From positions 1 to 58,216 of IMG/VR virus record IMGVR_UViG_3300042887_002068: a DNA stretch of 58,216 nucleotides; one strand, given 5' to 3'. Origin of the DNA: a virus. The notes under the pieces were generated by a model. That model made no database searches, was not told the DNA's origin, and saw nothing but the letters and a program-made list of their open reading frames with translations. Both the position numbers and the translations under genes were made by a program. Position 1 is the first letter of the stretch; every line of letters starts with the position of its first letter. This document shows positions 1 to 58,216 of this stretch, piece after piece.

Positions 1-3000
1 ACTTAGAGTGGTTATTCTTCCGGCCAATGAAGATGATGCTGTTGTTAATGTGCTGTCTACTGTCGTAATTCTAGATGCAAGCGAAGAGCTTGCAGTTGTG
101 AAAGAAGTATCTATGTTTGTTACTCTACTTGCCAACGATGAACTCGTTGTAGTAAGGGATGTATCAACCGTAGTAATTCTGGATGCCAACGATGAACTTG
201 TTGTAGTAAAAGACGTATCCAAACTCGTCAATCTTCCCGCCAAAGAAGATGAAGTATTTGCACTCGTCGTATTGGCAGAAGTAATTGATGCTGCCAAGGA
301 AGAACTATTTGTATTTACCGTACTACTAAGGTTGCTTATAGATACTGCTGCACTAGAACTATTTGTTGTGACTGTGCCTCTTACATCTGTTATTGTTGAT
401 GCAAGAGATGAACTATTTGTGTTTACCGTACTGGTAAGAGACGTAATTGTGCTTGCTATGGAGGAAGATGTGTTTGTTAGAGTATTACTTGTGGTTGTAA
501 TGCTCGCGGCCAATGAAGCACTATTTGAGTTTACCGCACTGGTAAGATTATTTATAGAAGTCGCAGCAGAACTACTATTTGTTGTAACAGTAGTGTTTAA
601 TGAAGTAATAGATGAATTCAGAGAAGACGATGCGGCGTAATAAGAAGAACTCAATGTTCTGATATCTATTGCAACCGACGAACTCAGAGTTGTAATAGTT
701 CCTTGTACATTTGTTATAGAACTTGCTAAAGAAGAACTGTTATTAGTTATTGTGCTAGAAAGTGTATCAACTCTTGCGGCAATAGATGAAGAGAATGTCG
801 TATTTACCGTAGATACACTAGAAATGCTTGCTGCCAACGATGCACTATTTGTATTTATAGAACTCTGCAAACCGTCCATTCTTGTAGCGGCGGAAGAACT
901 ATTCGTAGTCACAGTATTACTTACGGATGTAATACTTGAGGCAAGCGAAGAACTGTTATTATTTACAGTGCTTGTCAAATTACTTATAGATGTAGCCGCA
1001 GATGAACTATTTGTGGTTATTGTACCGGAAAGTGTACTAATTGAACTTGCTGCGGATGAACTATTTGTAGTAACTTGGCTATCCAAATTTGTTATTCTCA
1101 GTGCAAGAGAAGAAGAAGTGGTAGTGATAGTCGAATCCGTGGTTGTAATTCTGGACGAAAGCGACGAAGATGTTGTGGTAAATGAAGAATCAATACTAGT
1201 AATTCTGGCAGCTAGTGAAGATGAGGCGGTTGTAAGAGTATTGTCTACTGTAGTTACTCTTGCGGAAATAGAGGCGCTATTTGTACTTATACTACTCGCC
1301 AAACTATCCATTCTGGTTGCTGCCGACGAACTATTTGTCGTTATTGTATCCTGAACCGTGGTTATTGTAGAAGCCAACGACGAACTATTTGTATTTACGG
1401 TCGAAGTTAATGTATCTATTCTTCCCGCAAATGAGGACGAAAAAGTAGTTGAGGTATTACCTACAGTTGTTATAGAAGCCGCCAGCGACGAACTATTTGT
1501 ATTTACTGCACTGGTTAGGTTATTTATAGATGTTGCTGCCGATGAACTGTTGGTCGTTATCGTACTATTTATGTTTGTTACCGAAGAATTTAGTGAAGCC
1601 GATGTAGTATAAAAAGAAGAACTTAATGTTACCAATTGAGTCGCTGCCGATGAACTGAACGTAGTAAGTGCCCCGCGCACTTCGGTAATTGATGCTGCCA
1701 GAGAAGCACTGTCTAAAGAACCTGTCACAGCAGCGGCGGCGGCAATAGTATCTATTCTTCCCGCAAACGAAGATGATAAGTTAGTTGATGTAGTACTTAC
1801 CGTGGTTATTGACGCTGCTAATGATGCACTATTTGCATTTACGGCACTGGACAAATTATTAATACTTGTTGCTGCCGATGAACTGTTGGTCGTTATCGTA
1901 CTATTTATGTTTGTTATAGACGAATTGAACGATGATGACGCAGAATAATATGAAGAACTGAGTGATCTAATATCCAGTGCAACGGAAGAACTTAATGTAG
2001 TTATTGTTCCTTGCGTAGATGTTATAGATGATGCGAGAGAAGAACTGGAGTCCGATATATTAGAACTTAATGTAGTTATTCTTCCGGCTAGAGATGAAGA
2101 TGTCGTTGTGGCAGTATTATTTGTAGTTGTTATACTTGCCGCCAGCGAAGAACTGTTTGTTGTTATACTACTAGCCAGTCCATCAATTCTCAATGCGGCA
2201 CTGGAGCTATTTGTAGTGACGGTTGAACTGAGGGATGTTACTGAAGAGTTTAAAGATGAAGATGCCGCATAATAAGAAGAACTTAAAGTTCTTATATCAG
2301 AAGCTACCGATGAACTCAGCGTTGTTGTCGTGGTTTGTACCGAAGTTATTGATGCAGCCAACGAAGAACTGTTATTATTTACCGTCGAATTTAAACTAGT
2401 AATTCTTCCGGCCAACGAAGATGATGTGGTTGCCGAGGTATTATTTGTATCAGTGATTGATGCTGCCAGAGAAGAACTCGCCGAAGTAACATTACTGGAT
2501 ATAGTATCCATTCTCAGAGCAGCACTTGAACTATTTGTAGTAACGGTGCCTTGTAATGTAGTAATTGAACTGGCCAAAGACGAACTATTTGTAGTAATTG
2601 ACGAAGATAGACTATCTAATCGAGTTGCAATAGAAGCGCTATTATTTGTAACCGTGGAGCTTACTGAGTTTATAGATGCTGCGGCAGAGGAGCTATTGGC
2701 AGTTATCGTGCTTGTAAGGTCATTTATGGTAGTTGCCGCACTAGAACTGTTTGTTGTGACGGTATTACTCAGAGATGTAATGTTTGATTGTAAACTTGAT
2801 CCGCTGGTATTAAGAGCACTTGTTAAATTGTTTATGCTGATGGCTGCACTGGCACTATTACTTGTTATTGTACTATTTGTTGACGTAATACTGGATGCCA
2901 ACGAGGAACTATTTGTATTAACGGTACTCGTCAAATTGTTAATACTTATCGCCGCCGATGAACTGTTGGTTGTTACTGTACTACTTAGTGAAGTTATATT

Positions 3001-5600
3001 AGATTGAAGAGTTGACCCGCTGGAATTTAATGCACTGGTTAAATTATTTACAGATACAGCCAACGATGCACTATTAGTCACTATCGTAGAATTTGTGGAT
3101 GTAATAGTTGCTGCCAGCGACGAACTATTCGTATTTACTGTGGATGATAGAGTATCTACTCTTGCCGCTATAGATGATGAAAAGTTTGTATTGGTTGTAC
3201 TTACGCTGGTTATAGATGCGGCCAAAGAAGAACTATTACTCGTTATACTACTTGCCAAACCGTCCATTCTTGTTGCTGCCGATGAACTATTTGTAGAAAT
3301 TGTAGAACTTAAACTGGTTATTGACGAATTTAACGAAGAAGATGCGGAATAAAAAGAAGAGCTTAAAGTACGAACATCCGTTGCAACGGAAGAACTTAGC
3401 GTCGTTATCGTACCTTGTGCGGAAGTTATAGATGCGGCCAGAGAAGAACTATTCGTAGTCACTCTACTGTCCAAGGAAGTTACTCTACCTGCAAATGATG
3501 AAGAAAACGTAGTCGAAGTATTATTTACTTCAGTTATGCTTGCTGCAAACGAAGAACTATTTGTATTTATGGAACTTTGAAGAGTGTCCATTCTTGTTGC
3601 GGCAGAAGAACTGTTGGTAGTTATTGTACTGTTTATAGTTCCAATAGACGAGTTCAATGACGCCGAAGTACTTACAAACGAAGAACTGAGTGATGTTATT
3701 CTTAATGCAAGCGAAGAACTTGTAGTAGTTAACGTTGCATTAACCTCTGTTATAGATGCAGCTAAAGAAGCACTGTCCAAAGAACCCGTGCCTGCTACCG
3801 TAGAAGCAATCGTATCTATTCTTCCAGCAAAAGACGAACTTGCGTTTGTGAATGTGGTATTTACCGTAGTTATTGATGCAGCCAAAGATGCACTATTGGA
3901 TTGGAAAGTGCTGTTTAAATTATTTATGCTAATTGCCGTACTAGAACTATTGGTAGTAACCGTCGAATTGAGAGAAGTTATTTCAGATTTTAATGAGGAA
4001 GATGCCTCATAATACGAAGAACTCAAACTTCTTATATCAAATGCGACAGAAGAGCTTAAGGTTGTTACCGTTCCCTGAGTGGTGGTAATACTGGATGCCA
4101 AGGACGCGCTATTTGTAACTATACTAGAATTTATAGAATCAATTCTGGATGCCAGTGAAGAACTTGTTGTGGTTGCTGTATTATTTGTGGTGGTAATAGA
4201 CGCCGCCAGAGATGAACTATTGGAATTTATACTACTCTGTAATCCATCTATTTTCAGCGCCGCACTGGAACTATTAGTAGTAACCGTACCTTGGAGCGAG
4301 GTTATTGAGCTTGCTAACGAAGAGCTATTTGAATTTACCGTCGTCGATATACTATCAAATCTCGTTGCAACGGAAGAACTATTAGTAGTAACCGTAGAAC
4401 TTACAGAAGATATAGATGCTGCCAACGAAGAGCTATTTGAATTTACTGTACTTGTTAAATTTGAAATTGATGTAGCCGCAGAACTACTGTTTGTAGTAAC
4501 CGTAGAATTTGTGGAAGTAATAGAAGCGGCCAGCGATGCACTTGCGTTGGTTACACTTGATGAAATTGTATCAACTCTTGAGGCAAGTGACGAGCTTGTA
4601 TCCGTTAAGGTAAGATTGGTCGTCGATATTGACGCGGCCAGAGAAGAGCTTGAAGTATTTATAGAACTTTGCAACCCATCCATCCTAAGTGCGGCGCTTG
4701 AACTATTTGTAGTTACAGTATTACTCAAACTCGTTACCGAAGAATTTAAAGAAGATGATGCACTATAATACGAAGAACTCAATGATACTAACTGCGTAGC
4801 AATGGAAGAGCTTGCTGTTGTAAACGCAGTTCTAACTTCCGTTATTGATGCGGCTAAAGATGCACTGTCAATACTCGAAGATTGTGCTGCTGATATAGTG
4901 TCAATTCTTCCCGCCAACGAAGACGATGTAGTAGTAAATGTAGTATTTACCGTAGTTATAGATGCGGCCAACGATGAACTGTTTGAGTTTACTGTACTAG
5001 TCAAACTATCTATCCTTTGAGCCGCAGATGAACTATTTGTAGTAACTGTTCCCTGCAATGACGTTATACTAGATGCAAGAGAAGAACTATTATTTGAAAC
5101 AGAGCTTTGGATAGAATTAATCGTGGCAGCAATAGATGCACTATTATTTACTACGGTAGTTTGTGTACTCGTTATATTTGCGGCCAGAGAAGAACTGTTC
5201 GAGTCAACTCTGGAAGTCAGGCTGTTTATATTTATTGCAATCGACTCGCTGGCATTAGATAGCGTCGCGGAAACTGAATTTATACTGCTAGCCAAGGATG
5301 CGCTATTTGTGATTATATTACTGTTTACTCCATCTATTTTTGCAGCAAATGATGAAGAATCGGATGTTACTGTTGCATATACACTTTGAATTGATGCGGC
5401 TAACGATGAAGAATTGCCGGTTATTGTAGTACTGATACTACCCAAGCTGGAAGAAAATGAAGCAGAATTTAAATTTATAGCCGCCGACAGTGAAGATGAT
5501 GCACTTGTAATAGACGAATTTATAGATGTCATCACCTGTGCTGCCGAGGCCGAATTATTATTTATATTTGCGTATGCACTAGATATATTTTGATTTATGG
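1..5600 (-). repeat. 54-bp (18-residue) tandem repeats in fibre gene
   Basis: About 100 degenerate 54-base units lie in frame inside the giant fibre gene, with no spacer. A typical unit encodes SSSLAASITTVDSTLTTA. Units are regular from base 1 to about 5600 and become irregular (18-22 residues) between 5600 and 6640, nearer the N-terminus. Confidence 0.85.
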
Positions 5601-7272
5601 ACTGCGATACAACGTATAGTGATGACGATACCGATTGCAATGATGCGGCCAACGAAGACGACGTACTTACAATTGAATCATTTGTTAATTTTAAACTTGA
5701 AGATACGGCACTTATACTTCCAGAAATCGTACTTTCAAACGACGAAGAAACTTGAGATATGGCCGCATATAACGAAGATGTGGCTAAATTTAAGTTGCTT
5801 TGTACCGAAACAACAGATGCAGCAGCAGATGCGGAATTTTCATTTAGTGTATTGTATATTTGCCCCAAGCTTTCAGATATTGAACTTGATGATATACTTC
5901 CTATTTGAGAATAAACATCGGATATACTTTGCGATAAACTTGTAGCTAAAGAAGATGAAGTATTTATTATACTCTGATTTACAATATAAATACTTCCAGA
6001 AATCGCCGCCAAACTTGCCGAAACAGACAATGTGAATGAAGACGAAAATTGATTAATTCTGTCGGCCAAGGACGATGATGCAGAATTTAATGCAGAATTT
6101 GTACTAGAAATATTTGATTCAGCGACTGATACTGAATTTGCTAATGACGAAGACACTGAATATATCGTAGATACAATAGACGAAGATATTACAGACAGTG
6201 AATTTCTTATTTCCGTCGAAATCAATGCAGCCGAGGCCGAATTAGAAGATATAGTAGAATTTATTTGCGCCAGACTTTGGGTTATTGCTTCATTGACCGA
6301 CGCAGTAGTTGCGGCCAATAATTGGTCGTATACTTCACTGATGCTTTGCGATACAATGTTACCAACCGATGCAGAAACTAAAGTGTTTACGGTATTTTGT
6401 ATATTTGCCGAACTCTGTGAAAGTTCCAAATTGATGGAAGACGACAAATTATACAATTGCTGTACACTATCTGTTATTCTTCCGGATATTGACGAAGATA
6501 GTTCATTTACGCTTTGTGTAAAATTTAATAAACTTGTGTCTATGTTGAGTAATCTATTATCAAATGAAGACGACCAGTTGTTGACGGTGTACAAGCTTTG
6601 CGACAGAAGCTGGTTCGTCTGTTCTAGGCTCTGGGTCGTCAAAAGCAAGCGAGAATCAAACCCTCCAGATATATACGCCAACTGATTTTTCAGAGATACT
6701 ATGGATTCGGTTGGTAAAGATACTGGAACATTTGCTCCATATTGTATAGTAAGAGTTCCATCTTTTCTATCACTTAATCTAAGATCTCCTATGTAAATAC
6801 TTCCCGAATTAATATATAACTCCGCCCAGCGGTTTGACGGGCTACCAAGATTGTAGGTATTATCGGACGATGGTATAATGTCTTCGGAAACTGCATTTAG
6901 ATTTATTGATGCTCCACTTGTTCCGCTTGTTCCTGCTGCACCAGATCCACCCGAAGTTCCGCTTGTTCCTGCTGCACCAGATCCACCCGAAGTTCCGCTT
7001 GTTCCTGCTGCACCAGATCCACCCGAAGTTCCGCTTGTTCCTGCTGCACCAGATCCACCCGAAGTTCCGGAGGTGCCAGATGTTCCACCACCTCCACCTC
7101 CACCGGATAAATATGGCAAACTATTCCAAGACCCTGTACCATTACCTATTTTCAGTTTTCCGGTATCAAGCTCAAATCCGGCTTCGCCTGGATATAATGT
7201 CGGATTTACTGCCGCCCAATTTGAAGCAGTATCTCTTTTTAGCTGAATTCTAGAAATTCTGATTGTTGCCAT
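1..7272 (-). CDS. Giant repeat tail fibre (partial, 3' end beyond window)
   Basis: The minus frame opens at ATG 7272 and stays free of stops to base 1, giving at least 2424 residues with the C-terminus outside the window. Residues 1-55 match the usual phage fibre start (LKRDTASNW, YPGEAGFELDTGKLKIGNG). Residues 56-118 are Gly-X-Y collagen-like (GTSGTSGGSGAA). Residues 120-165 contain DNTYNLGSPSNRW, common in fibre necks. From about residue 210 the protein is Ser/Ala/Asn-rich and turns into 18-residue repeats such as SSSLAASIQSVYATVTSD. Hydrophobic positions spaced 4-3-4-3-4 predict a nearly straight trimeric or dimeric coiled coil. An ATATTTAT box overlaps the previous gene's stop just upstream. 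The long open frames on the plus strand here are shadows caused by biased serine codons. Fibre identity is by family pattern; receptor binding would sit in the unseen C-terminus. Confidence 0.88.
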   Translation of the reverse strand, partial: MATIRISRIQLKRDTASNWAAVNPTLYPGEAGFELDTGKLKIGNGTGSWNSLPYLSGGGGGGGTSGTSGTSGGSGAAGTSGTSGGSGAAGTSGTSGGSGAAGTSGTSGGSGAAGTSGTSGASINLNAVSEDIIPSSDNTYNLGSPSNRWAELYINSGSIYIGDLRLSDRKDGTLTIQYGANVPVSLPTESIVSLKNQLAYISGGFDSRLLLTTQSLEQTNQLLSQSLYTVNNWSSSFDNRLLNIDTSLLNFTQSVNELSSSISGRITDSVQQLYNLSSSINLELSQSSANIQNTVNTLVSASVGNIVSQSISEVYDQLLAATTASVNEAITQSLAQINSTISSNSASAALISTEIRNSLSVISSSIVSTIYSVSSSLANSVSVAESNISSTNSALNSASSSLADRINQFSSSFTLSVSASLAAISGSIYIVNQSIINTSSSLATSLSQSISDVYSQIGSISSSSISESLGQIYNTLNENSASAAASVVSVQSNLNLATSSLYAAISQVSSSFESTISGSISAVSSSLKLTNDSIVSTSSSLAASLQSVSSSLYVVSQSINQNISSAYANINNNSASAAQVMTSINSSITSASSSLSAAINLNSASFSSSLGSISTTITGNSSSLAASIQSVYATVTSDSSSFAAKIDGVNSNIITNSASLASSINSVSATLSNASESIAININSLTSRVDSNSSSLAANITSTQTTVVNNSASIAATINSIQSSVSNNSSSLASSITSLQGTVTTNSSSAAQRIDSLTSTVNSNSSSLAASITTVNTTFTTTSSSLAGRIDTISAAQSSSIDSASLAASITEVRTAFTTASSSIATQLVSLSSSYYSASSSLNSSVTSLSNTVTTNSSSAALRMDGLQSSINTSSSSLAASISTTNLTLTDTSSSLASRVDTISSSVTNASASLAASITSTNSTVTTNSSSAATSISNLTSTVNSNSSSLAASISSVSSTVTTNSSSVATRFDSISTTVNSNSSSLASSITSLQGTVTTNSSSAALKIDGLQSSINSNSSSLAASITTTNNTATTTSSSLASRIDSINSSIVTNSASLASSITTTQGTVTTLSSSVAFDIRSLSSSYYEASSSLKSEITSLNSTVTTNSSSTAISINNLNSTFQSNSASLAASITTVNTTFTNASSSFAGRIDTIASTVAGTGSLDSASLAASITEVNATLTTTSSSLALRITSLSSSFVSTSASLNSSIGTINSTITTNSSSAATRMDTLQSSINTNSSSFAASITEVNNTSTTFSSSFAGRVTSLDSRVTTNSSSLAASITSAQGTITTLSSSVATDVRTLSSSFYSASSSLNSSITSLSSTISTNSSSAATRMDGLASSITSNSSSLAASITSVSTTNTNFSSSIAARVDTLSSTVNTNSSSLAATITSTNSTIVTNSASLAVSVNNLTSALNSSGSTLQSNITSLSSTVTTNSSSAAISINNLTSTVNTNSSSLASSITSTNSTITSNSASAAISINNLTSALNTSGSSLQSNITSLSNTVTTNSSSAATTINDLTSTITANSSSAAASINSVSSTVTNNSASIATRLDSLSSSITTNSSSLASSITTLQGTVTTNSSSAALRMDTISSNVTSASSSLAASITDTNNTSATTSSSLAGRITSLNSTVNNNSSSLAASITSVQTTTTTLSSSVASDIRTLSSSYYAASSSLNSSVTSLSSTVTTNSSSAALRIDGLASSITTNSSSLAASITTTNNTATTTSSSLAGRITTLSSNISDSSSSLASSITSTQGTITTLSSSVALDIRSLSSSYYSASSSFNSSITNINSTITTNSSSAATSINNLSSAVNANSASLAASITTVSTTSTNLSSSFAGRIDTIAAAAAVTGSLDSASLAASITEVRGALTTFSSSAATQLVTLSSSFYTTSASLNSSVTNINSTITTNSSSAATSINNLTSAVNTNSSSLAASITTVGNTSTTFSSSFAGRIDTLTSTVNTNSSSLASTITTVQDTITTNSSSAATRMDSLASSISTNSASISARVTTVDNTLTTASSSLAARITSIDSSFTTTSSSLSSRITTTDSTITTTSSSLALRITNLDSQVTTNSSSAASSISTLSGTITTNSSSAATSISNLTSTVNNNSSSLASSITSVSNTVTTNSSSAATRMDGLQSSINTNSASLAASISSVSTVNTTFSSSIAARVDTLSSTITNNSSSLASSITNVQGTITTLSSSVAIDIRTLSSSYYAASSSLNSSITSLNTTVTTNSSSAATSINNLTSAVNSNSASLAASITTTSNTLTNTSSSIASTITSLTSTVNTNSSSLASTITDVRGTVTTNSSSAAVSISNLSSTVNTNSSSLAASITSANTTSANTSSSLAGRLTSLDTSFTTTSSSLASRITTVDTSLTTTSSSLASRVTNIDTSFTTASSSLASRITTVDSTLTTASSSLAGRITTLS
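6923..7066 (-). repeat. Four exact 36-bp collagen-like repeats
   Basis: Four identical 36-base copies start at 6923, 6959, 6995 and 7031. On the coding strand each gives 12 residues of Gly-X-Y type (GTS GTS GGS GAA). Identity at the DNA level suggests recent duplication or slippage. There is no spacer, so this is not a CRISPR array. Confidence 0.95.
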
Positions 7273-7284
7273 TTTCTATAAATA

Positions 7285-9522
7285 TTACGTAGACCCAGCA
7301 TCTCCACCGTCCAGTACAATATCTATCACGTTACCTCCTCCACCACCTCCACCGCCACCCCCACCGCCACCTCCACCTCCACCACCTCCACCGCCCCCAC
7401 CTATTACAACGGTAAAAGGAATGTCGCTGGATACTATACCTACCGGATCTACGAATATTTTTGTTTTTAATGGCATAAATCTTTTATTATAAGCAAAAGT
7501 ATATGAGTTTGAGCCATATGCCAGCCTATTTTGAGCATCATATAGTTCCATTTCTATTTCATATAGTTCATTGGGCACTTTTACAGGTAATGGTATTTTT
7601 ACGCTAAAACTATCAATAGAATAATCTATATTTTGATATGGTTGTATAGAAATATCGGATATGTTCCATTCGCCCTGACTTGGTGCAAGAAGTATAGTGC
7701 CAAATGACTCTTGTTCATTGAAAAATGTCTTTTCGTATGCTTCATTAGCGCCAAAGTTGTATGAACTGTCTATATATCCAATCATTTTTTTATTTGTTCC
7801 ACTTATATAATAAGTATATAATTTAGCGTCATTTGAGTTGTTAGCACCCGCTTTTACTTTCATACTGAACTTATATAAAGTATTTTGACGCAATCTGATA
7901 GGATTACTGTCATGAACCCTACCGTTTATTAGGTTCTCTTGTGAAGCACTGTAGTTTGATATATATGGAATGTTATTTATACCAAGGTACGACGATGTTG
8001 GATATATATCATAGTTTATAAATGCATCTGTATTCGCATACCAATATGAGTTATTCAGTAAGTTAGGTCCATAATATGTAAAGTCAGTTGAACCTGAAAA
8101 TGTATTATCCTTGAATATTACATAATCACTCAATGAACTATTATCCGCGTGGCTTATTCTGGCACCGTTTATAAGCACTTCGTTACTTTGAGTAAAAACA
8201 CAGCCGCCCTTTATAAACCAATGCTTTTGTACATGTGCGTTATTATAAAAATATGATGTATTATCATACAATCCATTATCAAACTTTTTTGAACGTATAA
8301 CGTGCTCTGCTTCAATCTTACCTTCGGCCAGCAATGTTTTTGATATTGGCGTGTTTAAACTTCTCCCATATATCTTGTAGTATGACAAATCGCCGCACAA
8401 TGTTCTTGCATTATTGCATTCAATATTTAACGCGGACACAAAGTATGTAGAACCTGAAGGGTCTGCTCTTGGCAAATATACAGGTATTTGTTTATGAAAT
8501 ATTTCATATTGACCATCGGACAAACTTAATACATAAAAATTTTTCTTATGAAATACAGTTTGCTTGGCGGCATCATCTATTACTGTATATCCCTTCAACT
8601 GAACAAGATTGTTTTTGGCGTATGGTGAATCTTCGTTTGTTGAGTTGATAAGTTCAGATACGGTCGCAAATGGTATATCAAGCAGCAATGAAGTTTCATT
8701 TACTACTCGTTTTATTTTTGCGATAAAATCTGTATTCAATATGCCTTGATACTCTACTCTATTATCGCCAAAGTTTGTGTATGTAAACTTTGTTACGGTT
8801 GGATTTTTCAGGCGTATATTTTCGCCTTCCATACTGGCACTAAACTTGTTTCCAGATTTCCAGTATAGTTGATATGATGCATCTTCAAACTGATAATCAT
8901 AATCTCCGTTTGCATTGTTTTTTGGACTTAGTGCAATTGACGAAAATGTGCCAGAAGATAAGCTATATGAACTCGTTGGATATAATGGCAGTGAATATAT
9001 TTCTGATTTTGTTCTGATATATGGCGACGTAAAAAATCTTACTTCAGAATCAGTTTTTTTGCTAGTGTCTATCAATAAGTTTCTGGTCCATATAACTTCA
9101 CCGGTTTCTAGCTTCTTATCTTCGGATGGAGCACTTGTTAGTGGCAATCTTTGGTTTTTATTTATCTTGTATCCAACATTATTATAATACGCAACAAGAC
9201 CTGTATATCCTTCTAAATTTAGCCCAAGAGCACGTATTTCTATTTTTCCTGTGCCGTTGATTGTTTCTTCTGGAACATTTACATAGTATAATTGACCTGT
9301 GAGCGTTTGTTCAGAAAACGCAGAATTGGTTGGTTGAATTATTCCTGAAGGCAGAATATTGCCTTGGGTGTCATATACTCTTACCGTAATAGGAGTATTA
9401 GGTATAACATACGGCGTTGTATTTACCGTAAACGAATTCTTGCCCGCTTTTAGTACATCACTAAAGTTAGTTAGAAAAAAGTAGGTATTAGAGTTGTAAT
9501 CTACGTCAAATAGTTGTTCCAT
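7285..9522 (-). CDS. Virion structural/adhesin protein with polyglycine tail
   Basis: A 745-residue protein without a signal peptide or membrane segment. It is rich in Tyr, Ser, Asn and Thr, as beta-rich phage fibre proteins are. The N-terminus contains a probable beta-sandwich segment (VIPNTPITVRVYDTQGNIL), and there are several FxYTNFGDN-like beta segments later. It ends with a run of 23 glycines (codons 7401 to 7333), then NVIDIVLDGGDAGST. Glycine-rich tails occur in T4-type gp38 adhesins, where they form polyglycine II bundles, but no specific homology is claimed. It lies 12 bases before the giant fibre gene and probably works with it. Its AGGAA ribosome-binding site and ATG are both inside a 7-bp hairpin. 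Structural role likely; exact function unknown. Confidence 0.7.
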   Translation of the reverse strand: MEQLFDVDYNSNTYFFLTNFSDVLKAGKNSFTVNTTPYVIPNTPITVRVYDTQGNILPSGIIQPTNSAFSEQTLTGQLYYVNVPEETINGTGKIEIRALGLNLEGYTGLVAYYNNVGYKINKNQRLPLTSAPSEDKKLETGEVIWTRNLLIDTSKKTDSEVRFFTSPYIRTKSEIYSLPLYPTSSYSLSSGTFSSIALSPKNNANGDYDYQFEDASYQLYWKSGNKFSASMEGENIRLKNPTVTKFTYTNFGDNRVEYQGILNTDFIAKIKRVVNETSLLLDIPFATVSELINSTNEDSPYAKNNLVQLKGYTVIDDAAKQTVFHKKNFYVLSLSDGQYEIFHKQIPVYLPRADPSGSTYFVSALNIECNNARTLCGDLSYYKIYGRSLNTPISKTLLAEGKIEAEHVIRSKKFDNGLYDNTSYFYNNAHVQKHWFIKGGCVFTQSNEVLINGARISHADNSSLSDYVIFKDNTFSGSTDFTYYGPNLLNNSYWYANTDAFINYDIYPTSSYLGINNIPYISNYSASQENLINGRVHDSNPIRLRQNTLYKFSMKVKAGANNSNDAKLYTYYISGTNKKMIGYIDSSYNFGANEAYEKTFFNEQESFGTILLAPSQGEWNISDISIQPYQNIDYSIDSFSVKIPLPVKVPNELYEIEMELYDAQNRLAYGSNSYTFAYNKRFMPLKTKIFVDPVGIVSSDIPFTVVIGGGGGGGGGGGGGGGGGGGGGGGNVIDIVLDGGDAGST
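7333..7401 (-). repeat. 23-codon polyglycine tract
   Basis: Twenty-three consecutive GGN codons with mixed third bases near the 3' end of the structural gene. Length change by slippage would stay in frame. Confidence 0.95.
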
Positions 9523-9543
9523 AGGTTTTTATAGTTCCTATGG
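9519..9543 (-). promoter_or_regulatory. Start-codon-masking hairpin
   Basis: Perfect 7-bp inverted repeat (9519-9525 with 9537-9543, loop 11). In the minus-strand RNA the first arm holds most of the AGGAA ribosome-binding site and the second arm holds the ATG of the 745-aa gene. It could restrain translation. Seen in sequence; the effect is inferred. Confidence 0.45.
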
Positions 9544-9556
9544 TTATAAATATATA

Positions 9557-12500
9557 TCAGACGGTATTATCTATCTTACTGAACCCGTTTTCCTTCTTTA
9601 TCTCAAGTTGCTTATCTACCATGTCTCGCATAGCGTCAAGATGGCTTATTATAATGATAAAATCAAAGTTTCGCTTTAGATAATCAAATAATGCGTGTAG
9701 CATAGGTATATTATGACCATCTAATGCTGAAAAACCTTCATCTACAACAAGATAGTTTGGTCTTGGTAGATTACTCACGTTGATTAGAGCAACTCTAAGT
9801 GCCAATCCCGATATGAACTTTTCCATACCTGAACATAGTTCAAGCGGCCATTTTTTATCTTCATACTTGATATATACATTCACATTCTTGCCGTCTGTTT
9901 CTATGCTTACACTAAACTCGACAATATGAGATAGTATGTTATTTACTTCTTGTTCAATCTTTGGTATGGCGTCGGATATTATTTGATATGGCACGCCATC
10001 CTTGCCAACGGCAGAAATATAATATTGATATGCGGAAAGATCATCTTCGTATTGTTGTATTGTCAATAGTTGTTTTTCTGATTCTTTGAGTTGATCGACC
10101 GCAGATACTTTCTTGCTATACGCATCCATATGCTCTTTTTCTATGTTTTTGAGCTTAGATGATATGTTTGACGCTTTGATTTTTAGCTCATTGACAATAT
10201 CTTCTATCGCCTTGTTGCTTTCTACAATCTCTTTTGACTTTTCATATAGTTCAATTTGATCTTGTAGTTCTTTGATGCGAGCATCATTTCTTTCAACACC
10301 GGACTTTAGATTTGTTTTTTCAAGTTCTTTCTTGGAAATAAAAGCAGTAAGCGTGTTGAGTATTTCTTTTAGTTTCACGCTTTCTTCATACTTTGATACA
10401 TACTCGGCATATGCTTCCATTTCTGTTTTGATGTTTGATAATGCGTCGGATAGTTCCTTGGCTTCTGTTCTATCGGCAGCAAGGCTTTCTCTGGTTGATA
10501 TAGCATCTTTTACAAAGATATTATCGCAGCAGTATTTACAGTTGGGGTCATATTCGTGTTTATCAAGATGAGCCAACTTCTTCAGCTTTTCAGACACAAT
10601 CGTTTTGAGTTTATCCATCTCGGTTTCAATACGCTGCTTGGTTCTGCTTAGTGTCTGATACTTGTCATGCTTTTCTTTGAGATCGTCTGGAAACTCTTTT
10701 AGCTTGTTGGCGGCGTCAACATATATTGGCTTTTTGGCTGATACTTCAATATCAATCTTTTCAATATTTTCATTTGCCAGCTTGTTTTTTGATACAAGAT
10801 TATCTCGCTCACGAACAATAGGCATTATGTTTGTAGGAACATTTTCAAGTTTTACAATAGTAGCTTTTTTAGCGTCTATTTCGGCATCAACTTCATTCTT
10901 GAACGCCGCTTGTGTTTCTTTTTGTGCGTTCAAGTCATTGATTTTAGAGTCAAGCAGTTCTATATCATTGCTGGTTTGGCTTATTTTCTTCAGCCCATTT
11001 TCTTTGTTGAACAACTTGACCGCACCAGACAGTTCCTTGGTTTTGTCTGCGGCAAGAGAAGCTAGTTTATCAAACAAGTTTAGACCAATAAACTGAGACA
11101 ATAGTTCTTTGCGTTCTGTTTGTCCCATATCAATAAACGAGCCTTGATTGCCTTGTAGAGCAAGTGTAGTCAATACAAAATCATCATAGTCGCCAAGATA
11201 ATCACGTATGATTTCATTGGTGCTGCGGCGAGCTTCGCTGTTGAGGCTTACTTTTTCATCGCCGTTTAGCTTGTAAAAGTTTACATCAACTTTGACATTG
11301 TTCTTTTTGTCTCGCTTGCCTTCACGTTCAATAACGTAATGAACATTGTTTATCTCAAATGTGAACTTGCCACTAAAACTCATCTTTTGCGAGTTCATTA
11401 CGTGCGTGGCCTTGAATGCTCGTGCACTCTTGTCAAACACCGTAAAGCACAACGCATCCATCAATGAACTTTTGCCGCTGGCATTTGCCGCAAATAGTCC
11501 ATATACATCCTCAAGCTTTGTAAAATCAAGAATGTTCTTTTCGCCATAACTAAACATATTGCTGAACTCAAACTTGACTGGCTTCCAGCGAATGTTTCTG
11601 GATGTATCATCCTTGCTTAGTCCAGTATTTAGTTCCTTGTTGATTTTACAGACGGTGTCAATAGTTTCATCGTCCATAACATCCACAAACTTCTTTCGCA
11701 GATAATCCGTGATGATTTTGTTCTGATAATCAATATTGCCGATTTGATTTAGATTTGATATGTTTTGTGCTTGAGCAACCTTGGTGGCACCATCTGTATC
11801 TACTCTTACATATATCAAGTCGGTGATTTCATATGTTTTGCGTAGTTCATTGATTACCTTCTTTACTTCTGTCGCAACACTTTCCTTACAACGCACACGT
11901 AGTTTTGGCTTACGTGGCATTGTGGTTATGTCAGTAATCAGTTTGCCGTCATCAACATCTATCGTAAAATACCCATAGTCGTTTGGTATTTCAACATGAG
12001 AATATGTTCTTTGCTTGATGTTCCATAGCGATAGTCCGTGTCCAAGCAATGCTTCGCCGTGGTTCTGCTGGATAAGAGACCCCGCATAACGTATAATAGG
12101 TTTTTCATTAGTTTCATCATATTGCTGTAAATCTTGAGCCATATGAATATCACCAAGCATGGCAATATCGTGCCCATCAAATAGTTCGTTGGTTATTGTT
12201 TTATCCGAGACCGCATATCCTATATCTGTGCGAGCATTTAGTACTCCGCCGTGATATAAAGCGATTTTTGTATCAAAACTGGTCTTTATCTTTTTGGTTA
12301 CATTCTTGAGCTTGATGTATTTGGTAACGTCGTCAAATACACTCATATTATTGATGAGCAAATTTGCGGCACCATACAAGCCGGTATTCTTTAGATAAAA
12401 AAGTTTATTGTGCTTTAGATTATCAACGATAGGAGAAATACTATCAAGACGAGTAGCATTAGTAAGCAAACAATCGTGATTGCCTGCGATGATAATCGTT

Positions 12501-12763
12501 GGTCTAAGTTCTGATAGTTTATGAAAAAACTCACTTGTAATCTGAACTGCTTCTGGGCTCAAATCAACTTTGCTATGAAGTGTGTCGCCAGTATTGATAA
12601 TAACCGTGTTTTCTGGCGTCTTTGATATTTCAGCATACAGCTTCTCAAACGCTTCTCTATATTCTTCGTGGCGTTTTGTAAGACGAATATGTATGTCGGA
12701 TATATGAACAACATAATCAATCTTACTTAGTCCTATATCCAACTTTTCAAATGTATCTACCAT
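9557..12763 (-). CDS. Fused Mre11-Rad50-type recombination nuclease/ATPase (T4 gp47+gp46, SbcD+SbcC)
   Basis: One 1068-residue chain joins two proteins that are separate in T4 and E. coli. Residues 15-240 are a calcineurin-like nuclease: DIH at 23-25, GD at 59-60, GNHD at 94-97, HGG at 171-173, GDIH at 204-207. Residues 395 onward are the SMC-like ATPase: Walker A (AANASGKSS, about 425-433), a long coiled coil, a CKYC zinc hook near 739, the signature LCSGMEKFISG near 972, and Walker B (YLVVDEGFSALD) near 1002. All catalytic motifs are intact. The pair processes double-strand ends for recombination-dependent replication. It begins 4 bases after the primase stop with AGGAAA as ribosome-binding site, so the two genes are co-transcribed from the promoter at 13753-13780. 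Confidence 0.95.
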   Translation of the reverse strand: MVDTFEKLDIGLSKIDYVVHISDIHIRLTKRHEEYREAFEKLYAEISKTPENTVIINTGDTLHSKVDLSPEAVQITSEFFHKLSELRPTIIIAGNHDCLLTNATRLDSISPIVDNLKHNKLFYLKNTGLYGAANLLINNMSVFDDVTKYIKLKNVTKKIKTSFDTKIALYHGGVLNARTDIGYAVSDKTITNELFDGHDIAMLGDIHMAQDLQQYDETNEKPIIRYAGSLIQQNHGEALLGHGLSLWNIKQRTYSHVEIPNDYGYFTIDVDDGKLITDITTMPRKPKLRVRCKESVATEVKKVINELRKTYEITDLIYVRVDTDGATKVAQAQNISNLNQIGNIDYQNKIITDYLRKKFVDVMDDETIDTVCKINKELNTGLSKDDTSRNIRWKPVKFEFSNMFSYGEKNILDFTKLEDVYGLFAANASGKSSLMDALCFTVFDKSARAFKATHVMNSQKMSFSGKFTFEINNVHYVIEREGKRDKKNNVKVDVNFYKLNGDEKVSLNSEARRSTNEIIRDYLGDYDDFVLTTLALQGNQGSFIDMGQTERKELLSQFIGLNLFDKLASLAADKTKELSGAVKLFNKENGLKKISQTSNDIELLDSKINDLNAQKETQAAFKNEVDAEIDAKKATIVKLENVPTNIMPIVRERDNLVSKNKLANENIEKIDIEVSAKKPIYVDAANKLKEFPDDLKEKHDKYQTLSRTKQRIETEMDKLKTIVSEKLKKLAHLDKHEYDPNCKYCCDNIFVKDAISTRESLAADRTEAKELSDALSNIKTEMEAYAEYVSKYEESVKLKEILNTLTAFISKKELEKTNLKSGVERNDARIKELQDQIELYEKSKEIVESNKAIEDIVNELKIKASNISSKLKNIEKEHMDAYSKKVSAVDQLKESEKQLLTIQQYEDDLSAYQYYISAVGKDGVPYQIISDAIPKIEQEVNNILSHIVEFSVSIETDGKNVNVYIKYEDKKWPLELCSGMEKFISGLALRVALINVSNLPRPNYLVVDEGFSALDGHNIPMLHALFDYLKRNFDFIIIISHLDAMRDMVDKQLEIKKENGFSKIDNTV

Positions 12764-12767
12764 AATA

Positions 12768-13742
12768 TTATTTTCCTAATCTTAAACAGGTTAGTGCCCC
12801 AAAGTCAAGCACATCCGTTTGTTTAATCTGGTTTATAGTTTTTTCAAATCCAAGCACGTTGGGATCTTTGCCTTCTAAACGCACAAGCTTGGCAGTTTTT
12901 CCAAGAGATTGTATAAACTTCGCAATCTTGATGGCACTATTCAACGCATCATCGTCCAACACAATATTGACTTCAGGACATTTGCTGGAAGTTATTGCTG
13001 CCTGAAGTTTTTTGCTCATTGTTTTACCAAACAGCGGTATGGCATTACGTTTGAGCGATATAGCATCGAGTGCACCTTCGCACAGATATATTGGATAATC
13101 AAAGTCTATCATATTCTCAAACCCAATGATATTCTTGCTAAATTCACTATTCTTATATTTGTAGCCGTCATCATAATAACTGCGGCAACTATAAAAGTTC
13201 AGATTGTTATCTTTGTCGTATGATGGAAATACAAGACGATTGGCAAATGGACCCTTTGCGCAATATCCAATGTTGTATTTTACAATATCACACAACGATA
13301 GTTTGCGTTTCTTGGCATAGTTGAACGCGACTTTATATTCTCTGCTGCCGTCATTTTCTGCCAAACTCTTGAAGTCAGGCATAAGAGAAAGTGATTCCGT
13401 TTTTTCAACTTCAACTTCACCAACTTTGAGTGATAAAATCTTGCTGTCAAACTCTGATAAATTTGATTTGTGCCCGGTATATCGGTCATTATCCCGCACT
13501 TTGTCCAATATATCGGACGTTACGTTCATTCGCTTAAACAGCCAATATAATCCACGACCCTTGGCGTGACATACCCAGCAATTCCATTTTTGGGGATCAT
13601 CCAGACACACTTCCATCTTTGTCTTATGATGGTGGCAGAAAGGACAATGATATACTATATTGTTGCCTTTACGCAGCCTGCCAGTTTCCTTGAATGCTCT
13701 GTTCAGCAAACTGGTAAGTTCTGTTATTTTTAATGATGACAT
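12768..13742 (-). CDS. DNA primase, zinc-finger plus Toprim (DnaG-like)
   Basis: A 324-residue primase that would make RNA primers at the phage replication fork. Residues 31-58 form a CHC2-like zinc ribbon (CPFC at 33-36, CWVC at 55-58). The catalytic Toprim part carries YLCEGALDA near 214 (conserved Glu) and IVLDDDA near 260 (Asp cluster). It is shorter than cellular DnaG (about 580 aa) and lacks a visible helicase-binding domain, as in many phages. A TTGACT-16-TATAGT promoter ends only 10 bases before the ATG, leaving a leader of a few bases and no Shine-Dalgarno. It is first in a two-gene operon with the fused nuclease-ATPase. Confidence 0.9.
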   Translation of the reverse strand: MSSLKITELTSLLNRAFKETGRLRKGNNIVYHCPFCHHHKTKMEVCLDDPQKWNCWVCHAKGRGLYWLFKRMNVTSDILDKVRDNDRYTGHKSNLSEFDSKILSLKVGEVEVEKTESLSLMPDFKSLAENDGSREYKVAFNYAKKRKLSLCDIVKYNIGYCAKGPFANRLVFPSYDKDNNLNFYSCRSYYDDGYKYKNSEFSKNIIGFENMIDFDYPIYLCEGALDAISLKRNAIPLFGKTMSKKLQAAITSSKCPEVNIVLDDDALNSAIKIAKFIQSLGKTAKLVRLEGKDPNVLGFEKTINQIKQTDVLDFGALTCLRLGK

Positions 13743-13752
13743 TTACCATACC

Positions 13753-13780
13753 ACTATACAGATAATGGTAAAGTAGTCAA
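13753..13780 (-). promoter_or_regulatory. Sigma70-like promoter for primase operon
   Basis: TTGACT (13775-13780) and TATAGT (13753-13758) with 16 bases between, reading toward the primase. The -10 ends 10 bases before the ATG. Confidence 0.65.
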
Positions 13781-13786
13781 CTAATA

Positions 13787-13814
13787 AAAAACCCGCCGTA
13801 TTTGGCGGGTTTTT
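13787..13814 (-). terminator. Rho-independent terminator (bidirectional)
   Basis: Stem ACCCGCC/GGCGGGT extended by A/T pairs, 6-base loop, with T runs on both strands. It ends minus-strand transcription from the 156-aa tagged gene and insulates the primase promoter. Confidence 0.85.
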
Positions 13815-13846
13815 GTAATTTATTATTTATCTAATTTTCGTCCCCC

Positions 13847-14317
13847 TCAATCGCTTTCTAGTTTCTCAATTCCCCGAATAATTGCATCCGTGATGTCTGT
13901 TGTTTTTTCAGCTTTTGTGACATCTTCTTTAACAGCATTAAACTGCTCTCCCCATATTCTAACACTGATAGTAGCCTTCCGCGAGCCTCTATCCAAAGTT
14001 AATGTAACTTTGTATAATTGTTCTACTCCACTTTTTTTTAATTTTTCAAAAGTTAATAATTGAGTTGACCCCCCGTCGAATGCTGGTCCGCTTATCGCCG
14101 TTACTGGATAAAAGCTGTAACTAGTATTCGGCATATTATATATTTTTGATTTTCTCAATTCTTTCAGAATTTTACTACCAAGTTCGTCCATAAATTTGTC
14201 TTGTTCGCCAAGTTTTGACAATGAATCCAAGTATTGGTTGTAAATTGTCGAAGCATTGCTTCCTCCAACTTCTTCAATTACTTCTCTAATCAATTGTTTT
14301 AGTTCGCTTCTTTTCAT
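13847..14317 (-). CDS. Unknown protein with shared MKRSELKQLIREV N-terminal tag
   Basis: A 156-residue protein of unknown function. Its first 17 residues (MKRSELKQLIREVIEEV) are nearly the same as the start of the protein at 35957-36658 and resemble that at 29004-29459, although the rest of the three proteins is unrelated. The remaining part is soluble alpha/beta with a Ser/Thr-rich middle. An ATATTTAT box lies about 28 bases upstream and a strong terminator follows, so it may be a single-gene late unit. The shared start could be a prohead-targeting tag of the kind used by T4 internal proteins; that is a hypothesis. There is no signal peptide or membrane segment. Confidence 0.75.
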   Translation of the reverse strand: MKRSELKQLIREVIEEVGGSNASTIYNQYLDSLSKLGEQDKFMDELGSKILKELRKSKIYNMPNTSYSFYPVTAISGPAFDGGSTQLLTFEKLKKSGVEQLYKVTLTLDRGSRKATISVRIWGEQFNAVKEDVTKAEKTTDITDAIIRGIEKLESD

Positions 14318-14369
14318 AATGATATATCTCTAAAAGGTTATCTTAATAAATATAATGCTAAAACGGTAA

Positions 14370-14861
14370 TCAACCAGCCAAACTTAATACTATGGCGTCT
14401 CGCACATCTTCCATCCTTTTATCAGGATTTCCTTTTTTATTTAAAACAGACCATTTTGATAAATCGTATTGTTTCTCCAATTCGGCTTTTACAAAATCTT
14501 TAGCCTTGACGCCTTTAGCGCGCGCCGCACCAAGTGCTTTTTTACGAGCAGTTTGTGCGTGAATACTATCTACACATACACCATAATGATTTTCAAGTAT
14601 ATAACCTACTACAGCCTTGTTCTTGACCAGTTTAATAATGACTTGCTGTGAAGTACCCCCACCAGCAAACCCAAACAAGCTTTCTTCAATCATTATTTTA
14701 TCAAAACTGTGACCAACCAGAGTTTTTATAATAAGGTCTGCTTTATCTTTATACTTCTCGGCGTTTGATATATCAATATAGCCGCAAGATAGTATTTCTT
14801 TATTTTCTGTAATAGCCCATCCACAAGTTGTTGTGGATAAGTCAAGACCCAACACTTTCAT
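14370..14861 (-). CDS. RuvC-like Holliday junction resolvase
   Basis: A 163-residue RNase H-fold nuclease that would cut four-way junctions made during recombination and before packaging. Visible acidic residues in the expected places are Asp7 in VLGLDLS, Glu59/Glu60 in IMIEES, and Asp152/Asp155 in EDVRDAIVLSL. The length matches bacterial RuvC (about 170 aa). No Shine-Dalgarno is seen before ATG 14861. It sits between recombination genes and the structural block, consistent with a role in genome maturation, and probably supplies the job of T4 gp49, which belongs to another fold. Confidence 0.88.
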   Translation of the reverse strand: MKVLGLDLSTTTCGWAITENKEILSCGYIDISNAEKYKDKADLIIKTLVGHSFDKIMIEESLFGFAGGGTSQQVIIKLVKNKAVVGYILENHYGVCVDSIHAQTARKKALGAARAKGVKAKDFVKAELEKQYDLSKWSVLNKKGNPDKRMEDVRDAIVLSLAG

Positions 14862-14879
14862 ATAACCATTTATAATAAA

Positions 14880-15227
14880 TCAACCGTGATATGTAGAATT
14901 GCTGTGTCGCAGCGTGTTTCTGGCATAATTCAATGCAGAATTGCTGAATCCACCATTTCTGGTAATAAACGGTATGAACGAGCTTGGTTGAAATGTACGA
15001 GTATATTGATTGTCAATATAATTATTTGTGGATTGATATACTGGACCGCCTGCCTTATAACTTTCTCCCCATCCTCTGTCCCCAATGCCGTTTCTTGGTG
15101 CAATCAAATGCGACCGAATATTGCCATACACAGATGCTCCAAGACGAGGATCGGTATGTATAGTTCTATATAATGTTTCTAATCTTTCAGGACCAGATGG
15201 TTTTGCGATTGGGTCGAGTGCTGACAT
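14880..15227 (-). CDS. Small unknown protein, probably virion-associated
   Basis: A 115-residue protein rich in Asn, Tyr, Ser and Arg with no recognised domain, signal peptide or membrane segment. It has one of the few strong ribosome-binding sites in the window (AGGAG, 10 bases before the ATG), so high expression is likely. An ATATTTAT box lies 23 bases upstream. It sits at the end of the structural gene run, which suggests a virion part, but nothing in the sequence identifies it. Confidence 0.65.
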   Translation of the reverse strand: MSALDPIAKPSGPERLETLYRTIHTDPRLGASVYGNIRSHLIAPRNGIGDRGWGESYKAGGPVYQSTNNYIDNQYTRTFQPSSFIPFITRNGGFSNSALNYARNTLRHSNSTYHG

Positions 15228-15263
15228 ATGTATTTTCTCCTATTATTTATTATAAATATAATG

Positions 15264-18200
15264 TTACGTATCAAAACGAACAACAATATTAAGCGGCCAA
15301 TCAATTAAGTTTTTTACAGGTCTTCCCAATTTACCAACAGCTACAAGTTCGTTTCCGTCATACAAGCCAATAGTTGTTATAAACGGAGCCAAATATGAAC
15401 CTGTAGGGTCGTATGATGAACTATATTGATACTCTAAGAAATATGGACTTACTTTTGCATTATCGCTACGACAATATGTGTTCAGATATTCTTTGATTTC
15501 TTTTACATATCTACGTGTAGAGTCTTCGTTAATCAACAAGTTTAATCTGTCTGGAGTAAGACGCTGTAGATAATACAATGAAAGTATGTTTCCATCATTT
15601 AAGTTTATTTTTCCGTCACCATCAATATCAAGTAACCCCGTGTTTACCAAATTATTTTCTATATAATCAAACGCAGTTTTGGTGAATGCATTAAATGATG
15701 AGCTTGCTAAATATGCCGCCTCATCACTTTCCAATAACAACACATCCTCGGATTCAAGTTGTAGTATGTCATTATTCCACCAACTATAATCTTTAAGACT
15801 ATCTTGTTCTAAAATAATTCCATTATCGTCAAACACGAATTCTTCAAAGAATTTTCTCTTTTGCAAATAACGCATTATCAAATCAACGTCATTAAAATCA
15901 AAAACGCCATCTTGATTTACGTCAAACAACAATGAGCTTTGCACAAGTGCAGTAGGATTAATACTATAATTAAATTCTCCCGGTCTAATAGAAATTAGAT
16001 GTTCGTGCTCGTATATTGCATGAGAACCTTGATAATTTAAATCAAATCCACGAGAACCTGTACCAGTGAATATATTGTAATAATTGGACGATGTATTTGT
16101 TAATACAAAATATCCATTCTTATAAAATACATTTCCGATTAATGGGCTGGTCTGGTAATTGCTAAGATTATAAACATAAACTGAACCGGAACAATTTGAT
16201 GGAAACCCCAGTAAGTTATTTGGGTCAGAAATAGACTCTGTGGCCGAGGCTGTGGCAAGGTGTACAACAGGTGCACCAACCGTCAAAAAGTCAGAACAAA
16301 CGCAGACAGAATATCCATAAATATTACTTGGTTTGTATGCTTCTTTGTTTCGCTTTATCATGCCTGTCAGTTTCCAAGCATCCGACGCATCGTCATAATT
16401 ATATACAGTTACTCTACCCAATACTCCGGACGTATCTTCGGACGAAGTTGAAGCGTATGAATAATTTTGTAATACATATTGTCCATCAACATAATCGACG
16501 CTTGTACCGGTTGTGTCGGACCAAGATGTTACCGCAGCAAAATTTCCATCAACAGACACAGATTTTCCAAAATTATTATTTTTTGTATATTGCCTGTCAC
16601 CAAATGTTTTTAGAGATTTCCAATAACTGGATGTTCCGCACTGCGGCATATATCTATAAAAATAAGCTGCCCCAAGAACAGTTGCTCCACCAGAGTATGA
16701 AGAATATGGAATAAATGCCTTATCGCTCAAGCATCCAACAACTATTGTCGGATAACTTACAGAGACCGAAGTTCCAAATCCATCCGTTGTTATTTCTGTA
16801 GAAGTAACATCGTTATTGTATAGTGCAAGAGACATATCCAAGTCTCCGTATGTATTATCTCTTCTGAGTATCTTACATTCTCCCCAAGACGCTGTGGGAC
16901 ATTCTCCGTATGAAGCAGAATAGTATGAGCAAGTGAATACTGCGGCATATCCATTTCCACTCTTGTATGTTCCCACAACTAAACTACCAGAATCTAAAGA
17001 AACACACCATCCGAATTTATCACCGGAAGCAAGCACGCTTGATGTAACGACCGCTTCATATACCCAAGTATAACTACCAGACAATGCGCCAGAAGCAATA
17101 GTTCTTTCATTATATATCGTATATGATCCAGATTCTGTTATAAGTTCTCCACAAAAATCATCCTGTGGGGCAACAGTTTGCCAGAATGAACTGGTTTGTA
17201 TGTTGTCACACCCATTACTAAAATATCTCTTTCTTCTGAAAATATAAACTGCACCAGATCCACTTACATTTGGTGCACCGACCGCCAACGTGTCGTCATC
17301 CAACGCAACAGAATGTCCAAAATAATCATTGTCCGTTGCTCCCTGTAATATATTGACGAGTCCCCAGTTATCTATGCCGCCCTTGTCTCTATTGTATACA
17401 AATACATAGCCAGGAAATGAACCAGACAAACATATAGATCCGGAAGATGAGCCAATCGCGAGAAAATTATCTCTCACCGAGACGGATTGACCAAACGTGT
17501 CTGTGAAATACGAAGAACTTGCCTGAAACTCTGGTATTGAATATGGGAATGTATCATCAACGTCAAAATCAGTGAAAAATCCAGAATCCGTAAATGGACA
17601 ATTAAATTTTTTAACTAGTCTGTGAACTCCGGTATTGTCGTCGTATTTAAATATCGCTGCATATCCCAACGAAGGTCTATACAAGCTATACTTGTCTATT
17701 GAAGACCCAACAGCAACATACTTGTACCACGAACTGACCGATTCACCGAAGTGCTCATTGTCCGATTGAAAATTATCTACAACAGAACTGCTATCAAATA
17801 AAATGGAAGATGTTCCAACATAAGAAACATTCATTCCTATACTGGCATACTCTTTTGCGGAGACTACATCTATTTTATGGACTATGCCATTGCCCAGGTT
17901 CAAATAAAATTCTCCACTTGAAGTATCCCAATATGGTCTTGGATATATGTTTTTTACCCCACCCAAAGTTGTATATGTAGAAAAGTGAGAACCGCTGACA
18001 TACAAATTAGTGTACCCGTCATCTAATATTCTATATTCTTCATGTGGATTTGAGTTGTCGGTAATTACCACGGAGCTTGGTCTTACTTTGTCACCAAATG
18101 CGTTATGATTTAGTGCCAACGAAACAACTCTATCATTTATGCTTCTAACTTCTCTTTTTCCAGTTACTTTATCGGTTGTATAACTTTCTACGCCAAACAA

Positions 18201-18494
18201 CTCAGTGAAGTTGTTCTTGTTTCTATAAAACATAGCGTCAGTGAGACTATATATGTTTCTTGCGTATTTCCCAGAAGGATTGATTGGCTCTAACGAGGCA
18301 GAATAATATGGACTACCGGATGGATAAAAAATAGATGATATTTTCTTACCTTCGTTTATCTCACAAAACTGATTGTAATATGTGCTATATCCATATGCAT
18401 CAACAGAAGACGAATCAACACTTTGAACTGTCCAGTTCTTGAACGTATTGAATGGCCTTATTGTGATATCCCCTGCGGAGAACTGTTTTATCAT
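15264..18494 (-). CDS. Tail/baseplate protein with inserted FG-GAP-like beta-propeller and dockerin-like repeats
   Basis: A 1076-residue protein. The outer parts match the paralogue at 18554-19648: similar start (MIKQF versus MIFKQF), a shared LALNHNAFGDKVRP-like segment, NYSxNPT, and the C-terminal ITTIGLYDGNELVAVGKL. Between them, about residues 190-790, lie at least six FG-GAP-like units (FGHSVALDDDTLAVGAP, FGQSVSVRDNFLAIG, FGTSVSVSYPTIVVG), predicting a beta-propeller. Near residues 856 and 951 are two dockerin-type calcium loops (DVNQDGVFDFND, DIDGDGKINLND), set unusually far apart by some 65 extra residues. The likely location is the virion surface, with calcium-dependent binding or folding. 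The start is ATG 18494; a TATAAATA/ATATTTAT element lies about 11 bases before it and there is no Shine-Dalgarno. Confidence 0.8.
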   Translation of the reverse strand: MIKQFSAGDITIRPFNTFKNWTVQSVDSSSVDAYGYSTYYNQFCEINEGKKISSIFYPSGSPYYSASLEPINPSGKYARNIYSLTDAMFYRNKNNFTELFGVESYTTDKVTGKREVRSINDRVVSLALNHNAFGDKVRPSSVVITDNSNPHEEYRILDDGYTNLYVSGSHFSTYTTLGGVKNIYPRPYWDTSSGEFYLNLGNGIVHKIDVVSAKEYASIGMNVSYVGTSSILFDSSSVVDNFQSDNEHFGESVSSWYKYVAVGSSIDKYSLYRPSLGYAAIFKYDDNTGVHRLVKKFNCPFTDSGFFTDFDVDDTFPYSIPEFQASSSYFTDTFGQSVSVRDNFLAIGSSSGSICLSGSFPGYVFVYNRDKGGIDNWGLVNILQGATDNDYFGHSVALDDDTLAVGAPNVSGSGAVYIFRRKRYFSNGCDNIQTSSFWQTVAPQDDFCGELITESGSYTIYNERTIASGALSGSYTWVYEAVVTSSVLASGDKFGWCVSLDSGSLVVGTYKSGNGYAAVFTCSYYSASYGECPTASWGECKILRRDNTYGDLDMSLALYNNDVTSTEITTDGFGTSVSVSYPTIVVGCLSDKAFIPYSSYSGGATVLGAAYFYRYMPQCGTSSYWKSLKTFGDRQYTKNNNFGKSVSVDGNFAAVTSWSDTTGTSVDYVDGQYVLQNYSYASTSSEDTSGVLGRVTVYNYDDASDAWKLTGMIKRNKEAYKPSNIYGYSVCVCSDFLTVGAPVVHLATASATESISDPNNLLGFPSNCSGSVYVYNLSNYQTSPLIGNVFYKNGYFVLTNTSSNYYNIFTGTGSRGFDLNYQGSHAIYEHEHLISIRPGEFNYSINPTALVQSSLLFDVNQDGVFDFNDVDLIMRYLQKRKFFEEFVFDDNGIILEQDSLKDYSWWNNDILQLESEDVLLLESDEAAYLASSSFNAFTKTAFDYIENNLVNTGLLDIDGDGKINLNDGNILSLYYLQRLTPDRLNLLINEDSTRRYVKEIKEYLNTYCRSDNAKVSPYFLEYQYSSSYDPTGSYLAPFITTIGLYDGNELVAVGKLGRPVKNLIDWPLNIVVRFDT

Positions 18495-18505
18495 ATATAG
18501 ATAAA

Positions 18506-18513
18506 TATTTATA
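18506..18513 (-). promoter_or_regulatory. T4-like late promoter octamer
   Basis: TATAAATA on the coding strand, 11 bases before the 1076-aa gene. It overlaps an ATATTTAT box, so the site is almost palindromic and the active orientation cannot be told. Confidence 0.4.
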
Positions 18514-18553
18514 ACCCGCAGTATTTGACCACATTCATGTGGTACTTTCTATA

Positions 18554-19648
18554 TCAAATGTCGATTTTAATTTTTATCAACGCTTCGTTGGTAAAGTCTT
18601 TTAGCAACGGCTGACTCAACTTAGCTACGGCAACAAGATCATTTGTTTCGTTATACAGTCCTACAGTGGTAATATACACTTTTGGATCTGTGTAGAAATC
18701 GCTGAATCTTAGTTTGCCATAATCTGCGCTAGTAGAATCAGATATAATAAATGTAGGATTATTGCTGTAGTTATATTCCTGATTCTTTACGCGAACAAAG
18801 TAATGGCGGGCAGGCACATACTCTGTTACTCTCGCTTTCATTGACGAAATAGTCGCGCCATTTTTGATAGAAGCAAAAAGTACATTTTGCATTCGTGCAA
18901 ATCCGCCGCTCCATCCATTTACTGGATCATATAAGGAATAGCCGTCTACATCGCCTATCAAATCTCTTAACACGGTTGGATTTAGTATTACCATTCCAAG
19001 ATCCGGGTACATAGATCCGATTGCTTCATAATTTCTCGTTTGTGCTGCACCATTGGCAATCGTACCCTGTATTAAATTGTAACGCTTCCCTCCAGTTTGT
19101 GTAGTAGTCGAAGGGTTGTCCTTGGAGTCGTCAATGATCGTAACTGTTCCAAGAGATCCACTTAGTGTAATTTCAAATTGGCCCGGATCTAATCTATCTT
19201 TGTATTTTGTACTTCTAAATGCGATAGCATAAATTGCATCGGAATCAACCGACGTTTGGTTACCGAGTGCGTCAGACTGAATAAATGAGAATTTAGTATC
19301 ACCAGGTGCCAATAGTAAATTTCTATATTGATTGTATATTGCCTTCGTTGGATAAATCAGACTCCCCTGCGACGTATTGGTATCAAACGTTGAAGAACCA
19401 GATCCGGCGTAGTGTCCGTATGTCAAAGAAAAATAGATATCTGCACTGGCTGAGGTTATAGGATAATCATAAACGTTGGTATAGTATAGCCCGTTCAATG
19501 GCTCAAACGCCGATGATGACGCGACGGTCTGTGCACTGCTTGTATAAAATTGAGACCATGCAGTTTCTCCATCACTCCATACTCCAGTTGATACTGGCTG
19601 GGATCTTCCTGCTACTATATCGGTTGCGTCAAATTGCTTAAAAATCAT
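18554..19648 (-). CDS. Virion structural protein, paralogue of the propeller protein
   Basis: A 364-residue protein of the same family as its downstream neighbour but without propeller or dockerin-like parts. It keeps the MIFKQF start, the IYAIAFRSTKYKDRLDPG segment, the YNYSNNPT motif and the C-terminal ITTVGLYNETNDLVAVAKL. It therefore probably shows the basic fold onto which the larger protein was built. It lies within the tail structural block between a conserved 209-aa protein and the propeller protein. No membrane segment or signal peptide. Likely a baseplate or tail component; the precise position in the virion is unknown. Confidence 0.72.
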   Translation of the reverse strand: MIFKQFDATDIVAGRSQPVSTGVWSDGETAWSQFYTSSAQTVASSSAFEPLNGLYYTNVYDYPITSASADIYFSLTYGHYAGSGSSTFDTNTSQGSLIYPTKAIYNQYRNLLLAPGDTKFSFIQSDALGNQTSVDSDAIYAIAFRSTKYKDRLDPGQFEITLSGSLGTVTIIDDSKDNPSTTTQTGGKRYNLIQGTIANGAAQTRNYEAIGSMYPDLGMVILNPTVLRDLIGDVDGYSLYDPVNGWSGGFARMQNVLFASIKNGATISSMKARVTEYVPARHYFVRVKNQEYNYSNNPTFIISDSTSADYGKLRFSDFYTDPKVYITTVGLYNETNDLVAVAKLSQPLLKDFTNEALIKIKIDI

Positions 19649-19660
19649 ATGCGTAAATTA

Positions 19661-20290
19661 TTAATCTCTAACATTCACCGTCACCGGTATGGATATAGAT
19701 CCTCCACTTTCATTTCCAATTACGGTTAATGTTGTGTTGGTAGTTGTGGTCAGCGAAGAGTTTGGAACGAACCTGAATCTAATACCGAGTGCGACCTGCG
19801 CGGTTGTTGAAGAAACGTCTCCTATGAATGTTGGAATGGTTGCGGTTGTAGCTATTTGCAATTGCTCGCCAATTATTGTACCAACATCTTTATTAGATAA
19901 AATTGCCGTGTATCCAAGAGTAGTATTATAAACTGGGTTAGTGCTTGGAACGATAACAATTTCTCCCTTATAGTCTTTATCTACATATATTGCACTCTGT
20001 CCAAGACTAATGACTGGTATAGATGTTTGTCCAGAAGGTAATGTGACGAGTTTATATTTCAATACTTGCGTTTCATCGGTAAACGCTTCAAACACTGGGG
20101 TATTTCGTATAGCCAAGTCATAGTATGCGGAACCTTGTGGATGATTGGGTTGATACAGGCTATAATCAATTTCATCGTCCGCCAGAGCATAAGAGTTAAT
20201 ATTCAGGCCACCTTGAGCCGCAAGTAGTTCTCTACCCTTTTTAGTAAGAACTGCATCTACAGTGATAGTTTCGTTATTGATGTACGCCAT
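19661..20290 (-). CDS. Conserved virion structural protein (unknown)
   Basis: A 209-residue protein beginning MAYINNETITVDAVLTKKGR, then ELLAAQGGLNINSYALADDE. That start is typical of small structural proteins in large marine and freshwater myophages; I recognise the pattern but not a proven function. The C-terminal half is Thr/Ile-rich and beta-predicted. An ATATTTAT box lies 16 bases upstream. It stands between the 1560-aa protein and the two paralogous tail proteins, so it belongs to the same late unit. Confidence 0.7.
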   Translation of the reverse strand: MAYINNETITVDAVLTKKGRELLAAQGGLNINSYALADDEIDYSLYQPNHPQGSAYYDLAIRNTPVFEAFTDETQVLKYKLVTLPSGQTSIPVISLGQSAIYVDKDYKGEIVIVPSTNPVYNTTLGYTAILSNKDVGTIIGEQLQIATTATIPTFIGDVSSTTAQVALGIRFRFVPNSSLTTTTNTTLTVIGNESGGSISIPVTVNVRD

Positions 20291-20341
20291 ATAGGTTTCT
20301 TTCTAAATAAATATATATGTTAAATCCTTTTTTTACTTATT

Positions 20342-23300
20342 TTATACTGTTTTTGATATTACCGGTTCGCTATTGTCTAATAGACCAGTTTTAGGATCTA
20401 CGGTAGTTTTTTTATTTTGGCTATGCTTTTTCCACTTGAAGCTGGTTTGAACTTTAGTTATAGGATTAGTTTGATAACTATTTATTTCCATGTTTGAAAA
20501 CTGCTGCTTGGTGTATTTGTAGTGATTATCTCTATAGCCGGATAGTAATGTGGCATTTGATGGATAATACTGCATGGAATATATCTTTCTATAGGACAAC
20601 CCTTGTGCCAACGGACCAAATAGATCTTTTGATGTATTTTCTACGAATCGCGTAAAAATAGAAGCGGTGGGAGCCTCGGCTACAAAATATAGATTGTATA
20701 CTGTTTTATCTGATACATCATTTCCTGTGTTTTCTCCGTATATATTACCTTCAAAAGTTTGGACGCCGTTATCAATATCAAAAAACCCAGAGTATATTAC
20801 ATTTTTTCCGGTATATAACATACTACCAGAAATTATTAATCCTGGATTAAATACATTACCATTTACAAAAATTGAAGAAGATGGATTCTGTAAAGTATCC
20901 AACCCAGACACTGATCCGGACATTATACCAAAAATATCGTGTGGATTCAATGTTGTGTAATCGTGCCAACCTCTCAATCCAGCATCAAAGTACAAACTAC
21001 CACTAAAATACGTTGGATTTGGAAGACTGGTATTAAATGAAGCGGTCATTGGATATCTATCCAGCGTTGGCAATTTAACAAGATTTACCTTATAGTAATA
21101 TTTTTCTATTGTTTCCGTTTTTCCTTCAAAGTCATTCAAAATTTCAGATTCAGTTAATTCGCCGTATGGCTTTACATATTTTTGATATACTTGATACTTC
21201 TTACTATATTTTATTGTATCTACTCGATAGAATTCATTATCAAAAAATGTTATACCATCTTCCGCGAATAATCTAAAACCATAAACATCATCTACAATTG
21301 GGAAAAATACCTGATTTACGTCGGAATATATAGAAGACCCTCTATATTTTACATCCAAACTTGCGCTCTTGTTGGCATCTTTTATTGCTGTGATTCTATT
21401 TACTCCATCAGCGACGCCAGTTTTTTGACCAACATCTTGTTTTACCAAAGGTTTTTGCTCAAGTTTTGGTCTTTCTAATATCGTGGGCTCAATCAGTATA
21501 CCATCTACAAGTTTGGCTCTCGCGGGAATAAGTCCGCGTATGTACTTGAACATCGCCTTATCAAAGTAAAAGCGAACGATGTTCATAAAGAAACTAAAAT
21601 CTATGTTTCCAAATCCCTGATCGTAATATATCTGCTTGAACTTTTCAAATTTGTCATACGAGCGTTTATATACATCGGCTGGATCTCCAATCAAATCTCC
21701 TAGAGGAAATTCCCCGAAGAATTTTATGATTTCAGTATTTTGTGTTTCGGATAGAGAGAAGAAAATTCCAAGTTTGTTGGAATCGACGTTAGACAATTCG
21801 CTTGCTTTGTACGATGCTCTAGTTTCTGGAGACAAATTCGTGGCAAGTTCTTGCTCTATATAATTGATTTTGTTACTTCTGAACTTGTTTGACCCATAAT
21901 CCGGCAAGTTCATTGTTATTCTTACGTCTTTGCGAGAAAATTGATATGGAAATAATGGACCTTCTGCTGGATCGCAATAAGTATTTTGCACAAGTGGTCC
22001 AGAAACCTGTGGGAAATTTATGGCAGTAAATGTTGGAAAATCATTTCTAAATGAAAGATTGTTCAGTGTTATTCCGTATGGAACTGGGTCATATAAGTCC
22101 ACCGGTCTTTCAAATGATATTCTATACAAATTTTCTGAAACCATTTGTTGTGGAGTTTCAAGATCATACGCATTTATATTTAGAGTATGCGCAGTAAATC
22201 TTTCCGTGGATAACGGAGATTCCCATATTCTTATATCGTCAATATTTCCGAAGAATGCCTCTGGGTCGATACTTAAAGATGCCGTATTTTGGTTATAGTT
22301 TCCGATATACAAATAAGATCCAGATTCGAATGAATCATTATAACTTCCGCTAAAGAATGCACTAGCAGAAACGTGAAATGTTATACGATCATCTTCGGAT
22401 TTTTGAAGTAGCAAGTCGTATCTGGTTGGATATTCATTCAATGAAGCGGTCGCACCAAATAAAGATTCAATATCATTTCTTCTGAGTAGTGCTTTATATG
22501 AATTTCCATCAAATATTGGTGCTCTGGAAGTAAGTATAGACTTTACTGCTCCTGCCCCGTCATCAATACTAAAGAACAACGTTCCCCAATCTTTTCCTTT
22601 TTCACGAACTGCCCCCATAACCCATACATCGGAACAATTTAATAATCTAAATACTTTGCCATCTTCGTGCGTCTTCTTTGTATCAAACCTAAAACTAAAC
22701 TCTATCGACTGTGCACTTCCTGTCCAGTCCAACTTAAAATATTCTCCGCTTCCACTAAAATATGGTTCGTACTTTACTTCTTCCACGATATACAGCGACT
22801 TGTCGGTTAAATCACTGACGTTTTGTATGCCACCATATTCTTTTATCTTGATTATATTTTTTGGTACTCCAAAGCACGAAATTAACGCATTCAGAGACGC
22901 TTCAGTTCCTTTTGTCTTGTAGATATATGGCAATGTATTGAGTATACGTTTCCATATTATCTGATTTCTTTGCTCTTCCGAAAACTCTCGTGCTTTTGAG
23001 TATAGCGGAGATTCTGGATCAAAATCCGATCTAGAAAATGCAGACAATATCAGCGGAAGATTGTCTTTTGATATCTCTACGTTCCACCCCAACGACTCCA
23101 GCATATCTCCCACAATGTCGGTCGATATTCCGACATTTGGCGAGCTTGATATATTATTTTTTTCCGTATATTGTTTTGCTGCCAACGAAATATTATCAAA
23201 GAAATGTCCGACCATTCCAACAAATTTGATATAGTCTGCGTTGTTGTCGGAATCTTCTACCAAGAATTGAGGAAGGTTGTTAATTAATGCTCCACCATTT

Positions 23301-25024
23301 TCTTTGTCATATAAAGACGCAGAAGTATATCCATCCATTTCTCTGGTATGTTCATCATACCACATTGGATTATCATACAAGAATTTTTCATAACCATCCA
23401 TCCCCGCTTCTATTTCATCTATTTCATTACTTGCATCGATTTTTTGTTTTAGATAAAACGTATCATCTGGGTTTATTGTAAGTTTTTCGTCTAACTCTCT
23501 TAGTTCTTCAGTAAGTTCTTCTATTCTGTTTCTTTTACTTTCGAACGCTTGTAGTCGTAAATCAGCAGAAGAAAAGTTGATGAAGTTTGTAAAGTTTCTA
23601 TAATCTGTTGTATCGATGAACCGCTGTGCCTTTCCTTCCAGCTTGCTATTCAGTTCATTGTACAAACTTCCAGTTTCTCCGATGAGTTGTTCCATGGACA
23701 ACGCTTCAGTAGAGTTTCCTTCATTCTCTATTTTGATTAGAAAATTTGGACCGCGCAAAGGTGTGGTATTTATTATCTGCCTTGAATAGTAATAAACATT
23801 TTGGACGATTGGTAAAAATGCAAAATCACAAGTAATCCACATATCTGTATTTAGTTCTACATCGTATGGCAACGGTTCGAGTAATTTCAATGCCAATACA
23901 TCATAAAACCTTGAATCGGTAGATGCGATGGATTTTCTGTTGATTATTGATATAGGCTTTTTACCCGGTATATTTAAATAATATTTAAAATATCCAGACA
24001 AGTTTACGTTATACTTTTGCTCCAGCCCAAATATTATTGGATAAAATATATTGTTGTAAAATATAGTTTGTAAAAATTCTACAATCTGTGGATATGTGTC
24101 CGGTTTTTTGTTTGTTATCCGATTTAATTCCTGGTCCACAATATACAAGAACAAGCTATAATAGTAATCGCGAATAGCACCAAAAGTGTAACCAGTTTCA
24201 TAGTTTTGATATAGCCAGTTTTTAAACTGGTCATAAATTCCAAGTACGTCGTTGTTTGCGTATTGTCCATTACTTCTTAAGTTTCCTTTCTTTACTCCGT
24301 AATATATGTCATTCAGGAAAGAAATAACATCAACGTCTTTTTTAAAACTGTAGTTTAATTTTAATTCATTCGACCCGCTTGGGTTCTGGGCGGCGGCAGC
24401 ATTATAAATCTGGTATATTTCCGGTTTGGATAATCCAAATATTAAATCGTCCGCAATTTCATTTACCTGTATTTGTGCGTTGGAAAATATATCATATTCA
24501 GTGTTGATAGTGGATTTAGTACCCTTTATAGTTTTGGGTATTATTCCTATCTCTGTTCTGTTCGTAGAAATACCATTTATGATAAGTTTATTTTCGCTCC
24601 CATTTTCATTGCCGATGATGTTTCTACCAAGTTCTATATAAAGTTTATAATTTCCATTTTGTACGCCAAGATTATTTAGATTCTTGCTTACATCAAAAAA
24701 CAATGATTGTGTTTCTGTACCAAGTATTACAAAGTCCGTGTTATACTTTTTGTATGAATATGTTATAAACTGGTTGAATACATCGTAATAAGATGACGTA
24801 TGAAATGAATATTCTCCGGTGGAATATATCATGGACGACGTAATCAAACTATCGTCTAAGTTATATACTCCAAATTTTATATAATCTTGCTCTTTCTGCC
24901 CAAATGGGAAATTTTTGAAAGTTTTTCCATCCGTGTAAAAACTTAAATCTTCTTTGCTTAAAAATGATCCAAAACTCAAAGATGAGGTAGAAGTTACGGT
25001 ATATTTTACATCTGATAAATTCAT
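20342..25024 (-). CDS. Large baseplate/tail structural protein with LamG-like domain
   Basis: At 1560 residues this is the largest complete protein here. The N-terminal 480 residues are Tyr/Asn/Ser-rich. Residues 490-545 form a charged coiled coil (RNRIEELTEELRELDEKL). Residues 760-950 look like a concanavalin/LamG sandwich, ending in the typical DDIRIWESPLS. The C-terminal 400 residues are Tyr- and Ser-rich beta segments. Its ATG overlaps the stop of the 73-aa gene by 4 bases, so translation is coupled. Position just downstream of gp6 and gp25 equivalents suggests a baseplate wedge or fibre-anchoring protein, possibly the counterpart of T4 gp7; that assignment rests on context and size only. 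Confidence 0.75.
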   Translation of the reverse strand: MNLSDVKYTVTSTSSLSFGSFLSKEDLSFYTDGKTFKNFPFGQKEQDYIKFGVYNLDDSLITSSMIYSTGEYSFHTSSYYDVFNQFITYSYKKYNTDFVILGTETQSLFFDVSKNLNNLGVQNGNYKLYIELGRNIIGNENGSENKLIINGISTNRTEIGIIPKTIKGTKSTINTEYDIFSNAQIQVNEIADDLIFGLSKPEIYQIYNAAAAQNPSGSNELKLNYSFKKDVDVISFLNDIYYGVKKGNLRSNGQYANNDVLGIYDQFKNWLYQNYETGYTFGAIRDYYYSLFLYIVDQELNRITNKKPDTYPQIVEFLQTIFYNNIFYPIIFGLEQKYNVNLSGYFKYYLNIPGKKPISIINRKSIASTDSRFYDVLALKLLEPLPYDVELNTDMWITCDFAFLPIVQNVYYYSRQIINTTPLRGPNFLIKIENEGNSTEALSMEQLIGETGSLYNELNSKLEGKAQRFIDTTDYRNFTNFINFSSADLRLQAFESKRNRIEELTEELRELDEKLTINPDDTFYLKQKIDASNEIDEIEAGMDGYEKFLYDNPMWYDEHTREMDGYTSASLYDKENGGALINNLPQFLVEDSDNNADYIKFVGMVGHFFDNISLAAKQYTEKNNISSSPNVGISTDIVGDMLESLGWNVEISKDNLPLILSAFSRSDFDPESPLYSKAREFSEEQRNQIIWKRILNTLPYIYKTKGTEASLNALISCFGVPKNIIKIKEYGGIQNVSDLTDKSLYIVEEVKYEPYFSGSGEYFKLDWTGSAQSIEFSFRFDTKKTHEDGKVFRLLNCSDVWVMGAVREKGKDWGTLFFSIDDGAGAVKSILTSRAPIFDGNSYKALLRRNDIESLFGATASLNEYPTRYDLLLQKSEDDRITFHVSASAFFSGSYNDSFESGSYLYIGNYNQNTASLSIDPEAFFGNIDDIRIWESPLSTERFTAHTLNINAYDLETPQQMVSENLYRISFERPVDLYDPVPYGITLNNLSFRNDFPTFTAINFPQVSGPLVQNTYCDPAEGPLFPYQFSRKDVRITMNLPDYGSNKFRSNKINYIEQELATNLSPETRASYKASELSNVDSNKLGIFFSLSETQNTEIIKFFGEFPLGDLIGDPADVYKRSYDKFEKFKQIYYDQGFGNIDFSFFMNIVRFYFDKAMFKYIRGLIPARAKLVDGILIEPTILERPKLEQKPLVKQDVGQKTGVADGVNRITAIKDANKSASLDVKYRGSSIYSDVNQVFFPIVDDVYGFRLFAEDGITFFDNEFYRVDTIKYSKKYQVYQKYVKPYGELTESEILNDFEGKTETIEKYYYKVNLVKLPTLDRYPMTASFNTSLPNPTYFSGSLYFDAGLRGWHDYTTLNPHDIFGIMSGSVSGLDTLQNPSSSIFVNGNVFNPGLIISGSMLYTGKNVIYSGFFDIDNGVQTFEGNIYGENTGNDVSDKTVYNLYFVAEAPTASIFTRFVENTSKDLFGPLAQGLSYRKIYSMQYYPSNATLLSGYRDNHYKYTKQQFSNMEINSYQTNPITKVQTSFKWKKHSQNKKTTVDPKTGLLDNSEPVISKTV

Positions 25025-25242
25025 AACTCTGTAAATGTTGGGTCAATTCTAGTTTCAACCTTTACTGGCTCATATACGACATTTTTAAGTTCTATGCTTA
25101 TGGAAGAACTATACAACTGGGAAGTTGTGTTTTGTATTGTGAGGTTTGTGTATTCATCTATGTTTGGTACAATATAACCCGTGCTTAATAAGCTTTCTAC
25201 ATCCGCCTGATTATATCCAATTAGATTTGGGTTGGCTTTCAT
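25021..25242 (-). CDS. Small coupled structural-block protein
   Basis: A 73-residue protein of unknown function. It overlaps the gene before it (25239-25242) and the one after it (25021-25024) by 4 bases each, so it is translated as part of a coupled chain and is very probably real. It is polar and beta-rich (SSSISIELKNVVYEPVKVE) with no known motif. Likely a small baseplate part or assembly factor. Confidence 0.7.
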   Translation of the reverse strand: MKANPNLIGYNQADVESLLSTGYIVPNIDEYTNLTIQNTTSQLYSSSISIELKNVVYEPVKVETRIDPTFTEL

Positions 25243-26579
25243 CTAGAAATCTTGAATGTTGTTGGAATAGTATAGGTCAATATAGACCCACTTTGTTCTG
25301 AACGTATTTCAACCGTGTAGTATCGTTCAGACGCAAGTCCGCTTGTATCAAGCATAAAATAATTTCCTGTTGGATCACAACTCAGGCGGGTAAAATCATC
25401 ATATGGAAGTATTGTTTCTTCGCTTTCTGCATCCTTGATTTGGTAATAACTCGAAGATGGTAGATAGTATGGAGACAGATAATCGGAGAATCTGTTAGTA
25501 AATGTTTTTACTGGATATCTTTGTCTTGCGGCGACATCCATACGAACAATGGAACCGAACTTGTATTCTCTTGCCATATTCTTCATATTTACTACAGCGT
25601 CACGTAGTTGTATAGCATCCGCACTACCAGTATTGATGGTAGAATCATACCAGCATACATCAAGATATGGAGAATATATTGTATTAGTTTCTTTGCTAAA
25701 GAACTTCAATGAGCCATAATCCACAGAACTTGACTCGTCTGCGTGCATCAATATGAAACCTTCGTTTGGTATTGCTCTAGTAAGCCAAGCATTTACTATT
25801 GGAGTAACATCCATTCTTACGTCGGATGTTTGATAATCAAAGTATTGATAGCAAGCATATGAACCCGTGGATATTATGCTGGACGAAACTGGCGGAACAT
25901 AACTGCTTGTAGGACAATCTGGGAATGGGTTGTATTGGCTTATGTTTGGATACTCGGCATATCCAGAACCAGATGCGATAGAGGCACTATCCAACCACCA
26001 TACACCACCACCACTACAGTCGGTGAGAGACCCGGTATTCCACCATTTTTGTAGTTGGTCGGCACTATAAAACTTCCAGTTTGCTCCATCGGACGTTGAT
26101 GCTCCATCATACTTGTATCCAGTTCCCATTGCCCAAGATTGTGAAACAGGATATGCGGCAAGCGAATAACGAACTGGTACTTCTTGCGACTCACAAATCT
26201 TCAAGTTCAAGAAAAACTTGGGGCTGGTAATTGTTCCCGCCGCTATAGATTGCGATATTGTGGATAAGTCAAAATGTAAAAGTGCTCGCGATAAAACAGC
26301 ACCCATAGTAGTTGGTCCAGATACATCTTTATATGAACTTGATACTACTCTTGGATCCGTAGAACCAGAATCAAAAGACGCCGACTTTAGTCCATTCAAT
26401 AGTTCTATACTTGAACTGGTATAAGAAAACAATACAGGAAATGTACTTGTGCTTGAACAACTATAGCCAGAAACTCGTTTTTCAACTTCTAATAGTTCGT
26501 CCAACCCCATATTTTTGTACATATAGGTTGGATAGTTGGTTATAAACGTGTCTTTTGTTGGATATAAAAAGTAGTGCAT
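25239..26579 (-). CDS. Virion protein with DNRLRE-like beta domain
   Basis: A 446-residue protein. Its layout resembles DNRLRE-type carbohydrate-surface domains: YPTKDTFITN at the start, LLHFDLSTIS near residue 93, MDVTPIVNAWL near 253, a NEGFILMHADE strand, and SLKFFSKETNTIYSPYLDV near 290. Such domains are found in secreted bacterial proteins and phage fibres. The C-terminal third contains YYLPSSSYYQIKDAE and more beta segments. An ATATTTAT box is 18 bases upstream. It is first in a coupled trio with the 73-aa and 1560-aa proteins, between gp6 and the fibre region. Surface-exposed tail component likely; ligand unknown. Confidence 0.68.
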   Translation of the reverse strand: MHYFLYPTKDTFITNYPTYMYKNMGLDELLEVEKRVSGYSCSSTSTFPVLFSYTSSSIELLNGLKSASFDSGSTDPRVVSSSYKDVSGPTTMGAVLSRALLHFDLSTISQSIAAGTITSPKFFLNLKICESQEVPVRYSLAAYPVSQSWAMGTGYKYDGASTSDGANWKFYSADQLQKWWNTGSLTDCSGGGVWWLDSASIASGSGYAEYPNISQYNPFPDCPTSSYVPPVSSSIISTGSYACYQYFDYQTSDVRMDVTPIVNAWLTRAIPNEGFILMHADESSSVDYGSLKFFSKETNTIYSPYLDVCWYDSTINTGSADAIQLRDAVVNMKNMAREYKFGSIVRMDVAARQRYPVKTFTNRFSDYLSPYYLPSSSYYQIKDAESEETILPYDDFTRLSCDPTGNYFMLDTSGLASERYYTVEIRSEQSGSILTYTIPTTFKISR

Positions 26580-26634
26580 TTATATATTTCTTTACTTTAT
26601 AAATATAAACACCCAACAGATATTCTGTATATAT

Positions 26635-28590
26635 TTATGCTACTCTGCCTACTATATCTTTAGTTGGAAAACGTACTTCAAACACTGACGGATCTATGGA
26701 TGGATATATAACATTATCTACTGTGGCCTTTTCAGTGTCATATTCGTATTGAGAATAATCACCATCTTTTAGTGTAAGATTTTTTACACGCAACTGAGTT
26801 ACGGACTGAACGCCATCTACTTTGGCAATTTCCAGTTCCAATCTGCTAAGATTGATTGGCTGACAGAACTTAGTATTGTTTATGTCGAAATATTGCTGCA
26901 CCAGTGTTAGACAATTAGCCAAAACTTCGCGCTTATTATAGTTTTTATAAACAATAATGCTAAAATCGACGCCAATATTGATGACGTATCCATCCAACAT
27001 ATTCACGCTATCTGTAAGCATTCTATACTGATTTAGGTAGTTTTTCAGATTATTGCGTACTGCTTCGTTGGTAGGAATCAATCGTTGATTATTGTCATAA
27101 CACAACAAGTATAGATTGATAGCAAATGGGTTGTTTTTGTCTGGATTAACTTTGTTTACTGTACCCGGTGCGAAACTTCCAGACTGTAATGAGGATGGTT
27201 GTGCTTGTATATTAGATATGTCCAACTGAGTATCTGTTACTGCATAAACTTTGGCAATAGACCCATATTTTGATGGCATTGCGTATGTTCTTACTTCATA
27301 ATCTCCCTGTGTTACCGCTCTATTTTGCGCAGCAAAGTATGCCAGTGCATTATTACGAATTTCATCGTTTGTTTCTGCGGCTTTTCCTCCCGTCGCTGGT
27401 ATTGGGTTGTTTACTCGGACGGAACGACGTACCAGATTAGTTAAGTTGAATTCCAACAACCCCATTTCCGTCAAATCGCCAAAAAATTCAACAGAACTTA
27501 CATTTTTGATTGCGTTTGCATTTACGTTACTTTCTACTCCACCTCCAACTACATATCTTATCGTCAACGTCGTGTTTGAAGGAGCCTGTCCAAATGCTTT
27601 AGACGATAGAAAATTTGATGGGTCATATGCAATATTTTCTGCTCTAAAAGTCGTAGGTTTATTTACAGTAAATGCGTTTGGTATAATCAACTCGTCGTCT
27701 TTTATGCTAATACCAGACCCAAATTCCAAAAACGTTGTGTTATCTGCGTCAACGCCGGTGACAAAACGTTTTGATGTACGCAAATATCTCAACAAAAATG
27801 GCGTAGTATCTCTGTACACGGATAGAGTAACATCATTTTTATAGATATTTTCATAATCTACTGGTAGTAGATCTTGGGCAAGATAATCTGTCTCATACCA
27901 TCTATTTCCATCAGAATCATACACATCTAATACTTCTATTACATTAGTATCATCCAAGTATATCTTTAAAAATGGAACAGGATCAACAACTGATACAGTT
28001 TTTGTCAATATTTGACCAGAAAATGCATCTACACTCTTTTTTAACACAAAAAATTCTGGTTGTCCCGCAGAGTTTCTTTGAAAAACAGAAACTTCGAGTG
28101 GATCGTTTTTTGTATCTACTGTAAAATCTACGGGCGAATTAGTCAAAAATGTTACGTTAGTATCGCTCGTGGTAGACATTCCTGGTTTTATGATTTGAGC
28201 ATAATTTAGGTCAGGGACTATTTCTCCCGCATCATCCGTCTTTGCAGGAACCAATTGATATACATCCAATCTTGTAACCGAAGGTATTGTTGCCTTTGCT
28301 TTGTATCCTACCGATTTTGCCGCATCAATAATATTTTTTCTTTCCTCGGAATTTACCAACATAGATTCCTTGAATTGATAATCGATGTAATATGATAATA
28401 CGTCGCCAACATACGCCGCCATTTCCATAAACATCATTCCGGTGGACGCTTCACTGAAGTCTTTGTATGTATTAGGATAATATGTCTTGGCAAAATCCAT
28501 TAACGACTGCTTCAGTTGAGAAAAGTCTTTGTTTAGATACTTAATATCTTTCTTATCTGGTTTGAATGATTTTGGTGTATCTAATATCAT
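26635..28590 (-). CDS. Baseplate wedge protein, T4 gp6-like (P2 gpJ family)
   Basis: A 651-residue protein that forms the inner ring of baseplate wedges. The N-terminal motif FSEASTGMMFMEMAAYVGDV followed by LSYYIDYQFKESML (residues 43-76) is diagnostic of the gp6/gpJ family, as is the later AETNDEIRNNALAYFAAQNR with VTQGDYEV. Length is close to T4 gp6 (660 aa). Its ATG overlaps the stop of the gp25 homologue by 4 bases, the same gp25-gp6 order and coupling seen in contractile injection systems. This makes a contractile tail very likely. Confidence 0.92.
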   Translation of the reverse strand: MILDTPKSFKPDKKDIKYLNKDFSQLKQSLMDFAKTYYPNTYKDFSEASTGMMFMEMAAYVGDVLSYYIDYQFKESMLVNSEERKNIIDAAKSVGYKAKATIPSVTRLDVYQLVPAKTDDAGEIVPDLNYAQIIKPGMSTTSDTNVTFLTNSPVDFTVDTKNDPLEVSVFQRNSAGQPEFFVLKKSVDAFSGQILTKTVSVVDPVPFLKIYLDDTNVIEVLDVYDSDGNRWYETDYLAQDLLPVDYENIYKNDVTLSVYRDTTPFLLRYLRTSKRFVTGVDADNTTFLEFGSGISIKDDELIIPNAFTVNKPTTFRAENIAYDPSNFLSSKAFGQAPSNTTLTIRYVVGGGVESNVNANAIKNVSSVEFFGDLTEMGLLEFNLTNLVRRSVRVNNPIPATGGKAAETNDEIRNNALAYFAAQNRAVTQGDYEVRTYAMPSKYGSIAKVYAVTDTQLDISNIQAQPSSLQSGSFAPGTVNKVNPDKNNPFAINLYLLCYDNNQRLIPTNEAVRNNLKNYLNQYRMLTDSVNMLDGYVINIGVDFSIIVYKNYNKREVLANCLTLVQQYFDINNTKFCQPINLSRLELEIAKVDGVQSVTQLRVKNLTLKDGDYSQYEYDTEKATVDNVIYPSIDPSVFEVRFPTKDIVGRVA

Positions 28591-28997
28591 ATGTTGCTGG
28601 TGTTCATTGAAACTTCCAAGGTTTGTTGCTGTGTTACTCCAATACTAGGAACAGTGAATAACACTTTGACGCCAATAGTGTATTTATCTTTAAATTCAGA
28701 ATCGTTAGTGCTTACTTGAACATCACTTACATTGACATAAGACATCCATCTCGTGATATCTTTTCTAATCGTATTTTCTATTAACGCGGAAATATCGTCG
28801 GTATAATTTTCAAACAATACATTCCACAATCCAGAGCCAAAATCTGGATTCATTCTTCGCTCTCCTTTTTTTGTGCGCAATAACAAGTTTAAATTTGATT
28901 TTACCTGGTCTATTATGGTGTAACTTTGGTTAAAATAACCTTGTGGCCCATGTGTTATGGGTAAAGTTATGCCATAAGGTTGTATTGCTGTTGCCAT
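28587..28997 (-). CDS. Baseplate wedge protein, T4 gp25-like (GPW/gp25 family)
   Basis: A 136-residue member of the gp25/lysozyme-like baseplate family. Visible signatures are QVKSNLNLLLRTKKGERRMN, the near-invariant FGSGLWNVLFEN, and an alpha/beta domain ending in NVSDVQVS. Despite the family name it is structural, not a lysozyme. It initiates wedge-sheath contact with gp6. It overlaps the gp6 gene by 4 bases and follows the tagged 151-aa gene closely. Confidence 0.94.
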   Translation of the reverse strand: MATAIQPYGITLPITHGPQGYFNQSYTIIDQVKSNLNLLLRTKKGERRMNPDFGSGLWNVLFENYTDDISALIENTIRKDITRWMSYVNVSDVQVSTNDSEFKDKYTIGVKVLFTVPSIGVTQQQTLEVSMNTSNI

Positions 28998-29003
28998 TTA
29001 TTT

Positions 29004-29459
29004 TTACATTGGACGCTTGGCCTTCGCCTTAGCATCAACTGCTTTTAGAAGTTTCGAATAATCTCTGGTCAACGCATTTGCTACCGCAGCGACTTCTTTG
29101 TTTTCGTTCAACGCTTCTTTTGGTAAAGTTTTTATTACATCAATTGCAGAAGGTGTGGAAGTTTGTTCTTCTATAGGAACACCTCCAACAGTTTCATTTA
29201 ATACCTGGTTCAATAATGGATTTTTTGTAAAAATTTTAGGCGCTTGAACGGCCTGTTTTTTTACAGGTTCTTCTAATCCAACGTTGAAATTTGGTTTTCT
29301 GGTTGGAATTTGATCGGCCTGCTTTCTTGTTTCAAGTATTGCCGCCGAGTTCTCTGTCATTTTTTCTGCAAGCACTTCCATCAATAGTTGTGGAAGGGCG
29401 TTATGCACTTCTTCTTTTACGATAGTTCTTATAATATCTACTAGTTCGTTCTTTTTCAT
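29004..29459 (-). CDS. Unknown helical protein with MKKNEL N-terminal tag
   Basis: A 151-residue, mostly helical, Lys/Glu-rich protein with no known domain. The first helix (MKKNELVDIIRTIVKEEV) resembles the tags of the proteins at 13847-14317 and 35957-36658: MK-K/R-x-E-L, then Ile-Arg/Lys, then hydrophobic, then Glu-Glu-Val or Glu-Val. A second amphipathic helix (LPQLLMEVLAEKM) follows, then a Pro/Lys linker and a C-terminal helix. An ATATTTAT box lies 15 bases upstream. It sits between the low-complexity 327-aa protein and gp25, so an assembly or packaged role is possible. Confidence 0.7.
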   Translation of the reverse strand: MKKNELVDIIRTIVKEEVHNALPQLLMEVLAEKMTENSAAILETRKQADQIPTRKPNFNVGLEEPVKKQAVQAPKIFTKNPLLNQVLNETVGGVPIEEQTSTPSAIDVIKTLPKEALNENKEVAAVANALTRDYSKLLKAVDAKAKAKRPM

Positions 29460-29499
29460 ATATATGATGCTTTATATAAATATATAGTATTTTTAATAA

Positions 29500-30483
29500 T
29501 CAGCCAGTTGGCGGAAAGGTAAATGATTTAAGTGTAGATCCCGCCGTAGATGTAAATTGACTTGTTTTTATATTTGAAGTCGCCAATATACCTTCTCCGA
29601 CTTTTGGTGCAATATTGCTAACATCCGGGAATCCAGATAAATCTGGTTTTGGTGCCGGTATTTCTATTGTTTCACCGTCTTCATTTGTTGTAGTTTGGGG
29701 CGGATTTAAAGTATTAAAGTTGCTTAAAAATGAATCTTTTGCTCCGCCTACCACGCTATTAAGTTGGCCTTGTATGTTGTTTACTCCAGTAGAATCAATC
29801 GCCGTTTGCAACTGACCTAATGCTTGACCTTTAATGTCGTCTAAAACGCTACTTAACAAATGTTTCAATAATTCGGAAGGATTTGCGGACATTGCTGCTT
29901 TTATTACGGACACTGCTGCCAGCGCCATTCCCATGTTTATTTTTAATCCAGGCACAAACGGAGGAACTATACTTTTATATTTTGCTATCTGCTCGGCTAT
30001 AAACTTAGGACCAGCACCAAGATTTATACCGGCTAAATCTATGCCTGGAAATTCTGGCAGTTTGGGAAAATTTAGACCAGTCAAACTTAAATCTAATTTT
30101 GGCATACTGGCATTAAATCCAAGTGTTTTAAGTGCGTCTCCGACGGGAGGTAAAGATGTTGGAATTCCCAGTGAAGATGCCGCGCCTCCTATGCTCGTGG
30201 GTACTCCCAAACCGGACGCTGCACCTCCTATACTTGTTGGTACTCCCATAGTTTGTCCAATTCCACTCAAATTCAAGCTTGCTGGACTAGATATTGGATT
30301 TGTTATACTTAAACTCGGAGCACTAATGGATCTTAAAGATAAATCGGGTGCTGTTCCTGTTAAAAATTTAGGGGCACTTGTTCCCACACTTACCGACGGG
30401 GTACTTACACTTATTGAAGGCGAAGAAAAAGTGGTAGATGATAAAGACACTGACGGAGCCCTGACTACAGATAGTGCATTCAT
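29500..30483 (-). CDS. Low-complexity Ser/Pro/Gly-rich tail protein (unknown)
   Basis: A 327-residue protein. Its first 140 residues are Ser/Pro/Gly-rich with three near-identical 13-residue units of the GVPTSIGGAASGL type (residues about 79-110). The middle (residues 170-235) is helical and hydrophobic (MGMALAAVSVIKAAM). The C-terminal part is Pro/Asn-rich. It has the strongest ribosome-binding site in the window, GGGAGG about 6 bases before the ATG, placed inside the end of the hub gene one base away, so high expression is expected. Position right after the gp5-like hub suggests a hub-associated or tail-tip protein. No homologue recognised. Confidence 0.7.
   Translation of the reverse strand: MNALSVVRAPSVSLSSTTFSSPSISVSTPSVSVGTSAPKFLTGTAPDLSLRSISAPSLSITNPISSPASLNLSGIGQTMGVPTSIGGAASGLGVPTSIGGAASSLGIPTSLPPVGDALKTLGFNASMPKLDLSLTGLNFPKLPEFPGIDLAGINLGAGPKFIAEQIAKYKSIVPPFVPGLKINMGMALAAVSVIKAAMSANPSELLKHLLSSVLDDIKGQALGQLQTAIDSTGVNNIQGQLNSVVGGAKDSFLSNFNTLNPPQTTTNEDGETIEIPAPKPDLSGFPDVSNIAPKVGEGILATSNIKTSQFTSTAGSTLKSFTFPPTG
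30150..30260 (-). repeat. Three 39-bp repeats in Ser/Gly-rich gene
   Basis: Three in-frame units of 13 residues (GVPTSIGGAAS plus two variable residues), the last one partly diverged (GIPTS). They belong to the low-complexity N-terminal part of the 327-aa protein. Confidence 0.7.
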
Positions 30484-30484
30484 A

Positions 30485-31912
30485 TTATCCTCCCAAGAAT
30501 ACTCTACTACTTAACAGTGAACTTAACTGCGATCTTAGTGCAGTTAAGCTTATTTGAGATGCATACAGCGATTGCATTTGTTCCGCCCACATTGCCATAG
30601 CTGGTGGAAGAGATGGGGTCGTTGGTCCAACTTTGGTCATATGAAAATGCGATATTAACGCAGTCAACATCTGTATTTGAGTATTAACGTTCAATAACAT
30701 CCAGTCGCACAACGAATACATCCATAACACGGTAGTTCTTCCCAATAATGCCGGTTGATCATTTGGTCCTTCGGTATTAAAATTTAAATATATCTTCGGT
30801 GCATTTAGTGTCATTATTCCCTTGTTAGACGTTATTGTCGTATTTCCATAAGAATTTAAAGAAAGTACTTGATCTGTAGAGATTCCTATCATTTTCTTGG
30901 AAAAGAATAGCATTTCGTTTGCCTTGGAAGAAAATACTAATCTGTCACTGTTTATCACTATTTGATCTCCATCTAATTTTGGAAAAGGAATGCCCTTTGT
31001 GACATTTATCATGCCGGTCGTTGTTACCGGAGAAAATCTGGATATAGTTTTTCCCGAAGTAAGATGTATGGAAGAACCATCTTTATTTATATCTTCCACC
31101 GTATACCCTTTTCCTGTATATCCTTGTGGAAGTTTTATCGGCGCTTGTCTATTTCGTATAAGTATCATCGGATTGCCACCATTATCCGAATATTCTCCAA
31201 GTCCATTATCATTTCCACGATTGTTGTCGTATGCTCCAAATCTTATAGACGATCCAAATCTTGATTGTAATATGGTATCTCCCTCATACAATTTCAATCC
31301 ACGTATTTTTGGGTTAAACTTAAAGTAGTTCCCCAATATTCCCGTATAATCGTCACCTCCAGAAAAATTAATTTTTGATTGCGGGCCTGTATATGCACCA
31401 TCTTCGGAATATTCGTTTATATTTTTATCAACTTGCCCTGACGTTCTTTCCGCAGAAAAATCTGCATTTGAATTTATCGTGGAATTTACATTAAGTTTCC
31501 TGGTATAAAAATACTGATCTCTGTATTTTCCAACGATTACTATTTCGTTCATTAGGGGATATTCTACAATACCCGTATTTTCCACTGGAAATGCCCAGTT
31601 AAGCGTTTCTTTTTCTTCATTAACTTGGCTGTTTAAAAATCTAAATCTTACTCTTCCTATCCAAGAATAGTCGTTGTCGGATGGATTTGGCTCACTTCCG
31701 TCTATATTCGGAGGCCAAGTATCGACCGATAATATGGCTGATGAAAATATTGGATGGGTTTCATCCAACACAACGTCCAGAACCACGGCTTCTTCCAACT
31801 CATAAAATAAATTTGTATCTGGTTTTCTTTCTATAACAAAACGTTTTGACGCAAGCATATCATCTTGTTTGGTATTTTGTTCTGCACGTCTGTCAACGGT
31901 GTTATAGGCCAT
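30485..31912 (-). CDS. Baseplate hub/spike protein, gp5-like with OB domain and beta-helix
   Basis: A 475-residue protein. Residues 55-115 (YSWIGRVRFRFLNSQ, ending in YPLMNEIVIVGKYRDQYFY) match the OB-fold part of gp5/VgrG-type hub proteins. Residues 245-370 are a run of beta repeats (GDQIVINSDRLVFSSKANEM, GISTDQVLSLNSYGNTTITS, KGIMTLNAPKIYLN), typical of needle-like beta-prisms. The C-terminus is helical. No lysozyme domain is visible, unlike T4 gp5. It lies between the 125-aa helical protein and the Ser/Gly-rich protein inside the late baseplate unit. Confidence 0.78.
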   Translation of the reverse strand: MAYNTVDRRAEQNTKQDDMLASKRFVIERKPDTNLFYELEEAVVLDVVLDETHPIFSSAILSVDTWPPNIDGSEPNPSDNDYSWIGRVRFRFLNSQVNEEKETLNWAFPVENTGIVEYPLMNEIVIVGKYRDQYFYTRKLNVNSTINSNADFSAERTSGQVDKNINEYSEDGAYTGPQSKINFSGGDDYTGILGNYFKFNPKIRGLKLYEGDTILQSRFGSSIRFGAYDNNRGNDNGLGEYSDNGGNPMILIRNRQAPIKLPQGYTGKGYTVEDINKDGSSIHLTSGKTISRFSPVTTTGMINVTKGIPFPKLDGDQIVINSDRLVFSSKANEMLFFSKKMIGISTDQVLSLNSYGNTTITSNKGIMTLNAPKIYLNFNTEGPNDQPALLGRTTVLWMYSLCDWMLLNVNTQIQMLTALISHFHMTKVGPTTPSLPPAMAMWAEQMQSLYASQISLTALRSQLSSLLSSRVFLGG

Positions 31913-31917
31913 AAATT

Positions 31918-32295
31918 TTATTTAACCTTTTTTTCGGTTGCTTCCGGTTTTTGTAACTGTTTGGCGGTTTCTTCTACGGTAGCCATCAACTGTTTGCGTT
32001 CTTCTTCAGTCAACAACATAGCACCACCTTCACCTTCTGCTCCACCCTTGCCACTCATTAGTCTTTGTATAATAGCAGCAAGTTTGATAAGTTGTTCATC
32101 GTTTCTTACACCAACATCAAAATATTCTTTCAATAATGGCACAATCATGGTGGCATCGTTGATGGTTTTGATCATTTCACGCAAATCAGTAATCAGAATA
32201 TCTATCTGATTCTTCTTTTCTTCGCTGTTTTTGACAATGTCTTTACACAGGTCGGAGAAGTTTTTGCCCTTAAAAATCTCTATGTCATTATCCAT
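31918..32295 (-). CDS. Small helical protein at head of baseplate unit (unknown)
   Basis: A 125-residue acidic, helical protein with no recognised domain. The middle has a Gly-rich loop (SGKGGAEGEGGAM) between helices. It stands directly after the sigma-factor gene and 5 bases before the hub gene. Twelve bases upstream of its ATG is TATAAATACTATT, an exact match to the T4 late promoter consensus, so this is probably the first gene of the late baseplate transcript. No Shine-Dalgarno is seen. Confidence 0.7.
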   Translation of the reverse strand: MDNDIEIFKGKNFSDLCKDIVKNSEEKKNQIDILITDLREMIKTINDATMIVPLLKEYFDVGVRNDEQLIKLAAIIQRLMSGKGGAEGEGGAMLLTEEERKQLMATVEETAKQLQKPEATEKKVK

Positions 32296-32302
32296 GACTA
32301 TA

Positions 32303-32315
32303 AATAGTATTTATA
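32303..32315 (-). promoter_or_regulatory. T4-type late promoter (exact TATAAATACTATT)
   Basis: On the coding strand the 13 bases read TATAAATACTATT, the extended T4 late consensus recognised by gp55-RNA polymerase. It lies 12 bases before the ATG of the 125-aa gene and just after the gp55-like gene. Confidence 0.65.
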
Positions 32316-32323
32316 ATATATAT

Positions 32324-33238
32324 TTAGATTTTTGCCCCGCTGATTGTGCCACGATTTAGATATTCTTCAGCGATGTTTTGCTGGGTAGCCTTCATTTTAT
32401 TGATGACTTTGGTAATCTTTTGAGTTTGGCAGTCGGCGATTTCTCGTATATATAAATAAAGTGCCTTTTTGTTAAATACATCAATACGGTCAGCGTTTCT
32501 GAATATTTCTATAACAGCGTGAGCAATCTTTAGGTCTTTTTCCTTGTTGAACATCTTATGAACGTTCTTATCCCAGTAATCTACCATTAGTGCTATAAAC
32601 TCGCGTGTTTCGCTTTCTTGCTTTTCGTGTTCTGGTTCTACTACAAATTCACCGGCATCGCCTGCTTGCTCACATATTTCAACGTGCTTCTTGAACCGCT
32701 TATATGTTGTATTATTATCTAAAATAAACCAGTTCTTGGCAACAATGCTGAAGTAACTAAATGCCTTACCCTTACCTGGCTCATATTTGTCTATATTAGC
32801 CACCATATGCGATATAGCCTGTTTTTGTATTTCAAGAGGGCTGACATCCGCATAACTAAATTTGAATGTGTTATAAACGTTTTCTGCTATCTTAAAGAAC
32901 GCTTGTTGGATATGGTCGTTGTATATTCTATCTTTTTCTCTGGAATCTGTTGCTTGATTATATGCTATGATTGCTGCTTCTGTTTCTGGAGTAAAATATA
33001 CATTTGATACTTTTGGCGTGCCGTCTTTTTGCTTATTCCTGGCACCTTTTGGTCTGCCCCGTGGTCGCTTCTTTGGTTCAATCGGCGTATCATTTATTAC
33101 AACCGGAACAATAATCTGCTTTTTTACCTTTGGCTGCTTCTTATCCTTTTTTACCTTTTTTATATTTTTGGACGCTACTCGTTTTACTTTTTTGACGAGT
33201 TTTGTTTTTCTAGCATTCTTCAGTTTCTTTTTTTTCAT
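32324..33238 (-). CDS. Late sigma factor, T4 gp55-like, with AT-hook
   Basis: A 304-residue protein. The core (residues 105-190) matches T4 gp55, the sigma subunit that directs host RNA polymerase to late promoters: QQAFFKIAENVYNTFKFSY, then IDKYEPGKGKAFSYFSIVAK and NW. T4 gp55 is about 185 aa; the extra length here is a Lys-rich N-terminus of about 50 residues followed by an AT-hook (RPRGRPKG, residues 58-65). An added minor-groove binder on a sigma that should read AT-only promoters is unusual. It is last in the deformylase operon and starts 3 bases after the membrane-protein stop, with a weak GAGAAG ribosome-binding site. Confidence 0.85.
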   Translation of the reverse strand: MKKKKLKNARKTKLVKKVKRVASKNIKKVKKDKKQPKVKKQIIVPVVINDTPIEPKKRPRGRPKGARNKQKDGTPKVSNVYFTPETEAAIIAYNQATDSREKDRIYNDHIQQAFFKIAENVYNTFKFSYADVSPLEIQKQAISHMVANIDKYEPGKGKAFSYFSIVAKNWFILDNNTTYKRFKKHVEICEQAGDAGEFVVEPEHEKQESETREFIALMVDYWDKNVHKMFNKEKDLKIAHAVIEIFRNADRIDVFNKKALYLYIREIADCQTQKITKVINKMKATQQNIAEEYLNRGTISGAKI

Positions 33239-33241
33239 ATA

Positions 33242-33496
33242 TTATTTTATCTTCTCGTCAAACTCTTTGATTATTTGTAAAATACTCTCAAACGTGGCAC
33301 CAACATCATCGTCTTTCTCAAATAAATTTCTGTCATCCACCGCCTTTATTCCCCGATATACATTATCAATTTCCGTCCTAAAATATGTAAGCCACTCTTC
33401 GTATACTTCCATCTTTTTGAGTAGATTATAACACGCATATCCCAACGCACAAGTCGTTAGAAAAAATATAACCAATAGAGTTATTAGTAACCACAT
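33242..33496 (-). CDS. Small single-pass membrane protein (unknown)
   Basis: An 84-residue protein starting MWLLITLLVIFFLTTCALGY: one N-terminal membrane helix, then a cytosolic or periplasmic acidic tail with the motif FEKDDDVGATFESIL. Proteins with this helix-plus-FEKDDDVG layout are frequent in large T4-related phages, but their role is not known to me. The frame stays open further upstream to 33595, but that extension overlaps the acidic 52-aa gene and is Arg-rich shadow coding, so I place the start at ATG 33496, 8 bases after that gene's stop. It sits between deformylase and sigma genes in one operon. Confidence 0.78.
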   Translation of the reverse strand: MWLLITLLVIFFLTTCALGYACYNLLKKMEVYEEWLTYFRTEIDNVYRGIKAVDDRNLFEKDDDVGATFESILQIIKEFDEKIK

Positions 33497-33504
33497 AAAG
33501 AGTA

Positions 33505-33663
33505 TTATTTTTCGTCTTCCTCTTCTTCGTCTTCGTCGGGATCGTATCCAAGTTCTTCTTTGATGATTCCCAACGCTTCTTCGACCGAAGGCCAACTACG
33601 GCTTTCTAGGGCGTATTCTAATAGTTCTTTTACTTCTTCTAGGTTGTCTGGGTCAATGTTCAT
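33505..33663 (-). CDS. Tiny acidic protein, 52 aa
   Basis: A short gene: MNIDPDNLEEVKELLEYALE at the start, SWPSVEEALGIIKEELGYDP in the middle, and an Asp/Glu run at the end (DEDEEEEDEK). Its ATG overlaps the deformylase stop as ATGA (33660-33663), a classic coupling arrangement, and the membrane-protein gene follows 8 bases later. It is entirely helical and acidic apart from the tail, with no known motif. Its place in a coupled operon makes it very likely real. Confidence 0.8.
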   Translation of the reverse strand: MNIDPDNLEEVKELLEYALESRSWPSVEEALGIIKEELGYDPDEDEEEEDEK

Positions 33664-34277
33664 AGTATCTTCCATCCTTGTTCAACGAGTTCTAATGCCT
33701 TCTTGTATTTTATATATTGTGTTTCACCATTTTTTTCCACAACAACCTTATCATTTCTGCCGTGTTTTACCTTTTTTTCTACCGGCTTGATGAACTTGAC
33801 GCCAGGATCAATCATCAGTCTGCCATTTAGATGGTCGATTTCGTGTTGAACGCAAATTGTTTCTAATATACCAACATCATCATATACGCTTTTTTCTGTT
33901 GGCGGATTTGTATCTGGACCAAATGGGATGGGGTTGGCGTGGTTGAGAGTATTGACGGTTACTTTCAACTTACGCATCGTATTACAACTCTTGCCCGGCA
34001 AACTTAGGCAACCCTCAAGATAAATGATATTTTCGTTACTAACTTCTGTTATAACAGGATTCATCAACACAACTGGCGGTTGATCTTTTCTGGCTCTAAT
34101 AACAGAAACACTTTTTGATATTCCTATTTGATTAGCAGATAGTCCAACTCCACCGTGAGGCAAACTATCTAAAGTTTCTATAAGCTTGTTTGCTATTTCT
34201 TGACCCTCTTCAATAGAAGATACAGGTGTTGTTGGCTTATGTAGAAAATCTTTATCCTTGACTATTTTATAACTCAT
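33660..34277 (-). CDS. def: Peptide deformylase
   Basis: A 205-residue PDF that removes the N-formyl group from new proteins. All three motifs are intact: GVGLSANQ (residues 43-50), EGCLS (88-92; Cys90 binds metal), and HEIDH (145-149; metal and catalytic Glu146). Phage deformylases are known in marine myophages, where they may favour turnover or maturation of particular proteins. A short C-terminal extension (about 45 residues, Lys-rich) follows the motif. It is first in an operon with the acidic peptide, the membrane protein and the late sigma, under a TTGACA-16-TATATA promoter. Its leader has a hairpin and no Shine-Dalgarno. Confidence 0.97.
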   Translation of the reverse strand: MSYKIVKDKDFLHKPTTPVSSIEEGQEIANKLIETLDSLPHGGVGLSANQIGISKSVSVIRARKDQPPVVLMNPVITEVSNENIIYLEGCLSLPGKSCNTMRKLKVTVNTLNHANPIPFGPDTNPPTEKSVYDDVGILETICVQHEIDHLNGRLMIDPGVKFIKPVEKKVKHGRNDKVVVEKNGETQYIKYKKALELVEQGWKIL

Positions 34278-34282
34278 ACTAT

Positions 34283-34308
34283 GTGAATTTTTTTGTTTTA
34301 CAATTCAC
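34283..34308 (-). promoter_or_regulatory. Leader hairpin upstream of deformylase
   Basis: Perfect 7-bp inverted repeat GTGAATT/AATTCAC with a 12-base loop, lying between the promoter -10 and the deformylase ATG. It would form at the 5' end of the mRNA or could be an operator. Confidence 0.4.
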
Positions 34309-34309
34309 A

Positions 34310-34337
34310 TATATATTGAATAGTTTTATTTTGTCAA
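34310..34337 (-). promoter_or_regulatory. Sigma70-like promoter for deformylase-sigma operon
   Basis: TTGACA (34332-34337) and TATATA (34310-34315) separated by 16 bases, reading toward the deformylase gene. Confidence 0.6.
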
Positions 34338-34353
34338 CTTATAATAAAACAAA

Positions 34354-35874
34354 TTATGGCTGTGGACGACTAAAGCGTTCATAGTCCCTAATAAATGCTT
34401 CTGGAGGAGCTTCTGTGCTATTTGCTTTAGCAGGCTCTATTCTGTTTTGTAGTTGTTCGTTATATGGGTCTTTTTGTTCTATTTGCTGAGAAGGTTCTGG
34501 TGTAGGCTCTGGAGTCGGACTTGGTGTTGGCTCTGGAGTAGCAGAAGGAGTGGGAGATGGTGTTATTGTTGGTTCTGGTATAGCCGTTGGAGTTGGCGTT
34601 ATAACTGGCGTAGCAACTGGCAAAATCTGTTCTTTCTTTTTTCCTACTAATGTATTATACGCTAGAATCAAACACACCGCCAGCGGGTCAAACACAAGCA
34701 TGATAGACCATATGAAATAGTTTACTGCTGTATCTAATGGTACGCCAAGGCTCTTGGCAATAAACTTGAATGTGCCTACATCTGTTTTTACTATCTTGTC
34801 TTTATAATCTGTGTTTTGATTACGTAATGCTTGTATTTCGTTTTGATATTCTATTACCTTTTTCTTTCCGGCTTCTGCTAATTCATCCTTTTTGCTGTTT
34901 AGCGATGATACTTTATTGTCAGACTCTTTGTTGTATGCGTCTATGGACGCCATTATTTCTTCAATATCCTTTTCAAGTTTCTTGATGTTTGCTTCTATAT
35001 CTCCACGCTGACCTTTGCTTCTAGTTTCTATTACTGCTACACGGTCATTATACTCTTTCATCTGCGACGCATATTGCTCACGCAGTTTGGTTATTCTGTC
35101 TTGAGATGATTTTATCTTTTCATCTATTTCAGCACGTTCTTTTGCTTGACCTTCTTTTACAACTCTGGCTTGGTTTAGTCCATTTTTACCAAACAAACCA
35201 CCTGTGCCTTGGTCCATCCATTTCTGAACTTCTTTATCCAATATTTCCAATCTGGCATTGAATAGTTTTATCTGCTCAAGCTCTCTGGCTATATCAGTAT
35301 CAGTTGAAGATTTTGATATTTCAAGAGCTTGTTTTGCCGCTGCTATATCTGCTGAAGCATCCTGTGTTGTATTTGCTGATTTACGAATGCTTTCTATCTG
35401 CTGATTTTTTTGTGCTACAACTTGAAGTTTTTGTTCTATGAACTTTTTTCTGTTAGCATCAATGCCCGCTATTTCTTCTGAGTTATAATCAGACTTCTTG
35501 ATAGTTTCTATTTCTTTCTCAAACTCTGCTATCTTGGTATTATTAGATTCTATGTTTTGTTCGTATCCTTGAACGGCAATAGATGTTGCCGTGTATCCAG
35601 CACTCAAATATCCATATATACCAATGGAAGTTATGCCCATCAGAAACAATGTGGCAAGCAACATATATGATTTCATCCACCATCCTATTTCTTTCCACTT
35701 TTGTTTTAGAAACGTGGCAGTAATAATTTTACCAACTTCAAGGGCAGTTCCCATTATAATAATAGACAACCCGCCGCCAACAAAAAGCAGCTTCAATCCT
35801 ATGATGCTAAAATAAGCACCACAGATTGATATGGCAATACCGCTTAATAATACTAAAAATGCTAAGATATTCAT
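34354..35874 (-). CDS. Membrane-anchored coiled-coil protein with Pro/Thr tail
   Basis: A 506-residue membrane protein. Three helices lie near residues 3-22, 27-50 and 70-92. A long coiled coil covers residues about 105-375 (Lys/Glu/Gln-rich, with WMDQGTGGLFGKNGLNQARV inside). A fourth membrane segment follows near 384-408 (YFIWSIMLVFDPLAVCLILA). The tail (about 418-465) is PTPSPTPEP-rich. Similar four-helix/coiled-coil proteins occur in large T4-related phages, but the function is unknown; an inner-membrane role during infection is inferred. An ATATTTAT box is 6 bases upstream of the ATG and there is no Shine-Dalgarno. Its neighbours are the deformylase operon and a tagged protein. Confidence 0.75.
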   Translation of the reverse strand: MNILAFLVLLSGIAISICGAYFSIIGLKLLFVGGGLSIIIMGTALEVGKIITATFLKQKWKEIGWWMKSYMLLATLFLMGITSIGIYGYLSAGYTATSIAVQGYEQNIESNNTKIAEFEKEIETIKKSDYNSEEIAGIDANRKKFIEQKLQVVAQKNQQIESIRKSANTTQDASADIAAAKQALEISKSSTDTDIARELEQIKLFNARLEILDKEVQKWMDQGTGGLFGKNGLNQARVVKEGQAKERAEIDEKIKSSQDRITKLREQYASQMKEYNDRVAVIETRSKGQRGDIEANIKKLEKDIEEIMASIDAYNKESDNKVSSLNSKKDELAEAGKKKVIEYQNEIQALRNQNTDYKDKIVKTDVGTFKFIAKSLGVPLDTAVNYFIWSIMLVFDPLAVCLILAYNTLVGKKKEQILPVATPVITPTPTAIPEPTITPSPTPSATPEPTPSPTPEPTPEPSQQIEQKDPYNEQLQNRIEPAKANSTEAPPEAFIRDYERFSRPQP

Positions 35875-35906
35875 GTTATAATAAATATCATATATATTAA
35901 AAAGAA

Positions 35907-35934
35907 AACCCCGAACTTTTTATAGTTCGGGGTT
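35907..35934 (-). terminator. Rho-independent terminator
   Basis: Eleven-bp stem AACCCCGAACT/AGTTCGGGGTT with a 6-base loop, followed on the minus strand by TTTTCTTTTT. It ends the 233-aa tagged gene. Confidence 0.88.
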
Positions 35935-35956
35935 ATTTACCATTTTGGTTTTATTA

Positions 35957-36658
35957 TTACGTTATATAGTTTTCCAACTCATGATATGCCTTGTATCCTT
36001 CCTCGGCCTTTTTTTTCGTGTCTTCATAAAACATATCTTTATGGCGGTTTGCGAGATATATAGTTGTTTGAATTTTTTCAGATCTTTGCAGGAATTTAAT
36101 GTCTTCGTCTAATTCTTTTGCACTGCGTTTCCCAGATATATAGTAGCCAGTTCGATTGCTAATTTGACGGACTCTGTCCGTTAACTCTTGACATTCTTTA
36201 TACTTTTCTTGCCATTCTTTTTTCTGGGCTCTTAGGGAACTTACATCATCGTCATAAGCCGATACGGCATCGTCACCACGTCGATCTCCGTATTGCGACC
36301 TCTTGTTGGGCTCCCATATTCCATGCTCCTCGTATCCCCCCGCCTGACGCAGATCGTCCTGTGCCCTTCGAATACGAGTGTCAACATTATCCTCCTCTCT
36401 TGAATAATAAGCACATCCTGCTCTCATACCTTCTATAATTGCATCCAATCGCTTTTCATTTCTTGCGAATATTTTATTGTTTTCCTCTCTTCTCCTATTG
36501 TCTCTGGTTTCTTTTTCTCCTCTTTCTTTTTCCGCCTTTGCACGGGCTCTTTTTTTTCCGGTAGGATCTTTGAGAAAATCCATGATACCTTCATCTTGTT
36601 GAGAATATACTTCTTCGACGACTTCTTTAATCAACCGTTTTAGTTCGCTTTTTTTCAT
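35957..36658 (-). CDS. Charged coiled-coil protein with MKKSELKRLIKEV tag
   Basis: A 233-residue, very Arg/Lys/Glu/Asp-rich helical protein. The first 17 residues (MKKSELKRLIKEVVEEV) are nearly identical to those of the 156-aa protein at 13847-14317, while the remainder is unrelated. Residues 18-35 contain DEGIMDFLKDPTGKK, then a long charged coil (residues 40-160). No enzyme motif. It is a single-gene unit with an ATATTTAT box 19 bases upstream and a strong terminator. Candidate for a protein carried into or onto the prohead through the shared tag; hypothesis only. Confidence 0.75.
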   Translation of the reverse strand: MKKSELKRLIKEVVEEVYSQQDEGIMDFLKDPTGKKRARAKAEKERGEKETRDNRRREENNKIFARNEKRLDAIIEGMRAGCAYYSREEDNVDTRIRRAQDDLRQAGGYEEHGIWEPNKRSQYGDRRGDDAVSAYDDDVSSLRAQKKEWQEKYKECQELTDRVRQISNRTGYYISGKRSAKELDEDIKFLQRSEKIQTTIYLANRHKDMFYEDTKKKAEEGYKAYHELENYIT

Positions 36659-36700
36659 ATTATAATAGGTTATAATAATAAATATATATCAAAAACAAAA

Positions 36701-36723
36701 AAACCCAGATTTTATCTGAGTTT
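36701..36723 (-). terminator. Rho-independent terminator
   Basis: Ten-bp stem AAACTCAGAT/ATCTGGGTTT (with one U-G pair that only forms in minus-strand RNA), loop AAA, then a T-rich tail. It follows the methyltransferase gene. Confidence 0.75.
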
Positions 36724-36728
36724 ATATA

Positions 36729-37511
36729 TCAACTGACCGAATCAAAAAACTCTGCCGTTTTTGCAGTTTTATTATCTTCGTGCCATTTTATTCGTGTCTG
36801 GCACTTTGCGTAATAATCATTACTAATTTCAGAACTATAACACTTTCTGTTTAGATGCTGGCAAGCAATATATGTTGTCGCAGAGCCGCCAAATGGATCA
36901 ACTACAACGCCGCCTTCATTAGTATGCTTCTTAATAAGATCCTCAAACAGTTCAAGCGACTTTTGAGTAGGATGAATACGATCAATCTCACGCTTGCCCT
37001 GATAAATAGGATACTTATAAATACCATTATCGTACTCGGAGTTGAATGTAGCCTTGCCTCCCTTTACACAAGAAATGGCGATTTCACGGGCATTACTAAG
37101 ATATGTTGCCTTGGAATTGATAGGAACAGGATTGGTTTTTACCCATTCAATAAAACGCAGCTTACCAAACTTGTGCTTTTCAAGCAGCTTGCTTAATGTC
37201 TCAATCTTCCAAAGATCAAAGAAGATGATACACGAACCACCATTCTTCAATACACGGCTAAACTCCTTGATAAACTCTTCGAGATTTTCCAAAGTAAAGT
37301 TGCTATCCCATTCACCATAGTCTGTTTGTATAGCATACTTGCTGCCATACTTCGCCTTGTCTTTAGTGGCATCATCGGCATTGAACAAAGCATCCATGCC
37401 AGTTTTCTTGGAGATAATATAAGGCGGGTCGGTCAATACAAGATCAACAGACTTGCTGTCAATCTGTTTGAGCATTTCTAACCCGTTTATGTTATGAAAA
37501 CCAAGATCCAT
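36729..37511 (-). CDS. Orphan DNA methyltransferase, beta class
   Basis: A 260-residue SAM-dependent amino-methyltransferase for adenine N6 or cytosine N4. Motif IV DPPY is at residues 28-31 and motif I (VVDPFGGSATT) near 202-213, the IV-before-I order of the beta class. No restriction endonuclease is nearby, so it probably protects phage DNA or alters regulation. A near-perfect promoter (TTGACA-16-TATAGT) ends 6 bases before the ATG, so transcription would begin at or next to the start codon: a leaderless mRNA. Base composition is slightly less AT-rich than the structural genes. Target sequence cannot be read from here. Confidence 0.93.
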   Translation of the reverse strand: MDLGFHNINGLEMLKQIDSKSVDLVLTDPPYIISKKTGMDALFNADDATKDKAKYGSKYAIQTDYGEWDSNFTLENLEEFIKEFSRVLKNGGSCIIFFDLWKIETLSKLLEKHKFGKLRFIEWVKTNPVPINSKATYLSNAREIAISCVKGGKATFNSEYDNGIYKYPIYQGKREIDRIHPTQKSLELFEDLIKKHTNEGGVVVDPFGGSATTYIACQHLNRKCYSSEISNDYYAKCQTRIKWHEDNKTAKTAEFFDSVS

Positions 37512-37517
37512 GAAAAC

Positions 37518-37545
37518 ACTATACCATAAAAACTAAGGTTGTCAA
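37518..37545 (-). promoter_or_regulatory. Sigma70-like promoter of methyltransferase
   Basis: TTGACA (37540-37545) and TATAGT (37518-37523), spacer 16. The -10 ends 6 bases before the ATG. Confidence 0.75.
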
Positions 37546-37551
37546 TCGTAT

Positions 37552-37574
37552 AAAAAAACAACCCCCGAAGTTGT
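37552..37574 (-). terminator. Probable terminator after Ig-domain gene
   Basis: Short stem ACAAC/GTTGT around TTCGGGG, followed by seven T on the minus strand and 2 bases from the stop codon. Confidence 0.6.
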
Positions 37575-37575
37575 A

Positions 37576-39801
37576 TTATGGACCATAACGTATGATGATT
37601 CTTACATTACTTGGTGCTGAAATACCTGTAACATTAACAAGTGCTGAACTACTATCCGTTGAACTAGTCATTCCATCAAAGGTACGTGTGGCGACAACTT
37701 TGTATGTTCCACCAGTATCTATTACGACTGGTGATACGGTGTATGTCGATGATGTAGCACCAGATATAGCCACATTATTTCTATACCATTGATATGATAT
37801 TGTACCTGCTCCAGAATCTGTAACAGGCGGGGCAGGCGTTGCGGACACGCCGCTTACATCCTGAAATCCAGTCGTTCCTCCATTAATGAGCGTACTGAAT
37901 GATAGTGGTGTTAATATACCGTTGGCTGTGTTTACTGTATACCACTGACCATTATCAAAGGATTGACCATACAACGTTGAACCGGCTGGACCGAAGGTGA
38001 TCTGAAGCCTACCTATTATCGGAGAACCAACTGTGCCTATATTCGTGGCAGCTATAGTACCACTTAACGGACCAGACGGCAGAGTCAGATTATAAAACAT
38101 AGAACCGTTGGAAGTAGTGGCATATAATGTACCATTACTAGTAATGGCTATGTCTCCAATATAATTGTTGTTTGTTGTAGGTATGCCGCCCGTGAGCGTA
38201 GCGGACGAAATGCCATTAGAAACCATTGTAGGGGTTCCTGATCCGTCATATTGTAATGCGACTCGCACCAGCATATGTGTACCCGGCATAATATACCAAT
38301 AAGCATTATTCCAATATGCTCCGTTGTCTGGTCGGCTGGTGGTCAATTGCCCCAAATTGACTGGTGTAGAATTGGCAGCTTGGTTCCAATACCACAAAGA
38401 CGCCAGACCACTTCCACTCGGATTGGGTGCCGCAAAAAATACTTGACCTCGGGTAGTATCAAACGCTATTCCGTTTATTGCGTTTGTTGATGTTGCACCT
38501 ACAAGAGTAGACACATCTCGCACAGCCCTCTTTGTTCCAGTATCGCTAATTTCATAAATATTGTTGTCTGTACCAACAGTATAATAATACACCGATACTG
38601 ATGCGAAGGATGATAGTGTAAGTGTATTTCCAAACTCAACACTTGTAGCAACAGGCTGAACGGTAAAGATAGGTGCCTTTAATGTTCTAACAACGTTTAC
38701 TGTTGCTGTGTTGCTGTCTGTAAAACTGGATACACCATCTATAGTACTGGTTGCTCTAAGTTTATACGCACCAGAGTCTACACTGGCAGCGGCACTCACA
38801 GTATATGATCTAGAAGTTGCTCCTGTTATAATAACATCATCTTTGTACCATTGATATGTTGGAGTTGGTGTACCAGTAGCCAACCCAGATAATGTAAATG
38901 ATTGATTGAGATCAATGGTCACGGAGGATGGTTGAGCAGTAAATACTGGTGCCGCAAGGGTTCTAACTACGGTTACTGTTACTATATTACTATCAACTGA
39001 ACTGGATGCTCCGTTTAGTGTATTGGTGGCAACAACCTTATAATCGCCGCCATTGGCACTAACAGCAGAACTTACGGTATATGATGTAGATGTTGCTCCA
39101 GTTATAGCGACGTTGTCTTTATACCATTGGTATGTTGGAGTTGGAGTGCCGGTCGCTAATGCCGATAGTGTAAATGACTGTGTAAGATTTACTGTTGCGG
39201 CGACGGGTTGCGTAGTAAATGTGGGCGGCACCAAAACTTCTATGACAGTAACTGCCACTGCATTACTGTCCGTAGACACTACCGTTCCGCTAACAGTATT
39301 ACTTGCTGATACTTTGTATGTGCCCGCGTCAGCAAGAACTGCCGATGATACTGTATATGTAGCAGATGTTGCACCTGATATAGCGACATTATTTTTAAAC
39401 CATTGATATGTTGGTGGAGAGTCGCCCGTGGCAAGAGATGATAGTGTAAAAGATTGGCCGACAGATGCGTTAGTAGCAACTGGTTGTAGTGTAAAAACCG
39501 GCGGATTGACAACACTTAAATTTGCAATATTTGAAAGACTACTTCCTAACGAGTTACTAACTTCTACGGTATATGCGGCAGCATCCGATATTGTAACATT
39601 CGCCAGCACATACGATATAGATGTTGCACCGGCAATATTCGTTCCTCCTTTTTTCCACTGATATGTAAACGGGGGTGTTCCGCTGGCGGTAGCATCAAAA
39701 GTAACAGTCTGACCAACTTTAGCAACCGGACTAACGTCTTGAGCATATGCCATACTGCATAATGCAAGTATATAAAAAAGTATCTTGATATAGTTCTTCA
39801 T
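37576..39801 (-). CDS. Secreted multi-Ig-domain protein
   Basis: A 741-residue protein with a clear Sec signal peptide (residues 1-20, hydrophobic ILFYILALCSM, cleavage AYA|Q). Four Ig-like domains follow (about 22-98, 99-190, 191-285, 286-375), each with the FTLSxLATGxxPPTYQWxK and AGTYKV-type signatures. Residues 395-650 are propeller-like beta repeats (NAINGIAFDTTRGQVFF, GDIAITSNGTLYATTSNG). A last Ig domain (about 660-730) closes it. This layout is common in Verrucomicrobia and other bacterial surface proteins. The gene has its own promoter and terminators on both sides, like a moron. Export during infection, for instance to change the cell surface, is inferred; a virion role is less likely because of the signal peptide. 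Confidence 0.85.
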   Translation of the reverse strand: MKNYIKILFYILALCSMAYAQDVSPVAKVGQTVTFDATASGTPPFTYQWKKGGTNIAGATSISYVLANVTISDAAAYTVEVSNSLGSSLSNIANLSVVNPPVFTLQPVATNASVGQSFTLSSLATGDSPPTYQWFKNNVAISGATSATYTVSSAVLADAGTYKVSASNTVSGTVVSTDSNAVAVTVIEVLVPPTFTTQPVAATVNLTQSFTLSALATGTPTPTYQWYKDNVAITGATSTSYTVSSAVSANGGDYKVVATNTLNGASSSVDSNIVTVTVVRTLAAPVFTAQPSSVTIDLNQSFTLSGLATGTPTPTYQWYKDDVIITGATSRSYTVSAAASVDSGAYKLRATSTIDGVSSFTDSNTATVNVVRTLKAPIFTVQPVATSVEFGNTLTLSSFASVSVYYYTVGTDNNIYEISDTGTKRAVRDVSTLVGATSTNAINGIAFDTTRGQVFFAAPNPSGSGLASLWYWNQAANSTPVNLGQLTTSRPDNGAYWNNAYWYIMPGTHMLVRVALQYDGSGTPTMVSNGISSATLTGGIPTTNNNYIGDIAITSNGTLYATTSNGSMFYNLTLPSGPLSGTIAATNIGTVGSPIIGRLQITFGPAGSTLYGQSFDNGQWYTVNTANGILTPLSFSTLINGGTTGFQDVSGVSATPAPPVTDSGAGTISYQWYRNNVAISGATSSTYTVSPVVIDTGGTYKVVATRTFDGMTSSTDSSSALVNVTGISAPSNVRIIIRYGP

Positions 39802-39808
39802 TTTTGCC

Positions 39809-39838
39809 TATATTGATGGTAGGCAGCATTTTTGTCAA
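39809..39838 (-). promoter_or_regulatory. Probable promoter of Ig-domain gene
   Basis: TTGACA (39833-39838) with AATATA 18 bases downstream (39809-39814). The -10 is weak, but the -35 is exact and the placement 7 bases before the ATG matches the other early-type promoters here. Confidence 0.45.
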
Positions 39839-39846
39839 GATAATAA

Positions 39847-39872
39847 AAAGCCCCGCAAAAATGCGGGGCTTT
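39847..39872 (-). terminator. Rho-independent terminator
   Basis: Strong stem AAAGCCCCGC/GCGGGGCTTT with a 5-6 base loop and TTTTT on the minus strand. It ends the Hsp20 transcript and the candidate small RNA. Confidence 0.9.
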
Positions 39873-39945
39873 AGGGGTGATTGGAAACCACCCTCCACCA
39901 GTCAGTTTGTGGAGCCACTGACAACCATAACCACTTTCATTAGAC
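39847..39945 (-). ncRNA. Candidate structured RNA with pseudoknot, 3' of hsp20
   Basis: About 100 bases lie between the hsp20 stop and a strong terminator without a usable ORF. On the minus strand the order is GTCAGT, GG, CTCCAC, AA, ACTGAC, TG, GTGGAG (39922 down to 39893): two perfect 6-bp helices interleaved as an H-type pseudoknot, or two alternative hairpins. A GGTG/CACC hairpin follows, then the terminator. Upstream, TTGACA (39964-39969) and TATAGT (39944-39949) are only 14 apart, a weak promoter. It may be an independent small RNA or a processed 3' UTR. Confidence 0.4.
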
Positions 39946-39974
39946 TATATACTGGTGTATATTTGTCAAGGGCA

Positions 39975-40421
39975 TTATAACAGTTTGTGTGTCTTTGGTC
40001 TTTGCTCCTCAATCTTCAGTTTAGGAAGATCAACTTTTATTGTTCCGTTTGTGAAGTCGGCTTTGATCTTATTTTTGTCAATGCCTTCGCCCACGCTGAA
40101 CGAGCGTGTGAAACTAGAACGCTTAATTTCTTTATATAGGTACTTTCCTTTAGTTGTGTTTTCATTGTTAGTTTTTTTACCTCCTCGTATTACAAGCGTG
40201 TCGCCTTCAAGATCTACAGAAACATCTTCCTTGCTTAATCCAGCAACATCCGCTTCAAGAACATACTTGTCATCATATTCAACAACATCTACTTTTGGGT
40301 AACTGTGCTTGGTATAAGATCCAGCGTAAGGTGTTACGCCGAAACTGTTGAAAACATCGTCAAATAGACGATCAAATGGGGTGAGAAACTCATCCCGTGT
40401 ATATCTGCTTAGTGTACTCAT
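39975..40421 (-). CDS. Small heat-shock protein, Hsp20/alpha-crystallin
   Basis: A 148-residue ATP-independent chaperone. The alpha-crystallin domain runs from about residue 40 (VDVVEYDDKYVLEADVAGLS) to the conserved NGTIKVDLPK near 130 and ends in a short polar tail. Hsp20 genes are common in T4-like cyanophages and other large myophages, where they may guard virion or replication proteins. AAAGGA lies 9 bases before the ATG, a good ribosome-binding site. The leader contains GC-rich inverted repeats, and a structured stretch follows the gene. Confidence 0.96.
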   Translation of the reverse strand: MSTLSRYTRDEFLTPFDRLFDDVFNSFGVTPYAGSYTKHSYPKVDVVEYDDKYVLEADVAGLSKEDVSVDLEGDTLVIRGGKKTNNENTTKGKYLYKEIKRSSFTRSFSVGEGIDKNKIKADFTNGTIKVDLPKLKIEEQRPKTHKLL

Positions 40422-40530
40422 ATGTTTGTATCCTTTGTTTATATCGGCCCCGTTATGGGCACCGATGGCACATATATATGCAAACTGCGTGCCAACTGCT
40501 TTGTCACACTGTTTACCTATGAAGACACAA
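40422..40530 (-). promoter_or_regulatory. Structured hsp20 leader
   Basis: The 109 bases before hsp20 contain GGCAC/GTGCC (27-base span) and an ATCGG/CCGAT stem with an inner GCCC/GGGC helix near 40444-40467. The AAAGGA site lies just after. No clear -35/-10 pair was found. A regulatory leader is possible. Confidence 0.35.
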
Positions 40531-40534
40531 AAAA

Positions 40535-40553
40535 GAGCACCAAACTGGTGCTC
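40535..40553 (-). terminator. Rho-independent terminator
   Basis: Perfect 8-bp stem GAGCACCA/TGGTGCTC, 3-base loop, TTTTTT on the minus strand. It follows the HD-domain gene. Confidence 0.9.
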
Positions 40554-40583
40554 CGTTTTGTCACACGCTTGAGACTAGGTGTC

Positions 40584-41258
40584 TCAACTTTCTCGCTTCG
40601 CAACGTCGTGTTCAGCGTTGCAGGCCATATAGTCTGCAACGTGAATAAGACGAGCAAGATTGTTCTTTAGACCCTTTTCTGGGTCATAAGTCTTCAGATA
40701 AAATTCAGCCGCTTCATCATACATTCCATCAGACAACTTGATCGCCAATGTTTCTTTCCAAGTAAGCACAATACCAAACCGCTGTAGATTGTATAATGCT
40801 CTATCCGTAACTCTCCAGAACTGATTTTTTGTGTTATTCTTAAAGAGCAATCCCTGCTTATTCATGGACCATTCGTCTGTATTGGGAATATAATATGGCC
40901 CAGTTTCATCGCCAAGTTTCCCCAAATCGTGGTGAAGTGCCGCCATAATACGCTCCTCTTCTGTATAATCAATCTCGCCGCCAAGAGTTTCATAAAGCTT
41001 CTGCACTCCGCGACTTGCACGTTCTACATCAAGTACGTGATGAATATATCCTCCGATATAAGCATTATGATAATTCTTTTTTCCAGAAGCGGGGGCAGTT
41101 GCCAGTTGTAATCCAAGATTATTCTCGGCGTACATATTCAACAACTTTTCAAGTCTATCTCCGCTAAACTTTTCCTTCAAAAATTCAAGAAAGTATTCGT
41201 AATTTTCCTGAACTTGATTTTCTGTCAAATCTGAACCTGTATGTAGTGTTTTATTCAT
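40584..41258 (-). CDS. HD-domain phosphohydrolase
   Basis: A 224-residue metal-dependent phosphohydrolase. The HD-family ligands are visible: His64 and His73/74 (HNAYIGGYIHHVLDV), the HD pair at 110-111 in ALHHDLGK, and a late Asp in HVADYMACN. Such proteins cleave nucleotides or cyclic messengers; the substrate cannot be told from sequence. It has its own promoter (TTGACG-16-TATGTT) and terminator, a single-gene early-type unit between the glycan operon and hsp20. No Shine-Dalgarno is seen. Confidence 0.86.
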   Translation of the reverse strand: MNKTLHTGSDLTENQVQENYEYFLEFLKEKFSGDRLEKLLNMYAENNLGLQLATAPASGKKNYHNAYIGGYIHHVLDVERASRGVQKLYETLGGEIDYTEEERIMAALHHDLGKLGDETGPYYIPNTDEWSMNKQGLLFKNNTKNQFWRVTDRALYNLQRFGIVLTWKETLAIKLSDGMYDEAAEFYLKTYDPEKGLKNNLARLIHVADYMACNAEHDVAKRES

Positions 41259-41273
41259 AAATGATATGAATAC

Positions 41274-41301
41274 AACATAGCATCTAAATCAGAATCGTCA
41301 A
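41274..41301 (-). promoter_or_regulatory. Sigma70-like promoter of HD gene
   Basis: TTGACG (41296-41301) and TATGTT (41274-41279), spacer 16, ending 15 bases before the ATG. Confidence 0.6.
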
Positions 41302-41312
41302 TTTATAATAAA

Positions 41313-43010
41313 TCAACACTCTTTTCGTATTTCTTTGGAGTAATGATACACTCTATTATGATTTACTAATGATGCCATAAGTACTGCACTACGCAGTCTT
41401 CCTTTTTTCATTGTTTGATATGCGTGGCTCATGATAGTTTGCTCAAACGGAGAAGCATATACCGTTTCAAGAAATACCTTATAATTTCCCGCCTTTGTCA
41501 TCACACTTGGCCAATTGCTATAATATACATCGCCAATCAAATAACTTACGCCATCTATGCAGCCTGAATTTTTCCATTTCATTCTATGTGTACCATCTGG
41601 GAAATATTTGTTTTTTACATTCTGTGGCACATTGTGCCATGCCCATTGCTTGTGATGATCGCCAAAAAATTCACTGAATGAAATTTTTATAAAGTCCAAT
41701 TTTTCTTCTTCAACGATATTGATGCATTTATCCACCCAGTTGTCTATATGCATATTCAGTCCATTTTTACATAACACATTCTTATCCTGCATAAGCATAT
41801 CATCTTCAAACCATATGATATATTTTGACCCACTATCGTGAAAATGCTGTGCTGCCCACTGACGTGCTCCGCATACGCCCATATTTCCTTTACGTATCAA
41901 TTCAAATCCATACTTCTTGGCAATATCATCAAATGCTGGTTTGGTTGTTTCGTCCGTGCTATTATCTATAAGATATTTGTTGTTTATACGCAACAATTCT
42001 GGATTATATTTTTCCATACTATCTATCAATAGCAATAGTTGCTGTGGCAAATTAAAGCAGGTGATATACAAGTTTACTCCCTTGCCCGACTTGTTCATGG
42101 CAACTTCTTCTTCGCTTTGAAAATACTCAATATCCTCTGGAACGTCTTGTTTTGGTATGCTTATTTCATACTTCGGAACTGGCATCTGCTTTACTCTTTC
42201 AAAAAATGTTGAAACCAGCCCGTTTCCTTCTATCATTTCTATATTGGTCAATTCTGGGCAAAGGTATGTAATAAGCGTGAAAATACTTTCTTCTGTGCCC
42301 ATATATCCTTCACTCAACGTATTGTTTAGAAGATTATAGTATATTCCATTTATCTGTGATAATACTTTCTTGTTTCCGCCAAAAAATCCTCCTCGCGCAA
42401 CACGGTTTACTTTTGCGTTTGCGTATCTGTTCATTGCATCAATCTTGAAGCCGTGTATCTCGCTGGTTGTTTCGTATGGATAGCAAACGAACAAGAACTT
42501 CTTCAACATCGGCTCTAATTTTTGAATCACGTTGTCGTGACTAAAATAGCCAGGATGCACCGTCTGGGTAAGGCCAGCATCTATCCAGCAATAATTTTCA
42601 GAATCAAACGGGTTGAAAATTGCTGCGTCGTTTAACAAGAACATCTTGCTCATTACAAGCGGGTTATATAATTCAAGTTTTGCTTGCGTTGACTCTGCCA
42701 GCCATCCTACTTGATTGTACCAATTGGGATCTTGACGTATTTTATTTACTTTATCATACAGACTAAACCACGTTCTGAAATCTTCGGGTTTTTTAGTACG
42801 AACGTCTGTGCCAACGGACCCTTCTCTTGCTTTTAAGACAAAATCGACGTGCGACTCATCCACATACACTAATATCGGTGTGTTTTTACACGCACGCAAT
42901 AGTTTATCAAAGTGCTGAAGATATTGACTAAATGGACGCTTGAATCCAGTATCCATTTCTCCACGCTTCAAATCAAATAGTCCTGTCACCAATGTTGTAT
43001 TATAGTTCAT
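41313..43010 (-). CDS. Two-domain glycosyltransferase (HtrL/YibB-like plus GT2-like)
   Basis: A 565-residue protein. Residues 1-270 resemble the HtrL/YibB family (TLVTGLFDLKRGEMDTGF, FDKLLRACKNTPILVYVD, NYCWIDAGLTQTVHPGYF), suspected glycosyltransferases of surface polysaccharide clusters. Residues 305-480 form a GT-A domain: VNLYITCFNLPQQLLLLIDS, GNMGVCGARQWAAQHF, and the metal-binding FEDDM near 399. It is the last gene of the four-gene glycan operon, starting one base after the carbamoyltransferase stop. Donor and acceptor sugars unknown; the target may be virion or host-surface glycan. Confidence 0.85.
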   Translation of the reverse strand: MNYNTTLVTGLFDLKRGEMDTGFKRPFSQYLQHFDKLLRACKNTPILVYVDESHVDFVLKAREGSVGTDVRTKKPEDFRTWFSLYDKVNKIRQDPNWYNQVGWLAESTQAKLELYNPLVMSKMFLLNDAAIFNPFDSENYCWIDAGLTQTVHPGYFSHDNVIQKLEPMLKKFLFVCYPYETTSEIHGFKIDAMNRYANAKVNRVARGGFFGGNKKVLSQINGIYYNLLNNTLSEGYMGTEESIFTLITYLCPELTNIEMIEGNGLVSTFFERVKQMPVPKYEISIPKQDVPEDIEYFQSEEEVAMNKSGKGVNLYITCFNLPQQLLLLIDSMEKYNPELLRINNKYLIDNSTDETTKPAFDDIAKKYGFELIRKGNMGVCGARQWAAQHFHDSGSKYIIWFEDDMLMQDKNVLCKNGLNMHIDNWVDKCINIVEEEKLDFIKISFSEFFGDHHKQWAWHNVPQNVKNKYFPDGTHRMKWKNSGCIDGVSYLIGDVYYSNWPSVMTKAGNYKVFLETVYASPFEQTIMSHAYQTMKKGRLRSAVLMASLVNHNRVYHYSKEIRKEC

Positions 43011-43011
43011 A

Positions 43012-44613
43012 TCAACGTTTTTTTATAAATACATTTTCCACAATTAACCCATCCATGCGAGTATTATCAAACACGTTAAATGCTTCTTTGATGGTGGACA
43101 ATACTGGCTTACCATTTACATTAAAGCTTGTATTAAGAAGCACGCCAATGCCATTTATTTTTTTGACTTCTCCAATTAAATCATATAACCACGGATTTAC
43201 TTCTCTTCGCAAGGTCTGCACTCTTGCAGTTTCATCTACGTGTGTTATTGATTTTAGTTTTTCCTTATACTCAGTTCTTACTTTGAACGCAAAGCTCATA
43301 TAAGGAGATTCTTGTAGCATTTCGAAGTATTGGTCCGCGTCCTCATATCTCACTACGGGAGCAAACGGTCTATACCATTCTCTGTTTTTAACTTTCGCGT
43401 TTAGTATGTCTTTCATTTGAGGAAAGCTTGGATCGCATATGATACTTCTGTTCCCCAACGCTCGTGGCCCGTGTTCGGCATTTCCTCGTGCGACACCAAC
43501 AATCTTTCCGTCGCAAATATATTTGGCAAGTGTATCAAGATTTACATCGTGAGTTATATCGCACGTATACGAATGCTCGTAAATGTAATATCCAATAGAA
43601 TCTATATCCAAAAGCGGCATACCGGAGTAAATTAATTCAACGGGCTTTTCTGGTTTTAATACATGAAGAATTCCTCCCGCTGCCAACCCACAATCACTTG
43701 GGTTAGGTGGAATAAACATATTTCTGTTGTATCTCTTTTTTATTTCCGTGTTTAGCAATACATTAAGTGCACACCCACCCGTCATTCCTATTGCATAATC
43801 TGGGTATTTCTTGATATGTTCATCAACAACTTCAAAAAATACATCTTCAAATGCCTTTTGTGAAGTGGCGGCAATATCATATGCCATTTGACCATCAATT
43901 CTATCTTTTGCACTAAAAATTATTCCCGTTTTTGCACTTAGCTCTGCGATTTTTTCCTGTATGTTTTTTGTGTATACCTTGATTTTATAAAAATCCTTGA
44001 AGGCATTAAGCCATTCTGTTCTTATGGTTCCATACCCACACAATCCCATCAATTTTCCGCTATACACAAGATTGCCATCATCAAACCCAGATTCTTGTCT
44101 TATTGGTTTCAGATAGTGACCAAAAGTCATATATGCACCCATATCATATTCAGCAGAAAACAACAATTTTGGTGGCTGCTGTTTGCTTTCACACGCATAT
44201 CCGTTGAAAAATCCATCATTTCCACCGCCGTCAAATGATATTATTACCATTTTTTCATATGGCGATTGATAATATGTTCCAACCGTATGCAAATAATGGT
44301 GAGTTAAATCGTGTAATGGCTGCTTGTGTGGAATATTGTCTTCGTATTTTACATATATGCTTTCGCCGTTTATTACATTAACTGAATGAGAATAGCTGGT
44401 GACACAGGTATCAAACATTTCTATTCCATATCTACGCTTGATATATTCACATATTTGCTTTACGTGTATGTCTCCGACTGGAATAGATTTATACTGACTA
44501 ATTCCAGAATTTTTATATCCGTTGAATCTTTCTGCTTCAACTACATAAATTTTATCGCCTATATTAAATGCTATTGCACCGTTGTGGGAGCCGTGGATTG
44601 AAACTGTTTTCAT
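43012..44613 (-). CDS. Carbamoyltransferase (NodU/CmcH/TobZ family)
   Basis: A 533-residue enzyme that uses carbamoyl phosphate and ATP to carbamoylate a sugar or similar hydroxyl group. The N-terminal ASKHA-type domain has HGSHNGAIAF, HHYLHTVGTYYQSPYE and FDGGGNDGFF. The C-terminal part has EHGPRALGNRSI (about 379-389), WYRPFAPVV and LLNTSFNVNGKPV. Length is normal for the family. Its ATG overlaps the upstream GT25 stop by 4 bases. Together with three glycosyltransferases it suggests a carbamoylated glycan on the virion or host surface, as in rhizobial Nod factors or O-antigens; a DNA-modifying role cannot be excluded. Confidence 0.95.
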   Translation of the reverse strand: MKTVSIHGSHNGAIAFNIGDKIYVVEAERFNGYKNSGISQYKSIPVGDIHVKQICEYIKRRYGIEMFDTCVTSYSHSVNVINGESIYVKYEDNIPHKQPLHDLTHHYLHTVGTYYQSPYEKMVIISFDGGGNDGFFNGYACESKQQPPKLLFSAEYDMGAYMTFGHYLKPIRQESGFDDGNLVYSGKLMGLCGYGTIRTEWLNAFKDFYKIKVYTKNIQEKIAELSAKTGIIFSAKDRIDGQMAYDIAATSQKAFEDVFFEVVDEHIKKYPDYAIGMTGGCALNVLLNTEIKKRYNRNMFIPPNPSDCGLAAGGILHVLKPEKPVELIYSGMPLLDIDSIGYYIYEHSYTCDITHDVNLDTLAKYICDGKIVGVARGNAEHGPRALGNRSIICDPSFPQMKDILNAKVKNREWYRPFAPVVRYEDADQYFEMLQESPYMSFAFKVRTEYKEKLKSITHVDETARVQTLRREVNPWLYDLIGEVKKINGIGVLLNTSFNVNGKPVLSTIKEAFNVFDNTRMDGLIVENVFIKKR

Positions 44614-45284
44614 TTTCTAAATTCGGTTGCAAATTCCGCATAGGTGGACGTTGTATAATAATGATATGTAGTTTTTCTCTTTAGTAGATCGGAAAAATCT
44701 TCAACGGGCCATCCGTGATTTATAAGAATTGGATACGAGGATATGAAATTTCTGGTTTTTTGCAGAGTCGTATAATAATAATGATCCAATTGATCATACT
44801 TTTCATATGACCAATTAAGAATATCTTGGTACATACTTTCTTTTACGACCAGCGCGTGCGCCGATTTGGCAGATTGAATCTTTCCTACATTTTCGTCCAA
44901 TTTTACCAACGGAGAATGTAATATTGTACCAAAAAACATTGCATCCCAATTTATTTTTTCGGATTGCTCCAAAAATTTCAAAACGGTGTCTTTGTATGGC
45001 AAATGATAATCTCCAATTCCAGTGGATGGTGGATCCATCACATAAAAATCATCTTCACATATAAACACAGATTTCCATCCACGAGATATGGCAATGCGTA
45101 CAATTTCTTTGTGCGCTTCTCCACATCCCGCATACTCACCTTTTACTATTCCCGGCATCCTTTCCATACCAGAAATTTCAAACTTAGCAAATTGGTCTTC
45201 ACATTGCTTCTTGCGATCAGTGCGATGATCCATATTGATATAAAACCCACCATCCGCTACTTTTTTATTGTAAAATGTGATCAT
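44610..45284 (-). CDS. Glycosyltransferase family 25
   Basis: A 224-residue GT25 enzyme of the LPS-biosynthesis type. Signatures: GFYINMDHRTDRKKQ (residues 14-28), GCGEAHKEIVRIAISRGWKS, and the EDD metal-binding triad in VFICEDDFYV (about 73-82). It overlaps both neighbours by 4 bases (45281-45284 and 44610-44613), so the operon is translationally coupled. It probably adds a sugar before carbamoylation or extension by its partners. Specific linkage unknown. Confidence 0.88.
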   Translation of the reverse strand: MITFYNKKVADGGFYINMDHRTDRKKQCEDQFAKFEISGMERMPGIVKGEYAGCGEAHKEIVRIAISRGWKSVFICEDDFYVMDPPSTGIGDYHLPYKDTVLKFLEQSEKINWDAMFFGTILHSPLVKLDENVGKIQSAKSAHALVVKESMYQDILNWSYEKYDQLDHYYYTTLQKTRNFISSYPILINHGWPVEDFSDLLKRKTTYHYYTTSTYAEFATEFRK

Positions 45285-46585
45285 AGATGTCCAACAATTC
45301 TATCTCCCCAGTTCTTAGATTGACTATGTGGCCACACAACCCAATGATGCGGCTTTTCTGATGTGTTGAATGTTCTCCAAAGCTTGATATATTTATCTCC
45401 TTTTGGATCTCTTGCTTCTTTCAATAATCTGTCTATTTCGGCTTTGTCCGCATCTTGTCTATGTATCACCGAGTTATCTTCTCGCTCAAACGCAACGCAC
45501 CAAAAATCATAATCATCCAGTTTAAACCCGTTAATCGGTAGATCTATACAATGCTTGAATATTTGCAAGAATGAATCTTCCCATTCTTTTTCAGTTTTGT
45601 ATTTGTGATATTTGTTGGGAGGGTATGCTTTGTCTATTGTTTCTTGTTGAACCGCACGTTTTCCAAAATGTAACCCTGCATACTTTTCATAATCTCTCAA
45701 CGTTCTGACTTTTCCAAATCCATATTTGCCCCATTTTATGGTTTCGTGTTTTTCGCCATCCATAGAGAACAATATACGATTGCGTCGATGGCACAAATGA
45801 TTTCTTTCTCCCCAATCTTTTTTGTCTGGAATTTTACTGGTATTTCCCGCACCGTGGTCGTCCCAATGCTTTGTTCTTCCTTTACGAGTATATTCGTGCC
45901 AAGCAACTAACCCGTGTGGATGAAACAAATCATATCCCCAAGTAAATGCACGCACTGCAATACTTATCTCTTCACCGTGAAAATAATATTCAGGATCATG
46001 TGGAACTTCTTTACAAAACTTTCCGGTTGTAAATGCAAAATGTGCAGAATAAAACCTAGCCGGAACAGGAGCGGAAAGTTCTTTCCAGTTATCTATAGAA
46101 GCTGGCAAAAAGAATACAGCACCTTCTGGAATAAATCTATCAAAATCCATTCTCCAAGGAGTTTGTACTCTTGCTTCCGGATCTTTGTCTGGATCAAACG
46201 AAGGAATATATCCAGTAAGTAATGGCTTCTTGTGTCCCATTTTTTGCAGTTGTTTATACATTCCAATAATCACTTCGTCCCAGTCTTTAACAAAACGATG
46301 ATGTGAATCTAATTGCAATGTATATTCTTCATCTTCATACCGCTGTTGTATTTGATTACGTGCCCAACAAGCACCTTTACTTTCCATATATGGAATATCA
46401 ATAATTTTTACACTTGGAAGATCTTTGATCTCGTCAATTTTTTCTTCCGGTGAATGTTGCCAAGCAATACAAAAAACAAGATTTTCTGGATGCTTTGCAT
46501 TTGCTATGCAGTCCTTTATTGTAGGAACTAGTTGAGGATCACGATAGGCCGCTATTTGTATGAAGATTTTTCCATTAGAACTCAT
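45281..46585 (-). CDS. Skp1-type GlcNAc transferase family glycosyltransferase
   Basis: A 434-residue GT-A enzyme of the GlcNAc-transferase (Skp1 GnT-like) family, known from eukaryotes, giant viruses and phages. Signatures: IFIQIAAYRDPQLVPTIKDC (8-27), GACWARNQIQQRY, LQLDSHHRFVKDWDEVI (about 90-106), and YYFHGEEISIAVRAF near 205. It is the first gene of the glycan operon. Upstream, TATAGT at 46600-46605 lies next to a 16-bp palindrome. No Shine-Dalgarno is seen. GlcNAc as donor is the family habit, not proven here. Confidence 0.88.
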   Translation of the reverse strand: MSSNGKIFIQIAAYRDPQLVPTIKDCIANAKHPENLVFCIAWQHSPEEKIDEIKDLPSVKIIDIPYMESKGACWARNQIQQRYEDEEYTLQLDSHHRFVKDWDEVIIGMYKQLQKMGHKKPLLTGYIPSFDPDKDPEARVQTPWRMDFDRFIPEGAVFFLPASIDNWKELSAPVPARFYSAHFAFTTGKFCKEVPHDPEYYFHGEEISIAVRAFTWGYDLFHPHGLVAWHEYTRKGRTKHWDDHGAGNTSKIPDKKDWGERNHLCHRRNRILFSMDGEKHETIKWGKYGFGKVRTLRDYEKYAGLHFGKRAVQQETIDKAYPPNKYHKYKTEKEWEDSFLQIFKHCIDLPINGFKLDDYDFWCVAFEREDNSVIHRQDADKAEIDRLLKEARDPKGDKYIKLWRTFNTSEKPHHWVVWPHSQSKNWGDRIVGHL

Positions 46586-46599
46586 ATAACATTTAATTT

Positions 46600-46623
46600 A
46601 CTATATTCTTGTATATATACAAG
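46600..46623 (-). promoter_or_regulatory. Palindrome beside -10-like box, glycan operon
   Basis: A perfect 16-base palindrome, CTTGTATATATACAAG (46608-46623), lies 2 bases upstream of TATAGT (46600-46605). No -35 box is present at the right distance, so a bound regulator could replace it. Confidence 0.4.
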
Positions 46624-46638
46624 ATATAATAAATAATT

Positions 46639-47433
46639 TTAACAAGATCTTGCAGATAAATATGCTGTACCCGATGCGTTCCTAGTTATAATATAACCGC
46701 ATGTTAAATTGGTGTATGTTCCGCCAGGTACACGATTAATAAGTATGAAATATTGTTCCTCTCCAACTTGGTTAATGTAATAAAATTCTATTACTCCATT
46801 AATACCAGCAACAGCATCAATTTGTTTTGTAGGCAGCAATCCATTGCCAAAATTTGCGGTAATTACAACATTATCAAATGTTGCAAACCCCGTTGCAACT
46901 GGATTAAACAAGCGTGGGTTAGATAATACCACCTCTTCTGGTGCAGTCCAATTTATTAAATGGGAGTTGGCTGCGGGAATTGCTTGTAGCTGCATTTCTC
47001 CAGTTCCGTCATTTGTTATCTGCCCAGTTGGACTGTCTCCATCTATTCTTGATACCGTTCCGTTTCCATTTGCAACGATTGTATATTGAATTTCCGTTTT
47101 AAATGGCGTGCTTGTTGGCGTCGGGGTAGGTGTTCTCGAACTACCCATCGCGGAGGTTGGAGTTATCGTTGGAGTGATTGAAATTGTAGGCGTGGCAGTA
47201 GGAAACGCAGAAGGTTGTGGAGATGGAGTTCTTGACACAATTGGAGTTTTAGATGGTGTAATAGACACCGTTTGTGTTGGAGTTGGAGTGGGTGGTATTT
47301 CTTTCCATCCAATGTTTTTGCTATCATCCGAAACTTTTACGTATAATTTTCCATCATCCGTTGTTATGTCATTTCCTTGCAGACCAAAAACGGAAGAATT
47401 TGGATTTCCGTGAATAACAATTTTTTCTTGCAT
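46639..47433 (-). CDS. Structural protein with Pro/Thr linker
   Basis: A 264-residue protein. Residues 1-45 form a small domain (HGNPNSSVFGLQGNDITTDD, then KLYVKVSDDSKNIGWKEI) shared with the next gene upstream. Residues 46-115 are a Pro/Thr/Ser linker (PTPTPTQT, TPTISITPTITPTS). Residues 116-264 form a beta-rich C-terminal domain with NWTAPEEVVLSNP and GGTYTNLTCGYIITR. The shared head domain probably docks to the same virion site, with the linker presenting a different end. No known enzyme motif. Confidence 0.72.
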   Translation of the reverse strand: MQEKIVIHGNPNSSVFGLQGNDITTDDGKLYVKVSDDSKNIGWKEIPPTPTPTQTVSITPSKTPIVSRTPSPQPSAFPTATPTISITPTITPTSAMGSSRTPTPTPTSTPFKTEIQYTIVANGNGTVSRIDGDSPTGQITNDGTGEMQLQAIPAANSHLINWTAPEEVVLSNPRLFNPVATGFATFDNVVITANFGNGLLPTKQIDAVAGINGVIEFYYINQVGEEQYFILINRVPGGTYTNLTCGYIITRNASGTAYLSARSC

Positions 47434-47436
47434 AAA

Positions 47437-47793
47437 TTATATAGAAAATTCCGGTTCACTCGAACTTGGGGTGACAGTTGGAGTTCTGGTCGGAGTCACA
47501 GATATTGTCGGGGTTACGGTTATGGTTGGAGTAACAGTACTTGTTATACTCGGAGTAGGAGTAGTAGTAGAAGATGGAGTTGGAGATAATGGAACCGTGG
47601 CAGATGGAGTGGGTGTTGGAGTAGGTGTCGGAGTCAATGTACTATTATCTTGACCAACATATGTCCATCCAATATTTCTGCTATCATCTTTGTATTTTAT
47701 ATATAAATTTCCATTGTCCGATCCGAGCAATGAACCAATTATACCGAACACGGATTTTTCTGGATTTCCTCTGGGTGGAATGCTTCTTCTCAT
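47437..47793 (-). CDS. Short head-domain plus Pro/Thr-linker protein
   Basis: A 118-residue paralogue of the preceding protein's N-terminus: RGNPEKSVFGIIGSLLGSDN, then LYIKYKDDSRNIGWTYV (residues 8-45), followed only by a Pro/Thr/Ser linker (LTPTPTPTPTPSATVPLSPT and similar) to the end. It lacks any C-terminal domain, so it may be a decaying or minimal copy. It lies 3 bases before the 264-aa gene and 3 after the 814-aa fibre gene, clearly one unit. Confidence 0.68.
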   Translation of the reverse strand: MRRSIPPRGNPEKSVFGIIGSLLGSDNGNLYIKYKDDSRNIGWTYVGQDNSTLTPTPTPTPTPSATVPLSPTPSSTTTPTPSITSTVTPTITVTPTISVTPTRTPTVTPSSSEPEFSI

Positions 47794-47796
47794 TTT

Positions 47797-50241
47797 TTAT
47801 GGAGTAATAGTTACGTCTACTTCGTAAAATGAACCTGGGTACACGGTACCAGAAGAAGCAAATACGCCAGTTGGATATTTTATCCAGTATAATTGGAATC
47901 TATATATGCCGGGAGACGGAGGCAATATTTTACCATATTGATTGTTCCATCCAACTGCTCTCTGTTCAGTTCCACCGGGCAAAGATTGCCAAGCCGAGCC
48001 GTCCCAGTAAAGTGCTTTACATCTCAATCTATAAGAACCCGTAGCGGTTGCCGCCAAAACCGTAGGATCCGTTGTATAAATATATGGAGGATTGTTATAC
48101 GAGAATGTGGTGGATGACCCCGTGGTAGTACTCAAATATACATTTGGATGTCCAGATGCGGTATAAGCAGGTGCAGTCACTGGAGTAAATCCGGACGCAG
48201 TTGCTATAGACATTGTTACCACGGACCAGGGCGTTGGTTGTACCGTTGGATTATAAGAACTATTATATGTTACCCAATAAAGTTCGGCTGGCCACACCCC
48301 AACTGCCGGTGGAAATATTTCCGAGTAATTATTATTGAATGCTACGGTTCTTTGCTGTGAATTTGAGTTAAATGCGCTGGCCAATTCGTTTCCTGTATTA
48401 CCAGAAATCTTACATCTCAATCTATACCTGAATGAACTTAGTACAGATGAATTTCCTGTATAAACGTATGGCGGATTGTTTAAAGAATACGTTGTATTAG
48501 ACAAATACACGTCGCTGCCAGGAAATGGTGGAGGAGAGAACGTAGAAGCTGTCGCTATGCTCATCGTAATTGTTGTAAATGGTGCACCACCATTCACCGA
48601 TATTACAGGGTAATTTCCATAAATGTCTGGTGTATCTCCGTATTCAACATAATACAAATCTGTAGTATACAATCCAACTGGAGGAACGTCTATTGGAACA
48701 TAGTTAGTATTAAACACATCTGCTCTTTGCTCTAATGCCAAGTTTGGAGCAACGTCCGTCAATTCTGTTGCTTTTACTCTTAACTTCCATCGAGTCAGTG
48801 ATGTTATTGTAGAATTCGTAGTAAATACTGTAGGAGAGTCGTCTTCTCTGAAACTGTTTGCGCTGAGATAAATACCCGGCGGCAATGGAGGTGTCGGAGT
48901 AGGAGTTCCCGTTTGCGTAGGAGTTGGCGTCGGCGGCATCGGAGAAGGTGTTATTGTTACAGTAGGTGTAGGAGTTGGCGTAGGCGAAGGTGGAATATAA
49001 TTTATTGCTCCATACTTTGATGTATATCCTTGGAAACTGAACGTACACGGAGCAGCACTGGCACTATAAAATACATACAAGCTTCTATCCGTATGTGCTA
49101 CACCAAGTTCCAGTAATGGCAATACGCTTCTGCCATAAGATGCACTTACCAGTGGAACTCTGTTATTATTGAATGAATATATTCCACTATCTCCCTCTAC
49201 CGCTACATCCGCTGTAGATCCTATAGAAAACAATGGTTGACCCGGAGAGTATACAAAACAATCGGTTATTACGTAATTTTCCGGTAGAACATTTCTTTGC
49301 GTTCCATTCCCCAAATAACCAGAAGTTCCATCGCTGAAGAATATTAGACCAAACTCCTTGGTAGGACTTGTTGCTTCTGCGCCTTCTCTTGGTATCAATA
49401 GATGATTGTCTCCAATAGAATCTAGCCATTGTGTTGGACCTGGATTAAGGTTCTCTGGTCTATATGAAGAAACCAGCGAGGCGTCGTTGTTTCGTACTCC
49501 ACCATAATAATTTTGAGTCACTTTTGTTCCACTCAATGCGGCGTTGAATACATGTCCTTCATAAATGACAGAGTTGATGTTCCAATGACTTCCGCTCTGC
49601 CCATTTCCCATAGTAGTAAACGAACTGCTGATATAACTTGGCGCACCAGACAACGTACCGACTAAAGCGGAATTTATATAAAATCTAAATGTGCCACTAT
49701 TTTCTTTTGTTATCGTGGCTTCAAATGCTCTGTCCGGATATAATTTTATAAAATCTGGGTATTCTATTATTTTTTCCGTTGTACCATCATTTACGTATCC
49801 AATCAAACTACTTGATTTTACACCGATGTATGCTCTGCTACCATAGTCTGCCATTCCTACTACTTGCGAACCTACGCCAAATAAAACTCTACTACCCGTG
49901 TCGTTTAAAAGTGCGTCCGATGGTATAAATGCTTTAACGGTCAAAGAAAAATTATTTCCCAAGTCATTTGCTTTTCCGTAGCAATACATGCTTAATTCAT
50001 CCAATGGAGCATAATTAGCCGCAAAAGATAATCCGTTAGAACTTTGATAACCGTGCTGCGGCACTGCAAAGTTAGCAAACCCACCAGAAACAACATATTC
50101 GGCCAAATCTGCCGCCGAAATTTTCTTTGTTTCCCCAGTAGGACTTGTTAATTCACTAACATCTACAATAGGAAGCCAGTCGCCATTTGCTACATTTGTT
50201 GAAGTAAGTGTGCGTAGTTCAGTTGTTTTCTGGTTGGCCAT
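47797..50241 (-). CDS. Second tail fibre with LamG-like domain and three C-terminal repeats
   Basis: An 814-residue fibre. The N-terminus (TTELRTLTSTNVANGDWLPI, then KKISAADLAEYV) is a common phage fibre-attachment segment. Residues 60-260 resemble a concanavalin/LamG sandwich (FYINSALVGTLSGAPSYI). A Pro/Thr linker covers about 413-450. The C-terminus holds three related domains (about 455-575, 576-690, 700-814), each with YLS, PP-YVYT, RYRLRCK, QRA-V-FNNNY and LYWV-Y features. Repeated terminal domains suggest multivalent receptor or sugar binding. An ATATTTAT box is 19 bases upstream. Confidence 0.8.
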   Translation of the reverse strand: MANQKTTELRTLTSTNVANGDWLPIVDVSELTSPTGETKKISAADLAEYVVSGGFANFAVPQHGYQSSNGLSFAANYAPLDELSMYCYGKANDLGNNFSLTVKAFIPSDALLNDTGSRVLFGVGSQVVGMADYGSRAYIGVKSSSLIGYVNDGTTEKIIEYPDFIKLYPDRAFEATITKENSGTFRFYINSALVGTLSGAPSYISSSFTTMGNGQSGSHWNINSVIYEGHVFNAALSGTKVTQNYYGGVRNNDASLVSSYRPENLNPGPTQWLDSIGDNHLLIPREGAEATSPTKEFGLIFFSDGTSGYLGNGTQRNVLPENYVITDCFVYSPGQPLFSIGSTADVAVEGDSGIYSFNNNRVPLVSASYGRSVLPLLELGVAHTDRSLYVFYSASAAPCTFSFQGYTSKYGAINYIPPSPTPTPTPTVTITPSPMPPTPTPTQTGTPTPTPPLPPGIYLSANSFREDDSPTVFTTNSTITSLTRWKLRVKATELTDVAPNLALEQRADVFNTNYVPIDVPPVGLYTTDLYYVEYGDTPDIYGNYPVISVNGGAPFTTITMSIATASTFSPPPFPGSDVYLSNTTYSLNNPPYVYTGNSSVLSSFRYRLRCKISGNTGNELASAFNSNSQQRTVAFNNNYSEIFPPAVGVWPAELYWVTYNSSYNPTVQPTPWSVVTMSIATASGFTPVTAPAYTASGHPNVYLSTTTGSSTTFSYNNPPYIYTTDPTVLAATATGSYRLRCKALYWDGSAWQSLPGGTEQRAVGWNNQYGKILPPSPGIYRFQLYWIKYPTGVFASSGTVYPGSFYEVDVTITP

Positions 50242-50323
50242 AATAAAAATATCGTTTGATTATAAATATCAAGGCATACCCAAAAATATATATGATTTTA
50301 TACTTTATAGGGAAGTTATTATA

Positions 50324-51106
50324 TTACCCTAGATTTTTTACTTTTTTTACAATGAACTTTACTAGGGCACTGCGTAATATGTCGTCTTCATTGAATTCAA
50401 ACGTATATATACCGTGCTCTTTGCTGTCATCGTCATTGAATAAGTTGAATATTGCCTGAAATCCACTTCTTCCATTTATGTCTGATTGTTGAGGATCTCC
50501 GCACAAGAATATCTTGCTAAACTCGCCTGCTCTGGTCATAAGAGTTATTAGTTCCTTTTTTGTGCAGTTCTGCATTTCATCGCCAATAACTGCCTTAGCA
50601 TTCCAGTTTAGCCCACGCAAATATCCAACTGGCAATCCTTCTATTCTTTCATCTTTTATTAGATATTGTATATCTTCTCGCGGCAATAGTTCATCCAGTT
50701 TATCAATCAGTGGACGTTTATATGGACTCAACTTGTCATCTGCTTCGCCGGGTAATGTTCCCATTTTTGTATCAGCACTTTCTACGATGCTACGAACATA
50801 AAGTAAGTCACTTACTTTCTTTTCGTTCATTAGCAGCAACGCCGCTAATACAGATAGATATGTTTTTGTTGAACCTGCTGGTCCAGAAACCAATAACATT
50901 TTTACTTTTTTATCTAACGCTAATTCTATAAATTTCTTTTGTTTTTCGGTCAGTTCTCTGTCTAATATTCTTAGGTGATGTTCTATTTTTCCTCTTTGAT
51001 GCACTACTGGACTTTTATCGTGTTTTATTTGTGGTTGTTGATGGTTATTGTTATTTTCTATATCGTTGTGCTTTTTCTTGTTCAGTAGGCGTTTTTTCTT
51101 TGACAT
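50324..51106 (-). CDS. phoH: PhoH-like ATPase
   Basis: A P-loop ATPase of the PhoH family, frequent in large marine phages. Walker A is GPAGSTKT and Walker B AVIGDEMQN; YLRGLNWNAKAVIGDEMQNC and FLCGDPQQSDINGRSGF are family signatures. Cellular role is uncertain (RNA-linked helicase or phosphate-stress protein). I start it at MSKKKRLLNKKKH (ATG 51106), one base after the upstream gene's stop. An in-frame ATG at 51130 would add eight residues and overlap that gene. Upstream is A-rich with no Shine-Dalgarno. The Lys-rich, Asn/His-rich first 50 residues are not part of the ATPase domain. Confidence 0.92.
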   Translation of the reverse strand: MSKKKRLLNKKKHNDIENNNNHQQPQIKHDKSPVVHQRGKIEHHLRILDRELTEKQKKFIELALDKKVKMLLVSGPAGSTKTYLSVLAALLLMNEKKVSDLLYVRSIVESADTKMGTLPGEADDKLSPYKRPLIDKLDELLPREDIQYLIKDERIEGLPVGYLRGLNWNAKAVIGDEMQNCTKKELITLMTRAGEFSKIFLCGDPQQSDINGRSGFQAIFNLFNDDDSKEHGIYTFEFNEDDILRSALVKFIVKKVKNLG

Positions 51107-51107
51107 A

Positions 51108-51479
51108 TTATTTTGTTTTTTTGTATTCAAAAAAGACGGACATCATGTCCAACTTTTGCATAACCTGTTTTGCCTGGCGGCAAGTTTCAAAATCATCGTG
51201 TTTTTTTGAAAACTCAATGATGTTTTGAATGTTTTCCCTAAAATCTTTTTGATTCATCAGTACCACAAAATTTGAATTTTTGAAACTGAAGATCTCAACA
51301 ACTGGCATTCTGTTTTTTATGCCATATTCAATGTTATTCAATATGCGACTGTTGATCTCGTGGCGATGCGTTTCCAAATACTTTTCCATTTCCGTGTTTG
51401 ATGACGGAAGTTCTATGACTTCGTATGAATTTTTTGACTTTGCCTTCGATCCAGACTTACTGCGTGGATTCTTTTTCAT
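51108..51479 (-). CDS. Small basic protein upstream of phoH (unknown)
   Basis: A 123-residue protein with a Lys/Ser-rich start (MKKNPRSKSGSKAKSKNSYE), then an alpha/beta region (VVEIFSFKNSNFVVLMNQKD) and a helical end. No known domain. It overlaps the metallopeptidase gene by 23 bases on one side and abuts phoH on the other, so the three genes are co-transcribed. An ATATTTAT box lies 9 bases upstream. Phage-specific small protein of unknown function. Confidence 0.7.
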   Translation of the reverse strand: MKKNPRSKSGSKAKSKNSYEVIELPSSNTEMEKYLETHRHEINSRILNNIEYGIKNRMPVVEIFSFKNSNFVVLMNQKDFRENIQNIIEFSKKHDDFETCRQAKQVMQKLDMMSVFFEYKKTK

Positions 51480-51837
51480 ATACTGAAGATAAATATATCT
51501 CTAACAAAGATTTTCCCATTATATTCACAAACTTCTCGTTCTCAGACAATGTTTCTTCTCCTGTTGCATCAAGTATGATATGCATCACTTCATGAAAAAA
51601 TGTTTCTGCCACCGTTTCTTCTGTTATTTTGACCACGGCTTCATATACCACGCCATCTTCTTCATATTTTCTATTTACTTCGCCAACTCCCTGCAAACGT
51701 ATTAATTTCAAGTCTTCGTCCGCACAACCATAACAATCCTCTTTCTCAAACAAATCGGGCTCTATTTGGACTTTATATTTGTGTCCAAAAAGTATAAATT
51801 CTTTCGGTATATTAAGTCGTTTTTCGGTATTAAACAC
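51457..51837 (-). CDS. HExxH metallopeptidase-like protein
   Basis: A 126-residue protein with the zinc motif HEVMH (His82, Glu83, His86) in TFFHEVMHIILDATGEE and an acidic residue cluster after it (SENEKF) that could give the third ligand. Two cysteines (CYGC) lie near 35-38. Small peptidases of this kind are common in phages; substrate unknown. The start is GTG at 51837; no in-frame ATG is near. It diverges from the plus-strand gene at 51852 across a 14-base gap, so the two must share a very short regulatory region. Confidence 0.78.
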   Translation of the reverse strand: MFNTEKRLNIPKEFILFGHKYKVQIEPDLFEKEDCYGCADEDLKLIRLQGVGEVNRKYEEDGVVYEAVVKITEETVAETFFHEVMHIILDATGEETLSENEKFVNIMGKSLLEIYLSSVYEKESTQ

Positions 51838-51851
51838 TACATATAAATATC

Positions 51852-52127
51852 ATGAGTGAACAAAAAGAACCAAATTTAATTGATAAGGCAAAAAGCCTGA
51901 CCAAGGCCGCATATGACTGGAGCGTAAAGGACAAATTCAGCAAAGTTCCACCAGAAGTATTTGAACAAAGAAAATCTATATGCCTATCTTGCCCAAATTG
52001 GGATACTGAAGCATTTAATGGGTTGGGAAAATGCAAACTGTGTGGATGCTCTGTGGCAAAATTATATATGCCAAGTTCTATTTGCCCAGATAAGCCTCCT
52101 AGATGGCATCCTGTATCTATTTCTTAG
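51852..52127 (+). CDS. Small zinc-ribbon protein (only plus-strand gene)
   Basis: A 91-residue protein with three cysteine pairs or clusters: CLSC (44-47), CKLCGC (61-66) and a late CP in SSICPDKPP. This matches small treble-clef or ribbon proteins of large phages. The order CxxC, GLGKCxxCGC, KLYMPSSxCP is distinctive; metal binding is likely, function unknown. It is the only gene here read on the plus strand, set back to back with the HExxH gene (14 bases) and overlapping the end of the 71-aa gene by 11 bases. TATAAATA lies 2 bases before its ATG. Confidence 0.78.
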   Translation: MSEQKEPNLIDKAKSLTKAAYDWSVKDKFSKVPPEVFEQRKSICLSCPNWDTEAFNGLGKCKLCGCSVAKLYMPSSICPDKPPRWHPVSIS

Positions 52128-52332
52128 TTTTCTGTTGACAAGTTCCACAACCAGCAAACAAACTTTCGCAATAAGAACAAAAGCCGGTAAATACTTGATG
52201 TATTCCACCGGCTTTGTACTTTAATAATACTATCTGATTCTTATTATCTTTGCACGAACGACAAATATAAACACTACCATGGCTTTTTAGTGTATTTAGT
52301 TCCTGCTGTGTAATTTCTACTTCGTGAGGCAT
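52117..52332 (-). CDS. Small cysteine-rich protein
   Basis: A 71-residue protein with three CxxC pairs: CRSC near 24-27, CSYC near 52-55 and CGTC near 62-65. This predicts one or two zinc sites of ribbon type. The N-terminus is a short helix (VEITQQELNTLKSHG). It follows the 973-aa gene's promoter-side neighbours closely (3 bases after its start region) and converges with the plus-strand zinc gene, overlapping it by 11 bases at their 3' ends. Function unknown. Confidence 0.65.
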   Translation of the reverse strand: MPHEVEITQQELNTLKSHGSVYICRSCKDNKNQIVLLKYKAGGIHQVFTGFCSYCESLFAGCGTCQQKTKK

Positions 52333-52335
52333 ATC

Positions 52336-55257
52336 TCAAGAATATAGGTAATTAAAATACTGTTTATAATTCAAATGACGCTCAGTTAAGAACTGAGTTA
52401 AGAACTTGTCTGCTTCTGGAAAACTCTTAAAAATACGATTTATTACGTCTATTCTAAATTGATCGCTGCCCATTTTACTATAATTATATATTTTCTGTAC
52501 AATACGAATAGCGGCGCTGTCTTCGAAATTTAGTAATTTTTGAAGTATATTATCAACCTCCCTTATACCCAAAATTTCTAAACGTGCATTCATTGCGTCA
52601 ACAAATTTTTCTATATATTTGCCGCCACTGACATTTATTATCTCCGTACCAACATCCGTAAAATTAATCGAGTTGTTTTTTATATGCTCAAGAATATAAT
52701 TCATCATTTCTTCTTTATCATCTGGATCCATATATTCCGTAGAGTATACAAGTAAGTTAAACGTACCATAATCTGTAAAAATACTTGGATCTTTTGTACT
52801 AATTTTCTTTAAATTAAGCAATCTTTCTTTGCTGCTGTCTGCCAAACGTATCACGAGACTTATTGTGGCGTAATCAAATTTTTTTCCATTCTCTATAACA
52901 TAATTCAACAACCCGCGAGGATCTTTCGTGAGACCTATATCCATACCCTCAACCGTGCTTGGAGATATTCCCCCAATCATTTCAATAACTTGATTTACAT
53001 CTTTTGCATGTTTTACAATCGCTTTTTTATCCAAATCAGTTAATTTTTTTACTTTTAATATTTTTGGAATTAGTCGAATAGGATCTACACCGTAGCGCAA
53101 GAGATTTTCAATCATATCGTGGCTCAACGAGTTATTTTTTACATCTATTATATAGTTCGTGACCGCTTTTATATTTTTTTCATCGTGAATACCTGAAAAA
53201 ATATAAGCAAATTGAGAATCGGTCAACTTAGATCCAATCAATTTTAAAAGCTTGATAGCCAAAGATTCTCTTTCTTTGATTGGGTATTTCGCAATAGCGA
53301 GTTCCACATTTCTATCATCCATTGAGTCCGAGTTACCGGTTTCAACAATCTGGTCAATCATTTTTTTCGCATCAACACAACCCAACAGCAACGGCGTTAC
53401 AACCTCTGCATCCAATGAATTCTTTTTTAGATTAAAAATTGTGTTCGCTAATTTATCTGATTTTTTTGATCTAAAAAGTTCTTCGACATCATTTCCTGTC
53501 AACTTGTCGCCTTTCATATTCGCTATTCGTATGGCTATATCCTCGTTCCATCTATTTTGATAAAATATAGTTCTGATTAATGCATAATCCAGCTTGATGC
53601 CGGGAATTGAAAGTATCTTTTCTATTGTTTTTTTATTATCGACGGCAAACTCTAGTATATATTCTGCTTCGCCCGCGCTGAGTGAAGATCCTTTTATTGA
53701 AAGAATATCGTTTTCAATCTTTTCCTTGTTTGTTGACCAATAGAACAAGACGGGTATGTCGGAATAATCAATTCTATTTCTTTTTGTTTTGAGAATAAGA
53801 TCGACCATCTTTTGTTTGTCTTTTGTTAGTTGCAACAAAGCCCCCAAGTCATCTGATGTTGTATTTCTAGTTCTTAGAAATCCCTCCGCAGCCTTGAAAT
53901 CGTTCGCAACTATTCCCAGATTTATTTTATAACTTCTTCCTCTATCTTTTCTCTTTGATTTTTCAGCCTTCCATTCGTCTTCGCTCGGAAGGTCGGATGG
54001 ATCTGGATTATCCAAATAACTTATTATCTCAAATTTAGAACTGTCTGTGAAAAATGCCTGACATCGTTCGTTTGAATGAATAACACCGTATCCTCCATCA
54101 AAGACCAACCCGTACCCAAGATCTTTTCTTAAAATTTTATTCCAGTTTACTGTTGATTTTCCACCAAGATCATCACTTACCAGCTTGCAGAAATACCAAA
54201 ACACACCGACTCCAAGTTTTGGAAAGTCTGTGCCTGCTTTCGCCCTTCTTAGCAATTCCTCAATATTTTCAACTTTATCCTTGTATATTTCTATAATTTT
54301 ATTGATGTCCTTTTCGCCATCAGATGCTGTATACTTTGATACATCAATCTTTTTTATATTATTTTTTTCTTTCAATATAAAAATATATGGTCTTCCTGCC
54401 GCAAATGGAAAGTTTATAACTCCATTTTTTTTACCATAAAACTCGGCGGCTTTTTTCAAAGGAAAACAATATACACCCAGCGGAGTATCATAACTACTGT
54501 TTGGATTTATACCTGCCTTTATAAAATGAGTAAATGTGATGTATATGTCATCGCGGTCCATATACTTATCAAGCATTTCGGTGTAAGGGATTTTTGGATT
54601 TTTTTCTCCACCACGCCGCTTTTCAGAAAGCAATCCAGAATCCAAGAACAGTTGATCTAACTTATTTTTTACAAACTCTGGAACTTTGTCGCTTGCTGTT
54701 ATTTTTTCCTTCAATCCATTAAAGTACATTTCATTTCCGACCAAAACTTTGTTTGCCTCGCCTACATCCGAATATTCAAACCCAATTGTTCCATCAGAGT
54801 TTATTCCATTGATTTTTGCGCCGCCAAACACGCTGGAAGGAATAATAGTTTTGATCAATTTCAAGAATATCTTGGCGCTTATATCGTTCTTTAGCCTCAA
54901 CACCTTGAATCCCATTTTCTCTGACTGGTTGGCTATTTCCTTACTTACCATTCCCCATAATGGCATATTAGAATACTTGTTCTTTACTTCTTGTATTCCC
55001 TTATAAATTGATTTTGGGCTACCCGCTACACCAACCAATTTGACCATTCCACTATTCTGAACTCTTACCGCAACATATCCATTTTCATCTCCGTAAAATG
55101 TCCAGTTTCTTGCTCGCTCAACAAACTTATCTTTATCCCAACTCTTGCCTGTTGACTTTATATAACTTTGATTGAAAATATCATACGCATTGTCCACATT
55201 TAGTGTGTCAAATGTGAATTCTGCCTCACCTAAAAATTTATCAATGGGATCCACCAT
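52336..55257 (-). CDS. Large multidomain protein, possible GNAT- and ART-like parts plus helical repeats
   Basis: A 973-residue protein of unknown function. Residues 55-125 resemble a GNAT fold (YVAVRVQNSGMVKLVGVAGS, ANQSEKMGFKVL). Residues 240-430 contain THFIKAGINPNSSYDTPLGV and LGYGLVFDGGYGVIHSNE, a pattern like ADP-ribosyltransferase-type domains in phage polyvalent proteins; the match is weak. Residues 480-760 are at least seven helical repeats of about 30-35 residues (I-L-x-I-K-x-x-x-L then two helices), a solenoid. No membrane segment. An ATATTTAT box is 8 bases upstream. It could be a virion-carried effector or a large scaffold; both are guesses. Confidence 0.65.
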   Translation of the reverse strand: MVDPIDKFLGEAEFTFDTLNVDNAYDIFNQSYIKSTGKSWDKDKFVERARNWTFYGDENGYVAVRVQNSGMVKLVGVAGSPKSIYKGIQEVKNKYSNMPLWGMVSKEIANQSEKMGFKVLRLKNDISAKIFLKLIKTIIPSSVFGGAKINGINSDGTIGFEYSDVGEANKVLVGNEMYFNGLKEKITASDKVPEFVKNKLDQLFLDSGLLSEKRRGGEKNPKIPYTEMLDKYMDRDDIYITFTHFIKAGINPNSSYDTPLGVYCFPLKKAAEFYGKKNGVINFPFAAGRPYIFILKEKNNIKKIDVSKYTASDGEKDINKIIEIYKDKVENIEELLRRAKAGTDFPKLGVGVFWYFCKLVSDDLGGKSTVNWNKILRKDLGYGLVFDGGYGVIHSNERCQAFFTDSSKFEIISYLDNPDPSDLPSEDEWKAEKSKRKDRGRSYKINLGIVANDFKAAEGFLRTRNTTSDDLGALLQLTKDKQKMVDLILKTKRNRIDYSDIPVLFYWSTNKEKIENDILSIKGSSLSAGEAEYILEFAVDNKKTIEKILSIPGIKLDYALIRTIFYQNRWNEDIAIRIANMKGDKLTGNDVEELFRSKKSDKLANTIFNLKKNSLDAEVVTPLLLGCVDAKKMIDQIVETGNSDSMDDRNVELAIAKYPIKERESLAIKLLKLIGSKLTDSQFAYIFSGIHDEKNIKAVTNYIIDVKNNSLSHDMIENLLRYGVDPIRLIPKILKVKKLTDLDKKAIVKHAKDVNQVIEMIGGISPSTVEGMDIGLTKDPRGLLNYVIENGKKFDYATISLVIRLADSSKERLLNLKKISTKDPSIFTDYGTFNLLVYSTEYMDPDDKEEMMNYILEHIKNNSINFTDVGTEIINVSGGKYIEKFVDAMNARLEILGIREVDNILQKLLNFEDSAAIRIVQKIYNYSKMGSDQFRIDVINRIFKSFPEADKFLTQFLTERHLNYKQYFNYLYS

Positions 55258-55296
55258 ATATACAAATAAATATATGAATGGACCCCATTTATTATA

Positions 55297-55758
55297 TTAG
55301 GATGTGCATTTCATCAATATGTCATAATAATAAGTATAATCTTTGTTGGTATAAACCATTTTAGCTTTATGCTTAAAAACAGTTTTCACCGTTGCCATAT
55401 CTTTGCCAATATCCTTCTCCTTGAAATACCATTTGAACAAAAACTGATTGACCTGTATATCTTGGGCGATATTACACCACTCTCTGTCCATCTTTGGATT
55501 TATAAGCCAATGACCAAACATTACGTGACATAGTTCGTGGCAAATAACAAACAACTTTTTATCGTGCTTGTATTTTTTCCAAACTTCTGGATTAGCGACG
55601 ATTCTAAAGTTATTGTTATAGATTTCTAACTCAACAGATTCGGCGTCGTCGTCAAATACCATTGGTTCAAACCTATTCCACATTTCACCAAATACGGGAT
55701 TGAGAATATCAAGCCTCATACTCAGCAGTTGATTTTCTCGTTTCTTCAGTTTTTTCAT
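55297..55758 (-). CDS. Putative metallopeptidase (DUF2201-like), HELCH
   Basis: A 153-residue protein with HELCH (His74-Glu75-His78) in KKLFVICHELCHVMFGHW, followed by EWCNIAQDIQVNQFL, the layout of the putative metallopeptidase domain usually joined to a VWA domain in bacteria. Here the VWA part is missing. I start it at MKKLKKRENQLL (ATG 55758), because upstream extension overlaps another gene and a terminator. The ATG lies only 8 bases after the terminator stem, so its expression may depend on readthrough. Substrate unknown. Confidence 0.78.
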   Translation of the reverse strand: MKKLKKRENQLLSMRLDILNPVFGEMWNRFEPMVFDDDAESVELEIYNNNFRIVANPEVWKKYKHDKKLFVICHELCHVMFGHWLINPKMDREWCNIAQDIQVNQFLFKWYFKEKDIGKDMATVKTVFKHKAKMVYTNKDYTYYYDILMKCTS

Positions 55759-55766
55759 AAAAAATA

Positions 55767-55784
55767 GGGGAGGTTTCCCTCCCC
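55767..55784 (-). terminator. Terminator/possible attenuator before metallopeptidase
   Basis: Seven-bp stem GGGGAGG/CCTCCCC, 4-base loop, then TATTTTTT running into the next ATG. The only Shine-Dalgarno-like bases (GGAGG) for the metallopeptidase are inside the stem. Confidence 0.8.
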
Positions 55785-55789
55785 TTGTT

Positions 55790-56011
55790 TTAGACGCGGG
55801 CTCGACGAGCCTTCTTCTTGCTCTTGGGCTTTTCAGCCGTGCCAGCGACATACTTCTCGCCAGCAGCCTTGCGACGAGCCGCACTTGCCCACGAGTTGCG
55901 AGTCTTCTTGCTCGCAAACTCGTACTTCTTTCCTTCGTTAAGCAACTTCTCCACTTCATCCGCAGAAGTTGCGCTCAGAATACGCTGTTTTAGACCTTGA
56001 TTGTTATTCAT
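55790..56011 (-). CDS. Small basic protein (possible nucleic-acid binding)
   Basis: A 73-residue protein. The first half is helical (LKQRILSATSADEVEKLLNE); the second half is Lys/Arg/Ala-rich and ends SKKKARRARV. Such tails bind DNA or RNA. Codons are clearly more GC-rich than in neighbouring genes, as with the two genes upstream. It shares the final ARV residues with the 66-aa protein next to it, perhaps by chance. The three genes lie 4 and 15 bases apart and form one transcript ended by the terminator at 55767-55784. Confidence 0.75.
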   Translation of the reverse strand: MNNNQGLKQRILSATSADEVEKLLNEGKKYEFASKKTRNSWASAARRKAAGEKYVAGTAEKPKSKKKARRARV

Positions 56012-56015
56012 ATGA

Positions 56016-56216
56016 TTAGACTCGGGCCTTCTTCTGATTCAGGGGGCGGATTTCCAGCTTGCTGCCATCAGGGTATCGCTTGATGATACCCGTCCAATAG
56101 TCAAGCTCTCGCTGGGCATCCAACTTGGAGTCGTACTCCGAGTCGCTGACGCGGACGTTGTTCCGAAAAACAGCGTACATTGTGGTTTCAGTTTGTTCGA
56201 GCGTATTATTACTCAT
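56016..56216 (-). CDS. Small unknown protein, 66 aa
   Basis: A 66-residue protein (MYAVFRNNVRVSDSEYDSKL, then DYWTGIIKRYPDGSKLEIRP) with a small alpha/beta pattern and a basic end (NQKKARV). No known domain. GC-rich codon use like its two neighbours. It lies between the AT-hook protein and the basic protein in a three-gene run, so a DNA-related role is possible but not shown. Confidence 0.7.
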   Translation of the reverse strand: MSNNTLEQTETTMYAVFRNNVRVSDSEYDSKLDAQRELDYWTGIIKRYPDGSKLEIRPLNQKKARV

Positions 56217-56231
56217 GTTTTGGTTTTTGTG

Positions 56232-56432
56232 TTATTCGTTGTAACGAGAATAGTTATAACTGTCCAGATAAGACAGTTCATCGCGAATGTCATGCTCATT
56301 GGGCTCAATCATGCCGGGAAGACCAACCTTCTTATACTGGACTTCGTCGCCATTTTCATCAGTCACGATCTTCTTGGGACGACCGCGACCACGCTTGATA
56401 GTATATGTGTTAGATGTATCATTCATACTCAT
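56232..56432 (-). CDS. Small AT-hook protein
   Basis: A protein of about 66 residues with a canonical AT-hook (KRGRGRPKK) near its N-terminus, followed by an acidic part (DENGDEVQ, NEHDIRDELSYLD). AT-hooks bind the minor groove of AT-rich DNA, so it may act on phage promoters or genome structure. The start is uncertain: an in-frame ATG at 56444 exists, but AAGG lies just before ATG 56432 (MSMNDTS), which I prefer; 56426 is another choice. It heads the GC-rich trio. A TATAAATA octamer is some 50 bases upstream. Confidence 0.72.
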   Translation of the reverse strand: MSMNDTSNTYTIKRGRGRPKKIVTDENGDEVQYKKVGLPGMIEPNEHDIRDELSYLDSYNYSRYNE

Positions 56433-56485
56433 ATACCTTACCATACTATCTTAAAATATCAAGCACAAAATATTAGAATAATTAC

Positions 56486-56493
56486 TATTTATA
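56486..56493 (-). promoter_or_regulatory. T4-like late promoter octamer
   Basis: TATAAATA on the coding strand in the 180-base gap upstream of the small AT-hook gene. A weak TTGATA-16-TAAGGT pair lies closer to that gene. Confidence 0.4.
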
Positions 56494-56623
56494 ATGACCG
56501 TGAGTAAGTTTAGCGTAAATGACCGAATACAACATGGTTATATACATTTTAAATGCTTGTGCGTGTGTATTGCTAAAGGCAAAAACCCCACATTTTATTT
56601 AAAGGGATTGATACGAACAATAT

Positions 56624-58216
56624 TTAGTTGGAAGTATTAGCTTCATTCACATTCATTATGTGATTGAACTCTGCTACACTCATACCAAGTTTGTTTGCGA
56701 TGTCTATAGTCTTGGTATTCTTTGCTCCAAGCTTTTCTAATGCCGCTTTCTTTTCTTTTGGCGTCATCATATGAAGCTCACGCTGTATTCTTTTGATTTC
56801 TTCTGGATCAATCGGAGCTTCATCAGTAAGTTTATCCAGAAAATCGGTTTGGCCAACATCTGTTTTCATTCCCGCAGTTATTGAACTTGCTGGCGTAAGT
56901 GGACCACCATTGCGAACATCTCTGTCAAGCCAATCAACTTTATATTCTTCAATGTTTCCAAGTATGGTTGGAAAATCCTTATACAATCTTTCAACGTAGT
57001 TCCATTTTTCAATCACTTCAGCCTTGTTGTTCCAGAATGATATTATTTTTTTTCTATACCATAATCTGCCAGCTAATCCACCGGATTTTACTCTAAATGC
57101 GCCAGGATCATCATCGTCATGAACTTTACCAGATTTGATAAAATCTGCCAATGGACCAGAACTTACAGAATCAAACATAGCTTCAAAATCTGATATTTCA
57201 ATTTCTCGATTAGAAACCATATCATAAAAATCACGCATATCTTCTTCAGTGGCTTTAATATACTCCATATTTTCGTGAGCGTATTGAAGAATTTCCATTA
57301 TATCAGTATGTACTCCACCCTCATTGATTGCTGAAAATTTTGGATAAATAAAAAATGCTATAGCGTCGCCATCCATATATTTCGCAATCTTGAACTCTCC
57401 ATCAACACTAAGCACCGTATCTGGGCTTTCTTTCAACAAATCTTTCAGCTTGATATGTCCTTCAAGTGCTGGCATTGCTGCGGTTGCTTTTGCTGGGTAG
57501 TCAAATCCTTTTGCTGCTTTTTTATCCTGCCTGTTCCAAAAACTTGGACTATAATCTGCCTTATCTTTCTTGAAATGTTTTTGTGCTTTCAATGCCTGTA
57601 TTTCTTCTGGGCTCAATTTTTCTTTGTCGTCGGGAATATTACCGGTCAATTCTTTGTATGTATAAATTCCGCGACTATCAATAAATTCATACAATGCAGT
57701 TTCAAGATTCATGTTATAGTTTTTCATGAAACTATATACTTGATTCATATATGGCATCACCCTGTCTTTTTCATTCCAAAAACTTACTACATTTGCATCT
57801 ACCCAAATTCTACCAGCAAGTTCATTTGATTCATCGTCGTTGCCACCGCCCCGAATATCAAGCTTTTTAAAATATTCTCTATGCTTTTCTAGATACTTGC
57901 GAACATCTTCAAGACTGCTCGCATTTAGACCGTGAAAATAACACTCATATGCTTTGTCTCTTTTTGCTATAAGTCCAGGATCGCCATCCATACGTCTAAA
58001 TTCATAATTACGTTCAAACACATCTTGTTTCCCACGCGAACTATGCCCAGCATATCTAAGAATCAAATCCAGGCTTCCGTGCGTTCCGCGATGCAGATAT
58101 ATTATTATCTTGTCTTTTGGTTCTATAAAGAATGGATATGCGTCAGGATCATCCCACCGAATAGATACCGTTTCTTTGCGTTTTATTCCAAGTTTTTCAA
58201 GTTTTTGAACATCCGA
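56624..58216 (-). CDS. Large unknown protein with duplicated LAGR-W module (partial, 5' end beyond window)
   Basis: The minus frame is open from the right edge to the stop at 56624, at least 530 residues. An internal TTG at 58066 is not needed as a start, because the frame continues upstream with sensible sequence (IRWDDPDAYPFFIEPKDKII). Two copies of a module occur: LAGRIWVDANVVSFWNEKDR and LAGRLWYRKKIISFWNNKAE, each followed by helices. The C-terminus (KKAALEKLGAKNTKTIDIAN, then KLGMSVAEFNHIM) looks like a small helical DNA-binding-type fold. No function is recognised. It may belong with the 973-aa protein to a group of large auxiliary proteins. Confidence 0.7.
   Translation of the reverse strand, partial: SDVQKLEKLGIKRKETVSIRWDDPDAYPFFIEPKDKIIIYLHRGTHGSLDLILRYAGHSSRGKQDVFERNYEFRRMDGDPGLIAKRDKAYECYFHGLNASSLEDVRKYLEKHREYFKKLDIRGGGNDDESNELAGRIWVDANVVSFWNEKDRVMPYMNQVYSFMKNYNMNLETALYEFIDSRGIYTYKELTGNIPDDKEKLSPEEIQALKAQKHFKKDKADYSPSFWNRQDKKAAKGFDYPAKATAAMPALEGHIKLKDLLKESPDTVLSVDGEFKIAKYMDGDAIAFFIYPKFSAINEGGVHTDIMEILQYAHENMEYIKATEEDMRDFYDMVSNREIEISDFEAMFDSVSSGPLADFIKSGKVHDDDDPGAFRVKSGGLAGRLWYRKKIISFWNNKAEVIEKWNYVERLYKDFPTILGNIEEYKVDWLDRDVRNGGPLTPASSITAGMKTDVGQTDFLDKLTDEAPIDPEEIKRIQRELHMMTPKEKKAALEKLGAKNTKTIDIANKLGMSVAEFNHIMNVNEANTSN

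What the first reader, a model, noticed from the sequence alone, without database searches (positions are those of the whole stretch)
41313..46585. Coupled glycan operon ending in a carbamoylated product
Four overlapping genes encode a Skp1-type GlcNAc transferase, GT25, carbamoyltransferase and a HtrL-like/GT2-like fusion. The tight coupling suggests one pathway making a carbamoylated oligosaccharide. Targets could be virion protein, host LPS (superinfection exclusion) or modified DNA. The HtrL-like plus GT-A fusion is itself unusual.
Basis: partly seen in the sequence, partly recalled or inferred. Interest (0 to 1): 0.62.

Follow-up and report, generated by a model that had tools for sequence, protein, structure and literature searches.

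The report
Phage mucin-type protein glycosylation cassette
A giant phage carries a small set of sugar-adding genes right behind its threonine/proline-rich fibre genes, most likely to decorate the virus particle with a capped, mucin-like sugar coat, and close relatives swap the middle of this gene set wholesale, much as bacteria swap surface-antigen genes.

Summary
The four genes are real. They encode a GT60 polypeptide-type GlcNAc transferase, a divergent GT25, a TobZ/NodU-type O-carbamoyltransferase, and a fusion of HtrL/YibB with a GT-A domain. Two of the three junctions overlap; the third has a 1-bp gap.

The cassette lies 53 bp behind three fibre-like genes with mucin-like Thr/Pro stretches. 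The known GT60 substrates are Thr in T. cruzi mucins and hydroxyproline in Skp1. The predicted GT60 fold matches animal mucin-initiating GalNAc-transferases best. T/P-rich loci carry GT60 in 8 of 120 cases against 0 of 234 proline-rich controls. Five of five long GT60 records encode 4-15 T/P-rich proteins; four GT60-free large phages encode none. Phage XacN1 carries GT60, carbamoyltransferase and HtrL-GT, and its virions are reported to contain glycoproteins. Enzymes needed for the DNA and host-LPS readings were not found.

The unexpected part is modularity. GT60 comes first and an HtrL protein last, while the 1-7 genes between are swapped: 36 combinations in 68 loci. Phages with flanking proteins 97-100% identical carry unrelated middles with breakpoints at gene ends.

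Linkage, sugars and acceptor sites are inferred, not measured.

The parts
45281..46585 (-). GT60 / PF11397 polypeptide GlcNAc-transferase-like enzyme, proposed initiator; D93-S94-H95 motif invariant
   Evidence: Pfam 245.7 bits vs cut-off 21; invariant residues; AlphaFold pLDDT 93.9, best PDB matches are mucin-type ppGalNAc-transferases
44610..45284 (-). Divergent GT25-like glycosyltransferase, proposed extender; E77-D78-D79 invariant
   Evidence: PF01755 below cut-off alone but all 9 family members hit, best 3.7e-16
43012..44613 (-). O-carbamoyltransferase (NodU/CmcH/TobZ type), proposed cap-adding enzyme
   Evidence: Both Carbam_trans domains above cut-off; phmmer to TobZ E 1.3e-48 with HHxxH, D and PSD-type motif aligned; phrog_1601 E 1.3e-119
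41313..43010 (-). HtrL/YibB domain (about residues 4-262) fused to a GT2/GT-A domain (about 310-565); tandem GT-A type protein, conserved last gene of the cassette
   Evidence: Pfam; invariant W142/D144 and E402/D404; AlphaFold pLDDT 90.7, Foldseek to two-GT-A-domain enzymes K4CP and LH3 and mimivirus R699
46639..47433 (-). Fibre-like protein, mucin-like stretch at residues 42-120 (21 T, 17 P, 10 S of 79): proposed acceptor
47437..47793 (-). Small fibre-like protein, mucin-like stretch at residues 43-118 (25 T, 16 P, 12 S of 76): proposed acceptor
47797..50241 (-). 814-aa fibre-like protein with weak laminin-G/ConA match and T/P-rich linker at 410-461: proposed acceptor
34354..35874 (-). Membrane/coiled-coil protein with T/P-rich C-terminal tail (about residues 420-465), possible further acceptor
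40584..41258 (-). HD-domain-like protein, conserved downstream boundary of the cassette
   Evidence: 97-99% identical across a swapped cassette in L030/L031
50324..51130 (-). PhoH-like protein, conserved upstream boundary of the fibre-cassette region
   Evidence: Pfam PF02562; 100% identical in L030/L031

Best explanation
A phage-encoded, cytosolic, mucin-type O-glycosylation pathway for virion proteins. Step 1 (inferred from family and fold): the GT60 enzyme puts an alpha-linked GlcNAc, or similar sugar, from host UDP-sugar onto Thr (possibly Ser) in the Thr/Pro-rich stretches of the fibre proteins encoded just upstream. Step 2 (inferred): the GT25-like enzyme and the two GT-A domains of the HtrL fusion extend the chain. 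Step 3 (family-level inference): the carbamoyltransferase caps a sugar hydroxyl using host carbamoyl phosphate and ATP. Shown here: first and last genes are conserved while the genes between are exchanged between near-identical phages with breakpoints at gene ends. The glycan is therefore a swappable module, probably varied to alter the exposed virion surface.
For: Location: three T/P-rich fibre-like ORFs directly upstream; in the 297-kb relative 4 of its 5 T/P-rich ORFs lie near the cassette. Neighbour enrichment in the close clade: 13 of 14 non-redundant loci, p=6e-5. Reverse test: GT60 in 8/120 TPTPTPTPTP loci versus 0/234 AP- or (K/E)P-repeat controls, p=1.5e-4. Genome level: five GT60+ records have 4-15 T/P-rich ORFs; RaK2, CBB, phiKZ and P-SSM2 (no GT60) have 0. 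Biochemistry: GT60 TcOGNT1 makes GlcNAc-alpha-O-Thr on mucins (PMC9472816); GT60 Gnt1 modifies Skp1 hydroxyproline (PMC6939170). Fold: top PDB matches are ppGalNAc-T4/T2. Experiment by others: XacN1, which has GT60, carbamoyltransferase and HtrL-GT, has at least two virion glycoproteins (PMC5852040). Bacteria: in Saprospiraceae L628 and Jiulongibacter L635 the cassette sits beside a T/P-rich protein with a twin-arginine signal-like N-terminus. Modularity.
Against: No glycan, linkage or acceptor was measured. Most T/P-rich phage loci (112/120) show no GT60 nearby, so such linkers do not require it. In the more distant phage clade T/P-rich genes are not enriched next to GT60 (p=0.25), although two long records of that clade have them elsewhere. 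Foldseek TM-scores to GalNAc-T are modest (about 0.4-0.5) and may reflect the shared GT-A fold. XacN1 has another glycosyltransferase (ORF328), and which of its proteins are glycosylated is not stated in the main text. Virion location of the window's T/P-rich proteins is inferred.
Confidence: 0.77

Rival explanations
1. The cassette glycosylates and carbamoylates phage DNA bases, as T4-type and hypermodified phages do, to block restriction.
For: Phage glycosyltransferases are often DNA-directed; the moraphage paper names this as the reported role of phage GTs (PMC12619734).
Against: No thymidylate-synthase-family hydroxymethylase (PF00303) in the 297-kb relative or two partial records. No TET/JBP hit in 12 records, though that search had no positive control. 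GT60 is a protein-directed family, and the genes lie beside fibre genes.
Confidence: 0.07
2. The cassette remodels host LPS or capsule (serotype conversion, superinfection exclusion).
For: GT25, HtrL, GT10, methyl- and carbamoyltransferases are typical of LPS/O-antigen loci; HtrL is named in A. baumannii outer-core locus papers (titles and counts only).
Against: No transmembrane-like segment in any of the four proteins, hence no GtrA/GtrB-like flippase or lipid-linked step. The initiating enzyme is polypeptide-type and the neighbours are fibres. XacN1 virions contain glycoproteins.
Confidence: 0.1
3. The target is hydroxyproline, as in the Skp1 pathway, or hydroxylysine/collagen-like repeats, as in mimivirus, rather than Thr.
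For: GT60 Gnt1 uses hydroxyproline; some cassettes carry GT_PLOD and GT25 members; HtrL-GT resembles mimivirus R699 and LH3 in Foldseek; acceptor stretches are rich in proline.
Against: No PF13640 prolyl-hydroxylase-type oxygenase in five records including the 297-kb one. No proline-containing collagen repeat was found among the minus-strand ORFs scanned.
Confidence: 0.15

Closest known systems
GT60 polypeptide alpha-GlcNAc transferases (T. cruzi TcOGNT1; Dictyostelium/Toxoplasma Gnt1)
   Same: PF11397 domain far above cut-off; known members initiate O-glycans on Thr of mucins or on hydroxyproline; cytosolic in the Skp1 case
   Different: Phage-encoded, next to fibre genes, first gene of a variable operon; no prolyl hydroxylase found
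Animal mucin-type ppGalNAc-transferases (GT27)
   Same: Best structural matches of the predicted model; same kind of acceptor (T/P-rich); both carry a D-x-H motif (GT27 motif from own knowledge)
   Different: Only 10-15% identity, different CAZy family; donor sugar unknown here; no Golgi
Mycobacteriophage virion glycosylation (Freeman et al. 2023, as cited in PMC12619734)
   Same: Phage-encoded glycosyltransferases decorate virion proteins; glycans influence immune recognition
   Different: There the glycans sit on capsid and tail-tube C-termini; here the proposed acceptors are T/P-rich fibres and the cassette is exchanged between relatives
Jumbo phage XacN1 glycoproteins (PMC5852040)
   Same: Has GT60 (ORF334), carbamoyltransferase (ORF333) and HtrL-GT (ORF330), 15 T/P-rich ORFs, and virion glycoproteins detected
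   Different: Authors linked only ORF328 and ORF334; carbamoylation and T/P acceptors not proposed in the passages read
Moraphages (PMC12619734)
   Same: Freshwater jumbo phages up to 307 kb with PhoH, HSP20 in some, and four core glycosyltransferase orthogroups
   Different: Target of those enzymes left open there; membership of this window in the group was not tested
Bacterial O-antigen / LPS outer-core loci
   Same: Conserved ends, swappable middle genes, decorating enzymes
   Different: Protein-linked rather than lipid-linked product proposed; carried by a virus

Membership tests
GT60 / PF11397 | Match to the curated family model | tested here: met
   245.7 bits vs 21; homologues over cut-off in G001, XacN1, RAS14
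GT60 / PF11397 | Conserved metal/nucleotide motif (DSH in this family) and GT-A fold | tested here: met
   D93, S94, H95 invariant in 34 sequences; model pLDDT 93.9 matching GT-A enzymes
GT60 / PF11397 | UDP-GlcNAc:polypeptide transferase activity | not testable with these tools
   needs enzyme assay
Mucin-type O-glycosylation | Thr/Ser/Pro-rich acceptor proteins co-encoded | tested here: met
Mucin-type O-glycosylation | Sugar attached to Thr/Ser in the acceptor | not testable with these tools
   needs glycoproteomics; XacN1 virion glycoproteins reported without site in the main text
NodU/CmcH/TobZ O-carbamoyltransferase | Kae1-like N-domain and YrdC-like C-domain, metal-binding His/Asp | tested here: met
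   both domains over cut-off; HHYLH at 105, D in SFDGGG at 126, PSD at 305, GPRALG at 382 aligned with TobZ
GT25 | PF01755 match | tested here: inconclusive
   14.2 bits vs 24 for the window protein; all 9 aligned relatives hit, best 3.7e-16
HtrL/YibB | PF09612 match | tested here: met
   65.7 bits vs 24.1; the family itself has no known function
Skp1 hydroxyproline pathway | Prolyl 4-hydroxylase creating the acceptor | tested here: not met
   no PF13640 hit in five records; one hydroxylase family only, and host enzymes not excluded
T4-type DNA glucosylation | Hydroxymethyl-base synthesis (PF00303-type enzyme) | tested here: not met
   absent from the 297-kb relative and two partial records
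GtrABC-type serotype conversion | Membrane flippase and membrane glycosyltransferase | tested here: not met
   maximum 19-residue hydropathy 1.23 in the four proteins
Moraphage lineage | Placement by TerL/MCP/PolB phylogeny | not tested
   markers not in window; paper sequences not held

The most novel reading that the evidence does not exclude
Large phages carry a true mucin-type glycosylation locus that works like a bacterial serotype locus. A fixed initiator and a largely fixed HtrL glycosyltransferase frame an exchangeable set of extenders and caps (carbamoyl, methyl, sulfo, pyruvyl, acetyl, amino), so closely related virions display different sugar coats on the same fibres, with recombination at gene ends switching the coat.
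Probability: 0.55. Interest if true: 0.85.

Novelty: new variant of a known kind. Interest (0 to 1): 0.7.

Why it matters
Protein glycosylation of phage particles is known from few cases. This would be an abundant, virus-encoded version with a recognisable initiator, predictable acceptors and a modular cap, present in environmental large phages and in two cultured phage types. It makes 'what do glycosyltransferases of giant phages modify?' directly testable. It also suggests that virus surface sugars are under diversifying selection, and may give bacterial-cytosol tools for placing designed O-glycans on proteins.

Tried and rejected
DNA modification: searched PF00303 and PF12851 in relatives, nothing found (the PF12851 search had no positive control). 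Hydroxyproline route: PF13640, nothing found. Host-LPS route: no membrane segments. Solved GT60 structure by sequence: none; HtrL profile against PDB sequences: none credible. Promoter and terminator scans no better than shuffles. One region request failed on length. Paper searches on mucin-like phage glycosylation, and on phage carbamoyltransferase with O-glycosylation, found no earlier description in the held library. The gene-poor first 7 kb was checked as a possible odd genetic code and is one giant minus-strand ORF.
Full report
WHAT IS THERE. Four minus-strand ORFs fill 41313-46585 exactly as described. From 5' to 3' they are GT60/PF11397, GT25-like, carbamoyltransferase and HtrL-GT. The first two junctions overlap by 4 nt; the third has a 1-nt gap, so 'four overlapping genes' is nearly right. 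Pfam supports three of the four well above cut-off. The GT25 protein is a divergent member: sub-threshold alone, but its aligned family all hit PF01755. The carbamoyltransferase aligns with TobZ across both catalytic domains with metal-site motifs kept. The window is a 58-kb IMG/VR virus record; a 297-kb contig carries the same block at 81-92% protein identity for the four genes, so this is a piece of a large-genome phage.

THE KEY CONTEXT. Directly upstream, same strand, 53 bp away, are three fibre-like genes. Their products carry mucin-like stretches: 25 T and 16 P in 76 residues, 21 T and 17 P in 79 residues, and a 52-residue T/P linker. In the 297-kb relative, four of its five T/P-rich ORFs lie within about 12 kb of the cassette. 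In 14 non-redundant close relatives, 13 have a T/P-rich ORF within two genes of GT60 (p=6e-5).

TESTING THE LINK THE OTHER WAY. I drew IMG/VR loci by DNA pattern for (TP)5 and, as controls, (AP)5 and ([K/E]P)5. GT60 occurred in 8 of 120 T/P loci and 0 of 234 control loci (p=1.5e-4). At genome level, five GT60-bearing records (G001, G006, G010, XacN1, RAS14) encode 5, 4, 5, 15 and 12 T/P-rich proteins at the strict threshold. RaK2, CBB, phiKZ and P-SSM2, confirmed to lack GT60, encode none; at a looser threshold CBB has 1 and P-SSM2 has 4. Limits: most T/P loci have no GT60 nearby, and the distant phage clade shows no local enrichment (p=0.25).

BACTERIAL CASES. In the genome collection, GT60 relatives occur in Bacteroidota, Burkholderiales and others. 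In a Saprospiraceae genome (L628) GT60 and HtrL-GT face a T/P/S-rich protein. In Jiulongibacter (L635) GT60, carbamoyltransferase and HtrL-GT sit beside another. Both T/P-rich proteins start with a twin-arginine-like signal, which would fit modification in the cytosol before export (inference). Neighbour enrichment in this set is p=0.006. Some of these contigs are MAGs and may be viral.

MECHANISM. Known GT60 enzymes act on polypeptide: GlcNAc-alpha-O-Thr in T. cruzi mucins (PMC9472816) and hydroxyproline in Skp1 (PMC6939170). The AlphaFold model (pLDDT 93.9) matches ppGalNAc-T4, T2 and T12 best in the PDB, with modest TM-scores. No PF13640 prolyl hydroxylase was found in five relatives, so Thr is the more likely acceptor. 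HtrL-GT is predicted as two GT-A domains in tandem; best matches are mimivirus R699, chondroitin polymerase and LH3. R699 is a collagen glucosyltransferase (PMC11838735). HtrL also occurs fused to GT25 and, in L030, in a 370-aa protein with only the HtrL match. Domain orientation is uncertain (pTM 0.55).

INDEPENDENT EXPERIMENT. Phage XacN1 encodes GT60 (ORF334), carbamoyltransferase (ORF333) and HtrL-GT (ORF330) in one run. Its paper reports at least two virion glycoproteins (PMC5852040). This ties a homologous cassette to glycosylated virions, though not to particular sites; XacN1 also has a second transferase (ORF328).

MODULARITY. In 68 loci with a complete run from GT60 to HtrL, 46 gene families (32 with two or more members) make 36 distinct ordered combinations of 1-7 middle genes; 96% of gaps are 20 bp or less. 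Middle genes include GT10, GT25, GT34, GT17, GT_PLOD, FkbM and CmcI methyltransferases, carbamoyltransferase, sulfotransferase, pyruvyltransferase, acetyltransferase and aminotransferase. L031 has PhoH 100%, HD 97%, GT60 91% and HtrL-GT 95% identical to the window, but a different middle. L030 has PhoH 100% and HD 99% but a wholly different middle and a different HtrL gene. DNA similarity stops at or near gene ends: 45281-45297, 43027 and 41310. The carbamoyltransferase is in 13 of 68 cassettes.

ALTERNATIVES. No PF00303 in the 297-kb relative argues against classical hydroxymethyl-base glycosylation; the TET/JBP search was uncontrolled. Lack of membrane segments argues against lipid-linked O-antigen modification. 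Neither is fully excluded.

KNOWN AND NEW. Virion glycosylation by phage enzymes is known (mycobacteriophages, cited in PMC12619734). Moraphages have four core glycosyltransferase families with unassigned targets. What appears new is the link of GT60 to T/P-rich virion proteins and the exchangeable cap cassette; no earlier description was found in the held papers. I rate it a new variant of a known kind.

Noticed in passing
window 1-7272 (-): Giant Ser/Thr-rich ORF (2424 aa, open at the contig end) with an Mtd_N-type N-terminus and long SSSLAAS-type repeats; the plus-strand GTG ORFs there are shadows.
   Followed up: partly
window 7285-9522 (-): 745-aa ORF near whose C-terminus lies a run of more than 20 consecutive glycines.
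   Followed up: no
window 15264-18494 (-): 1076-aa protein with FG-GAP repeats and a dockerin-like match, among phage structural genes.
   Followed up: no
window 37576-39801 (-): 741-aa protein with a signal-like N-terminus and at least four Ig domains.
   Followed up: no
L635 3960-11157 and L628 4507-9089: Bacterial GT60/HtrL-GT (plus carbamoyltransferase in L635) loci facing a T/P-rich protein with a twin-arginine-like signal: a possible general bacterial cytosolic mucin-type system.
   Followed up: partly
L045 2951-6223: 1091-aa multi-domain protein joining GT34/DUF273-type and methyltransferase domains between GT60 and HtrL-GT.
   Followed up: partly
L643-L658: Burkholderia/Paraburkholderia GT60 genes regularly flanked by a large 1050-1210-aa ORF on the opposite strand.
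   Followed up: no
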